A stretch of DNA of 64,000 nucleotides from the NCBI RefSeq assembly GCF_949628265.1, contig NC_088787.1, forward strand, positions 12,452,501 to 12,516,500, read 5' to 3'. Within the stretch, counting starts at the first letter, position 1, and every line of letters starts with the position of its first letter. The DNA comes from Cloeon dipterum (Eukaryota > Arthropoda > Insecta > Ephemeroptera > Baetidae). The translations under genes were made by a program, and so were the position numbers. Under the pieces are notes generated by a model. It did no database searches, had not been told where the DNA came from, and worked only from the letters and a program-made list of their open reading frames with translations. Shown piece by piece: positions 1-64,000 of the stretch.

Positions 1-44
1 CACTGTTCTATTAATATTATTGAAATAATAAAGCGAATTCTCAC

Positions 45-119
45 CTCGTATCCACAATGTGGATCACAATTGCCGAGCACAATTAAGGCAGAGAGAAAAA
101 TTATAAAGGTGTGCTTCAT
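45..119 (-). CDS. Lysosomal alpha-mannosidase paralogue, first coding exon only (gene continues left of the window)
   Basis: The minus strand reads 25 codons from an ATG at 119 to a GTGAGA donor after 45. The peptide has a signal-peptide shape: Met-Lys-His, a hydrophobic core FIIFLSALIVLG, then NCDPHCGYE. The last seven residues DPHCGYE and the splice phase (0) are identical to the end of exon 1 of the complete lysosomal alpha-mannosidase at 7343-7420. DPHCGYE is the usual mature N-terminus of this family, just before the (S/A)CPK segment. The hydrophobic cores of the two genes differ, so this is a separate diverged gene copy in tandem. A TATAAAAG box sits about 115 bases upstream of the ATG. 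The rest of the gene cannot be seen, so whether it is functional is unknown. Confidence 0.75.
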
Positions 120-233
120 TCTCATTCGCTGTGTTGATGTGCCACCGTGGACGACGAACGAAGACAAAATTTCAAAATTTGTAGAGGTGCGTGTTCAGAC
201 GGTTGTGTGGGAGGCCGTGTTGATAGCAAGCGC

Positions 234-241
234 CTTTTATA
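234..241 (-). promoter_or_regulatory. TATA box of the left-edge alpha-mannosidase paralogue
   Basis: The minus strand reads GGTATAAAAGGCGC, a near-consensus TATA box. It is about 115 bases upstream of the ATG at 119, which would leave a 5' UTR of roughly 85 bases. Confidence 0.5.
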
Positions 242-1431
242 CCAGTTTTAATTGCGCACTATCAGAGTGCATTTGGTTTTCTCACTGCAAAAATTTAGGT
301 CGAGGTTTTCTTGAGGGAGTAAATTAAAGCGACACAAATTTTCGTGGCAAGAAATACATAGCGAAAAGGTAAAAGACTTGTAGATCAAAGAGGATTTTGT
401 GACTGTAAAACTTTGGAAAATCTTTGCTTGAACTTTGTAAAATTGACCTCAGAGTAAATTTTGGAGAAAAGTGGCTGCAAAGTTAGCATGTTTTTCTAAT
501 TGTGAAGACAGACTGTCTCCCTTCTTGTAATCTGATTTTATTTCGAACTAAAGAGTTTCCCCAAAAAATGTCATAAAACGAGCTAGAGGAACCAAAAAAT
601 GCCAATTAGAAACGCTGTAAATATTGAAGGAAATTGGTAAAATTGGCATTTTAATTGTAGAAAAGTCCTCTTTTCATTATTTCACATTATAAAACAAATT
701 GACTAACAACTAGTTCAACTGCTTATTTCAACCACCAATCCACTTAAAAGCAATTCAACTAACTGAATCTGACCTCTGAAAGTTTGGATATATTTTTTTA
801 TAATCAAATAAGGATTTTGAGAAGGTGTGTAATGTGTGTATATTTAGAAGAATTATTAGCTATTTTGAGTTTATAAATGTTTAAATAAAATTAAGGCTTA
901 AAATATTTATATCTTTTCATGGCTTGAGACAAACATTGATTTATCGCAGGTGAGAAAATGCGATTTGTCTTAGTTCAAAATTTGCATTATTAAGATTAAA
1001 ATATATCGCGGTCTTTGAAAATGGAGATTGCCACTGGTCAGTGCTTGCTAATTTTTTGAATATGAATGATTTTTTATTAAATAATTAATTCATCCATTTT
1101 ACCCTCTCAACAACCTGTGGTGGCTCTGACTCTCTCTGACTCTCTCCCCCACTTTGTGCTAGTGCGCCCTGTGCTCTTGTGACTTCTCACCCCCACTTAA
1201 GATGGTGCTGAAAACCTCCAGAAGTTTCTCCCATATCTCCTATCTCAAAATGTACTTAAATTAACAACATTAATTAGCTGACTAATTGTTTCCTCAATTC
1301 ATCGATATTACAATTTACAATAAACTCTGACAATAAAGGCAAACCCAATTTCACCCTTAAACCATTTCAGCTTTTATAAAGTAAAGAAATTTCGTTTATA
1401 AAATTAAGTTATTACATAATGTTATTAATTG

Positions 1432-1437
1432 TTTATT
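1432..1437 (-). terminator. Poly(A) signal of lysosomal alpha-mannosidase
   Basis: AATAAA on the minus strand, about 88 bases after the TGA stop at 1525-1527. Confidence 0.45.
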
Positions 1438-1524
1438 CTCTCATCTAAGTCATAATACAAATACGGTGCAAATATAGCACTAGTCAAAGGTTAATTTAAA
1501 ATCACATTTTAGTTAAATTCACCA

Positions 1525-4500
1525 TCAAACAGATGTAGTTTTCAAACTGACTACAAAAGTTCGAATCTGCATCGGATACAAAATAACCTCAAAATTATTC
1601 GACGGTCCAACTGTTTTTCTTGCGGGCCCTTCACGGTCTCCAATTCCTTCAAATTGTGCCTGCCACTTGAACCTCTTGCTGTCGCCCACCTTCTGGTTTG
1701 CTCCGAGCATCATCTCTTCAACGCTCACAACCTCCGCTTCAAATAAATCCTGGAAGATGAGATGCACTAATTAAATATCGCAAAAGAAAATGCTCTACTT
1801 GCCGTCAGTGAAACTTTGACAGGAAATTGGTCTTCTTTTTTCTCAAAGGCGTTCTCGAGTCTCAACAAAACTGAGTTGCCCCTCCACGGCTCCATGGTGA
1901 GCAGATTTACGTTTTCAGGCAAAGCCGTTTTGATCCCTGAAAACTGAAAACAAAATTAAAACCTAAGCCAAACATATGAACGCAACAAATTAAAAAAACC
2001 TTTTTTTATTTTTTTAATTAAATTAAACTTAAAGAATAGGTCTAACTTAATTTCATGAATATTTTAGAAATCAATTTTCCTACCTCGACAAGATATTTTT
2101 CTGCCCATTCTTGCGCGGTAAGGTTGGTCGGTGCGAAGTACAGAGTTGGCTCCAACACCATTTCTCGCTGGACCAGATCTCTCTGTCGTGCCGTAACGTT
2201 CGAATCGACGGGGGCAATGAGTAAAATGTGTCGGCCCCGAGCCACCATTCCAACTCCCATCTGCTGTTCGTTCAAAACTTCCTCCACGCCGAAACCATCG
2301 TCTTGCACTAGGCGTCTGTGCAACTAAAAGATTCAAGGAAATTAACTGCTAAAAGTGTGCAATGAAAAGGAATTGTCATTATTATTATTATTATATGCAC
2401 ATATACAAAAAATAATATTTAGACACAATTGAGACCTGGAAAAAGCAAAAATTAGCAAACTCATCTCATGGACGTGTGTTATTTAAATTTTTAACCAATT
2501 TAGATGGGTTTAAACGATTTCAAGTAAGATTAAAATAGCTTGCTTGATTCCTGCTCATTTGATAGTCCAATAACGATCGAAAAGCTCAGAGTAAAAAATG
2601 TGTCATTTGATTATTTTTTTTTTCAAACGTTAACTACGAAGCAAAGTAAAAGTCATTCACGATATTTTTAAATTTCGTACAGAAAAATAAAAAAGATTTA
2701 CCATCAACTCAAGGCTACCGTCTTCAATACTGGCTCCTCCTTGGGCTCGGTCAGTTAGAATTGCCACCGTGCTAATTTCATCCTGCATGGAAATGGCGCT
2801 GGTGACTGGGTAATAATTGCCAGCGACCGGCTCCTCGATGTTCGCTGTCCACGTTTCTCGCACGTTTCTCCTGCGTCGCAAATACTCCCGGCTGTTAGAG
2901 TCGGTCGTGAACTCTCCGTTCGTTTTCAAATTTGTAGAAATCTTCGAAATCACTTCTTTCCCGAATCTGCAGAATATATGTTAGAATTAAGTTTTCCTCC
3001 TGAGTTAGTAAATTATAGGTATTTATAATAACCCATCGGCGGTGGGAATGGGGCCAACTAGCCAGTCTATTTCCACGTGTTTCTGCCCCCTGTACACCCT
3101 GACGACCTGACTGGCCCACGGAGAAAATGTTTGGTGTGCTTCTTGCACCAAAGGACCTTTCAAAGGGCAGCATTTTTATTATATAAATGATTTTTTCAAC
3201 TCTATATTAATAACCTTTGAATATTGAAATTTTGGTTGGTTCATTAGAGACTTTAAACGGCTGGTTTTTTCTCGGCCTGAAAATGTAGGCCCCTGAGGCC
3301 TGACGTGTCCCCTGATATCCCGCATCGTCGTAACCACTTTTGCCGGATTGATAATAAAGCATTCTCTGCCTAATTGGCGTGTTTTTTCCTTCCACCGTCA
3401 CTGACCTTATCAAATTGGAGCGATCGTCAAAGGAAACTTTAACGAACTGAAAAAGACCACGTATTTAAAACACTTTCCCCCGATTAAGATTTTTTGTGTT
3501 TACCTCATTTCCGATTTCGTGCTCCAAATTGTTTAATTTTCTCAGCAATTCTTGCCTTCCTGTCTTTGTTACGTGGAATGATTTAAATCCAACGGGTGGC
3601 AAATCACTGGCCTCGAAAATGAGCTCAAATAGTGCCTTCCCTTTCCCAACAGGAATTTTATTCACCTCGTCCATAATCGGCACGTACTGAATATCAAGTT
3701 TTTTCCCTGCAAATGGAATAATTATCTAATTATGATAATTCCCCTGCATGCCGTTGAGCAAACCTGAAGAAAGGTCAAAAACCGAATGCTCAGGGCCGGT
3801 GACCGGCAATCGGACGAATTTGCTCACACGCCTGGCGAGCGGGTTGAAAATTTTGACCACGAAAGTCGTTTTGTTTTCGCTCACTGCACAATCGCTCATG
3901 TTCAATAGCGGACATCTCTCAAACAGGACCAGACTCGGCTCTTTTTCTCGTTTTCTCGACAATTTACTACGAAATAAAGCCAAAATTCATTCGAGTAGAG
4001 ATTTGAGAATAAAATGACTTGCTTTAAAAATTCTGAGGTGAGACCGTCGCACTGGACGAGGGCTTTGTTCAAAATCGCAGCGTAGTCTTCAGCGACGTGC
4101 TGCTTTTCCGTGCCTGTGATTGCGTCGTGGTGCTGCAGAACGCCCATGGCCTCACGCAACGAGTTCAAGCCGTCCGTTTCCGTGCTGCCGGCCAAAACGT
4201 GCAGTTGCTTGCACACCTTCCAACAGTTATTGTCTACATTAAAAAAATCTCCAAATTGCCTGAGAAGGCGGTCAGCAGAATTTAAAGAAAATTCAAAAAT
4301 TAGAGGTCTCAGCCGCGAGATTTAAGGCGGTGGCTGGCGGGTGTTTGGCCTGGCGGCGGTGGCTGGCCATTTCCACCGACGGCTGGCGGTTGCCCCAAAA
4401 TTTGCCAGCTGACGCGGTGCACCGCCCGCGGCTAGCTAAGACCTTTTTTCAAAACTAAATTTTTTTAATTTCTGCAAAAGACGAGATCCGTGAACAGGGT

Positions 4501-7420
4501 TTGCCAATTTTGCAATGCGCAAAAATGCACCACTGGTTTTTTGCGCAAAAAACCGGCTGGAAAAACCCACCAGTCTTGGGTTTTTCCGCACTTTTCCGAA
4601 TTTAATCCGAAAATAGTCCATTTTCGCTCCAAAAGAGTCTGAAATTTCGGGAAATTACGTGGAGAGTTAAAATTTTCAGTCTCTTGGTGGAACCAGTGGC
4701 TCTAATACTAATTTTGGTGATTTTGAAAAATCCCTATTTTTGGTCATCCATCATGAGAATTTTTATTTTCCATAAGAACGCATTTGTTTCGGAAAAATGC
4801 GCCAAATTGCAGAAAATCCCGCAAAAAAAACCGTTTTTTGCAATGCAGTGGGGTTTTCCGGAAAAATGCGTGTTTTTGCGAACCCTGTCCTTCAAACCTG
4901 CAAAAGATTGTTTCCCGCGCGTTCAAATCTCTTCAAATTTGGCCTGGACGTAAAGAAGCCGGTCCAGTAGGCGTCTGGCTCGCTTGCGTAAGGGAAAAAG
5001 TCGTCGTCTTTGGTGGGCCAGGCTAGTCTAGAATTGTGAAGCGCTTGGAGGTAGCACGACGGCGTTGAATACACGGCGACGATGCCCGTTTCGTTGGAAA
5101 TTGAATTAACATGTCTGAAGGGAAAATCAAATTGTTGCTTACGCTTCAAAAAAATTAGTCAGGATTTGTAAAACTCACTTAATTAAAGTATCCATGTTTT
5201 TGTACCATTTGCCAGCAATCATGTAGTGGAAGTCCATTCCCATTGTCCACATTATATTTTTTGTCAAATATTTGTCTGATTGCTCCTTGGCAAGTTGTAC
5301 GAATGAGGCAATCTGCATGAAATCGCAAAACTTTATTAATTTCAAACACATTTTCCTATGCTGTTAACCAACCTTTTCTTTGTAATTGCTATTACCAGGC
5401 TCGTCACTAATGTAATCCGAGCACCACACGTCAAAACAAAATCCTCTTGGTGGACTGTAATGATTGTAAAGAACGCCAGTGAACAGATCCCCGTCCTCCC
5501 CTATACGAAAATGATAAAATAATTCATAATCCATCGTATCGGAATTTATATTCTGTTCAATTTTTAGATTTACCGTTTTTTCCTGATTTTTAATATTTTT
5601 TTATTTCAATAAAAGTGTTCATGTAACCAAGTTTGGCGGGAACATTAAATGCAGTTTTTTTTTCGGAAAATGTGGAGAAACGGACCTCTTGGCGTTCGCA
5701 TAAATGAGAATACCTCGACTTCTATAATGATGATAGAATATTAAACTTTTTGTTCCAAAAGAACGCCTTGGTGTGCCAAAAATCTCGTTCCTGAGCACCT
5801 TTTGGGCGCGCGAGGGAAAATATGAAATACCATTCCCTCTCGCCCCCATATATTTTCACGTTCTTAAAAAATGATTAAAATAAATGAGAACAATAAAAAA
5901 TTAATTTTAAAATCACACGCAGATATAGTGCATAAAATTACCGATATTCTTGCTTCCCCGCCAAATCATTTCCATGGACTTGTGATCCATCCTATTTTTC
6001 TTATCGTCTTTGTCCAGCCGTCCGAAGAAGAGTCCATCGAAACCGATCTGAGCCATCAAAGAGGCCGTTTCTCGAGAATGGCCAAACGGATCGATCTGCC
6101 AGCCGACGTGCGGACGTCCGCAGTCCCCGAAAATGTCGTTCAGGCGCCTGACGAAAATGTTCTAATCACCTGAAAGAAATTAATTCAGATATAGCCCTTC
6201 AACCTGAAGCCCCAGGTGAACTGGTCGATGGTGCTTTGGTAGTGCGTGACAGCCTCGTCGTTCATGCTCCACGCTCCTCCTGTGAACTCGAGCTGCCCGG
6301 CAGATACCAATTTTTTCACCACGTCTTTCAGCGTGTCGTTTTGCTGCGAAGACCACCACTTCCAAAAGAAGGCCGTTTCCACCCAAATGAACCTGATTTT
6401 GCGGTGAATAATGTAATTTTTTCATTCAGGAAATTTGAAATAATTTTTTACTTTCGGCCAGGATCGATCTGAAGTTGCTCGATGACCGACTCTATAATTG
6501 TTTTCACGCTCACTGAAGGCCGTTGGTCTTCTAGAATTTGTTTCAATGGTATTATTTAGATCCACCGGAGTTGGTTTAATTTTAACTTGTCCCGAAGAAA
6601 TACTCATCAACCGTCTTTACCCAGCCGACATCGTCGTGGGTGTGAGGCACCAAATGGACTGTCAACATCTCTTTGTCGATCTTTGGACACGCCTGGCATA
6701 ACCGCAAATTTATTAACAAAGATTAACGGAATAAATAATACCTGAGTTGGGTATTTTAATTTTTTTAGTTAAATTCTAAGAGCAAAATAGTCAGTTTTTC
6801 AGACCCATGGCATTTTTGGTATAAAAACTGTATAAATTTCAACGTTTTCCCATTATTATTATATTATTTATTATAATCCAAAAGTCAAAAATAATTTTGA
6901 GATGAGGAAAAGCTACACTGCTAGCGGTAGTCATCGCGATATATCTTTTTAAAGAAAATGCTGGTTAGAGTAAGCTTTTTCAAGAAATTTCTGAGCCAGA
7001 AAATCTTAAAAATCGAAAATTGATTCTTTGCATGAAAAGACGATTTTTTAAATTTCTAACACAACAGGTCACAAAATTGGAGCACTTTTCAGATAAGTAC
7101 AGACGCATTTAAAATTATTTCAAAACATATCTCAAAATAAAAATCAATGATTATTTTCTGACATTTTGACAATTCCGTTTTGTTTGATGAAAGGGCTGGA
7201 TATTTCATTGATTGTGTGCGGCGTGCGGCCGATCTACGACTGCCTTACTTGCTTTTATAAATTATAATGCATCTCACAAAAACTAGACACCGATAGATTC
7301 AGATAAAAAAAAATTAAATTTCACTCCATACCAACAAGCTACCTCATATCCGCAATGTGGGTCACTCGCAACGAAATGGAGTGTAGAGAGACATGAAATT
7401 AGCAGTTGCTTCCACTTCAT
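1525..7420 (-). CDS. Lysosomal alpha-mannosidase (GH38), complete, 17 exons, 987 aa
   Basis: This retaining GH38 enzyme hydrolyses alpha-mannosyl residues of N-glycans in the lysosome. Exons on the minus strand are 7420-7343, 6692-6587, 6530-6452, 6392-6204, 6147-5942, 5500-5373, 5312-5179, 5114-4898, 4216-4023, 3966-3764, 3706-3504, 3446-3215, 3156-3033, 2966-2702, 2323-2084, 1943-1803 and 1749-1525. They sum to 2964 nt with every phase consistent, which supports the model. Exon 1 gives a signal peptide ending before DPHCGYE. Exon 2 carries the zinc motif HTHDDVGW. Exon 5 carries IDPFGHSRE with the catalytic Asp. Exon 8 carries [10 protein letters not shown], exon 9 [11 protein letters not shown], exon 14 [10 protein letters not shown] and TDRAQGG, and the C-terminus [14 protein letters not shown]. 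The length matches the family. Two introns (4022-3967 and 1802-1750) are best read with GC donors (GCAAGT). The enzyme looks intact and secretory/lysosomal. A diverged paralogue starts at 119. Confidence 0.92.
4301..4445. mobile_element. Fragment of the TAGAGGTCTCAGCC element, in intron 8 of alpha-mannosidase
   Basis: It starts TAGAGGTCTCAGCCGCGAG followed by a GC-rich 'ggcggtggctggcggg' body, shared with copies at 13830-14080, 43851-44255 and 56480-57010. The right end 'ctagctaagacctt' is a decayed version of the terminal repeat. It is a short relic without coding capacity. Confidence 0.55.
4495..4887. mobile_element. CAGGGTT-ended non-autonomous DNA element, in intron 8 of alpha-mannosidase
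   Basis: The ends are inverted: CAGGGTTTGCC at 4495 and GCGAACCCTG ending at 4887. The interior shows inverted blocks around 'gcaatgcgcaaaaatgc'. Related copies lie at about 26641-26985 and 31500-31860. Flanks tccgtgaa and tccttcaa match at 6 of 8 positions, which is compatible with a degraded 8-bp target duplication of hAT type. There is no coding capacity. Confidence 0.6.
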
Positions 7421-8025
7421 TGTCGGTTCAGCCAAGACTGAATAAAAGCGAAAATAAGAAATATGCTGATATAAACACGCAACCGCAGGCCACTAGATAT
7501 GGTATCTTCATGAAGATAAACACGCCCGGCATATTTTTATTATCTCCTGTGTTATATCTCCTTAATTGGGTGCGTCCTAACGTCATGCGAGAGGGATTAC
7601 GTAGGGCTAAATAAAAGAGCCGAATTTACTCCAAGATTTTTAATAAAATATTATGTACTATCGTTTTAGGCACATCAATTGATTTTAAAACAAAACATGT
7701 CGGATGAAGAGTACGTCGAGCCATGCGACAATGCAGGCAAGGCGAACCGAAACGTTGGCTGAAAACATAAATACTTCCTTTATGCGAGGGAACTAAAGAC
7801 AAAAATGGAGATTCGATTTCTGTTTGTTTAAATGCATTTCGAGTTGTTTGCAGCAACATAAAAAATACGAGATACAGCTTAAGTACACTAAACGCGACAA
7901 CTGTTTCGAAACTTTAGTTTTGTTTTGACGAAAAAGGGGTTAGCTGGAATTTCTTGTTGGCTTGTTTCTCGGTCCCACCACCTCACGCGAGTCTTTTTAA
8001 TACTGATAGCAACAGGATGCGGCGA
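7421..8025. other. Intergenic: 5' flank of alpha-mannosidase and 3' UTR region of the cotransporter
   Basis: No exon is visible. The upstream flank of the mannosidase has several GATA-type motifs, including a palindromic TATCTTCATGAAGATA at about 7502-7517 and TTATCTCC-type sites near 7538-7560. In insects GATA factors drive many midgut digestive and lysosomal hydrolase genes, so a gut promoter is possible. That is inference only. Confidence 0.35.
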
Positions 8026-11000
8026 CTAGGAGTAGAAGGTGAGAACGGACGTTTGGTTGCCTCTGACCAGCAGGAAAGGCGGCATGTCTCTCGTCAGGGT
8101 CTCCAACCAGGCCATGTAAAGGGGCGCCGAAACCACTCCTTTCCTCGGCATCGGTAAAGTCCTGAAACATGACACGGAACAAAATATTACGAGCTGAGTA
8201 AACTGAAATTAGGATGCAATACCAAGAAACACTCAAAATATTGCAATCACGGAGGAAAATTGATTAAAAAAAATAAAAATTTCAACAATTCATTATTTCT
8301 GGTAAGGTTGTCGGATTCCAATAACCTTAAAATTTTTGGAATCTGCTCAGCGAGACGTGAGATGTGTGCCAATTTCAAACCTTTGCAAATATCCGTGATT
8401 TTACCCAAATTGTCCAACCAAAGTGTTGTGCAGAAAAAAATAACCTTTCAAGTTGATCGATACATGGCGACAATTGAAAATTATTTCAATTGTTGGATGC
8501 AGTAAGCAGTTGATCGATAAACAATTTGTTCTAATAATAAAAAGACCTAGCTTCCTCTTGTAAAAAACTCAAATTTGTCCAATTTTCAACAGCGTTTGAA
8601 ACCTTTTAGGGAAACTATATGTTGCGAAATAAAATAAGATTTCAAATAAGGAGACAGCCCCTCTTCATTTGAAATGCATGTAAACTTTGCAGCCACTTTT
8701 CTCAAAAATGTACAATGCTATACTTAGGTCAATTTTGGCTTTCAACTGAACCCTAAGGGAAGAGTTCATGCATTGGGAACAAGCATTTTAAAGGATTTTA
8801 CAGTATTTTAACTGACAAAACCAAAAATGAAACAAAACTTACATGACAACTAAATTCGCTTCATTCGAATTCTCCAAAAGAAGCTCCCTCAACCTCAGAT
8901 GCCTGTTCGTTTTGTCCTTCATGGCAAGAAGCTCAGATTCGCTGATGGGCGCTGAAAATGATAAAATTAATTAAACCAAAATATTCACAAACTAAATCAA
9001 ACACCTACCGCTGTCCTCCACGCCATCTTTGTCTTTTGTAAAGTCCTTAATGAACTCGTCAAAGAGCTTCTTGGTGGACTCTTGCGGCTTTTTCGTTATG
9101 TTTGGAATGATTTTCAAGTCTGAGTAGTCAATTCGGAATTTGGACAGAAGACTGGCCATGCTAGAAAATAAAATTAATATTTTCAACAAAAATGAAAACA
9201 CTCAATAAATGTTTAACCTTCTCTGCTCGGTGTCCAGCTCGTCCTTTTTGTTGGCAAGTGCGAACACCCTGAGCTTGCAGGCCGACCAATTTCTTCTAGT
9301 GCTGATGATGTATGGCAGGAGCAGGGTCAAGCCGCCGTCGTCGTACAACCACCAAACGTCGATGGTGCCTTTTTTCTGTTTCCTCGTGAACTGTGTCAGG
9401 TTGTTGATGTGCTCTTTCGGCAGCTCAATTCCATCGGCTCCCCTAAAATCATTTTTGTTCACAACTAATGTATGATAAAAGTTTGGCACCATTGTCATAG
9501 AGGCCTGCGAAAGTCTGGTTTTATCACAGACACATTAGGAAAGGCTTCACAAATTAAAAATAGTATCGTAATATCAAAATTTTCATTTCAAAAAGCGGCC
9601 CTTACTTGTACAAGTTCACCCTGGAACTGTCCTTCTCCTTGTCCGTTTTCTCTTGCGGCACAGTAAGCGCGCCGCCTTTCTCCTCAGGAACCTCCTCGGC
9701 AGCATTCGGGGTTCCGTTTTCCACGTCTCCTGAGGGGCCGACAGGGCTGTTTGAGTTTCGGCTTTGGCTCGTATTAGGCGACCTGGGCGGAGTGATGTCG
9801 CTGGTGGTGCTGGCAGCTGAAATATTTGCGTTTTCTTTAAGTAAAATGGCGATACAATTGTTTCCAGGGTTTGCAAAAGCAGAGGAGTTGGTTATTAACT
9901 TGTCAGCTTACCCCTGGGAATTTGAAGAAATCCCACTCCCAAATATTTAGCCAGCTCTGTCAGTAAATGTGTATTAGATAAGAAATAGTTCATGCAGAGT
10001 TGTTAGTATTTTCTTCTTCTAATTTTGCTATGGCTGTGAATTTTAGACAAGGTCAAAGGTTAATTTGGTGTTGTTTTGAATGTGAAATAAAATTTTAGAA
10101 ATGAGCTAAGGATTTGAAATTTTGAATATGTTCCATATCTTGTGTGAATATTTTAGAGTGGTGTATATTATATTTTTCTTCGAGTAATTTCACTTCAAAC
10201 CTTGAATAATTCGCCTTTTTTGTGTTTTGCGCAACATGTCATGTTGTCAACTCCGAATCTTGTGTATTAACCATCAGAATAATTGCAAAACATGCACACC
10301 ATTAGACTTGTCTTGACCTCCCTTGACCAGCTAAAGGGATTAGGGGTAATTACCCTCCAACCCCAAACCCTCTTGAAAAAAAGTTAAAATTGTATAGCAC
10401 TGGATTTTAACTCATACATTTCATTTGAATTTAAAGTTTTAATTTAGAGAGGTTTGGACAGTTTGAAATGTTTTGAAGCCCTGAGGAAGCATGTGTAGCA
10501 GTAAATTTTTGCAAAAAACTCTTCAGCTTATCAGGGGAGGTCAAGACGAGTCAATTGGTGAGTAGTTTTTGAAATTCTGATGGTTAGAACCCGATATTTG
10601 TCTCAGTAAAATAACACATCTGAAATCTTCGCACTAGATCAACATGTCATCAGACACATTTTAAGCACATTTTCAAAATTCCAAAATCCAAAGCTCATTT
10701 CCTAAATTTTAATTTGAAACTAACATTAACAGTATTGGCCTTTGACCTAGATCTAGAGAGGAATCTAAAGCACACCTTTCTTTTATAATTCCTCCACGGG
10801 GAAATGAGATAATGGACCTCAAACTGTCAAATCGACTGTCTAAATTTCACAGCCCAGATAAATATGAGTTTCACCATAAAGTACATTTTTAAAAGAAAAT
10901 AACTGTTCTTCACCTTGGGACATTTGCGAGAACGACTGGTTTCTAGTGAGAGAGTCAGCCGAGTTGCTGTGCGGCACGGGCTGGGCGGCTTTGTCCACTT

Positions 11001-14000
11001 TTCCATTGCGCATTTCTTCGCTCGGAGAGAGCAGTGCAGAGTAGTCCAAGCCTCCCTGCACCCGCAACAGGGCCACCGCCAGGTGCATGTCCAGGGCTTT
11101 GCTGGATTAAATTTGTTCATAAAATTCAACAGACTAGAGATTGTCACTTACTGCATGGTGTCAAAGTACATGTTGAGCTCGTCAGGAGTACATTTGAGCC
11201 AGTTGGTCTGGTAGCCCATCAGCAGGATGTTTGGCTTCAGTTTGCCAACGCCCGACGCCTGCATCAGAGACTTAGCTCCATTCTCGAAGCTCGAGTCCTC
11301 GATCATTGAGTAGAAGCCCTTGATGTGGTGCTTTCGCAGCCAATCCTGCGCGTTGGAGCCAAGAGCGTGCCTCGCCCTTTGGGGAACCGGACCCTGAGGC
11401 ACAATTTTGGTTCATAATTGAGAGGTGAAATTCAACCCTTTTAAAAAGTGCGTTGTTTTATATTCTCATGAATTGAGAGCCGAAAATCTCAACTCTCTAA
11501 AAATGAGGACAAGTCGAATTTTTTTAAAACCACAAATAAAAATCTTACAAATGTGCCGTAAGGAATATAAAATGTGAAAAAAAACGTCAATTTACCTTCA
11601 AGATGTGGCCGCAGATCATGAGAGAAAGATTTTTGGAAATGAGCCAAGCAAAGTCGACGAGCGGCGGCCGAGAGCTGGGCATTCCTGAGAGAACCAAAAT
11701 CTGCGGGCGGTAGTTCTTGACGTGGTCTTCCACGTTGCTCAGCTGCTGCACTGACATGAGTGCGTTGTTGTAGGTCTGGGCCTGCGTTGTCGACCCCCAG
11801 TTGACATCTTATGAAAATAAAATGTTATAATACAATCAACTTCACGAATAAATTAATTTTACCTGGTTTCCTGTAGGTCACGATCAGGTAGAGGGCAAGG
11901 ACACAGAGCAAAGTGAGGAGAGCGGTCGCCCAGCTGATGAGAAACATGACTGACACGCAGAGAACGGAGCCGATGAGACTGAGCCACATGTTGTAAAACT
12001 AAAAATTATGAGTTCTGAGTTAGGATTGTCTTTTTTTTTATTTATATTTTAGCCCGTGGAAACCCCAAATAAAAATTTCCTGCTCACCCTGAATGTAGGT
12101 CGCCATCCAACAGGTTTAGCCAGGGAGGCGTGGAATGTACTGAAGTTGATCAGAGCGTATGCGGCGAGGAAGAAATTGGAAATGAGCGGAGCGATGGTGT
12201 TGAGTTCCCCTGTCGGTCACAGAAATCGTTGAAGCACAAAGGACAAATTGAATCTAAATTAAATACCAATGAGAATGAACACGACGGCGATGACGAAGGT
12301 GAGAACGTAGCCACGGACGGGTTCGTTATTTTTGCCGTAGCCCTTGGCGAAGCCCGAGATGTACGGGTACAAATTGTCTTTGCAGAGGGCTTGGAAGACT
12401 TTGGGCGCGGACACCAGACTGGCCAACGCCGACGACAGGGTGGCTGCGAAACAGCCAGCGTAAATCAGCGGTCCAAACAGGGAAACCAGCTCCATAACCT
12501 GCAATAATTGTTTTTATTAATCAAGTAATGAAAATGTCTTGGAAAATGTTCGATTTGAGAATTTTAGCGTTTTTTTAAATAATAAGAAAATGGACCATGA
12601 TTTTAAAATTGATTGCCGGCCCAATTAAGCTGAAATTTGATTTACAAACACTGTAATGAGACAAATCGATTTGTGGGTCGTTTTTGATGTTCTGAAAAAA
12701 TATTTAAAAATATCCCACAATGAAGTTTTTAATGGTTTATCATAAAGCAAAAAATATTGTTTCATTCCCATGCTGATATAGACATAAGGAGCTTTGTAAC
12801 TTTTGAATCAACCAAGCTGTTGGCTCGCATGCTTTGCAATGTGAGAATCTGAGCGATTTTTTTAGGTCGAGAGTGAGGTCAACGATTTACTAGCAGCTTT
12901 TCACATTTCCAGCATGCGTTTATTAATTTCAAGAAACCCAAGAAACAAATATCTGGTGTTTCAATAAATAGACTCCTGTGCGGCGGCAGGAACACAAGCT
13001 GCGGTCCTTTCCTCCAATGAGGCCCGTGCGCCCATTGGATGTTACTGGGACGCTATCAGGTGGTAGTCCACCTCAAAGGTATAACGATAAAAAAAAAACA
13101 AGAATTAAAAAGTTTCCTCTGAACTTGTTGGATACTGCACGATTTCAATAATTTGGCCAAACGTGGAGTCCAAAGAGTTTCCTTGTTAAAAAAAGCGAAA
13201 TATTTCTATAAATGTCAACGTAAAGATAGTGAGCATTTTTTCCCATATAAAATTCAACAATTTTTAGATTTTACCTGCTTGTTGTTCATGAGGCCCCACT
13301 CACACCCAGTTTCAGGGCAGTCGGTGATGTTGACTCCCATCTCGTAGGCCGTGACATTGCCCATTGCGTCCCTCTCGACGCTGCCGCCGGCGAGGGCCGC
13401 GAAACCGAGATAGGAGGCGGAGGTGATCAGGATGGCGATCAGGGTGCCTTTGGGGATTGCAGTCTGCGGGTCAGCGAGGTCGCCACTGATGTTGGCGCCG
13501 GCCAAGATGCCGGTAGCTGCGGGAAAGAAGATGGAGAAGACGGAGAAGAACGAGTGGCTCTCGCCGTCCTGCTCTCGGTATGCTGAGAAGAAGTTCTTGG
13601 ACAGCGTTTCAACTGAGATTGCTATCAATTAGTTCAATTCTTATTAAAATTATATACACTCACAACTCAGCCCGACGAATCCCTTGGCCCGCTCTTCATC
13701 GTCCAGGGGGCCGTAAAAGCAGCCAAAAAGGAAGTCAAGCATGGCGATCAGGAGTATCACCAGGAGAACATTTTGGGCCTAGAGAGGGATGAACAACATG
13801 AACATAGCGAACAATTTACAGCTCATGAATAGATATCTCAGCCAGCCGGAAAATTTTGGCCGTGAATATGGCTAAGCTGCGCCAGACACCGGTGAAAAAG
13901 GATAAAAAACTAAAGAGTGAAGGAGAAAAAAATGTCTTGCGACACTTCGGGCCGCTAACCACTATCAGACTTCACGTTTAAAATAAAGTGTTAGCCGCGG

Positions 14001-17000
14001 CAGCCGCCGCAGCCAGGCCAAATATTCGGCTAAGCGGGTCCCGCCAGCCGCCGTCTTAAATATCGCGGCTGAGACCTCTACTCATGAACTATGGCAAGAA
14101 ATTTCTCTGAAGAAGCTGCAATTTTACGAATTTACAGAACGAAACATAAATAAATGGTACCTTGGCCTCCCATTCCATTCCGACGACGACAATGACGGTG
14201 AGAATAACAATGGTGATCGATCCGATAATCCGGACGTCTTGAATGCCACCATCGAAAATGCTGAGATCGTAGGAGCGCAAAAGGTCAGTGAGTGACTCGC
14301 AAAAGCCGACCACGTACATGGAGCAGGCGACTGCATTGGCCAGCGAGAAGATCAGGCCAATGGAGCCACCGAACTCGGGACCGAGCGATCTCGAAATCAT
14401 GTAGTACGTCCCACCTAGAAAAAGCAATTTATAAAATTGCGCCGAAGACGAAAAAACGGAAAAAAGTAACTATAAAAAGCGATTATCTTAGCAGGGCAAC
14501 AACAACAAGTACAACAAGAACAAAGCAAAAGGCAAGGGAGTAATTTGGTGGGAGAAAAGTCAAACGTGTACCTCCTTTGATCTCTCCGTTTGTGCTGATG
14601 GCAGCCATGGAAATGGCCGTAATGGTGGTGACCAAAGTCGTGGCCATAATCAAGAGCATGGCTTCGCCTGAAACGACAACTAACCTATGCAAACACTGGC
14701 TAACCTACATTTTACAAATAAAGCATGGTGTTAAACACGATCAAACGGGGGGCCAAGTGTCGGTTTAGTAAATAGAGTGAATATAGCAACATCGCGCGCA
14801 CGCATACAGGAAAGCTCGGCTCGACCCAGGTCTTACCTCCCTTGATTTGTCCATTGGTGCAAATTGTGGACATGGACAGAGCGGTCACCAGGGTCACAGC
14901 GCTCGCGATCAATATGATTAAAAATGCGTGACCTGAATGTGCAGCAAGATCCCACGTGTCAATGAATGAATGGGGACGATTACACCAGGGTTGCAAAAAA
15001 AAGGAAACGCAAATTTTTAAATAAATGCAGTGAAGTGTTTTTTTAATTTAACCAATTTCATGCTAGCAAAATTCGAATTAATTTTTAAGGCAGAAATTAC
15101 GACTTAAATTTGCAATTTAAACCCTATATTATTGTTTTCTTATTTAAAATTAAGAAAAATAAAACAAATTTTTTTATTTCATTTGCCAAAGGAAATTGGT
15201 AGAGATCGACTGGCAATCGGGTGGAAGTGCAATGCAACCCTGGGTAACAGAAAAAAGGGAGAAAAGGCGACGTACCGATTCCGGCCTGTCCGACCACCCA
15301 CGAGAGACGCAGGAAGAGCATCACGCCCCAGATGTTGAGCAGGCATCGCACCAACACGCCCTGGATCCATCCGAATTTGATCACCCCTTCGCCTTCGTTT
15401 TGCGGCATATTCAGCTGCGTATGGGCCGGCTGCAACAAAAGAAACATATTTCTGGTTTAATAAAATAATATTTCATTTTTGGATGTTTGTGTAAAATTTT
15501 TAAGACGACATCATGTTACGGGTTGAAGGACAAAAACCAACAAAACATAGCCCAGAAATGTACATCTTATTAATTCATTTCTACGTGTTTTTTTCGGGAC
15601 AGTTTTTAAACTATGAGACGTCAGCACCTCATCAATTTAAAAAAGGTGTGCTTTTTCTCGCAAAGTCTGAACGAACTGACGCAAAATTTGATGTCCTAGA
15701 TTAAGGTCTAAAATAACTTATTTAAATTTCGGTTACTAATTAAAATTTTGTAAATGAACTCCGGATTTTGAAATTTAAAAAAATGTGCCTAGAGATTTCC
15801 CAAGGTTTGTTTGAACATGTATAACAATTTCAGAGTGATGTGCTTTTCTATTTTCGAGAAATCCCACTTCAAACCTTGAAAAACATAAATCAATCAATTT
15901 TTATTAAACACTATTATGTGTACAACGAAGAAAATATTACGATTGGTCAGTCTGGGCATTTTCCAGCTTGTGTCAGAATCATCTGGTTTTATCACAACTA
16001 AGAAAATGGTAAAAGCCTATGCTCTCATCACACACAGATAAGTAGAGCTTCGCTATGAAATTCGGTTACTTTACACAGCAAAAAGTGGAAGCCGTGACAG
16101 GCATGGCGTGCTATCGCGTAACACGCGACTTTCCATCTCTGGTCGATCATCGCGGGCGTATCGAAAAACCCCGGCTCTATCCGGAAAATCTTGAACCATT
16201 GGTTTTGGATAAATTTACTGTAATTTTCAGTGTGAGGAAGAGAAGCAGCTAAATCATCAGTAAAGAAGCTAGCGTCGGCCAGTTTATAGGCGAGTCTTGA
16301 TTTCATATATTTGGACAAGCCGCCGAGTGCTCATTTTAAAAATCTCGACTTTAGTGACTCTAGTTTTGCAAAACATAAAAAAATCCGCTTTTCCGTGTTT
16401 AGCAAAGAATGTATACCCCCAAATCTCGGCTTCTAACCATCGGCGTTGCAGAAAGTACCCACCCTTAGACTCGTCTCAACTTTCCCTAATCTGCTTACCC
16501 AACCCATTTCAATCCCTTTGCTTCAATTTGAATATCAAAAAAGTTATCCAGGCTTAACTACCAGCTTACTCTTTATTTCAAAATTTAAATAGTTTATAAT
16601 TCAAATTCAATCCTAAAGAACAAAAATTTCAGCGTGTGAAAGATTTTTACTCTTTTCAAGAAGGTTGTAATGTAAGCAAATTGGAGGTTGCAGCATATAT
16701 TTGCCGGTTGAAAAATAAAATGCAAAAATATAATACATAAATGTCGCCTTTTCGAAATATACAAAGGTTTTGCGTGTGTTGCACGGCTTAAAATGGAGAA
16801 ATTTGAGCCCAAACCGGCTTAAAACGTTAAACCGGCTCATGCAACTCTCAACCAGATTTAAATCTTGGGCACCGCAGGAATTTCAAAACAAGGCAAAGAT
16901 TTTCAAGGATATAATGCGCATTGGAACAATGAATTCATGCATGTCTCGTCCGAAGCGTAGCAATAAATTTGAAATCCTTCCCCGAGGCGATGAAACGCTT

Positions 17001-20000
17001 GCAAGTCCGCTTTTGGAGGCACGTCTCCGATTATAGGGCTGCCCTAATTACCATCAACGAAAGTGATAAATACGGCATAATAAGAAGATGCTTGAATCCC
17101 GTGCGGCGCGGCCTTAATTACCGCGCCTGTGTAATTAGGATGGCGTGTCAGAGTTACTAAACAAGCCGCTCGATTGCATACGTACTCGGAGCTTATCTCC
17201 GCAAGAGACGTGTTTCACTCGCATTCTCTCGACGGGAAAGTGGGGAAAATGAGCTTTTCTGTCTTTCGAAACAATGGCAATTTAGCATTATATCAATCGG
17301 ATTATTTGCATTTTTCATGAATGCAGCCAGCCGCGTTTTCAGGCCAGTGCAACTCGGATATATGTCGCATCGGTTCTATTGATCATAGGTAGGAATGACG
17401 CACGCGTAAGATTTCCACCTGTGATATGAACAATGAATGCATATCAAGCGTGTTTGAGGGATGAATTTCACGCACGAATCAACTGGTGCATGACGTTTGT
17501 GTTTACGTAACACAACAAAAGGGTGTAATTTAACGTTCCTAAAATAGAAAAGTCATAAAATCGAATTTCCTTTTTTATTTTATTTATAAAAGAATAACAG
17601 GGAAGTTGAATAGAAAAGTCCGGTTTTTGGCAGGGGGTTGACAAAAAGACAGTCCAGTGTTCTTTCCTTTCTCGGAAATTAATAATTTTGTGGCACATTC
17701 GCATCTCAAAACCCTAAGTAACCCTGCCAATTTAACTCTATTATCCTAATTTAAAAAGATTCAAAATATTTTAAAATTACGTTTGCTTGTATGTTTCGAA
17801 AGGTTTTTTTTTATCAATCAACGGTGGGTGTTTCCAGCGCGTTTACTTATATGCTTTCCTGTTTTTTGTTTCATTTTGAAAAATAAAACAGACGGAAAGC
17901 TAAGCAAATCTTGGTTTTAGGTAGCATCCGCCACAAAACATCGATTCACGGCAAGGTGAAAAGGATTGAGTGAGTCTTATTCCTAGCAGCGTGCACTGCT
18001 CACATTCAGTTGCAGAGAAAGAGAAGGTTGTCGACCCCCGCGACAAAGCCATTCATGCTACGCCGCCAATGGTCCTCACTGACGACACTACTGATACAAC
18101 CGCGGCGTGATTCATCTGAAACCGGCTCTCGGGTTCACAGCAAGAAGGGAAGAAGGTTTCATTTGGGCAAACAGGTTTGCCGAACTAAATGCGTGAGCCA
18201 TTACAAATTTTCAGGTGATAAAGTTTACGGCGAAAGCTAATGGCAGGCAGGCATTTCCTTTGGAAAGTTTTAATATATATAGTGACTGTTCTCCTGGCAA
18301 GGTCTCAATTTTTCAATTTGCTTGCCCACAACTGGGTTAACTACGTCACCGTTGCATTGTAAGTGTCGCAGTCGTGAGTAACTTACAACAATGAAAGTTA
18401 GACAAGAGTGCAATGTGTAAATAACTTCGCAAGAAGTATGCATTATTGTGGATTAATACATGACAACAATTGGAATCAATTTAATTTGCAGACTACAATA
18501 CATATGCATTTAAACAAATAATTAGTCTTAAAAAATCGCAAGCAATCATCAAATCAGGACAGAAAAATAAGTAACAAAAAATTATAATATTTGCCAAATT
18601 TATCGAAAATTAAACGTGTTGTCAATGATTATTGGCTTGATTTCGATCCCTCTCATCGCGATCTATCCAACGGTGTGCGGAATATGAGCTAAATTTCCCT
18701 ACTGATGATGTAAATCGTGGTTTTACAATAAGGAGACCGTGCACACTTCTAAAAATGCCATTTAATGTGAGAAGAGTAATGTATTTTTCTTTAGCCCATT
18801 CATTTCTCTATTTAAAATAAGCCATCACTGCGCTTGGGCAGCTGGAAATGTTTCTAGTTCAAAAATTTTCAAAGATTTTGTGTTCTCTAACTATTTTTTT
18901 GTCCATTGAAGAAATTAATAAGTCAGGTCTATTAATTTAAAATATTTTGATGATTATTTCGGCACTGAACGAACGCAACGAGTGCTCAAAATTAATCATG
19001 TTATAAAACCAAAGATGGATACTTAGTAAACATTTTGCCACAGTTTCTAAAGAACTCTGACATTATAATGAAGCAAAACAAAAAGTTAAAAAACGGCTTC
19101 TCTCCTTGGATAATTCTATTTACGTTTTTTGCAACATTATTTTTGTGTACACCAGACTTTTGTTTTTTGTTTTGTGATGGCTGCGATTAGCAGCTGAGGG
19201 AGCACCAGCTGATAATTCGATTCATATAACGACCTTTTTTCAATGGAATTTTTCCTGCGCACTAATTTCTTTCCAACAAATTCAGTCTCCATCTCTTTTA
19301 TACAAAACCACACGTTTCAATAATGCCGATGATTACTTCCACCGAGTGCATCCAAAGGCTCGCAAAAACCACAACGGTTGCTTCAGCAGTTTAACCGGCA
19401 ACCACGGGCCGCCGCACACGTTTCTAACTTTGCTGGGGACGCCTTCCTCGGATGACGAGATTGTTTGTTCATCCTTCGCCAATCAAGCGTATCAAAGGTG
19501 AACAATAAATGCATAAATTACCGTCCCTGCTCTCTCTCACGCTCGCGTCACGGGGTTGTTTGTTTGTTTCAGGAGCACAATCTTTTCGACCTGAGAGAGC
19601 AGCACAAAAGTCGCTTCTCGCAGGTCGACCTTGCTTTAAATGAGCCGAGATTGGGTTTTAATGACAATGACGCGCATCAGCACATCATCCATCTCTTGTC
19701 AGACCATTTGAATAATACCGCGGGTGATTAGACGGCCTCCAAAATTAATTATCATCAGCAACGAAACGAAAATTTAATAAAAAATATCTAATTTTGAAGA
19801 CTTTGAACGAACCACGAAAAATTAAATTGAATTTCCTCATGAGTTCACCGATAAAGAGGATCTAAAATCGTACTCAGCAAAGAGGAAACTCGCAGACGCA
19901 TTATTTCCAAGAAGTCCGAGCCAAGATGCAAAGCCAACAGAATTAATCAGCTCACTTTCTATCCTCAATTCGAAGAAACGCGGCGCCGTTCGCGCGAACG

Positions 20001-23000
20001 CCGAGAAAAATCTACAATTATTATGCGAGCTCGCGTGTCCAAAATTTAATCAAGCGGCAGGCGCCAGTGTTTGTGTGCAGCGGGAAACGCCACGCCTTGA
20101 CTCAGTCAGTCGGGCCGAGGAGTAACGTTTCGCTCGCAAAACTGCTGCCCTGCATATTTTCAGATGCGTCATCTGAGTGGCAGACAAAGCAAAAAAGGCA
20201 AGCTGAGAGCTGCGCTATGCCCGGAATCAGTCGGGTATTCTGTCAACTTTTAAGTGCGTTCAGCAAGCCCGTATTTGGACTGGGCTCGAGTTTTATGAGG
20301 ACGATAATTTTTGGTTGGTTATGCTCGTTGTTTTAAAAGATAAGCATCGCAAAATAAATAATACAATCCGTTTATATTTGGAACAGAGTGCGTGGCATTA
20401 TTTATCTTCTCCGATTGCGCTGTCGTAGATTTTCTTATCGCAAAGACCTTCATAAACTGATAAATTCGATAAATTCATCATTTATTTTCTTAATCTTTTA
20501 TTTTAAATGCTAAAATAGGAATTCTCAAGATGTAATGAGAAATTTTCTTCCAAAAATGTGCGGGCAGAAATTAATTTATTGAAGCTCATCCAATCAAGAG
20601 TTTTATTTTCCATTTTCAACATTTTATAAACATTATTCTAATGATCTCGTCTTTAATTCCATTAATTTTCCATTAGGATTAAATCGGAACTCCAGCCTCA
20701 TATTTAATTTGATTCTGCTTCTGTAATTCTGAGAGAGAGAGAGCGAGTGCCATAAATTTCTCATTTATAGCCGAAATTCCAGACGATCCCATGCAAACTA
20801 TCACATTCTTTGGGCGGAATATTAAAGAATTTTACGATTGGAAACTTCGACACGTCCACATTATTTCTTTTGAGTCTGCTTTGTTGCATTAAGGAGCCGC
20901 GGCGGTCGTAAATCAACGTCTCTGGCAGTAAAATCTATGATGTATAAACGTCCGTCTGTCTATATGTCTAGGGGCGAGAGTAAAAATAAACCTGCCGAGA
21001 GCACTTGAAGAAAGAGCCTCGTACTTGAGGGTCCAAACCGAAAAATCACAACCTTCTCCTCTCCTCGCCTGATGTGAGGGAATTGTGGCGCATTGAAAAA
21101 CACGACAGCACGCGATCGTAACATTACACTCCACTCCTGTGCAGTGCAGTGCAGGCGGTAACGGCGACAAGCAAGTCCGGTTAATGCATTGTTGCTCGAC
21201 TCGAATCATTTAATTGAATCGTGCGCAAGTGGGCCGCCGAGGCTGTTTGTTTTTCTTGATTAAATGAAGCAATAAAAAATGCATTCCGAGATGAGAGCTA
21301 CTGCATTGCTTGCTTATTAACTAATTAAAAATATATTTTATTCAGGTTAGACGTGTTTGCTGATAATTGTAAAGAGCCGAGGATGTAGAATTGAGAGCAA
21401 TCCAGGCACGTTTTAGGGACACAGAGCAATTGATAGAAATCAAATAGGAGCTTAATTCATTGAGGCAATAAATTAAAAAATGGTCATCCCTCAAGGGGAA
21501 ATGTGAAAAAAATTAAAAATAAATTTCTAGATTTAACTAGTAAAAATTTTTCCAGAGCTTTCAACTCGTATTTGCACGCTTCGCAGTTGCCAACAGATAC
21601 GGCGTTGTTTGTGTGCAAAATGCGAATTTCACGGTGCGTCTGCATTTATTTTTTTGCTCGGCGCGCGGCCTCCCTGCTCGGAAGCATGGCCAATGAGATG
21701 CACGTGGCGCGAAATTGAATGCATTCGGCCGGCTTTTCGACTGTACCGACTGTAATGCAGCCCCAAGGTCCATCCACTCTGCAGACTGGAACGAGATTGC
21801 TGCCGCAAACCCGTTTGGCAGCTCGGATATTGCTTCGACTCAACCCATGGACGGATCGTGGAATGTAGTCTAGATCTCCAAAAGCGCCGCGTGGATTGAC
21901 CTTTGTGTGTGCTGCAAAGTCATTGTTACCAGCAACAATGGATCGAATTCCTACCTGAATCGCAGTGCAAATAACACTAATAATATTTGATATCAAGAGC
22001 GTACTCTGTTAAATGCTAAAATTTGGATTGAATCAGCTTAAAAAATCGTAGAAAAAATAGGGCTATTAAAGAAACACTGAAAATTCATCTTTGACACTGT
22101 TAATCGGTTCCTGAGGGTCGAATTAGGTTTGGCAGTCGAATCATTCGGTAGACAATTTGATACGACGTGCTGAAAACGGCAGAAACGAAACACCTTTATT
22201 TTGGCGGCTTTTGGTGTGAGCCAATCAAAAAGTATCACAAAAATGCTGGTGACCAATCAGAGAAGAGAGAGCGGTACTCTGATCGAGACAGCAGCGCCAC
22301 ACCGACAGCCTATCAGATCTACTCTCCATTCTCTGATTGGCTGCTGGTGTTCTTGTAGCACCCTTTGCTAGGTTCAGACGGTTCAGGTTCAGAAAAAACC
22401 CCGCCAAAGTTGCGGTTTTTAATGTTTCTCAGCCGGTTTTCGAGTCGAATTGCCAACTGAGGGAGCCTAATTCAACCCTCAGGAATCAATTGGCACTGTC
22501 GAAAATCAAATCCCAGAGCTATTTACAACTGTAAGCGTCATAAAATTGATCTTTAATACTACATCAAACTAGTCTGGGCCCACTCCGGCTCTGTCCTTCT
22601 GGACCTGGACAGGGGTTTCGTAACTCGTTTGTCAGGAGTGTTGCCTTTTCTCACATGCTTTATAATCTTTTGGCTATGCTAAATTGTTTAATCTGACAAC
22701 TGTGATAATAAACAACAATATACATCAATCATACCAACTCATCGGATAAAAATTGCGCCATCAACCCGAGGACAATTGCAATTATCAAATGAAGCATCGC
22801 ATGCCTACTTTCCATCGATTACAGTTCAAATTCAGTCACCCAAAGAACTCGGCTAACGTGGCCACGGCGCATGGTCCAGTGGAGCAATATCGCTCTCCAT
22901 GTGTCAATTTGTGCCGTCGGCGCCGCCGCCGCCGCCACAAGAACTGAGTGTATAAGGTCAGGGGTGAAGCGAGATTAAGAGCAATTCCTCGCAAATAAAC

Positions 23001-26000
23001 TGATTGATCAGCGGCCTGACGTAATTGCGGCAGCAACCGCCGCAAAACAAACAATTATATAAATAAGATCGAGTTGGAAAAACTTATTGAATGAGAGGGC
23101 AGACAGACAAACAATCGACTCTCGGAGCGGTTCTCGTTCCATTATTCGATCAAGGCTGCTGCTCAAATAAAAAGAGGTAAATAACGTCCACTCGGCTCAC
23201 AAATGGAGCACGCCAGTTAATTGAGCTTTTTAATCGAGTTGAAATAATATCGTGACTCATTTCTGCCTCTCCGCGCCTAATGGAAAATCTCAACTCTCGG
23301 CTGCTAGAGGATTAATTAAAAGGCAGGCAAGTGTCTTTATTATGACGATATCAAAGATATGAGTCCAAGAATATTTGTAGCATTTAAAATTGCTATTGTT
23401 ATCCAATAGAGCTTACCGTAGATTAATAAACACTTCACTATTTGCGTAAACCCTTGTTCAGTGACCGACTGATTACGATTTTAAGGCACTTATGCCTTCT
23501 GCACTTCCAATAATTTATTTTGATGTGCTGGAAGCGTAAGCCAATCACTGTAGAAATAGAAACGGGAGCAAAGATTGTTTTTCAGGTTTCTACGGAGACT
23601 GGCTGAACCAATATTTGATTTTAGCCCCTCAAAAGAAACAATAATTATTTTAAGTATAGAATAAACAGCAGCAGGAATGATTCCTAAATCGCTGCAGAAG
23701 TACCTTAAAATCGTTATAAAACGGTGGCGCCCTCCATTAGCGGTTTCGAACACTTAAGGGCTGGCGCAAATGCTTTTTCCATTCCCTAAATTTCAATAAA
23801 GAAACTCCAAGCAAACTTAGTGTTTCCCAGATCAAGGAAGTGCTCGATTCGCAAGGAAGTAGGCGAGAGAAATTTCAATCTGTCCGCGTCTGTTTGCACA
23901 GAATAACAATTACTCAGCAGCGAAACGTGCAGGGGGAAAATATTCGCGAGAGTCGACCGTGTGTGTGTGTGTGTGTGTGTGTTGCATCACCGGCACCACC
24001 GGGGGCAGCAGAGGCGACGCAGCTGCTTCCAGGCAGCAGAGGTAGAGGTGAATGACTCGCCTTGCACCTGACACGCCGCCGAAAGTCTTTCTCTCTTTCT
24101 GACTTGGCTTGACCTGCGCTAATATGTTATTTCGCTTTCGAAATAATCATTGCGCGGCGCCACTGCTACGGCACCTGAGGTCAGGACTCGTGCCTTTAAA
24201 AGATTTTTTTAAATGGAATATTTCACAATTTAGGTGCTCTTCTACTTGATTTTGATGTTACACTATTTTATAATTTTTCTGGGATGCTTCTCAACTAGTT
24301 TTGACTGCTTCTTTGAGCTTTCATCCATATCTACTTAAAAAAACGAGGGTTTTAATATTTTATTTTTCATCCCCTGATCTCTACAATGCAATTTAAGCTT
24401 TTCCCAAGCCTTATAAACAATCCTAGTTGGAATTTGGAATAACCCACCCAGCAGTCATTCACTCGCTGCATGGACTAACTGGATAAATATTTTAAAGAGG
24501 AGAGGTCTCCCAGCTGTTGTGGCTGCTCCCTAAAACCAATTGTTTTGAAATCAGACGAGGAATAAATGTATACCATATTTTTCCAAATGACCCGCGTGTC
24601 ATGGGTTAATTTATCTTAAAACCACACAGCATTCTTCAATATTTCAAAAAAAATAAACATGTTCTAACAACACTAAACACATGTTAACAAGGTAAAAACA
24701 AAATTTTTCGATTGTAACGAGTAGTTAATTGATTTGTCCCTGTGTTTCCAATTTGTATTTTTTGTTATTCCATTGTTTCTTTTTGGGCATGGGAATGTAT
24801 GGGGTAAAGTTACCCTGCTGCTGAGTAATATTTTTTTTAACAAATTGTTCTTGCTCAAGACTCCGATCAGTTCTGATTTCCCAACGGACGGAGCAGTTTC
24901 TTACGTGTAATAGGCATAATACTTTGTATATAAGTTGGGTTGCAATGCTGGACATTTTCCTCCAAGCTTAACGTCTTTATTACGCTCATCTAGTTGAAAG
25001 AACAGCTCGCTCACGAAAAAGGAATATATAAGAATTTTGTAACTTCTAACATTTGTATTTTACACTGTTGAGTATATTTGTTTCGTAACGGATTTAATTA
25101 ATTTGAAGTATGAAATTGTTCATGTTTTCTAAAGATATAGAAAAGCCGTAATTAGTTGAGCGTCATGAAGACGACATTTCGATGCAACATGAAAACCAGG
25201 ACCCCATTAGGATTCTCCAGTAGAATAATTTTTATTGCTGATTGGTTTCTGCGAAGGGCCGGCTCAGGTATTTGCGATCGTGTGCGTGACTTGGCAAATT
25301 TTCGATTTGAACAGCACACCTTGAGTGTAAATGCATTCCTTGATTACGTCCAATTACGCTGTCAGCAGCTTTTTCTTGGCAGCTTTTGACAAATAAAACG
25401 GCTAACCAACGGGTTCAGCGCATTTTTCCGCCTACATGCTCGGGGAAAATATGAGGAGAGATGTAATTACAGAGTGGCCGTCATTTGAATGCTCAAAAAG
25501 CACGCCCAAAGGAAACAAGAAAAGTGCTGCACTGCGCGCCTTGCGCAATTTGTACGAGGAGTTATTTTTTCTAGGAGGCGCTCTTGAGTTGTAATGCATG
25601 CTTGTCTTGCAAGGTTCAATGCATATATTTGCAAAGTTGTTACAGACGAGGCGGACGGCGTAATTCCAACTGCAGACGCAACTTCGGAATTTATACACCT
25701 ACATTTGTGGCTTTTGAAAATGAAAAAATGCCTCGGAGGAAAGGCACTTGATTTTTGTAACAGAGTTGAATACATACATTTTAACTCAAAGGAACAGCGT
25801 ACCAAGAGAAGAATATACATTATCGAGAAAGTGGCCATTGGAACGTAAGAAAGCGAAGCTACCAATTTACCAATTGACGGTGTATAAAAAGATTCAACAA
25901 AAAATTACCTCATTTTGACCCAAAATATGTCGAGACTGGTACATTTTCGACGAATTTTTACCAGTTCAAGGACAAGTACCAGAAATGCCGTCCTTGTGCG

Positions 26001-29000
26001 TAAACGCATTTCAAGTTTGCAGCCAAGTAAAAATATTAAATACTTCAATGACTTTCCTCAAGAAATGTTTCACCGGAAATTGATAAATTGTGGGTAGGGA
26101 TATAGAGTGTATTTCAATACCAAACTTTTTTATTGTCTGGAACTTTTCTTGACGAAACTGGTATTGTTCTGGTATTGTTTCTAAAAGTAATATTTAAAAT
26201 TTTCTTGTATTGTATTGTTTTTCAAACCTTCTTGTTTTCGTATTGCTTTTCTGACAAAAAAATCTTGTTTCGGTATTGTTTTTTTGAAAAAATTATTGTT
26301 TTTGGGATTTTTTCTGGAAGACTTCTTTCTTAAGTTTTATATTACCAAATCTTGCTTTGGCATTTTAATAGAATTGTCATTTTGCTTGATGAAAATATAT
26401 TTTAAAATTGAAACTAGAGAGGGGACCAGGGACAGGGATTACGGGATTCCCGTCCCGTCCCGTCCCTGAGGGAATCCCTCAGGGACACGGGACAAATTTT
26501 ATATTTTGGGACAGGGTCGGGACGGGACAGGGACAATCTTCAGCGGGACGAGGGACAGTTTTATCGGCTGCAATAGCAGAGTGCAGCCTTAAAAGCCTAG
26601 AAATTCTCAGTTTGTCAGTTCGAGGAGGAAAGGAAGCAATCAGGGTTCACCAATTATGCAATACGCAAAAATGCAACACTGATTTTTTTGCGAAAACAGT
26701 TTGAAAAACCACTAGCTTTGGTTTAATCCGCATTTTTCGGAATTTTACCCCGAAAGAGTCATATATATTTCGTGCCAAAATAGTCAGAAATTTTGGAATA
26801 TTGATATGAGAGATAAAATTTTCGGTCTCTTGGTATAACCAGTGCAGGGTTCGCAAAAACACGCATTTTTTCGGAAAAAAACCAACTGCATTGCAAAAAC
26901 TTTTTTGCGAAACTTTCTGCAATTTTATTGAAAATAAAAAATTTACACGACCAAAAATAGGAATTTTTAAAAATTAGAAGAATTTTTCTATGATAATTAT
27001 CCTACCACCCTGAAGAATTCAGGAAAAAACAATATTCTTGTATTGCCTTTTCCAGTATTGTTTGGAATTGTTCTGGTATTTAATTTTGAAAAAAATCCGG
27101 CAAAACAAGAACAATACCGGAAATCCGGTATTTGTTCATTGTCTTGTTCTTGAAATACACTCTTGTAGGGAAGCAAGTTACAATTCAAGTTATTGGTAAA
27201 AGATTTGTTTAAAAAATCTCACAATAGAGTCAAATAAAGATCGGAGACTGAAAAATTAACGTCTAACCATGTGAGAGGGATATTTAGAATGAAATCTTTA
27301 CTAAACACAAAGTGTACAAGCAGACAAAATAAATTATTAGTCAAGATTTCACTTAGGCAATGTAATGAGATTCGATGTTTCGATCTCATGGAGAAATTTA
27401 CTTTTATGTTCACTCTCAAACTGTTGTAAAAGAGCAACAATTACAAAATTCCAGGGTTGTACTATTTATTTCTTCGTTTGATTAGCAAAAGTAGGCGTAA
27501 TTAAATCAAACACAGTTTCAAAAGGATGTGACCGATTTGCAAGCGGCTAGCAATTGCAAATTTCTATTTGCGTCCCCGCACGTGGGGGGCGAGAAATTGA
27601 TTGAGACGAGTAATGAATTCCTTTATGCGCCAATTAAGTGGCAATCAGCAGCGGCGATCAAACAAACGGCCAATCGCGGCTAATCGAATGTGGAAATCTC
27701 GGCATGTCCGCGTGACCGTGCTCCGAATCGATAAGTAGAAGAAATTGTCAAGCGCGAAATCTGGCTGCATATTTCCCCCTGAAAAGAAAAGACACCGTCT
27801 GCGGAACGGCTTTGAAGACGATCGCTTGGGTGTGTGTTGCATATGATTTCGCGGGGAAACCTTTAAGTCAGAGCCGTATTTTTATTGTCGAACCCGTACA
27901 ATAGCAGCACACACGCCCAGTGTATTTTATTTGCTTTAAACAGCTCAAGTGATCCACTTTCGAACACAGGAAATTTGAAGTGATTGTATAAGCAACTCTT
28001 TCAACTCGAGTTCCAGCCTCTGAGATTTGAATATGTTTGTTTGCTGAGGTGCATTAGCATTAGAGGTCGAGAAATGGAAATTTATTTAAGTTAGTTCTCG
28101 GGAGAATTTTATGAGCGACAAAATTTGAATAGGACGATGACAACTTACTTATTTTCGTCATGTTCAGCACCATTTTTATTCTATAGCATGTTGTTAGCTT
28201 CGTGAAATCCGGGAAAACCAGCCTCTTGGAGCTTAAAAAATCTCAACAAAGCTGGAGCATTAAACTCTGTGTAAAAGATATTTAGACAGCTAGAAATTTT
28301 TAGGTATGCAAATTTTTAGGAATTTTTCAATTTCAAGTAGTTTTTAGTTTAATAGTTAACTTCGAATATCTGAAAAAACAGGCATTTTTAAATATTACTA
28401 TGTTTCCCGAGCGTTTGAACATTTTCAGGATGGTAGCACTTGTAATGGGTCAAAGGTTCAAAAGCGGAACTTTCGCTTTAAAAAAAAATCAAAATTGCAC
28501 AATCTGTTGATTTTTACCCTTGGTTCATGCTTAGGGTAACCCCCGAGTTCAGTGAAGACCATTAGAAGAGGTAAGAAATCGAACACTGGCTTCAGGGTAG
28601 TCCTCGAGCGATCGATAGCCACTTTAACGACGCCTGATGACGAGCTCTATATTGGTTCGACCTGAACACCGTTGGAACGGTCAGGTCAAGAGCTTTCAGA
28701 ATCTATGCAATTTAATTCTTTGGAAGCCAAGGTGTGCTCAGGAAACGCTCGTATTGGTGGGGAAAAATCTTTTAAACCCAGTTCTAAATGTGCAACTCAT
28801 CTTTCGCATTGCCAGACAAACACAGTTAGCGCATTAAAATCCAAAAATAGACTGTGCAAATCAGGAAAATCCTGCAAGATAATGTTATCCGGCAGGGTGA
28901 CGTCACACTCGGAAGTTGTCAAAAGTGACAAGTATTGCCGGCCTTTTAATGTTTCCGGCGCCCGACCAAATCTTCGGTCGCCGCTGTGGCGCACGTGAGC

Positions 29001-32000
29001 AAAACACAGAGACACACACACTGGCGCATTTTGATTTAAACGGCAGGCAGAGAGACCCACATACCCAGTGTGCATCTCATTAACAACAAAAAGCACGGCC
29101 ATTAGCGCGCCCACGAATTCTCTCAATAATTGACGTGGCAAACATTGAGCCTGCTTCTCAGAATCAACTGCTTTCTGGACAAATAAATTTATCTGCTTGA
29201 GACCTGAGAGGTACGTGGAATTCCCAGAAGAGCTAAAATGTTAATTTTCCTCTCTGGCTCCGACCAAGCTGATTAAGAATCTGTCAGGTTGGAATTGAGT
29301 TACCTTATTAGAGAGTGGGGGTTCGAAAAGAGAGAAAAACATTTGATTACATTGATTAAATTTATGGAGGCAATTAAAGCTACTTTTAACCGTTGACTAT
29401 TAGCCGTTTTGCAACAACTGTTTTTTGCCTCCACTTTGAATGCTTAGCTTTATGAGTTATTTAATTTAACATTTATTTGACTCTGATTCCAATGAAAAAA
29501 TAATAAATAGGCACAACAGATAGCAAATAATCTTTTTCATAGTTCGGTTTATTTTTAACATATGAAAACTTGTGCCATTTAGCAATTGTGAAGTTAAAAT
29601 AAACAGGAGAGGACGTTTAATTGGCAGCAAGTATGTTTTCTCCTCTTTGGAAGAGGGTTACTGTGTGTATTCCATGGATAAAAGAGAGTTTGGAATGCAT
29701 TGTTCAATGGTGACTGACTCAAATAGTTGTTGGGAGATTCACATCTGTTCACTGCACGTTAAAAAGCGGTGAATATTTTCTTTGCCCCAAGAGAATTGAA
29801 ATATTTTTTTCTTGGATCATGATAAATGAATTTCCTGTCAATAGTTGTTTCGCTCCAATAGGAAACTCAAGCTATTAGATAATTTTTAAGGAAACGTGTT
29901 TTTCTTTATTCTTTGCGTTCTCTGTCCCAAATGCATCTGCGTTCCAAGAAGAACCTATAGTGCAGCGATTTTCGTTGGAAGTTATTCCCAAGATGGAGCA
30001 TCGAACGTGACAAACTCTTTCCAGACTCGATTCTTAAGGGTTCCATGACACCCCAGAGGGTTGAGGCCATTAATTAACAGAAACGAACGAGTCTTTAGAA
30101 TTTCCTGTGTATCCTTTTTCGTTTTTCTCACCATGACATCACAAAATTTTCATTCCACCCTGAGATCCGTGTTTCTGTGGAATTTGAATTTAATTTCGGT
30201 AGATTTCGTAACTCACACATTTTGAAAAATAAAAAAAGCAAGAGGCATCGTCAAATATAACGAAATGTATTATTGCGAATCACTGTAAATGCATTCTTGG
30301 GCGAGCAACACAGTCTGGAGCTGCGGCGGCAAGAAGCAGCGCCGCGTCGTATCAAGTTCACATATTTTTTGCGTTATTTTCATTATTTTTTTTCTGCGCC
30401 GGCACCGGTCGACCTTGGCTTTGGTCACAGACACTTCTGCTGGCAGCCAGCATGCAGGTCAGAGGATCGACGCGTGTTCCAGCAGTGCTCTTTGTGTTTT
30501 TCCCTTTTGACCACGGGCAACGCCGATTCGACAATAAACTAATCACCGTTTAATGACAGCTGCAATCCTAGCTCCGAATCTCCAGTCTATAGACGTTGCT
30601 CTCTCGGTATAAATATTAAATTTTATGCGGCAATGAATGCCATTGGCGAAAAGGTCATCGATCCTCGCCATGCCGGCGCTACTGACATTTTCACATTTTC
30701 AATCCTACCTTTCCGTGGACAGTGGCGTTGTGGAGTTCGTCGAGTGTCGGTCTGTAAGCTGCCTGGATGGACATGATGTTCCTGTAGTTGTCAAGCCGGG
30801 GCAGTGCTTCCCGCGTGAAGTGACGGAAGCTTTTGGCGTATTTCGTGTCGTACCCAGTCGACATATCTGCGAAAAAAATAAATTCAAGTGTTATGTTAAC
30901 GTTCTCTCACAAAGAAACTATTACAATTAGGGAACGACCGATGCGTAATTTTTGATATTCCGGAAAAAAATTAGAAATCAGTTCCGAGCTTTGTAAGTGC
31001 TCTTATAATTTATAATAATTTGTTTTAACTGGCAGATATTTAAAATATAAATTCTTGCTAGTCTCGCGAATAGCAAAATAAAGTTTATCATTCAAATGTC
31101 CCTAAAATCCGGTTTTCATGCCTCAATTAAAAAGATCTCTTTTTGCATGCCTTTTTTATATCTCCACGGATGCAAGGTTAGATTAAAATGCGACATTGGT
31201 TGAAAAATTATTATTTTTAATTGATAGCCCAATTGAAACGTGATAATTAACTAAATAAATCTTTTCAACTCTTTACTAAATTTATTTTAAAGAGTTGATT
31301 AGAATATTCTTATCAATTTTTTCAATAATCAACCAAAGTTGAGGTTTGAGACAACTTTCACAGCCATTCTACTTTTTAATTTGTGATTCTAAGGTGTCAG
31401 AAGCCCACAAGTTTTTTTTAAAGGCTGCGCAATGCTCTAAGTTTTTTTTAAATATTTTATTTTGCAAATAGCTATTAAATTATTGGCCTGTCTACTGTCA
31501 CGGTTCACTAATTTTGCAATGCGTAAAATGTACCGCTGGTTTTTAGCGCAGAAAAAAAACTAGTAAAACTGACCAATTTTGGTATTCCAAACTTGACCAC
31601 TGACCCACCGAAAAAGTCATATTTTTCGTTGTAAAAAAATTATATTAAATTTAATAGACCCATTTTATAATGTAATCGCGGTGGCAGTAAAATTGAATTT
31701 TAAAATCTATAATTCATTCATTTATCAAGATTTATTATGATCTTCAAAAATTCGCGCGTTTCGGAAAAATGAGCAGAATTTCACACAAAAAACTGCAAAA
31801 TAAACAGTTTTTTCGGTTTTTTCACGATGCAGTGAGTTTATACCGCGAAAATGCAACCTTTGCTCTCGGGGAAAATTAAAAGCAAATTTAATCCATTTTT
31901 GAGAAGAAATAGGCGAAAAACAGGGTGACAAAAAAAGGACCTTTGTGTGGTCTTCATCAAAATTCTTTTATCATGTTCGCTCCGATAAATAAATTATTAT

Positions 32001-33788
32001 TACTATACTTCTCGGCTTGTGCCGGCGATTTGTCAGGCCGCAGAGCGGAAAACGAGCAAGTGCACGCCGAAACCACGTTGCGCGCTTTGAAGGCGACCGC
32101 AGCAGCCAGCCTTTCGACGTTTGCGAGCGACAACAATGCAGAAAAATATTTATCATCGGGGCTGAATTGGCCTGGTCGGCCGGCAATGCCCCGCCGCCTC
32201 GTGTGATATCGATTTGCGCGCATTTATCTCCCCGGCGGGCCTCCCTCCCATTCACTCTCACGTTGCATCCGCGTTTCATATCCGACGCAGCCCAAGCTGA
32301 GTCTACAATTAATCCAGTTTCCAGCAACGTGAGCGAGCGCAGGAATGCACTCCGAGATTATCTCCAGTCCTTTCCTGTCGACGCGATATTTTTAGTTTTA
32401 TTTGTATTCACACCCCGAGATTAAATTTTTCTTTTTGTTAGAACGGAACGAGTAACAAGAACATAAGTTTTTAAGCAATCTCTGGTTCAAATTTTTATTT
32501 CACGTGCTTAATGAAGTTGAGGGAAGGGACTAAGGGATTAAAATAGTTTTTTTAGGTCGTTAATATGAATCAATTTAATATTACACGATGAATAGAGCTA
32601 AAATTTTGTGGTATTTTTCTTAGGTGGTAAATTCAAAAGTTGAAAATTAAAGTTAGAATAATTAAGGATTTCGCGGCCCAGAAAATACATTGCTCCAATC
32701 CTGTGCTCTGGATATAATTTTAAAAAGTGGATCGATATACAGTGCGACAATTGAAAATTATTTGAATTGTTGGATGCAAAAAGCAGTTGATCAATAAAAA
32801 ATTTACTCAACAATTTGCAATGATCAAAAAGAGCAAAAATACAAAATTTTCAACATTTTCTTGTCAAGTTTCGATTCCACTCGTCGAGGTCTGTCCAATA
32901 GCGTATGAAGCCTTTAAGGGAAACTCTTTGTTGTGAAATAAAATGAGAATTTAAATAAGGAGACAGTCCTCGCCACATGAAAAGCATGCGAACTTTGCAG
33001 CCACTTTTCTAAAAAAAAATTACACCGCTATAAAGGTCAATTTTGGCTTTAACTAAGGGATGAGTTCATGCATTGGCAACAAGCATTTTCCAGAATTTTG
33101 CAGGATTATATTTAAAGTGCCGTTCAAACGAACTCGGAGCAAAGAAAATATTAGTCAATAAATTCCTAATTCTGAACCCTCACGATGCCAGGAACATTAT
33201 TATTTATTATTTTTAAGATCTGACTGAATTGAAAAATGGATTTTTAATGCGGAAAAAGATGTTCATGCAGCAATTTATTTATTTTTTTAAAAAAAACGCC
33301 AGTCAGCAGAGCAATAACATTCCTCTGAAAAGACCGGCGCCCGAGGCTATGAACACAAAGCGAGACAAACGAAACGTGCATCGGAATGCTGGGGCTGAAT
33401 TATTATCATTAATCTTGCCGTGGCTGCATCTCACCCCTCACTCCCTGACGCACAGCACAAGAGGCAAAAAACGGATTAAATTTTTTTTCACCCTCGACTC
33501 CGCAAGCACGCAATGGCAACGGCTGCGTATCATTATTAAATAATAAAATAGCAAAAATAATGAAGAAATAATGCGGTTGCCTAGGCAACGAGGCGCAGAC
33601 TCACCGGCCGCGTCCGGCTGATCGTCCTGGTCCGGGTTGGACGTGAGCTTCTGCATCTCGTCCTCGTCGGCGTTGGTCGTGTCGACCCTGTTAACCTGGA
33701 AGCGTGTGCGTCTGTCCATGTTGTCCAGCTTGTCCAGCTCCAGCTCCCAGGAGTTTCTGCGCCCGTCTGCCGAATTGCGGTCTGTCAT
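8026..33788 (-). CDS. NKCC: Na-K-2Cl cotransporter, SLC12A1/2/3 clade, 18 coding exons plus one alternative cassette, 1090 aa
   Basis: This is an electroneutral plasma-membrane cation-chloride symporter of epithelial ion transport and cell-volume control. Coding exons on minus: 33788-33605, 30866-30709, 15429-15276, 14932-14837 or 14667-14572, 14414-14161, 13778-13664, about 13621-13275, 12498-12267, 12209-12088, 11998-11863, 11807-11596, 11393-11152, 11101-10914, 9816-9606, 9442-9218, 9160-9009, 8951-8843 and 8161-8026. All phases join and total 3273 nt. Seen: an RFQV motif at residues 29-32 (the SPAK/OSR1-kinase docking type), an N-terminal phospho-region with [10 protein letters not shown]1 [89 protein letters not shown], and the C-terminus [14 protein letters not shown] typical of the family. 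The start of exon 7 may be 13621 or 13612, both in frame. Absolute NKCC versus NCC selectivity cannot be read by eye; NKCC is favoured by overall similarity and the long N-terminus. Confidence 0.92.
8500..8825. repeat. Dispersed repeat 'caaagttngcatg' family, copy in NKCC intron
   Basis: Shares long blocks with 32730-33120 on the same strand, including 'ggagacag', 'ctttgcagccacttttct', 'aaggtcaattttggctt' and 'gagttcatgcattggnaacaagcatttt'. Reverse-oriented copies lie at 340-640 and 37900-38130. No ends or coding frame can be defined. Confidence 0.6.
10045..10810. repeat. Foldback element of about 0.75 kb in NKCC intron (9817-10913)
   Basis: The two halves are inverted copies. The left arm has 'aggtcaaaggttaat...', 'aaccatcagaat' and 'cttgacctcccttga'. 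The right arm read in reverse has 'aggtcaaaggccaat...', 'aaccatcagaat' and 'cttgacctcccctga'. Related sequence lies at about 15760-16550, 36760-37290, 42190-42420 and 62050-62340. Confidence 0.6.
12499..13274 (-). other. NKCC intron, 0.78 kb
   Basis: AT-rich with a GC-richer patch at about 12975-13080. I see no exon, repeat or RNA gene that I can support. Confidence 0.4.
13822..14088. mobile_element. hAT-like MITE with perfect 8-bp target duplication, in NKCC intron
   Basis: The element runs 13830-14080 (251 bp). It begins TAGATATCTCAGCC and ends GGCTGAGACCTCTA, which are inverted terminal repeats with two mismatches. It is flanked on both sides by CTCATGAA (13822-13829 and 14081-14088). An 8-bp duplication and a TAGAG-type end are the hAT signature. 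It is too short to code for a transposase. Confidence 0.85.
14572..14667 (-). CDS. NKCC: NKCC alternative cassette exon 4b (TM2), 96 bp
   Basis: Acceptor TTTCAG, exactly 96 bp, donor GTACAC. The length and both splice phases are identical to exon 4a, which lies 169 bp upstream in transcription. The product is [20 protein letters not shown] then [13 protein letters not shown]. It is closer to the usual TM2 of vertebrate NKCC1 (VTTIT, ISTNG) than exon 4a. Vertebrate NKCC2 has three mutually exclusive 96-bp cassettes (A, B, F) for this same TM2/loop segment, which change ion affinity. Confidence 0.87.
14837..14932 (-). CDS. NKCC: NKCC alternative cassette exon 4a (TM2), 96 bp
   Basis: Acceptor TTCAG, exactly 96 bp, donor GTAAGA. 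It starts after one base of a split Gly codon and ends with one base of another, so it joins both the upstream exon (15429-15276) and downstream exon (14414-14161). The product is [20 protein letters not shown] then [13 protein letters not shown], the second membrane helix and first intracellular loop. Including this exon together with 4b would keep frame but duplicate TM2, so one or the other is expected. This copy has the more hydrophobic, Cys-containing version. Confidence 0.85.
15760..16550. repeat. Copy of the foldback family seen at 10045-10810
   Basis: Shares 'gagaaatcccacttcaaacc', 'taaccatcggcgttgca' and 'acccttagactcgtctcaac' type blocks with the element at 10045-10810. The ends are not clear, and an unrelated segment (about 15900-16330) seems to interrupt it. 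Confidence 0.45.
22050..22530. repeat. Foldback element in NKCC giant intron
   Basis: Inverted arms: 'cggttcctgagggtcgaatt' near 22100 and, in reverse, 'ttgattcctgagggttgaat' near 22490. Inner arms 'gagccaatcaaaaag' and 'gctgattggctgctgg' are also inverted. The outer arm resembles the foldback at 46977-47385. Confidence 0.5.
23485..23760. repeat. Partial copy of the foldback element at 45222-45641
   Basis: Shares 'tctacggagactggctgaacc', 'aagtaccttaaaatcg' and 'ggtggcgccctccattagcggtttcgaacactta'-like blocks in the same order as the right half of 45222-45641. The left end is diverged. Confidence 0.5.
23959..23982. repeat. (GT)12 microsatellite
   Basis: Twelve uninterrupted GT units in the NKCC giant intron. 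Confidence 0.9.
26101..27164. mobile_element. About 1.06-kb composite DNA element with nested insertion
   Basis: A perfect 14-bp inverted repeat AGAGTGTATTTCAA lies at 26104-26117 and, inverted, at 27150-27163. Flanks share gtaggga (26094-26100 and 27165-27171), which suggests a 7-8 bp target duplication. The body is built from T-rich 'cttgtttcggtattgttttt' units and a purine tract of GGGAC-type repeats (about 26420-26570). A CAGGGTT-ended element is nested at about 26641-26985. Confidence 0.6.
26641..26985. mobile_element. Nested copy of the CAGGGTT-ended element, right half inverted
   Basis: The left part (CAGGGTTCACC, 'gcaatacgcaaaaatgc', 'ggtctcttggta') runs parallel to 4495-4700. From about 26846 (CAGGGTTCGC) the sequence matches the right half of 4495-4887 in reverse orientation, so this copy is internally rearranged. 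Confidence 0.55.
31500..31860. mobile_element. Degraded copy of the CAGGGTT-ended element
   Basis: 'cggttcactaattttgcaat' and 'gcgtaaaatgtaccgctggtt' at the left end and 'gcgaaaatgcaacctttgct'-like sequence at the right parallel the copy at 4495-4887. Confidence 0.5.
32730..33120. repeat. Dispersed repeat 'caaagttngcatg' family, copy in NKCC intron 1
   Basis: Co-linear with 8460-8825 (about 70-80 percent by eye), including 'attatttgaattgttggatg', 'agcagttgatca' and 'ctttgcagccacttttct'. Confidence 0.6.
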
Positions 33789-35547
33789 ACCGTGGACGCG
33801 AGCGGCAGCTGCTACAAGCGCTTCCAACCAACACTCAACAGAGGCTAGACAGACCAGACACGTGTTTGAGCTTGTTGCTCCAGCCGAGGCCAACGGCAGC
33901 CCTCCTCCCGGCAGCCCTGACCAATCCCCTCGTCGCCGGCTGCGGCAGGCGCGCGGCAAATTTATTCTCCCTTCCGCCGGGTTCTTGCCGCTGCCGCTAG
34001 AGGCGCTTCAACACATCACGAACGCAACCCTTCACTATACTTGCTCTGGTTGACGCAAAAATGACGTTGAGTAGAGACGAGATGCAAACACTGCGAGTTA
34101 TGAAATTATTTTTGGTGGTATAAAGTGGGCTTCGTGTTTGTGTTAAGATAGGTTTCACTTTGTACGTGAGCCTGTTTTTCCCGGTTTTTCCACGCACGTA
34201 AAATTATTCAAACAAAACTTGACTGCTTTTCTGTTTGCGTTCCTTGTTTAGTTTGCCAACCAAGAGCTGAGTCTATTTAACAAGTTTTGCTGGTGATTTA
34301 TGCCAAATATTTGTATTCAAATCTGGGCCAATATCGCAACTTGATTATTGCAGTCTGCACTGGTTTTAACCACATTGATGAGACTCCGTTGCCGGAATTC
34401 AGAAAATATAATTTGAAAAAATGGTTTAAAAGTTAAGTTGTATGCTATTTCAGTACGATGTAAAATAAAAAAATAAATTTTCACAATACATTCAATGGAA
34501 CCACTGAGAAACCAAACTTCATACTCAATGATATATTTGTGCAATGATTAAAGAACTTTCTTGCCGACTTGATATATGAAAAAACAAAGCTTATTTGGTC
34601 AGCTAGAAGAAAACCATTATTCTTGGTGATGTGAAACCCTCTCTAGGTCATAGATCTACTTTGGTCTAATTGTTGTTTACACAAAAAACCGGTTGTTCGT
34701 TTTTTATATATTTACAGGCAGTCAGTTTTTAAAGTTCTATTTTAAAATCACAATTCTATTTGTGATTTTAAAATTAATTTATTATTCCTTAAGGGATGCA
34801 CATTGGGAAAAATGTGTGTCCTTGGCGACTAGCGTTATATAAACGATAAAAACAGCTTTGACAGCTAAAAGAAATTAATTTTTCTTGATATATATAGATG
34901 AAAAGGATCGTAGTGTGAGAAGCCGGTCACTCTCTGTATGATGTCCAGCCTTGCATCCCTAAGGAGGATAATTTTTTATTGCTTTCAATTTTAATCTTTT
35001 CTCGTGTTTGTCTTATTATTTTAATTCAAGTCAGGAACAACAGAGGCAGAGCGATATCGCCACCTTTTAATTTTTACAGTATTTTATTAATCACTATAAA
35101 AGGGTCACCTTGATGCTTACATTACAAAGTGTGTCAACAGAGATGAACTATACAGGTGGTGCAAAAATATATATTAACAAAAGCAATAGTTGGTATATTG
35201 TATTGTTTTGTTTTAATTATGAAAACGACTAAAATTTACTAAAAGACTGATCGTAAAAATGTAAATCTCACTTCTTGGCTGATAAACCAACTAGATTTAA
35301 AATTGTCAAGCTAGAAACAAACGAAATATATTTGTTGGGACACGTCGTGAACGCAGAGGGCACCAGCTCACGACAATATTTCAATTAAAATAAAATTTGA
35401 TCGATAATTTTTTTTCACTGGAGTAGTCTCCATGCAGCGCCAGCACTTTTACCTATTAATTAGTATTCAAATAATTTTGGATTTTTTTTAACAAATCAAA
35501 GCAGCACCTTTACGTATAAGAAATATTTTATTGAATCTGATTCAACT
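33789..35547. other. Intergenic between the NKCC 5' end and serpin A
   Basis: Bases 33789-34020 are GC-rich and probably hold the NKCC promoter and 5' UTR. No TATA box is evident. The rest is AT-rich with the serpin A poly(A) signal at its right end. No gene seen. Confidence 0.5.
35527..35532 (-). terminator. Poly(A) signal of serpin A
   Basis: AATAAA on minus, 16 bases after the TAG stop (35548-35550). Confidence 0.5.
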
Positions 35548-38500
35548 CTAAGATCTTGGGTCCACAACACGACCCTGGAAGAGGGTGATGCTCCTCTTGT
35601 GCATCAAGTAGAACAAAAAGGGGCGGTCGCAAGTGATAATGTGCTCGTTCAGCTTTGCGGAGATGGCCACTATTTGAATACCTGCAAAATTATCGATAAT
35701 TTGAGCTACTTTTATTCTTTTTTAAAGCCATTACTGGTAGAGGCAGCTGCTTCAGTTCCGTTTTCGTTAATTCCAAAATGTGTTTTCTGGAAAACTTCAG
35801 ACACTCGCAGCCTTTGGCCAGCTGTGCCAGTGAGACCACTCAAATCAGCGTTGTCGCTGAAAATGCTTTTGATGTTCATCTGCAAATTAAACAATTTTAT
35901 AATCAAAATCGAACGAGTTAATTTATTTACGTTTTGCAAAGGTTTGTTCAGACTGGTAGCGAGCTGGAATTGGAATTTGGGCAAATTGAGCGTGATTTCT
36001 TCATCGACAGCCTTTTTAAGGAGTTCCTCGATATTAATGCTTTGCATTGAGTTTTCCAACTGTCTCAGTCCGTTCTTCTCCTTGGGAAGCAGAATCACGA
36101 AACTGTAATCCGGGTCCTGAAAATTTCAAGAATCGTATTGAATTCAGTAAATATATATTTAATTATTTAAAAAATACTTTGTATGGAAGCTCGATAAGTT
36201 CGGTATTCAAATCCTTCAGATCAGCGTATTTGTAGTAGTCCTCTTTCGACATGAATTGAGCATCGACCGCATTTCCTTGGTCCACGTAAAAAGGCCTGGG
36301 CTGAGAGGGACCGTAAAATTGGTACCGCCACGGGCCTCTAAAGTACAGCATATTCAGGATGAGCACCTCTGCGTCCCCATTGAGGTTATCTACACAATAA
36401 GAGTTTATTTATAATGTTTATTGATTAATTTTGAAAATTACCAGTTATGCCGTGAATTCTGTGCCTGGTAACGTTTCTAACCCAGTTGTTGATAATGTCG
36501 ATAGACTCAGTGTTCTTGAAATTCAGCTTGTCAGCCGTTGTGTGGAAAATTCTTTTTGCCCCTTCATTATAAGTCGGTGAGAGGCTAAATTGTTCATTCA
36601 AGAAAATTTTGTTTGCCACCACAACTTTGCTCAAATCCTTTTTAGTCTAGAAGAAAAGAAAAATTAGTCAAACTTATGGTAAAAGTCAAATTTTATTTTC
36701 TTATTTTACATCTGATGAAATGTCACAGTAGGTCGGAGAAATGTTGAAATTATGAGATATGGGATGGTAATTTTGAAGTAGTTCAATATATTTTAAAATA
36801 TTTGTAAGCCCTGAACAAGCATGTTTGCTATTGAAATAGGAAATAGAAGGACGGGGATGTAAGGGGTGGAGGGTAAGCACCCCTTAATCACTTGAGCTGA
36901 CCAGTGTAACGGTGTGTTGCTTTTGCAATTCTGACGGTCAGAACCCGAGATTTGGATTTGCAAATATTTACAAAATAAGAAAAAGTCGAAAAATTCATGT
37001 TTTTTTAGTTTTCAGGTGGAATTTCTAGAAAACAAAAAATAACACGACTCTGAAATTTTCACACAAGTTCACCCATGTCATCAGACAACTTTAAGGCACG
37101 TTTTCAAAATTCCAAAATCCTGAACTCACATTCCCAAAATTAATCAAAAGTCAAAATTAGCAGAGATGACCTGTGACCTTGACTTAGGGCATCAAAGTTA
37201 GTGTCAGTTCGATCGGGCTTGGCGAGAGGAATCCAAAGCACACCTTATAATTGAAATTCCACCATGGGGAAATAAGATACTGAGTTTTTAAAGTTTTCCT
37301 AAATTCTTCCATGACACCAGTAAAAATGGAAAAAAATAAAAAAGTCGAAACATATTTTTACTCGTTACAAGCGACTCCTGGAGCAAATTTGTTTGAATTT
37401 CTCATGCCGATTTTGTAATTAAATCCGTGACATTTCTTCGTCTTACAATTATAGAAAACAAAAAAGAACAATTTTCATTAGAAATTCGCATGTCAATGAT
37501 ATACCTCTAAGCTCTTGAACAAACTGGAAAAGCCTGCATCATGCTGGTTACTCGATTCGAGACCGAGTCCCTGGCTGAGTTCACCTTCGGTCGCACCTTT
37601 CGCACCAAGCCGTGTTAGTGCCAGCGCCAGATAAGCGCTCAAAGGCGAAACGACAACGTTGCCTTGACTTGTCGAGAATTGCTAAAATATACAAATTGGC
37701 TCATTAATCATTTGGTTTGAGAAGGATAATCGCGTATTACCTTAAACAGCTCTCGTCCGAAATTTTGATGGCCCAGCACGATTTTCTCGAAGTCATTTGC
37801 CGTTGCACAGCTGGTGAGAAGCAGGGCGCAAATCACAACTGTTGGAACAAATTAAATATTTATTGCAAACCCCTATAAAATCCATGTTGCGAGTTTTGCA
37901 TAAGAATTCTGTTGAAGAAAAGGAAGCGCTAAACAATTTTAGAAAATAACTGCAAAGTTAGTATGCTTTTTAAACGGCGAGGACTGTCTCTTTACTTGAA
38001 ATTTTATTTTATTTCTCAACATTGAGTTTTCTCAGAAGGTTTCGATAGATCTCGGTGAACGGAATCGAAATTGCCAAGAAAATGTGGTAAAATAAGAGTT
38101 TTAAATTTTAATCTGCAAAATTTTAATTGGAACAAAAAATGGTCTTTCTTTTTTATTATTGAACCTAATAGAAATTAAAAAAAAATCATTTGGAGATGGA
38201 ATTTAAGACGACCGATTTTTTTCTGTGGGTTGAATTACTTATAAGACACCAAAGAAATACGAACACGCAACTAAAATCATCTCATACCGTCTATTAAAGC
38301 CCGGAACCATCTGGAACTGCTAAAAATTCATCTAAAAATTCTCTTGTAGAGCCTGATAATTCTTTAAAAGAACGCCAAATTATTTCAATAATCGGGTTGC
38401 CTTTAAAAATTAACTGCTATATTTTTCAAGAAACATAAATTTTGTGTTTTTCCTAGTTCTATTAAAAAATAACTATGATTTTATATTGAGAGTGATTTAT

Positions 38501-38834
38501 TTAAGTTGCGCTTCTAAGTTGCAATGTAACATTCAGACGCAAGGCTATTCAAAACACAATTTTTAATTTTGTTTGTTTTGTGCTGTTAAAAAATGAGTTT
38601 AAAGGGGGAATTTTTGCAAACACAAAACTGTCTTAAAATAGTCGTCTATTATTTTTGTCGGAAGAGTCAGATATATAAATTTCCTACTCTAAAGAAGAAT
38701 ATAATTATTTGATATTATTAAATCTTCATTAAAATTTGTCAAGTGTTTAAATGAATTGAATTTAACTTTTAAAAATAGAAAATAAGCCTAAAAATCAGTG
38801 ATAAAAGTAGTGTCTCACCTTTGAGTCCTCCCAT
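35548..38834 (-). CDS. Serpin A, secreted inhibitory-type serpin, 8 exons, 390 aa
   Basis: A member of the serpin superfamily, suicide-substrate inhibitors of serine or cysteine proteases. Exons on minus: 38834-38819, 37838-37741, 37681-37505, 36646-36442, 36389-36178, 36116-35931, 35879-35735 and 35681-35548. They total 1173 nt with consistent phases. Exons 1-2 encode a signal peptide (MGGLK then VVICALLLTSCATA). The core shows NVVVSPLSAYLALALTRLGA, VVVANKIFLNE, LILNMLYFRGPWRYQF and SEVFQKTHFGINENGTEAA. The hinge GTEAAASTS and the C-terminal TCDRPFLFYL and LFQGRVVDP mark an inhibitory fold. By the alpha-1-antitrypsin spacing P1 is Ile and P1' Ser (IQIVAI-S), plus or minus one. The intron positions match serpins B-D but the sequence is more diverged. 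There is a single last exon with no alternative copies seen. Confidence 0.9.
36760..37290. repeat. Copy of the 'ttcaaaattccaaaatcc' foldback family in serpin A intron 3
   Basis: Co-linear with the right half of 10045-10810: 'gaagccctgaacaagcatg'-type block, 'attctgacggtcagaaccc', 'catgtcatcagacaa', 'ttttcaaaattccaaaatcc' and 'ggaatccaaagcacacctt'. Confidence 0.6.
37900..38130. repeat. Dispersed repeat 'caaagttngcatg' family, copy in serpin A intron 1
   Basis: Reverse orientation relative to 32730-33120. 'aactgcaaagttagtatgc', 'ggcgaggactgtctc' and 'cagaaggtttcgatagatc' recur. Confidence 0.5.
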
Positions 38835-41283
38835 GTTGGACCCCGCAGAGCAACTGCGGCGCGACAGCTTCAAATATATATTTCTCTGACTGAGAGCTAA
38901 GTTGGTGCCGACCACCCAAGGCCATCAAGCTTTCATATTACACACGCCGCATTTTGCGCCGTTCGTCTTAACACAGGTTTTCGGTTCCACAGGGCAACTC
39001 GCATGTAGGCGTCCTGCAGGTTTTGCGCAAGGGAAAGTGCGCGACTTGCAAAGCTTACTTTTCGATAAATCTGTTCCTGAGAGAGTACAGCAGTGTGCTG
39101 CTCTCGGTTCACTTTACACGCTTCATTGAATGCTACAAGAGAGAAACAACGCGGCAATATATATAACTTGGTGCGCGCTTCGAGGCTACTTTTTACTTGT
39201 TCCCCTCTTCCTCCTTGCTTGTTTGAAAACCTGATTTTATGCAAATGAGAGGTGAAAGGTCGTTTGTTTAGACAAGTTTAAATTATTAACCAATGTGTCG
39301 GATCGTGTGATTCTTGCAAATATAAGAGACGGAGAATTGTTCTCTATAATTGATATAAAATACCGGCTCATTTTCAATGTCAAATTAATAAAAAAAAACT
39401 CATGGGCTGTGCTACAAGTTTATTTTTTGCAAAACGAAATATCAAGTTGACTAAAGTGTTATGCATAGTATGTTTGTTGAAAATAATTGTTGGGTCGATC
39501 AAAATGCATGTCAAATTAAAAAAAAATATATGGATCAGTGACTGCATCATCTCTTGATCTTAAAAAGGCGTTACTCACAGTCACAGCTTATATAAATAGA
39601 GGAATAATCTAGCTGTGAAGAAACTACTCAACTGTATTGAAGTTAATCAGTTGTTAAAAAATACCCCGCCTACTTTAGAAAGACCAGGGACGTGCATAGG
39701 CATGGAACGCGCCGCGCGCCTGAATTGTATATTGCGCGCCTCAGAAATTGATGATTTCGCAGCAAAATCCGTTTTCAAGTGCTGCAGTTTTGTACAATGC
39801 TTTGCCAGTTTCGGTACGGCTTGAGCCGCGATACGATAAGTTTGTCGTTGCTTTGAATGAATTTCTTCACTTAAAGAAATTTTACGATTCTGGTGAATTC
39901 TTTGCATTTGTAACATAACTTTGATTTTTGTTTGTATTATTGTGTGCGCATTGCAATTGGGGGGCATATTATTGGAATGTAACACATCTGATGTATATGA
40001 CCTCACCAAAAGCCAATAAAGATTATTATTATTATACGAATGTGAACATCCAAAAATTTAATTTCCCCTGACATTATTTTATAATTTTTCGACTTTTGTA
40101 CAGAGGTGAAATGAAATACCTTAAGAGTGGAGATTTAAATGCCTGCGCTACTAATGACACTCCTCAGCAATGAACAGTATATGTTGAGCTGGCCTCGTAA
40201 ATATGTTTTCTAATCTTTCCATTGCTGTATAGAATTTATTTTTAATTAATGCTGAACATATACCAAAATGATAGCGCCCATTATTTCATTTTAATACGTT
40301 TTTGACACGTCTAGCACGTGTGCAGTGTAGATATAATAGGTACAGTTGCAGCTACATTTGGTAAAAAATGCAGGTTAAAATATCTGTGAGAAGAAATTAA
40401 ACTTCTTATTCCTTTGCGTATAGCGATCAATGAGCTGTTTATTTTTCCTTATTTCTACATCAAGGTCTCTACCGGTTTCGGGTACTGGTTGCAGCCCTAA
40501 TTCATGCGCCTCCTGTTCTGTCTGCAGAAAAGTTAATTGGACGTAAGATATAACACTTTTTTCTATTTTAAAATTGATGTTATTATGAAGTGCACCCATT
40601 TTCAATGCAAAGCTGCTTTCTAGAGTAGCACAGGTTGCCTATCAGCTGCTTCAGCAGGCGTTAAATGAAGCCAAAATATCACATAATCAATAATGCTTTT
40701 TATTTGTAAAAATAGGATTTTGGGGATTAATCTTTACAAAAATTAAAGCAATAACATTCTCTTAATTATCCTCCGTACGCACTACTAAATGAAACTGCCC
40801 ATCAAAAATTAAAATACTCGATTTTCGAAATGTTTTCATGGGAAAGCTACACACACACACTATATGCTTGGTGTATTAAGCTGTATCGTAAAATTAAGGA
40901 ATTGTTAAATCAAACAAACAGTTATTTCTAAAACCTTTCTTCAAAAATTTTTATTGAACCAAAATTGCGTAAAAAATTTTGAAAAAAATAGACTTGCTAA
41001 GTTTTCTTGGATTTCCGCTCTCCCTCTTTAAAAAATTACATTGAAAAATGTCGTAGTACTTGCAATATGAGCAGAGGTAAACCATTTTTGAGACTAAAAA
41101 AGTGCAAAAAAATAGTAAGAACAAGCATTGTAAATCTAAATCTAGTAAAAAAATGTTAGAAGCAAATTACATCATAAAATTGAGAGCCTGCGACAAATCT
41201 TGCCAGTAGATCTTCTCGATTTTCTTCTATGACTCCCATTTTGGTATTAAGTTGAATATATGATGAAAGCGATTTAATGTGTA
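38835..41283. other. Intergenic between serpin A and serpin B
   Basis: No gene I can support. Bases 38940-39240 and 39680-39850 are GC-richer. Sequence ending 'ccaataaagattattattatt' at about 40012-40034 looks like the 3' tail of a truncated non-LTR retrotransposon on the plus strand, but no reverse-transcriptase frame is present. Bases 40626-40669 repeat the promoter-like block seen at 43419-43466. Confidence 0.4.
38875..38881 (-). promoter_or_regulatory. TATA box of serpin A
   Basis: The minus strand reads AAATATATATTTG about 41 bases upstream of the ATG at 38834, which predicts a very short 5' UTR. Confidence 0.45.
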
Positions 41284-43221
41284 TTAAAAAATGTGTTGCT
41301 TGGGTGGTTTTGTGACTTGGCCCCCAATCAAAATATGATTGAATTTGAAAATTAGGAAAAATAAAAACGGGTGGTCACATTTAAAAACTAGGCCACTGTC
41401 TGCTTTCTCAGGGTCCAGAAAATCTGCTGTAATTCAGAAAGATATATAATTAATAAAAAAATGTATCGCTGTCATTTGCCAACATGCAGCTACCTGAATG
41501 AGTTGCATTATCTTTAACGCCATCTTCACTGACCTCCACACGCACCTTTTGTACGAATTTGGATACCTTTTCAAGCCTTCAGCAGAGCTGATTCCTGACA
41601 AGTCCACATTTTCAGAGAAGATATGGCCAAGTCCCATCTGATGGCAATTAACTTGTACAAAATTTTTCAAATTTCAAATATATATTTACTCTTGATACAA
41701 CATTGATGATGTCCAAAGTAGTCTCGATCTCAAACTTTGGCAGAAAAACTTCCACTGCTGTAATATTGCCTGATAACAAAATAGGACGCAGATTTACCGA
41801 GGCCAACTTTTCCATCATTTCATTGAGGCCTTCATTCGTGTTTGGCAAAAGTATTGCCATGCTCACCTTAAGACCCTTTTTATTTACACACATCATTGTT
41901 AAAAAAGGCATTTCAATCATAGAGACAGATTTTTACTTTGTAGGATAAGATCAGCATTTGGGCGTCCAGCTCATCAATTTTTTTGTAAAGAAAACGTTCC
42001 TTTTGGTGCATGAACGGGACTTTGATGCTGTTGGTTTCGTCGGTGAAGAAGGGTAGGATGTGAGTATTTTCCATCTTGAAGGGCTTCAGCCACACGCCCT
42101 TGAAGTGGATAGCGTTGACCACAAACATGCGTGTTGAATCGTCAAAGGAATCTAAAAGATAAAAAATTGGATTTTGTGTATATTTTTCTCATGTCGAAAT
42201 GTTACGAGTCGGAGAACTAAAATGGCACCACTTTAAAATTTTCAAAATATCACACATATGTCATGGCACATTTTCAAAATTCCAAAATCCTATGAGATCA
42301 AATTTTCAATTTAATTTAATTAAAATAAAAACTAACCTTTGATCTTGACCTGTATGTAGGACCTAAATTGTTGCACCACGGGGAGATAAGATACTGAGAG
42401 GTCTCGAAGTTTGTCAAAAATGTCAAGTAAACCCCGTAAAAATGAATATTTAGTCAAAAAATGAAATGTATGCAAATCGGCTTGTTAATACTGATCACCG
42501 GGCGAAAATTTCATTCAGTTTGCTTGACGCGATGCCAATTTTGTCCTTCGACCCGTGACATTTCGTCTCATGTTTTATATATGTCTTTTAATTTAAAAAA
42601 AATAACCCACTGGAATCAACAAGGTTTTGGATCTGTTTTGTGGTCCTCTTGGAGACCCAGTTATTAATGTTGTCGGCGGTTGAAGGGCCAGTAAACGCAA
42701 TTCTCTCAAGTTTATCTTCAAAGTACTTTTTTGTAATTGAAGTGAATGTTTTTGAAACTGAAGTACCGTCCTTGATGTAAATCCTGTTGGCAACTAACAG
42801 CTTCATTTTTTGGGCCTTCTGTTGGAGACTTACAATTTTGAGAACTGCGCACACCTTTAAATAAACGCCTTTATTTACCTTGAGCAGCTTGATCATTTTT
42901 CTCAGTCCTTTTAAAGCAAGCTTAAAGTCTTCTGGAAGACGCAATTCCTCAGCAATCTTATTTTTAGACTTGCCTTTCGCCCCAGTGCAAATCATGGCCA
43001 AAGAGATCAGACAACATAAGGGCGAAGCAACTACGTTTCCAGTTTCGGCCAGATTCAAAACCTAAAATTTTTATAATAAATAAATAAGTAGGTTTTATTC
43101 GTGGTAGGGAAAAATATTTTTCTTTCTAAAAACTTAACAAACAACCTACTCTGAAAAATTCTTGGCTGAATTCTACGTTTCCGTGTGCAATCATATCAAA
43201 TGGGTCTCCTGGGCCCGCCAT
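41284..43221 (-). pseudogene. Serpin B, frameshifted serpin with degenerate hinge
   Basis: Seven exons in the same layout as serpins C and D: 43221-43150, 43061-42879, 42818-42611, 42151-41937, 41875-41690, 41637-41494 and 41426-41284. Exons 1-5 read through with serpin motifs (NVVASPLCCLISLAMICTGA, LLVANRIYIKD, FVVNAIHFKGVWLKPF, FLPKFEIETTLD). Exon 6 has two extra A bases in GGCTTGAAAAGGTATCC, where serpin D reads CTGAAGGTTTCC. This breaks the frame before the hinge; past it the old frame is still legible as EVSEDGVKDNATHS. The hinge has lost the small residues (VKDNATHS instead of TEAAAATG) needed for loop insertion. The last exon is intact (FKCDHPFLFFLIF, ending HIF). Either a recent pseudogene, a non-inhibitory serpin with an assembly error, or a frameshifted allele. 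Confidence 0.75.
42190..42420. repeat. Fragment of the 'ttcaaaattccaaaatcc' family in serpin B intron 3
   Basis: 'acatatgtcatggcacattt', 'tcaaaattccaaaatccta', 'ctttgatcttgacct' and 'accacggggagataagatac' match 36760-37290 and 10580-10810. Confidence 0.5.
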
Positions 43222-43418
43222 GGCTGAAAGAGCAATCAACGTCGAAAGGTGAAAATGGACGATGGAGTTGAATGTGTGTTAAAGGAATTTCACCGCTCTC
43301 AACCATGCTCAGTAAAATGCCGGACACATGCATTTTGTGCATTGTTAAGATGTCGGTAAAGGAACAAACAATACAATTTTTATTTTTATCAAATTCTTAC
43401 AATATAGCTGTCTCTGGA

Positions 43419-43466
43419 GTACCACTGGTTGCATATGACTTCATTCAGCAGGCGATTTTAAAAAGG
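43419..43466 (-). promoter_or_regulatory. Putative core promoter block of serpin B, repeated elsewhere
   Basis: On minus: a TTTTTAAAATCGCC TATA-like stretch, then CTGCTGAATGAAG and ATGCAACCAGTGGTAC. Two further copies lie at 40626-40669 and 44549-44580 with no serpin coding sequence directly downstream. The position, about 200 bases upstream of the coding start, fits a promoter with a non-coding first exon. This is inferred only from position and repetition. Confidence 0.35.
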
Positions 43467-43850
43467 TTTCGTATTCCCTGTCTCAAACACCACCAGCGAT
43501 AGAAAATGTATTTTGCGGCTCAGTGCAGCGTGATATATCCCCAGTGATTGATCGTTTTAGCAATTTTTCGCTCGTACTTATTGTCCTTTCTTGCTGTGTA
43601 TGACCTGATAATTTATTGTATATGACTAGAGCAAGAATAAACGAGAATAAAACAATAGGCCGCTTTTCTAATTCATTATGCCTTTTGAGGAATTCTCTTC
43701 TACGTAAGATGTTGTGCTTTATACTTTCCTAATAAAAATATTTCCATAACTTTCCCAATATTAAAAAAAGGATTAAGAAATAAATGCTCATATGGTTAGA
43801 GCCACTCTGTAATCAGATCTCGAAAAAGCTCAATATTAATTGATCATGGA

Positions 43851-44255
43851 TAGAGGTCTCACAATCAGCCGCGACATTTAAGGCGGCGCCTGGCGGGACT
43901 GACAATATTTTAAAAACATGTTTGATAGGGCTTAACGGCCCGAAGGACCGGAAGACATTTTTTTCTCCTAAACTTTTCAGTTTTTGACCCTTTTTCCCGG
44001 TGGCTGGCGCAGCTTAGCCACATTCACGGCGGCTGCACACGTTACCTGGCGCGGCGCAGCTTACTGTTTGTGACTGGTGCAGTGCACCCCGTTTCAGAAC
44101 TTGCATTTCAGAATTCTGGAATGGGGTGCAGAGCCGCGCCGTGAGCCAGCCTATATTAGGCGAGCCGCCGCGTCCGCGAGATTTAGGCGGCTAAGCCGGT
44201 TTAGCCAGCAGCAGACAAATATTGGGCGGCTCACGCCTCTAATTGTGAGACCTCA
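43851..44255. mobile_element. TAGAGGTCTCA-ended element copy
   Basis: Begins TAGAGGTCTCACAATCAGCC and ends AATTGTGAGACCTCA, inverted ends. The body carries 'aaggcggcgcctggcgggac' and 'ggtggctggcgcagcttagc' as in 56480-57010. No target duplication could be recognised. Confidence 0.65.
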
Positions 44256-44992
44256 AACATGCAATAATTAATTCTGAAAACGAAATATTTCCGGGTAAAA
44301 CTGAAAGACAGTGCAAGCATAGTTGCAATCTTACGTTGACTTCAAGTCAGCTTTAATGAAGTTGAATTTTCCTGGCGGAGGGTAGCTCAAATAAAGATTT
44401 CAACGCTGCGATTTTACATTTGCGCAATGGAACGAGTTAAATTTTTGTTTCATCGCTCAAAATTTAAGAGGAACAATTTATTCCATGCGAAGAATTCTCA
44501 TTAAAAGGGTGTGGGTCAAAATCATATTTCTGGTACTAGAGTCTACAGTGGCACTGGTTGCATTTGCAGGCATTTAAGTTTTATTTCCTTCACATTGACG
44601 TCACATGTACACTGACTATTCCAGAATAAAATCATTATTTTAGAAATAACTGAAACGAAGCTGGTCTGAATAATGTTAAGCCTAAAAATTAGTTGAATAT
44701 AATTAAAACTAGGCTTAACTGGTCGATGAATAAATAAGACGAATTTCTCTTTCATTGACAACGAGGATGAAGCCTGGTTTTAATTATATTCAACATGAAA
44801 ACAACCTCGAGGGATCGCATTTTTCAAATACTAAAAATTAGTATTTCTTAAATTTTATTGTTTTTCTTATTTTAATTAGAAATAACCAATTTTCGGTCAA
44901 GAACAACGCAAGGTAGATTAAAGAATTACATATTCTAGGTGAATTTCATACAAACATTTAATTCAAACATTAAACAAGAATTATTCATTTAC

Positions 44993-45164
44993 AAGCATAA
45001 ACTATTCAAGGATTGTTTTACAGGTCTAAGCTCTAGCTTGTCGTTAATAATAGAAAACAAAGTAACAATTGTCCCTATGTATTACAATTGCTAACTTTGT
45101 TTTCTATTATTAACGAGAAGCTGGAGCTTAGACCTGTAAAACAATCGTTGAATAATTTATGCTT
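44993..45164. repeat. Hairpin (near-perfect inverted repeat, arms about 80 bp)
   Basis: The left arm, starting AAGCATAAACTATTCAAGG and running through 'cttgtcgttaataataga' to CAATTG, is mirrored by CAATTG ... GCTT at 45086-45164 with few mismatches. The loop is only about 13 bases. It could be a foldback MITE. If transcribed it would form a long hairpin RNA. Confidence 0.8.
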
Positions 45165-45221
45165 TATAGCTTACATTACAACTGTAAAACAAATCTAAAT
45201 ATACTATTTTGTGCCTATTGG

Positions 45222-45641
45222 CCAGTTGCATAAACCCTTAGTTATTGAAGCCGCCAACAGATGGCGCAACCACAAACTTTCTTAAAAATTTAGTTTTAAG
45301 CGGTTTTAAGGCATTTCCGCTGCGATTTCAGACTCAATCTAGCTATTTTGCTTTTTTTTAATTAATTTGCTTTTTTTGACGTGCTGAAAACCAAAATCGG
45401 TTCAGCCTTTTGCCGTAGAAACGTTGGAAAATATTTTTTTATTTCAAAAAAGTTTTTCACGATTCTACGGCGATTGGCTGAACCGATTTTGGTTTTCAGC
45501 ATGTCAAAAAATAGCAAATTAATTGAAGAATGCACAGTAGCTAGATTGAGTCTGAAATCGCAGCGGAAGTGCCTTAAAATCGAAAGTCTACGGTGGCGCC
45601 ATCTGTTGGCGGCTTCGAACACTTAGGGTTTATGCAACTGG
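45222..45641. repeat. Foldback element with long inverted arms
   Basis: Starts CCAGTTGCATAAACCCTTA and ends in its inverse (TTAGGGTTTATGCAACTGG). Internal blocks 'gaagccgccaacagatggcg', 'cgctgcgatttcagactcaa' and 'tgctgaaaaccaaaatcggt' each recur inverted, so the arms are about 200 bp. No coding capacity. Confidence 0.8.
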
Positions 45642-45763
45642 TGAATTGAAAGATAGACAACGCAGAAGTGTAGGCACAAATAAAACACGTGGTTATTATA
45701 TTTAAAACTGTGATACCGCAATTAGAATGCAAGCCGACTTTCCTCGCACTTACCACCCTCAGC

Positions 45764-48009
45764 TTAGGCAGGGTTAGTGACTCGGCCTCCGAAAATGACG
45801 AAGGAGCGGTCGTAAGTCAGGTAGAAGACGAACGGATGGTCGCATTTAATGGATGGTGGTCTCTTAATCGTCATGCCATCAGACATGACAATCGCTGCAA
45901 CCAAAAGAGATTATAGATTCATATTATTATAATCCTTGGACTAAAAATTGGGAATTAGATAAATTTCCTTAGGTTACATATGCCAGTTAAATTTCTGAGA
46001 AAATTGGCTGCAAAGTTTTAATGATAATCAAGCACTGGCTCCTTATTTCGCCATAAGGGAAGTTTAGCTCATAATTGGCACACCACAAATACAGCTAAAG
46101 CCATTCAACTTTTCGAGACATTTGGCAAAATCTGAAATTTAACAGTAACTTTTGGTCCTATTATCTTATTTGTTCATTTTAGACATAAACTGCCGCTAAA
46201 TTTTAAAACATAACCACTTGCTAAATAAACACAGCAAATCTTTTGTAACCTGTAGCCGCTGCAGCCTCCGTGCCAACCTCATTGACCTCGATAAACGCCT
46301 TCTGCATGACCTTCGACACCTTCAGGTTGTTCGCTCCAGACGGACTGATTCCAGAGAAATCGACATTGTCAGAGAAGATGTGCTCGAGTCCCATCTGAAC
46401 AAAGTTCGTTAGTAAAAGAATCACAAAATGGACTGAAAACCTTAGTCAGATATTTTCCAAGATCCAGGGAGGTCTCGACTTTGAACTTGGGCAAGTACAC
46501 CACCATATCGCCCTCAAGGCCAGAGTTCAGAATTTCGCTCAGATTTGCAGTGGCCAGTTTTTCCTCCAATTCCTTCAAACCATCTCTCTTGTTCGGCAAA
46601 ATGATCTCCATGCTGAGGTCACGGCCCTGAAACATTTCTATGAAAAAATATACAAGGATGTATAACAAAACATTTACTCTGTAATACATGCTGATCAATT
46701 GGGCGTCCAGCTCCTCAAGATTCTTGTGAGGCAGGTAGGTGTTTTTGTACATGAACGGCACATCGACCGTTTTCTCATTGTCAATGTAGAATGGCATGTT
46801 GCGTGTACGGCTCTCGTCAAATTGGTGTTGCCAGGTGCCGTTGAAGTAGACGGCGTTGACCAAGACGAGGCGGGTGAAAGTATCGAAGGAGTCTATGAAA
46901 TTAAATTTTTGTAAATATTAACTGGGTCTGTGAGGGAAATTTTGGACTAGTGGTTCATATAATACTCACGTTGCATTTTAAAGACCAACTTTAACGACGT
47001 TTCTGAGCATACCAATCGATTCTTGAGGGTCGCATTAAGTAAATTGGATGTTTTTCCGACTAAAAAGTCCAGCGCGACGTGTGTAGCACAAGTAGGACTT
47101 TTTTACCGCTAAAACTATTTGAACCTATATGCGAGAAGTGCGCATGCGTTAGAGCTGGCTGGATCTGACAAAGAAGTCATTTGTACAGGCGGTCTCTTTG
47201 CAAGTGCTCAAACCAGCTCTGACGCATGCGCACTTCTCGCAAAACCATATTGTTTTGGCGGGAAAAAAGTTTGCACGTAGCGCTGGACTTTTTGGTCGGA
47301 ATAAATATCCTTTTAACCTAATTCAATAACCCTCAAGAATCGATTGGTGTGCTCAGAAACTTCGTCATAGACGGTTTTTAAAGGAAAAGATAATGTATTT
47401 TTTAGTTTGCTTTAAAATTGCTTACCCGTGTCGACGAGGTTCTTAATTTTATTATTGGTCTGCTTGGCAACCCAATCATTGATTTTTTCAACGGTCTCTG
47501 GCTCCATAAACACGACGTTCTCAGCTTCGATGTCAAAATACTGTTTCAATGATGAAGAGTAATCCTCAGCAATAGGGGAATCCTTCCTGATGTAAATCTT
47601 GTTGGCGACCGCCAGCTCCACGTTTCTTGTTTCCTAAAATGTGGACTTTTAGTTTTAATTTCAACACAAAGCGTTTCTCTTTTGAAAAGTCTACCTGAAA
47701 CATTTTCATCATTCGAGACAGTCCTTCCAAGGCTGTCGTAAGGTTGTCAGGCAAATGGAGGCCCCTGGCTATTTTCAGGATGGACTCTCCTTTAGCTCCA
47801 GCCAAAGCCATGGCCAAAGCGATCAGACAACTGATCGGCGAGTGGACCAAGTTTCCATTCTGGCCCTCGGCTACCTCCTAAAAAATTTAATAGGTAAATT
47901 TATCAAAAACAGAATTCGAGGCAAATTAAATGCAATATTTCTTTACCTTCGAGAATTTCTGACAGTAGCCAATGTTCCCTCTCTTCACCTTCTGAAAGGG
48001 TGTACTCAT
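45764..48009 (-). CDS. Serpin C, 7 coding exons, 376 aa, single reactive-loop exon
   Basis: Exons on minus: 48009-47947, 47877-47695, 47633-47426, 46892-46678, 46626-46441, 46394-46250 and 45894-45764. They total 1131 nt with all phases consistent. Motifs: [74 protein letters not shown], then hinge [10 protein letters not shown], which is of inhibitory type. The last exon encodes [15 protein letters not shown], the conserved [10 protein letters not shown], and [10 protein letters not shown]. By antitrypsin spacing P1 falls on Gly7 of the exon or a neighbour, so the target is unclear. The first coding exon begins MSTPFQKV with no signal peptide in that exon, and an AG directly precedes the C of CATG, so an upstream exon may add one. 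Closest relative is serpin D. Confidence 0.88.
46977..47385. repeat. Foldback element in serpin C intron 3
   Basis: Outer arms 'accaatcgattcttgagggt' near 47010 and inverted at about 47325-47350, middle arms 'aaaaagtccagcgc' and 'gcgctggactttttgg', inner arms 'gcgagaagtgcgcatgcg' and 'cgcatgcgcacttctcgc'. Arms are about 190 bp. Related to 22050-22530. Confidence 0.8.
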
Positions 48010-49975
48010 GCTGATTTTGGTTGATTTTCTTCACGCGGAGATTTGAAAATGTTGGGTTGGCCAATATGGTATGCTATGCTTAACACAATCTGAAACAGAT
48101 ATTGAGATGATAATTTAAATTATTTTTAAAAAGTTGTGTACTGTCGTTATAAAGATTTTAAAATTACAATAAGACGTGCAAACAAATTATTTTAACTGTC
48201 TGTTCTGCACTGAAAATGTATAACTCACTATACCCTCAAACCGCGCGGGAAGTAAGTCGTGAAAATAAGACTTTCTTGCTAAAGTCTAGTCTAGACGCTT
48301 ATCAAAGTCTCATGATTGTGAAGTCTCATATTGATATTGCATTTAAAACTGTAATATTTTCAATAAATATGAAACTAAGGGGGTTGGTGGTTCCAATCCG
48401 TGTGTTGCATGAAAGCCTTAATTACATAATTTTATCTAAATTTTACTCCAATTTTTCCTAATTTCAATTTTGATGTCTTTTATTTTAATCGTTTTAGAGA
48501 TTTGGGAAAATATACAAAATGTTAAAATAGTTTATATTATGATATAGATTTAATTTTATTTTAAATGAAAATAGCTTGATCAAAATTGCAAAATATTTAA
48601 CTATGAAAAAAACAAGGTCTGTGTGTTGTGGGTGCGGGTAAGACTTTTTTCATTTGAACGAAATTAATTTGTGCAGTTATAATAAAGACTCTCCATGCAG
48701 TTCCCAGCATAGAGGAGTGTGCGTGCACAATATTATACGCACTAGATTCCAATTGGCGCGTTCTTATCAGCCGTCACATAAAGGTGCAATACATATATTG
48801 GGGCTTCGGTCCGTTCAAAAAACGAAGTAGGTTTCTAAATACCACAAATTTCTAAATAAAATTAGAAAGGAAAAATTAAGAAAAATCAGATTTACATCAA
48901 TAAAATTAAAGCATGATGATTTTCTCCTCTGCATTAGTTCACCTTTAAATTTTATAAGCACTATATTATCAAATATTAAATAAGTCTTTATCAGTTGCCA
49001 CGTCTAAAGGGGGAAGTATTTTTGATTAGTATAATATATAATATCGTCAGCCGCAACTTTTAATATGTTATAGGTGAAACAAGGTTTTTCGGGCACTAAA
49101 AGGCGCAACGAGCTGATTATTCCTCCACCGCAATACAACGTACCTGGCGTGACGATCAGGATCACATGTATCTATACGTTGAGAACCGACACCCAAGACT
49201 TTGTTAAAATAAAAGTAAGACTTTTGTAGAGGCGCGACGCGCGACACTCCTGCGGACACTCCCTCTTTTTCAACATAGCTGCTACTGCTATCGCTGTCCA
49301 AACATTGTCGTGGATTGGCTGGAGATTTGGTAAGCAACAGCGGGAACGAAAGTTTTTTGACTCCCCAGGATTGTTCTGTAAGGAGAGCAGAGGTGATAAA
49401 AGATAAGCCTCGAATAAGAGAAAAAGGAACAAGCCTCTAATTTTCCTTGGATGAAGTGATCTGGAGGTTTTAAAAAAACAGCCTAGCATTTTCCAATTAA
49501 ATAAGTTTTATTCAACTTGATCAATCATGAATACATTTGGAATAATGTGTTACACACGCGTTTATTTATTATTTAAGTAGTACACTTTACTCAAAGCGAC
49601 AGGTAAAAGAACGTGTTTTTGGTAAAAAGGACGTATATATAATATCTATCACCGCAATTTTATAAGTAGCAAAATCTTGTGCACAAAAAGACGGTTAATG
49701 ACTTACGAAGGGCAAACCAATATAGCAGCTCTGGGCATGCAAGATTTGTATTTCAATTAAACACTTTTATAAAGTACTGGCATGATTTCCCTATTTCATA
49801 TTATGGAACATTGTACAAATTTACTTTTCAACTTTCATTTCTCATTTTGCGCAGACCTTATGTACGTCCGAGCATCTATGAATAAGTCAAAGAATAAAAA
49901 TGAGACTTTGTAAAATAATGATCATAAAACAAAACATAGTTTTTGGCAATCGGTACAGTTGCCAGAATTTATTTA
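48010..49975. other. Stretch between serpin C and the last alternative exon of serpin D
   Basis: Presumably the serpin C promoter and 5' UTR on the right-to-left reading. A weak candidate for a decayed loop exon at about 49183-49302 is discussed in the findings. No other gene seen. Confidence 0.45.
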
Positions 49976-50130
49976 TTATTCGTCATTATTTGTCACAGGT
50001 AGTTTAATAATATGACCAGAGAAAAGAACAACGGGTGCAGCATATCGGTGCTTGCGGTGAGTCAAGAAATAGGCAAAAGGTCTGTCGCACTGCAAATACG
50101 GTCCGCGGAAAATGCTATCGGAGTACACAG
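49976..50130 (-). CDS. Serpin D alternative last exon 9 (reactive loop AVYSDSIFRG)
   Basis: Acceptor AATTTCAG, then CT completing the split Ala codon from constitutive exon 6, and a TAA stop at 49978-49976. Encodes AVYSDSIFRGPYLQ, CDRPFAYFLTHRKHRYAAPV and VLFSGHIIKLPVTNNDE. The serpin C-terminal pattern DRPF...LFSG is conserved, but the tail is longer than in exons 1-6 and acidic. By antitrypsin spacing P1 is Ile, P1' Phe. A tttatt (AATAAA on minus) overlaps the stop. Confidence 0.82.
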
Positions 50131-50269
50131 CTGAAATTAAAGAGAGAAACATTGTAAACTTCCAAGTTGAAAGCTATTAACATTATTTGCCAAGCTTTGT
50201 GTTTATTTGAAATATAGAGTCTAGCAAATGCACAGCGCTGCAAATATATTGGACTGGACGGCATTGAAC

Positions 50270-50403
50270 TCAAGGACTGATCAATCTGCCACTGAAGATG
50301 CAATTATGTGACTTTTGTTGGACTAGGGCAAAGAAGAATGGGCGGTCTGCCATGAATTTTGGCGGAGGCTGGATTGCCATCATGCGGGTCGCGATAATGG
50401 CAG
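50270..50403 (-). CDS. Serpin D alternative last exon 8 (reactive loop AAIIATRMMA)
   Basis: Strong acceptor TTTTTGCAG, CT joins the Ala codon, TGA stop. Encodes AAIIATRMMAIQPPPKFM, then ADRPFFFALVQQKSHN and CIFSGRLISP. P1 by antitrypsin spacing is Arg followed by Met, which predicts trypsin-like targets. An AATAAA lies about 65 bases after the stop. Confidence 0.86.
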
Positions 50404-50661
50404 CTGCAAAAATTTAATGTCATCGATTTAGTTCTTACAATCCTTACAATCTAGAGTGTCAGATGGAAGAAATGCACGTGCACGATGCGAAATTACAGTT
50501 CAACGACAAACAAAAGCAATAATAATAATAATTGAATGAATATACAAGAAAAGCTTGTCTCAATCTTCAAAACTTATTCCACCATGTGTATCACATTAAT
50601 TTATATTGTCTAATACATTGTTCCAGCCCTGCGAAATTAAAAAATAAATAATGCGAGCATC

Positions 50662-50822
50662 TCAAAGTTCATCTTTCACAATCGCCATGTTTGGGAAATT
50701 GAGGACGCGCCCAGAAAACAATATGTTCGTCTTGATAACCAAATTAAAGATGAACGGGTGGTCAGCGTCAAAAACAATTCGGTCAATTTCAAAGGCACTC
50801 CGCTTCATTCTGATAACTGCAG
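50662..50822 (-). CDS. Serpin D alternative last exon 7 (furin-type R-M-K-R loop, C-terminal KDEL)
   Basis: Acceptor CTGTCCAG, CT joins the Ala codon, TGA stop at 50664-50662. Encodes AAVIRMKRSAFEIDRIVF, DADHPFIFNLVIKTN, ILFSGRVLNFPNM and AIVKDEL. Aligning the S-A after the scissile bond with exon 6 puts R-M-K-R at P4-P1 in a loop one residue longer. R-X-K-R is the furin/proprotein-convertase consensus. KDEL at the extreme C-terminus is a canonical ER-retrieval signal. Drosophila Spn4A, made from the orthologous gene structure, likewise pairs a multibasic loop with an HDEL tail and inhibits furin. An upstream signal peptide would be needed for this isoform to work. Confidence 0.9.
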
Positions 50823-51307
50823 CTGGACAGAATGACAACACGTCACTAATGTTATCACAATAATAAAATTGGGGCATGCAAAATAACACATTATCGTTTC
50901 TCCTCAAAATTCAATAAAATATGATATTATTATTATTAAAAAGCTTTTAAGCTTTATTAGTAAGTTTTATTGTCTGATCAAATGCTTGCTGGTGATGAGA
51001 AAGTGAAACATTCGAATATGCAGCTAAGAAATGCAAGAAAAGCATTGATTTGCGGCAATTGGACAGGAAAAGAGGCTGCATCACATAAATTATGTAGTCA
51101 TAGATCGAAATTAAAAATTAAAGCCTATATTGATAAAAATGCTGACAAAAGTGAGAAGCGGCATCTAGTTAAATTAACGGTCCGCAATTAATCTTGTAGG
51201 GTTAACGGAACAGCTCATCACTTTTTTAATCAAATGACCTAAAAAATATGGATTATTGATGTTTATATTCTCATTCAAGTCCCAAAATTTGACTTACGAG
51301 TCTCAAG

Positions 51308-51444
51308 CTAAGCAGGGTTTGTGACTCTTCCTCCGAAAAGCACATGAGTGCTTTTAAAATTAAGGTAGAAGACGAATGGATGGTCACATTTCAAAACTGG
51401 CAGCCTCTGCGGCAAGAGGGCCGACATTGCCATGATGTTTACGG
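51308..51444 (-). CDS. Serpin D alternative last exon 6 (reactive loop AVNIMAM-S)
   Basis: Acceptor TTCTGCCCCAAAAG, CC completes Ala, TAG stop. Encodes [39 protein letters not shown] and RVTNPA. P1 Met, P1' Ser by antitrypsin spacing, the same pair as alpha-1-antitrypsin. Nearly identical to exon 5, including the upstream intron, so the pair duplicated recently. Confidence 0.9.
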
Positions 51445-51761
51445 CTTTTGGGGCAGAAAGTCGATTTAGTATTGGAATTTAAAATGATGGGATAAGTCTT
51501 TACTGTGACAATAAGATCAGCCACATTGAAATGAGAAATGAACAAACTTGGTAAAAGCAGGACGCAATTCAAACAGCGTGAAAGCAAGAAAAGCGTGTTG
51601 TTTGGCAATTAGACTTAATCACTCATCACTTGAATTTAAAATAAATATATAAATAGGACAGCTTTTAAGGTATATGAACGGTTTTAAAAGCTTAACTGAA
51701 ATTACGAATGAATAGTATTTATTGAGAAACGGATTTAAGTCGATGACTTACAAGTCTCAAG

Positions 51762-51898
51762 CTAAGCAGGGTTTGTGACTCTTCCTCCGAAAAGCATATG
51801 GGTGCTTTTAAAATTAAGGTAGAAGACGAACGGGTGGTCACAATCCATAACTGGCAGCCTCTGCGGCAAAAGGGCCGACAATGCCATGATCTTTACGG
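51762..51898 (-). CDS. Serpin D alternative last exon 5 (reactive loop AVKIMAL-S)
   Basis: Acceptor TTCTGCTCCAAAAG, CC completes Ala, TAG stop. Encodes [39 protein letters not shown] and RVTNPA. P1 Leu, P1' Ser. The differences from exon 6 fall mainly at P5 and P1 and next to the loop. AATAAA is about 40 bases after the stop. Confidence 0.9.
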
Positions 51899-52191
51899 CT
51901 TTTGGAGCAGAAAGTCAATTTAGTATTGGAATTCAAAATGATGGGATAAGTCTTTACTGTGACAATATAAGATCAACCACATTGAAAGAAGAAATGAACA
52001 AACTTGGTAAAAGCAGGACGCAAGCAGTGTGAAAGACAAGAAAAGCATAGTTGTTAGGCAATTGGATTAAAAAAAAATATATTAAAATAGGAAAGCTTTG
52101 TAAGGTATATGAATGGCCTCAAAATCTCAACTGAAATTACGAAATAGAATTGAGAAACGGATTTAAGTCGGTGACTTACAAGTCGCAAAAG

Positions 52192-52328
52192 CTAAACAGG
52201 GTTTGAGACTCTGCCTCCAAAAACATGGGCGCGTTTGAAATTGAGGTAGAAGACGAACGGATGGTCGCATTTCACTATTGGCGACCGCTCCAGCAACAGA
52301 GGCGAGCATCCGAGGCGTAACATTACGG
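52192..52328 (-). CDS. Serpin D alternative last exon 4 (reactive loop AVMLRLGCSP)
   Basis: Acceptor TTCTGCCCCAAAAG, CC completes Ala, TAG stop. Encodes [39 protein letters not shown] and RVSNPV. P1 by antitrypsin spacing is Gly, with Leu or Cys adjacent, so the target is unclear. The framework is nearly identical to exon 2. Confidence 0.87.
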
Positions 52329-52719
52329 CTTTTGGGGCAGAAAATGGATTGTTATTAATGTAGAGTTTTAATTCAAAATTAAGAGATTGAATACTACCAC
52401 ACTGGAATTAGGATTAAAAAGTTGGCAAAGGCAAGATGCACATAGTTTAGTGTGGTTTAGTGGTATTCTGACTGAATCAACTAACAATAAGATAATTATT
52501 ACATCAAACTAAATAATAATAACATCTTTAATGACTTTTGACGAAGTCATGCATCAGACAGAAATAGCTAAAGACGTCAGATAATAATAATATTTATTGG
52601 AGATAAATGGACGGTCCGTAAAAAACGTTGTAAGGCTAACAGAATAGCTCATCCCACCTACAAAAATTCCGAATGAATAATAAGAAACCGGTGTAAGTCA
52701 ATAACTTACAAGTCACAAG

Positions 52720-52856
52720 CTAATTGTAAGCAGGGTTTCTGACTCTGCCTCCGAAAACATGGGTGCGTTTGAAATTGAGGTAGAAGACAAACGGATGGTC
52801 ACATTTCACGATTGGCGACTGCATCGGAAAATAGGCACAGTACGCCATGGCCATAA
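52720..52856 (-). CDS. Serpin D alternative last exon 3 (reactive loop VMAMAYCAYF)
   Basis: Acceptor TTCTGTCCCAAAAAAG, TT makes Val, TAG stop. Encodes [37 protein letters not shown] and RVRNPAYN. P1 by antitrypsin spacing is Cys with Tyr at P2, so a chymotrypsin-like target is possible. Pairs with exon 1. Confidence 0.87.
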
Positions 52857-53411
52857 CTTTTTTGGGACAGAAAATAATTTTAAAATAAATTTGATATGTA
52901 AGTGCAAAATGATGTGATGAGCCTTTACTGAATAAAATGAGAAAAAAACCAACGCGGCGAAAGTATGACGCAAACAGCGTGAAAAATAAGCACTTTTGTC
53001 GCAATTAGCCTTTGAATTGAATTGAGTTTATTTGTTTATTTGGAATTTATAGTCTTTACAGAATGAAAATCACCACATTGAAATTAGAAAAGAGAAACGA
53101 TGCAAAAGCTTGATGCGAAATTCACGAAAAGCGCAATTAACAAGGCAAGGCGTCGGCTGGGTACGGCGCTTTGAAAAATGTAGCAAAGCGAGTTTTCAAA
53201 ACTTTTGCGACATAGCTGGTATTAAAAAAATAAAAAGGAGCCGATTTATGAAAAAATAGCTAAGTAAGAAACGTCACTCAGACATGGACGGTTTTGCAAT
53301 AAATCTTGTAGGGTTAACGGGGCAGCTCAATCTGTTTTTAATCAATCCTACAAAAATCACGAAAGAATATAGTATGGGATGGACTTCAATCGATGACTTA
53401 CAAGTCACAAA

Positions 53412-53542
53412 CTAAACAGGGTTTCTGACTCTGCCTCCGAAAACATGGGTGCGTTTGAAATTGAGGTAGAAGACGAACGGATGGTCGCATTCCACGATTG
53501 GCGATTGCTCTGGCAAAAAGGCTGAACCTCCTAAGCCTAAGG
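53412..53542 (-). CDS. Serpin D alternative last exon 2 (reactive loop ALGLGGSAFL)
   Basis: Acceptor CTTCTGCCCCTTAAG, CC completes Ala, TAG stop. Encodes [37 protein letters not shown] and RVRNPV. Two codons shorter than exon 4. P1 Ser, P1' Ala by spacing, so elastase-like targets are possible. Confidence 0.86.
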
Positions 53543-53895
53543 CTTAAGGGGCAGAAGATGTTTTGATATAAAAGATGTGAGTAAATATTACCACATTGAT
53601 ATTAGGATTAACAATCGTTGCAAAAACAAGATGCATATAGTTAAGTGTGGTTTAGTGGTAGTTTTAATGCATCTCACTTTAAAATTAAATCAAACAAAAT
53701 AATAATGATCTATAATGACAAAACTAACTTAAGAAGACGTCACATAATACTAATATTTATTGGAGATCAATGGACGGTCTGCAAATTGTTTTTGAAAGGC
53801 TAACAGAACAGCACATCTAATTTTTAATCGCACCTACAAAAATTCCGGATGAATAGTAAGAAACCAATGAAAGTTAATAACTTACAAGTCACAAA

Positions 53896-54038
53896 CTAAT
53901 TGTAAGAAGGGTTTGTAACTCTGCCTTCGAAAACATGGGTGCTTTTGAAATTCAGGTAAAAGATGAATGGATGGTCACAATTCACGATCAACGACTGCAT
54001 CGCACACTTCTTAGCAAACATGGCGCACAAGCGCATAA
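53896..54038 (-). CDS. Serpin D alternative last exon 1 (reactive loop VMRLCAMFAK)
   Basis: Acceptor TTCTGCCCCAAAAAAG, TT makes Val, TAG stop. Encodes VMRLCAMFAKKCAMQSLIVN, CDHPFIFYLNFKSTHVFEG and RVTNPSYN. P1 Met by spacing. The first Gly of the usual FGGR is Glu (FEGR) here, a small departure in strand s5B, but the exon is otherwise intact. Confidence 0.85.
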
Positions 54039-54247
54039 CTTTTTTGGGGCAGAAAATAATTTTAAAATGCAAAACGATGCGATGAGCCTAGACTGAATAA
54101 AATGAGGAAAAACCAACGCGGCAAAAGTATGACGCAAACAACGTGAAAAATAAGAAAAGCACCAGCTCTGTCACAATTGGCCAGAATGAATTCATCGACG
54201 AGTTATTATAACAACTCATTGCTTTAACGGATTAAAGTTAATTGAAA

Positions 54248-54380
54248 CTAAGCAGGGTGAGTGACACTGCCTCCGAAAACCACATTGGTTCGTTATCGTT
54301 TAAAGTCAAATGGACGATGGTCTCATTCCAGGATAAGTAACATCTCCGCCAGGAAGTCCGTATTAACAGAACTGATTTAA
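54248..54380 (-). pseudogene. Decayed serpin D loop exon (pseudo-exon), nearest to the constitutive exons
   Basis: The acceptor TTTGCTGCTCCAAAAG and the C-terminal codons FGGSVTHPA then TAG are preserved, and DHRPFDFKR corresponds to [11 protein letters not shown]. But this frame contains an in-frame TAA (DFKR-stop), several codons of the [11 protein letters not shown] core are missing or changed, and the loop part is in another frame. It is the tenth copy of the array and cannot give a full serpin C-terminus. Confidence 0.78.
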
Positions 54381-54505
54381 CTTTTGGAGCAGCAAATAAA
54401 TGATAAATTTAAGCATGAAAAATGTGATTGAGCCTTTAGTGAATGAAAATTGCCACAAACTCGGCCAAAGCACGACATCAACGTGAAGTATTGACTTAAA
54501 TTTAC

Positions 54506-55846
54506 CTGTGGCAGCGGCAGCCTCAGTGCCCTCCTCACTGACCTCTATAAATGCCTTCTGCACGACTTTGGAAACCTTCAGTTCATCAGCTGTGCTGATT
54601 CCGGTCAGGTTCACGTCGTCAGAGAAAATGTGGCTCAGCCCCATCTAAACAAGAACAATTTAAAACAAACTCGACCAAATATATGGGAAGGACAAACCTT
54701 GGACAAATGATCAACTAGATTCAAAGAAGTCTCGATCTTAAACTTGGGCAGGTACACCTCCACATCCCTGGGGTATCCAGATTGCAGGAGTTCTCCGAGG
54801 TCTGCAGTGGCCAATTTTTCCTCCAACTCTTTCAGGCCTTCCTTCTTATTTGGCAAAATGATTGCCATGCTCAGCTCAAGACCCTTAATTAAACATCATT
54901 GACTAGAATATAGGCACTTCCTGTAATCCCGAGATGATTTACCTCATAGGGCATGACCAGTAGTTGGGCGTCCAGCTCATCCAGTTTCCTGTAGGGAAAG
55001 TGCGTCTTCTGGTACATGAACGGAACTTCGACGCTGTTATTTTCGTCGGTGAAGAAGGGCCTGTTGTGAGTCTTGTCCTTCTTGAAAGGCTTCAGCCACG
55101 GGCCCTTGAAGTAGATGGCGTTGACCAGAACCAAGCGAGTCATGCCGTCAAAGGAATCTTAAGAAGCAAATATAAAAAATCCACTTGTGTTTTATAATTG
55201 ATTCAAATTAACTCACTGGAATCAACGAGGTTTTGGATCTTATCCTTGGTCTGCTTGGAGACCCAATCGTTGATCTTGTCCGCAGTTGAGGGGTCAGTGA
55301 ACACGACGTTCTCCGCTTCAACCTGGAAGTACTTCTCGAGAGCCGTGGAGTACTCTTCCAAAATAGGGAAGTCCTGCTTGACGTAGATCTTGTTGGCAAT
55401 CGACAGCTCCACTTTTTGCGCTTCCTTTTGTCGGGAATAAGTTAATCTCGAACCTAAATTACCCTAGAAAATCGTACCCTGAGCTGTTGTACCACTTCAG
55501 AGAGCCCCTTCAAAGCGTCCGTGATGTTCTCAGGCAGACGCAGTCCCCTGGCGATTTTCGGGATCGAATCTCCCTTTGCCCCAGCGTGAGCCATCGCCAG
55601 GGCAATCAGACAACTCATGGGCGAGGAAACCAAGTTTCCGGGCTCGGCTTCAGCCACTACCTAAAGTACACTTTATTAAAATCATGCACCACTTGGTCAA
55701 ACAAGGAAAAAAGCTAAACTGGCCGGAAAAAATTATAAAATCCGCGTTGATTTGAATACTTCGCATCAGGACGTATATCTTACCCTGTAGAATTCTCGGC
55801 TGAATTCCGAGTTTCCCTTCGCTACAGCTTCAAATGGAGTATCCAT
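54506..55846 (-). CDS. Serpin D constitutive exons 1-6 (Spn42Da/serpin-1-like gene with alternative reactive-loop exons)
   Basis: An inhibitory serpin body of 331 codons shared by all isoforms. Exons on minus: 55846-55784, 55660-55478, 55424-55217, 55157-54943, 54883-54698 and 54644-54506, ending in phase 1. Motifs: [78 protein letters not shown] and the hinge [11 protein letters not shown] with the ideal inhibitory sequence. Joining any of the nine downstream loop exons gives about 370-386 aa. The coding start MDTPFEAV is preceded in frame by VFLLLLLLIAPAA, which may be a real signal-peptide tail spliced from an upstream exon (acceptor GCATTACAG) or may just be the polypyrimidine tract of an acceptor at TGCAG|CCATGG. 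Cytosolic and secreted forms could both exist, as for Drosophila Spn42Da. Confidence 0.92.
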
Positions 55847-56267
55847 GGCTGCAGGAGCAATCAACAGCAGCAACAGAAGAAAGACTGTAATGCAACGAGT
55901 GAATGGGAATGATTCATCGATGGATAAATGAAGGAGTGGTTCAAATAGATAAAGAGCGCTGTTTGTGATAAAAATACTCGTGAATAAATATTTGAGAGGA
56001 ACAAACATTAGATTTGTCATGATTTCACTGTTTCTGTAGTGCAAATAAATTTGAAAAAAAAACTTTGAACAGAGCAAATCAGTCAGGTTTAATTTTTGTT
56101 CCCACGAAAAGAATGGCCGTGTTTTTTAGATTGCATAAGTTTTGGCAATCACTCGAATTTGATTTTCTTCATTTCCTTTCTGTGGAACTGATTATTTTGT
56201 AGACTACTGCTCCAATGAATCATGCGAAATTACGTGTTCTGGCGCCGATTTTATCTAATCTGCTTCG

Positions 56268-56275
56268 TATATATA
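56268..56275 (-). promoter_or_regulatory. Putative TATA box of serpin D
   Basis: TATATATA on minus, about 420 bases upstream of the first coding exon. A non-coding or signal-peptide first exon between about 56240 and 55880 would be required. Confidence 0.3.
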
Positions 56276-56479
56276 GAATGTGTGTACCGAAAGCTATCGA
56301 TCTTATTCTAGATGGTAAACTGTGAAGCGTTTTTTTCCATTTTTAACAGCTATTATAGATTTTGGCAGAGGTGGTGGCATTAGTACGAGTATTTTTGGCA
56401 TGAAGCAGAGCACTCTAAACACAATCAATACGACGCAGCCGTTGAATTGGGGCAGTTATAGATAATTATAGATAGTTTG

Positions 56480-57010
56480 AAATCTCAGCCACGTAAATTT
56501 AGGCGGCGGCTGGCTGGTGCGGCTGACAAACTTTTAAAATTGAACAGTTCGAAGGGCCAGAGCCAACGTTTCTCCGTCCCTTTTCGATTTTAAAGCCGGT
56601 GGCTTGCACGGCTGGCTCAGCTTGGCCAAATTCATGGCGGCTGAATACGTGACCAAAGATTAGTCGGCTGGTGCGGCGCATTGCGAATGGATGAAGCCTC
56701 TATAAAAATAATGATCAGAAATCTCAGCCGCATAATTTTAAGCAGCGATTGGCAGCCGAATATTGGCTTGGCGGCTGAGAGAAGTAAAAAAGCGAAATCA
56801 GTAGAGGTCTCAGCCGCGAGATTTAAGGCAGCGACTGGCGGGACCAACTTATCCGTTTTTTTTTGCCCGGCAGCGGCGGCTGGCGCGGCTGACAATATTT
56901 TAAACGTAAAGTTTGATGGTTCTTTACGGAGGACATTCTTTTCTCCTGCACATTTTAATTTTTTGACCCTTTTTACCGGCGGCGCAGCGCGGCTGGCTGA
57001 ACCTAAAATT
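56480..57010. mobile_element. Two or three overlapping TAGAGGTCTCAGCC-family fragments
   Basis: 'tctcagccacgtaaatttag' at about 56483, 'atctcagccgcataatttta' at 56720 and 'agaggtctcagccgcgagat' at 56805 are three left ends. The bodies share 'gcggctgacaatattttaaa' and 'cggtggctggc' with 43851-44255. They look like serial insertions or a broken tandem. Confidence 0.6.
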
Positions 57011-58279
57011 TTGTTGATTACTATTAGACCTTAAAAAACTCACCAGTTTTTTAAGAGGGACGTGCAAGATAAAGCTGAAAGACTCACTGATGCTGATATA
57101 GCAACTCTTTTAAGTCCGAAAGGCGTAGTTCAAGATAAACAAAGGTGCAGCCGCGACCAACTGTCAAGGGGAATTTTTAGATAGTGAATTAACCGATTCG
57201 ACTTCCTCAAAGCCGGCGCCAGCCTCACGTACTGACGTGCTAAACTGAAATTATTGCGGTGAGATCACAACCAAAAAATGCGTTAGCGAGAAATGCGCAA
57301 GACTGCTGGACTCATCATTATTCACTTCACTGCTCGAAATAGAGTGAGCCCATGTGCAGCGGCACAAAAAGATAGTTGCCAAGGTGACCCGCTGTCCAAA
57401 ACAATGAATAACGTGTCATACTAGCTACAGGTTGTCGATTCTATCATACAACGGCTAAGTCAAAGCAAAGAATACTAACCATTGTTATCAATTAGGGCTC
57501 CTTACCAACAGAGTAAACAACCGAAAACACTTAATTACTTTTCCAACTAGGGCTCTGGGGTTTTAAAATAATTATTATTTTATGTTTCTTGTAATGAATT
57601 CACTTATTTACTTTTAAAGAGAAAAGTGCCGTTTTAGCCTACATAACATTTATACCTTTAAATTGCTAGCGATGTAATGATTTTAGATAAATACGAAAAG
57701 CTAAAAAGACTGACATCTATCCTGGCTGCTCAAAAGGTTTTTTAACAGCACGTCATCCCGTGGGACCCAATAACACCGCCATGGGGCCCAAGTGGCCGCA
57801 GATGGTCCAATGTGGCCATCTTTTCGCCTCCTCGCATTTTCATTGAAACGCCAGAAGGCCGCTGGGAAGGTGCGAAAACCAGCTAGTAGCGCCGTTTAGC
57901 TACTTTCGAGTCACCCAACTAACCATCTTTTGCCATCTCTGACTTTGGGCAGCCTGTACTAGATCCCCGAACTGCTTTGACACTCCTGAGAATGCCTTAA
58001 CAATGCGAGCCAACGGGCTGGCTAAAATTTACACGTATTTCATTAAAAAGCCCCATGCAGGAACAAAAAATTGTAATATATAAGTTAAATTAAAAATTAA
58101 ACAAACCTAACGTTGCAGTTCAGCTGACCTCAACCTCAATTTCTCGTACTACTTGCAGGGGGGTTGTGGATGCGATTCGTAGAATTCGCGTCCGTTATAA
58201 AGATACCTAAATATAAGACTTTTTTTAAAGTCCTATATAGTACTATATCAAGTACAAAGGTTGGACTATTCTAAATAAC

Positions 58280-58439
58280 GGTATCGTCCTCTGGTCCCGG
58301 TAAAATTGCGCAACTTTCAACAACTAAACGGGAACTGCGCTGTTGCAAGAAAAGGGCAACAATAATCAATTCGACAAGGAAAATTTGGGCGTTTGTTGAA
58401 AGTTGAGCTATTTTACCGGGACCAGGACGATTATATACC
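58280..58439. repeat. Foldback element, arms about 45 bp
   Basis: 'ggtatcgtcctctggtcccg' followed by 'gtaaaattgcgcaactttca' at the left is mirrored at the right by 'ttgaaagttgagctatttta' and 'ccgggaccaggacgattata'. Confidence 0.75.
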
Positions 58440-59608
58440 ATAGTGCCTACTGGGCCAACCCTCTTTGATAAAAAAGATTAGATTAATTTACTGAAAAAAA
58501 TTGAAAGTCTAACCTGTTTACCGTTTTAACAGGCCAACGGGAGAGCAGGACAACAAACCAGGCACGTTGAAAGGAGTACACGTACGAATGCGAATTGCGA
58601 CGCCCAACACAGCATCAAAAAAGGAATATTATGTGATAATAATTATTCTAACACACCCACAGAGACTGCAGAATAATTAATAATTCGTACAATTATCATG
58701 TCAATATATATGTATGTATGTAGGTATAAAATTATATTTTGTTGAGCACCGAGAAAAATGTTTCCACAAAAATTATTATATGATATGTACGCATGTATAT
58801 GTATGGGGGACTCACACTTTCCGCTCACTCACACTTCTCGCTCTGATGGGAAGATTCAATGTTAATCCCTATCCTAGCGAGAAGTGAGAGTTGGACGAAA
58901 ACGGTGAGTCTGCCATATTATATCTATATACTTAATTTAAAAATTCACCTAACGATATTGTACTACGTGGGATACGTCGATCCATTCCGAAATAGTTTAT
59001 CAAACTAGAATTATAACAAAACAAGAGACCGACAGAAACTTACACAAAAGCTGACCTCCGACCTGGTGAAGTTGGGGAACAACAGATTTCCGGCTCTGTT
59101 TACACTGCTCTCCGATTTGTCCACTGCGCATACCACCAAGAGTGAGATAATCCAGAGTTGGCGATTACAACGCAATATAAAACAGATGATTATGAAAACA
59201 AGCAGGAACTTCCTTCTGGAAGTGGGCGGGGTTGCCACCTGGCCTGTCAGTGAGTCATTGTTGGAAAAACAAGAGTACGTGGCATTAAACCGGTTATTTA
59301 CTCATTCCGGCTTCTTGATTTATTACTTTCGATGAAAAAATAGATTTAATCAGATTTTAATAGCCAAATAATAATAAAATAAATAAATATACGTACATGT
59401 TTAAAAGTCTAATATTACTAGAACTGAAAGTAAACATTTGAGTAGTTCAATCTTAAAAGCAAAAGTCTATCTTGATGGAAGTTGCAACCGGTTGCGTGCG
59501 CACGCATTCAGTAAAGGGGCGTAACGCGTCTCGTGTTTACATCAGGTTTCTGGCCGTAAAGTATTAAATTTGTTATTGGGACTAACTCCCGGCATTTATT
59601 TGGCAAAA

Positions 59609-60156
59609 ATGGCCTTCACTTTGTGGACACTTTTTGAGGCATCTCTTTTGTGCCTAAATGCCATCTGCGTCCTTCACGAAGAGAGGTTTCTGGCCAAAGG
59701 TTTGTAAAATTTTAATTTTTGTCTCGTCAATAAGCAAAAAATCGAAACGAAAAAAAAACAGAAAAATATGTTTTTGTTAATTATGTACAAATGTATAATA
59801 CCACAAGGTTTTATTTCGTAATTTTTTGTCGTATAATTCGATTCTAATTCCAAAGAAGAGTATTATGAATAAATTTTTGCAATAATAGTTATATTTGGCG
59901 CTGTTCGTTTAAAGAATTATAATATTTATTTTCAGTTGGTTGGGGTGTGAATCAAGTGCACGGATTTGGAGAGCAACCTTCGGTGAAGTCCCAAGTGCTT
60001 AATTTAATTAGATCAATTAGGACAGTCATGAGAAGTAAGGACATTCAATTATATAGGCCACTTTGAACTCATTCAAATGATCGGTCTGTTTGTTGCACAG
60101 TTCCTCTGATCTTCCTCAACATATTGACGATCATATTCAAATTAATCCTCGGTTAG
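59609..60156 (+). CDS. IER3IP1: Yos1/IER3IP1 homologue, 3 exons, 81 aa
   Basis: A small ER/early-Golgi membrane protein. In yeast Yos1 acts with Yip1-Yif1 in ER-to-Golgi COPII transport, and the human homologue is IER3IP1. Exons: 59609-59699, 59936-60034 and 60101-60156, 246 nt in frame with GT-AG junctions. Motifs: MAFTLWTLFEASLLCLNAIC (N-terminal membrane segment), VLHEERFL, VGWG, FGEQPSVKSQ, NLIRSIRTVMRIPLIFLN, and a C-terminal membrane segment ending KLILG. The length is that of the family (about 80 aa), and MAFTL, VLHEERFL and IRSVRT/IRSIRT are family hallmarks. Complete and apparently functional. Confidence 0.93.
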
Positions 60157-60490
60157 CCCTCGCCAAGCGGACGTTAGGGCTTCTTTGGAGGTGAAATTAA
60201 CAACAAACTCTTCGTTTCTCTTGTCTACAGAAAAACATGTAATTAAAGTTTCCAATTTGCATCAAATGAAAAAATGATTTTTTTCTAGAATTTCAGAAAC
60301 CTGAAATCAAAGTCACGTTTTATTTGGAGCAGTTGTTATTTTTATTTATAAAATATGTTATGTAAAATCGAGATGAATATTTACAGTCAGTGATGCCTGG
60401 TGTAAAGTGTAAATTAATAGCAATTTCTTTTGCAAATTTTCGATGCTGGTTAAAATTTGGTAAAATAAAAAACTAAGTTGTGCTTTGCCA

Positions 60491-61620
60491 TCACCATGAT
60501 CGCCATTCTGCCAGTGTACATATGTAGAGAATTACTTGATTCCAGTTTTTCCGAAAAGCTGCTATAAAATTTCTAAGACGTCGACACCACAAACGAGGAG
60601 CCAATAGGGCTTCCTCATCACGAAGTCGAACGCAAAGAACAGACTTTTTTTGCAGCTCCCGCACGATCCTCTCGGTTTCTAAAATAAAAATTCAGACCTT
60701 CATTGTCTCTCTAACGAAAAAAAAACTCACCAAGCCATCTTAAAATCTCAGGCTCATTATTCGCATGCCGCAAAAGGTAATCTATCTGAAAGATAAATAC
60801 AAATAATTATTAGAGCAATATTAAAGGACTTGCAGGTGATGTGTGCATGTAAAAAATATTTTGTGTTGAACTGAAATTTCTGAAAATCAAGAGTATATTG
60901 TTGGAATATTTGGAATTAGCATCCGTGTTAGCCATAAAGTGCTGGATAAAGAGAGCAGCAAATTTTTGACTTCATCAGTGTCATGGTTAGTTGATTTTAA
61001 AATCGCACTGATTTTAATTTTATAAGTTTCACGTTATGTAATAATAATAATTTATTTTCGACATTCATATGTCCTTTAATCGTTGAAAGATTAAATTCAC
61101 TCACATAATCGTCTGCCTCGCTGAAACTGCAGCATTCTCTCGCTTTTTCATAGGTTATAATAGCCGGCAGTTTATCCCTTTCAAATGAATACAGCTTCCA
61201 CAACAACCAAACGCTGTAAAACAAATATAGTCAAAATAATTAAAATCAATTTAGTGCGAGGGGTGAAACTAAAAATCCAAATTACGATGCTTGTATATGG
61301 TAGATCCGGTCAATTTGAGAAATCGAATCGTGCCATTCCTTTCGTTCTTCCTCCGGCGAGATGACCGCAGAAAGTTCACCCGTTTTCCTCACCAGTTCTA
61401 CCGCATACATTTCTTGCTCAGTCTCAGTGTCCATTTCGAATTGGCAATTATTGAGAGAAAATGCAACTGAATTTAATTTTAAATGTCTCCGATTCCGATT
61501 AAGAACGGAAACTTTTCTTTTTACCCAGCGAGACCTCTTACGGAAAAGTATATAATGCTTTAAATGCAGTAAAAAAGGAATTCCTCTGTTCAGGTGCTGC
61601 ATAATTGAAATATAATACAA
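60491..61620 (-). CDS. Unrecognised protein, 4 exons, up to 228 aa
   Basis: Exons on minus: 61620-61286, 61213-61105, 60785-60731 and 60678-60491. Phases join (687 nt). The start is uncertain: Met at 61620, 61602 or the one in FEMDTETEQE near 61434 (about 167 aa). The N-terminal part is basic (LFRKRSRWVKRKVSVLNRNR). Next come an acidic stretch (MDTETEQEMYAVEL), helical segments (EEERKEWHDSISQIDRIYH, VWLLWKLYSFERDKL, YLLRHANNEPEILRWLE) and a charged C-terminus (ERIVRELQKKSV, ending LAEWRSW). No domain, signal peptide or membrane segment is recognised. It is convergent with the Yos1 homologue, with only 334 bases between stops. Clean splice sites and consistent phases argue that it is real. Confidence 0.65.
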
Positions 61621-64000
61621 TTATTTCTCCAAATTTTCGTCTGTTAAGCATGATTTAGACGAATATCTTTTTTACACATTATAATAGGAATTACGCATCG
61701 TCAACATTTTTCTGCACTTTGAACTAAAACCTCTTGCTCTGGTGTGTCGTAACACTACGAAAGTGAGACTTGGTTGAAAGTCCTACTCTACTTTGAATTG
61801 AACAACCAGCATTGCTGTTCAATGCCCCGTATAGTTTTTCAATATTTATTTTGCACGAATGGTTTGGCAGAAATGGTTGAGCAGAAAGGGAATATTATAC
61901 TGTTTTAATCAATTTAAATTTGGCTGAGAAAAAAAAGCCAATTTCCAACATATTTCTTGCTGACTGCAAAGTGATGTCAAAGATTTATTTATTCAAAAAT
62001 AAAGACAGGGAATATTTTGTGTTTTAACATTGTCATTTTGAGCGTGGAAATCTGGGTTAATATTTTTTTATTAAAAAATGACCTCTATTTTTGTTATTTT
62101 TTGGGGATTTCAAAACGCCCAAATCTCGTGTTCTAATGGTCGGATTTTCAAAGTTCACATACCATTAGACTCAGCTCGACCACCCCTAGATAGCCGTAGC
62201 AGTCTAAAAGTGCCAAACCCTTTTTACACCCGAAAAAAACCGTAAAACCTCGCAATTTTTTATTGTTTTGCTCCTCACTCCGCAACGGAATTTAGTGTTA
62301 TCACTCTGAAACTACTTCAGTTCATCATGGGATGTGAAGACAAGGAAAATAGTATTCGGTTTTTTAAGTTTGTCTCTTAGAACCCGAGATTTACTTGACG
62401 TACACCGTGTATTTTGATTTTCCGCGACGGCCTCCGTCTTAAGTAAAAACGTTTTTCATCAAATATCTGCTTCTTAAGCGTCAGATTTATAAAAACGACA
62501 CCCCGATCGACACCCGAAACGACCTCCCCAAGATAGCTATATGGATAGATTATCTTTTTTCCTAGAGCAGTTTATTGGCTTCAATTATCCGAGGGCTATT
62601 ATCCAAGCATAGATTAGTTTAAACGCACTTTGATGAGCTAGATATATGCAACGGGCACAACTTGCTTGTATCTCAGGTTGCGGACACCAGTAAAGATGCT
62701 TTTTGTCGTTAGTTGGTCTAAAAATATCAGCCTGGCAACATTTATATCGCGACGAGTCATTAAGATTTCTTCTCCACTCGGCCCTCGCATTATTATTATT
62801 ATTTACTGAATGGTGCAAAAAATAGAGAATGCGCTGTAAAATGCCTCATCTTGCTAGCTGCTGCTGCTTTCTCTGCAATAACGTATACACCTTATATCAA
62901 TTCCTCTCTATAGCGATGGAATATCTGGCACTGCATCAGAGAAAGTATGAATGACCTTTGCCCAGTGCTGGTCAGCAAGACGTTCTTTACTCGGTACGAT
63001 CCGAAGTGTAATGGCGACAATAAATACATTCAATTTTGCGCAACGGAGCCGCGCTGAAAGGATTGGAATTGTGCAAAAAATCAATTATCGTTGTCATTAC
63101 ATAGCATGTTGATTCCACACAAGTCACAAACTAAAAATCATTATGTATTACCAAGGAGGATTATTCATTTTTCTGATTAAAAATCTTGGCAAATTCGGAA
63201 AGCTCATACAATTTGCTGCAATTTTTATCATATTCTTGAAAGTGGATTCCAAAAATTTCACTGAAATTCGACCACTTTTCAACAAAGCATATAAGTTTGA
63301 AATATTTTAAACGCGTGGATCCCGCAAATCATAATAGCGGGGAAACTATATCCATTGACAAATTGTCATTTTAAATCCAACAATATCAAATGGTAGCGAA
63401 AAACACACTATTATTTTTTATTTTCATGTGTTGAAAGGTGCACTTCTTCCTTCATTAAAATAATGCTTTTACCGGAAAAGAGAAATCAAAATTCAGGGAA
63501 CTTTCTTCGTGGAGTACGTCCATTGGGCAATAAAAATTTAACTGCTAATTTCTGGATATTCTTTATTATTTTAATAGAATATTTCTTCTAAACGAGTTTC
63601 TCCTGGTGCCATTCGCGGAGATTATTAAAATAACTCATCTCCTCATTGTAAACTGAATCTCATTAAATTATTTATTTTCTCGAATTAGTCCCGGCAAGGT
63701 TCCCCCATCAATCATACTTGTTTGCAGAGGCGTGATGAGTGACGCGACAAAATATACAAAAAGGATTGTGTACTGTTCTTGACACGCAGCCGCCGCCGTC
63801 TCGCGTTTGGCAATCGCTTGAAATTTGCATTTGAAAGAGCAAACTACTTTTCAAGTGCAAGTAAAAGTGCGAGCCGAGAGTGATGTGCACAGCCGAAATC
63901 CAACGATTATGATGCACACTGCTCGTCGGCCGCAGAAAGGAAACTGCACCGTGAGATTAAACGGAAGAGAATTTCGCGTGAAGATTCCGGCGTGATTATA
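61621..64000. other. Right-end intergenic stretch
   Basis: Contains a copy of the 'aaccattaga' foldback family (about 62050-62340) and otherwise AT-rich sequence with a GC-richer tip (63770-63990). No gene I can support. Confidence 0.4.
62050..62340. repeat. Copy of the foldback family seen at 10045-10810
   Basis: 'cccaaatctcgtgttctaatgg', 'acataccattagactcagct' and 'cgaccaccccta' correspond to the central part of 10250-10340 and 16420-16500. Confidence 0.4.

Follow-up and report, generated by a model that had tools for sequence, protein, structure and literature searches.

A serpin gene with nine candidate alternative reactive-loop exons in the mayfly Cloeon dipterum

Genes that combine one serpin body with alternative reactive-loop exons are already known in insects. 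In Manduca sexta serpin-1, tandem alternative loop exons lie on one body, and the copies of exon 9 splice to a shared UTR exon 10. These copies number 14 (PMC5691223). Drosophila Spn42Da (Spn4) has four alternative reactive-loop last exons on one body, one of them with a furin-type loop; the H-P-F and F.G clusters are described as conserved within its swapped region (PMC4006314), and the furin loop as kept across Drosophila species while the other loops duplicate and diverge (PMC2770083). PpSerpin-1 of Pteromalus puparum has 21 C-terminal forms, all reported as present by RT-PCR, from alternative exons split past the hinge with an extra G, and its dN/dS is given as higher in alternative than in constitutive exons (PMC10513286). 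Of the 192 insect serpin genes that the same source counts as alternatively spliced at the C-terminus, 161 have this phase-1 split (position +1, the 'extra G'). The gene described here, serpin D, is a further case of this kind of gene and a clean example of a serpin loop-exon array. One body with many alternative reactive-loop exons is supported by its sequence anatomy, by its selection pattern and by the literature, which together agree with the initial annotation in placing it alongside Spn42Da and Manduca serpin-1. We give a probability of about 0.88 to the reading that serpin D is a single gene for an inhibitory serpin with nine usable alternatives for its last coding exon (T1-T9), with T1-T6 being tandem modules and T7 encoding an ER-retained convertase inhibitor. 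Transcription would pass through the body and splicing would link exon 6 to a single terminal exon out of the nine; whichever is taken, the product would keep the serpin fold but have a different reactive loop and hence another protease target. In this way one gene could make many inhibitors via nine interchangeable endings, known here from sequence. We infer the splicing itself, the mechanism of choice, the targets and the ages of the exons.

Serpin D lies on the minus strand of the window, the 64,000-nucleotide stretch to which all coordinates refer. Its body comprises six constitutive exons (55846 to 54506, 994 nt in total): exon 1 (55784..55846, with an ATG at 55846), exon 2 (55478..55660), exon 3 (55217..55424), exon 4 (54943..55157), exon 5 (54698..54883) and exon 6 (54506..54644), which ends in the consensus hinge of an inhibitory serpin plus one G (phase 1). 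Exons, hinge and phase-1 end hold as initially annotated, and the inhibitory body is complete, matching PF00079 at E 8.1e-102 over profile positions 2-328. The best arthropod entry among the solved structures listed is 4p0f ('serine protease inhibitor 4, isoform B', E 1.4e-66), which we take to be Drosophila Spn42Da. Elsewhere in the assembly, the ligand domain of a retinoid X receptor is nearest, among solved structures, to USP 1z5x (from the whitefly Bemisia) and RXR-alpha, with the fly and moth USP entries 1hg4 and 1g2n far lower, so that an arthropod outside flies and moths is likely. COX1 is represented there by one fragment of 46 positions; a DNA search that skips simple repeats gave no match for runs of TTAGG or TCAGG, and 14 stretches from contig starts or ends show AT-rich satellites or other sequence and no telomere array. 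The exon 1 ATG of serpin D is a candidate start. As regards an N-terminal signal peptide, which an ER-retained isoform would be expected to have, upstream ATGs in frame with exon 1 are present, as is an in-frame hydrophobic run (CITVFLLLLLLIAPAA) immediately upstream of the exon 1 ATG, and a search upstream of exon 1 for a spliced signal-peptide exon gave no candidate.

Downstream of the body lie nine intact terminal exons with different loops: T1 (53896..54038, VMRLCAMFAKKCAMQSLIVNCDHPF...), T2 (53412..53542, ALGLGGSAFLPEQSPIVECDHPF...), T3 (52720..52856, VMAMAYCAYFPMQSPIVKCDHPF...), T4 (52192..52328, AVMLRLGCSPLLLERSPIVKCDHPF...), T5 (51762..51898, AVKIMALSALLPQRLPVMDCDHPF...), T6 (51308..51444, AVNIMAMSALLPQRLPVLKCDHPF...), T7 (50662..50816), T8 (50270..50403, AAIIATRMMAIQPPPKFMADRPF...) and T9 (49976..50130, AVYSDSIFRGPYLQCDRPF..., with the shortest loop of the array). 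The claim of nine intact exons in matched phase stands, in that every one of them (54038 to 49976) joins exon 6 in frame and has its own stop, with the same phase-1 (+1 G) split just past the hinge. There is also one relic, T0 (about 54238..54400), a decayed tenth terminal exon with two in-frame stops and a short deletion, after which GTAAGT is absent. Spn42Da has four loop exons, whereas serpin D has nine and a relic, six of the nine forming a tandem module family with a candidate UTR intron. The conserved HPF...GR frame ascribed to all nine needs correcting: HPF is present in seven and G-R in eight, with RPF in T8 and T9 and G-H in T9. Assigning P1 residues to the loops by simple counting is unsafe, because 16 to 22 residues separate the exon start from HPF or RPF. 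The acceptors of T1-T6 end in AAG, not CAG (CCAAAAG or CCAAAAAAG in T1 and T3-T6, CCTTAAG in T2), and may be weak.

The array does not owe its existence to chance. When the window was scanned for an AG followed by a phase-1 open reading frame with motifs resembling D[HR]PF and F.G[RH], the minus strand gave 12 exons (the nine of serpin D and one each of serpins A, B and C), the plus strand gave none, and 100 first-order Markov sequences of 64 kb gave nine in total. Exon 6 alone scores 53.7 bits against PF00079; the score rises to 77.7 with T1, 85.1 with T6, 81.5 with T7, 94.6 with T8 and 74.7 with T9, a gain of 21-41 bits per added exon for these five of the nine. T2-T5 attached to the end of exon 6 (15 residues) score 36.0-43.8 bits, and Pfam does not recognise T9 when the hinge is left off.

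What follows the stop codons bears on how the exons might be used. In T1-T6 a 5' splice site lies 10-12 nt past the stop, its GTAAGT invariant across the six, and an acceptor lies 49-59 nt further on. The candidate UTR intron of T6 (51239..51297, 59 nt) begins with GTAAGT 10 nt past the stop and has the acceptor TTTTTTAG; comparable candidates of 49-56 nt follow T1-T5. GTAAGT also occurs at the stop or just past it in serpins C, E, G, H and N, and by eye E, G, H and N have a donor-acceptor pair similar to that of T1-T6. Because post-stop donor and nearby acceptor are common with these single-exon paralogues, T1-T6 seem to fit 'alternative last-exon modules' better than the plain mutually exclusive exons that had been proposed for the array. 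They would have arisen by local tandem expansion of one module, made of a coding terminal exon, a short post-stop intron and a UTR exon; T7-T9 are mutually unlike and probably older. Among T1-T6 the homologous site holds a canonical AATAAA only in T1 and T3 (53756..53761 and 52593..52598, respectively), and the other four would depend on variant signals or on later ones. In T9, an AATAAA at 49977 overlaps the stop and a second stands at 49973. Manduca serpin-1 has its shared UTR exon 10, whereas in serpin D the candidate UTR introns are local and the poly(A) signals are in part separate.

The alternative that survives best takes the nine as strict mutually exclusive cassettes, each with a donor and all spliced to one shared distal UTR exon. 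The post-stop donors of T1-T6 are compatible with this; T2 and T4-T6 have no AATAAA of their own at the homologous site, and the AATAAA pairs at 53040/53032 and 50971/50958 might serve more than one exon. However, GTAAGT is absent from the 260 nt past the stop in T7-T9, and the distance from donor to acceptor in T1-T6 is in the size range of the body introns, four of which (out of five) measure 53-59 nt. The post-stop intron is also probably local, since E, G, H and N have a similar pair with a single terminal exon found in each. We regard the shared UTR exon as unlikely. A separate candidate, mutually exclusive splicing by Dscam-type docking and selector pairing, was rejected for a docking site at the start of the intron that follows exon 6. 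Duplexes between the first 116 nt of that intron and the 160 nt preceding each of the nine exons were in no case lower in energy than shuffles (10-94 of 100 shuffles were as low), and the 200 nt upstream of each exon contained no exact complementary match of 9 nt.

T1-T6 carry six related loops on units that are DNA repeats, and their divergence is uneven. In the 24-codon frame, dN (0-0.09) is below dS (0.07-0.92) in all 15 pairs; in the loops, dN and dS are similar in size, and dN exceeds dS in 5 of 14 computable pairs. By these rates the frame is under purifying selection and the loops are diverging; gene conversion could also lower the divergence of the frame. In T1/T3 the loop has diverged faster than the flanking non-coding DNA (17 of 52 sites differ against 17 of 190, p = 6e-5), the only clear case among the six unit pairs compared. 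For T5/T6 and T2/T4 the loop against the upstream flank gives p = 0.20 and p = 0.34, and their downstream flanks differ at 35/84 and 35/95 sites, above their loops; in T4/T5, T3/T4 and T2/T3 the loop difference is about that of the upstream flank (0.36-0.45 vs 0.42-0.47). One could read the array as a graveyard of decaying exons, in which use is limited to one or two (e.g., T7 and T8) and T1-T6 came along with them as recent tandem repeats, as the clearly dead T0, the repeat nature of the units and the loop dN close to dS might suggest. Yet all six repeats retain an open frame, an acceptor and a post-stop donor while divergence between their upstream flanks reaches 47%, and the constraint on the frame is seen in every pair, which makes such a graveyard quite improbable. 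That the repeats are misassembled or collapsed copies of the paralogues E, G and H, whose terminal units group with T1/T3, is scarcely credible given that the loops and flanks of T1-T6 differ among themselves and from E, G and H, which lie about 11 Mb away with bodies of their own.

The reading of serpin D as one body with nine usable endings makes a specific prediction for T7. Its loop carries IRMKR↓S, with a dibasic convertase site KR↓S, and its C-terminus is KDEL followed by the stop. P1 is usually placed by a count of 17 residues, by which the T7 loop is one residue short for P1 = Arg, or one long if splicing uses a second acceptor, which lies 6 nt further upstream and puts the exon start at 50822. 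With its KR↓S motif and KDEL end T7 resembles the secretory-pathway serpins, among them lancelet Spn-1, sea urchin Spn-1 and Spn4A; lancelet Spn-1 combines NMMKR↓S with KDEL, and TMTKR↓S is another KR↓S loop of this type (PMC2556349). The loop repertoire had been thought to be the gene's own; for T7 this is wrong, as it fits this published furin-inhibitor signature. T7 thus looks like a furin-type, ER-retained isoform: its product would be an inhibitor of furin-like proprotein convertases and, if the reading is true, is expected to stay in the ER. The deuterostome secretory-pathway serpins are presented as individual genes, whereas in serpin D the signature is on one of nine exons; the relation between the arthropod and deuterostome proteins is called open in that source (PMC2556349).

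The array of serpin D is the only one found. The paralogues E, G and H are on the same chromosome, with 80-82% body identity, and N is a fragment. A tree of the terminal units from the frame-only alignment has no starred inner branch (0 of 8) and resolves nothing; the longer alignment gives one split at 96/97 and leaves six of the eight inner branches open. We tentatively suggest, as a possibility short of an even chance, that splice isoforms became separate genes by truncated duplication, with D having exported its body and a T1/T3-type module to give E, G, H and N. The full array, furin-type exon included, would have stayed in D, and what duplicates would be a self-contained last-exon module (loop exon, UTR intron of 49-59 nt and UTR exon) rather than a simple cassette exon. 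An inverse relation of alternative splicing and gene duplication has been described for serpins (PMC10513286); because the array gene and single-loop paralogues share one genome, it is directly testable here by ordering the events. Two of the four paralogues, H and N, share the AATAAA site of T1 and T3.

The window is part of a 190-Mb eukaryote assembly (G000:C2:12452501-12516500). The body of serpin gene D (55846-54506, minus strand) consists of six constitutive exons with GT/AG boundaries, 994 nt in total and ending in phase 1, separated by introns of 123, 53, 59, 59, and 53 nt. Its 331 residues match PF00079 over profile positions 2-328 (E 8.1e-102) and have a consensus inhibitory hinge at their C-terminal end, in agreement with the six constitutive exons and ideal phase 1 hinge of the initial annotation. 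The nine intact terminal exons proposed to stand behind this single body were also recovered: T1-T9 lie downstream of it, at 54038-49976, all nine join in frame, and each reaches its own stop 43-51 residues into the exon. Between exon 6 (54506-54644) and T1 lies a relic terminal exon, T0 (about 54400-54238), which has a short deletion and is interrupted by two in-frame stops. We scanned for AG followed by a phase-1 open frame of 30-75 residues carrying a D[HR]PF-like and then an F.G[RH]-like motif. Within the 64-kb window, this recovered 12 distinct exons on the minus strand (the nine of the array plus a single exon from each of serpins A, B, and C) and none on the plus strand; 100 Markov-1 sequences of 64 kb each gave nine altogether, with a maximum of two per sequence. 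The weaker terminal exons are supported by PF00079 scores obtained together with exon 6: exon 6 by itself scores 53.7 bits, and adding T1, T6, T7, T8, or T9 brings this to 77.7, 85.1, 81.5, 94.6, and 74.7 bits, respectively. T2-T5, scored behind just the final 15 exon 6 residues, reach 36.0-43.8 bits, and T9 by itself had no match in Pfam.

By two comparisons, T1-T6 behave as coding exons, with the frame (the conserved C-terminal part) held and the loop before it free to change. First, over the 24 frame codons from CDHPF to NP, dN is 0-0.09 and dS 0.07-0.92, with dN below dS in all 15 pairs (nearly equal in T2/T4, 0.055 vs 0.067). In the loops, for which right-aligned, gap-free alignment makes the values rough, dN and dS are similar in size, and dN exceeds dS in 5 of the 14 computable pairs. 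Second, divergence was compared part by part in six pairs of units. Between T1 and T3, differing sites number 17/52 in the loop, 10/84 in the frame, 7/102 upstream, and 10/88 downstream, a loop excess over the flanks (p = 6e-5) which indicates that loop change was probably actively driven in this one pair. No comparable loop excess over the upstream flank is seen in T5/T6 (6/56 vs 6/118, p = 0.20; downstream 35/84) or T2/T4 (16/53 vs 23/100, p = 0.34; downstream 35/95), and in T4/T5, T3/T4, and T2/T3 the two are about equally diverged. Pooling T1/T3, T5/T6, and T2/T4, synonymous and nonsynonymous changes number 9 and 8 in the frame and 14 and 37 in the loop (p = 0.077).

An invariant GTAAGT lies 10-12 nt past the stop in T1-T6, followed 49-59 nt later by an acceptor, the same size as four of the five D body introns. 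GTAAGT also occurs at or just past the stop in the terminal exon of C and, by eye, in those of the D paralogues E, G, H, and N, elsewhere on the same chromosome; by eye, these four also have a similar acceptor. In fragment N (G000:C2:1504500-1508000), the donor appears by eye to overlap the stop codon TAG. Because the terminal exons found in C, E, G, H, and N number just one per gene, the post-stop intron would most simply be a local UTR intron. Decay is not expected from a stop this near to a donor. AATAAA is found past T1 (53761) and T3 (52598) and at the equivalent place in H and N; it is absent there in E, G, T2, T4, T5, and T6. Other AATAAA sites lie at 53040, 53032, 51723 (within the UTR intron of T5), 50971, 50958, 50207, 49977, and 49973, and perhaps a later poly(A) site is common to some of T1-T6. 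Given the post-stop donors and acceptors and the placement of AATAAA, T1-T6 are best described as last-exon modules. T7-T9 have no GTAAGT-type donor within 260 nt past the stop, and no docking/selector pairing was found between the first 116 nt of the intron following exon 6 and the 160 nt upstream of each terminal exon.

A T5 query of the whole assembly gave at least 20 matches. Seven fall in the D array (T1-T7, with T8 and T9 going undetected), and the other 13 each have a separate location, the weakest having E 0.21. Applied to one strand of each of 12 serpin regions, the motif scan never gave more than a single exon per region (seven with one, five without), and tblastn (E ≤0.001) found one terminal exon in each of four of the empty regions (L012, L013, L015, and L019). 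The fifth, L017, had no tblastn match at E 0.001 or better and one terminal match in a Pfam search (C5:14194203-14194316). D is the only array found, with these counts being lower bounds and the T5 query being blind to terminal exons as diverged as T8 and T9. E, G, and H, at C2:1.59-1.62 Mb, have bodies 80-82% identical to D, compared with 64% for C and 56% for B (290-307 aligned positions; 282 for B); N is a fragment with 25 positions aligned to D. A tree of 11 terminal units sets T1, T3, E, G, H, and N apart from T2, T4, T5, T6, and C (support 96/97), with six of its eight inner branches lacking resolution; a frame-only tree resolved no branch. With C assumed to be the outgroup, this one supported split suggests that two types were already present in the array when D, E, G, and H arose by duplication, and that the copies carried the T1/T3-type module only.

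T7 has the loop I-R-M-K-R-S and ends in KDEL-stop. The usual serpin loop count to P1 is 17 residues; the Arg before the cut in T7 is at position 16 with the downstream acceptor and 18 with the alternative one. These two acceptors, 6 nt apart (50816-50822, CAG/CTGCAG/), precede T7, and the upstream one would add two residues to the furin-type loop. An ER-retained T7 form needs a signal peptide; upstream of the ATG at 55846 the frame is open and hydrophobic (CITVFLLLLLLIAPAA), with in-frame ATGs, candidate alternative starts, at 56020 and 56008. Lancelet Spn-1 has NMMKR/S with KDEL, sea urchin has TMTKR/S with HEEL, and one form of Drosophila Spn4 inhibits furin and carries an ER signal (PMC2556349). 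The Spn42Da A/B loop has 14 residues between P1 Arg342 and His357 of HPF (PMC4006314), whereas T7 has 13. Across the Drosophila species studied, the furin loop is described as retained in every one, with duplication and divergence confined to other loop exons (PMC2770083), a pattern that T7 kept and T1-T6 expanded would match. In a survey of insect serpins, 192 of the 731 genes in one clade are reported to undergo C-terminal alternative splicing, with a mean of 7.32 proteins per gene and 21 C-terminal forms in Pteromalus; 161 of the 192 are split directly behind the hinge and have an extra G there (PMC10513286). D with its nine exons is a further case of this kind, its additional details being the putative UTR-intron modules, a furin/KDEL exon within a nine-exon array, and single-loop paralogues in the same genome.

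Serpin genes A, B, and C (35528-37851, 41284-43278, and 45764-48010) are on D's strand, with one terminal exon found in each. An intron of C holds nested inverted repeats (46977-47382; outer arms of 54 nt, 87% complementary; inner arms of 34 nt, 91%, and 31 nt, 90%) that look like a small foldback element. By eye, minus-strand ORFs resemble a sodium-potassium-chloride cotransporter (13254-15456) and an alpha-mannosidase exon (3902-4321). The RXR/USP ligand domain of this genome has 1z5x (whitefly USP) and RXR-alpha as its nearest relatives of solved structure, and fly and moth USP entries score far lower, as would suit an arthropod from neither of those two groups. Elsewhere in the nuclear assembly, a short COX1-like fragment (G000:C2:8963136-8963273), with two stop codons under the standard code, is perhaps a nuclear mitochondrial copy.
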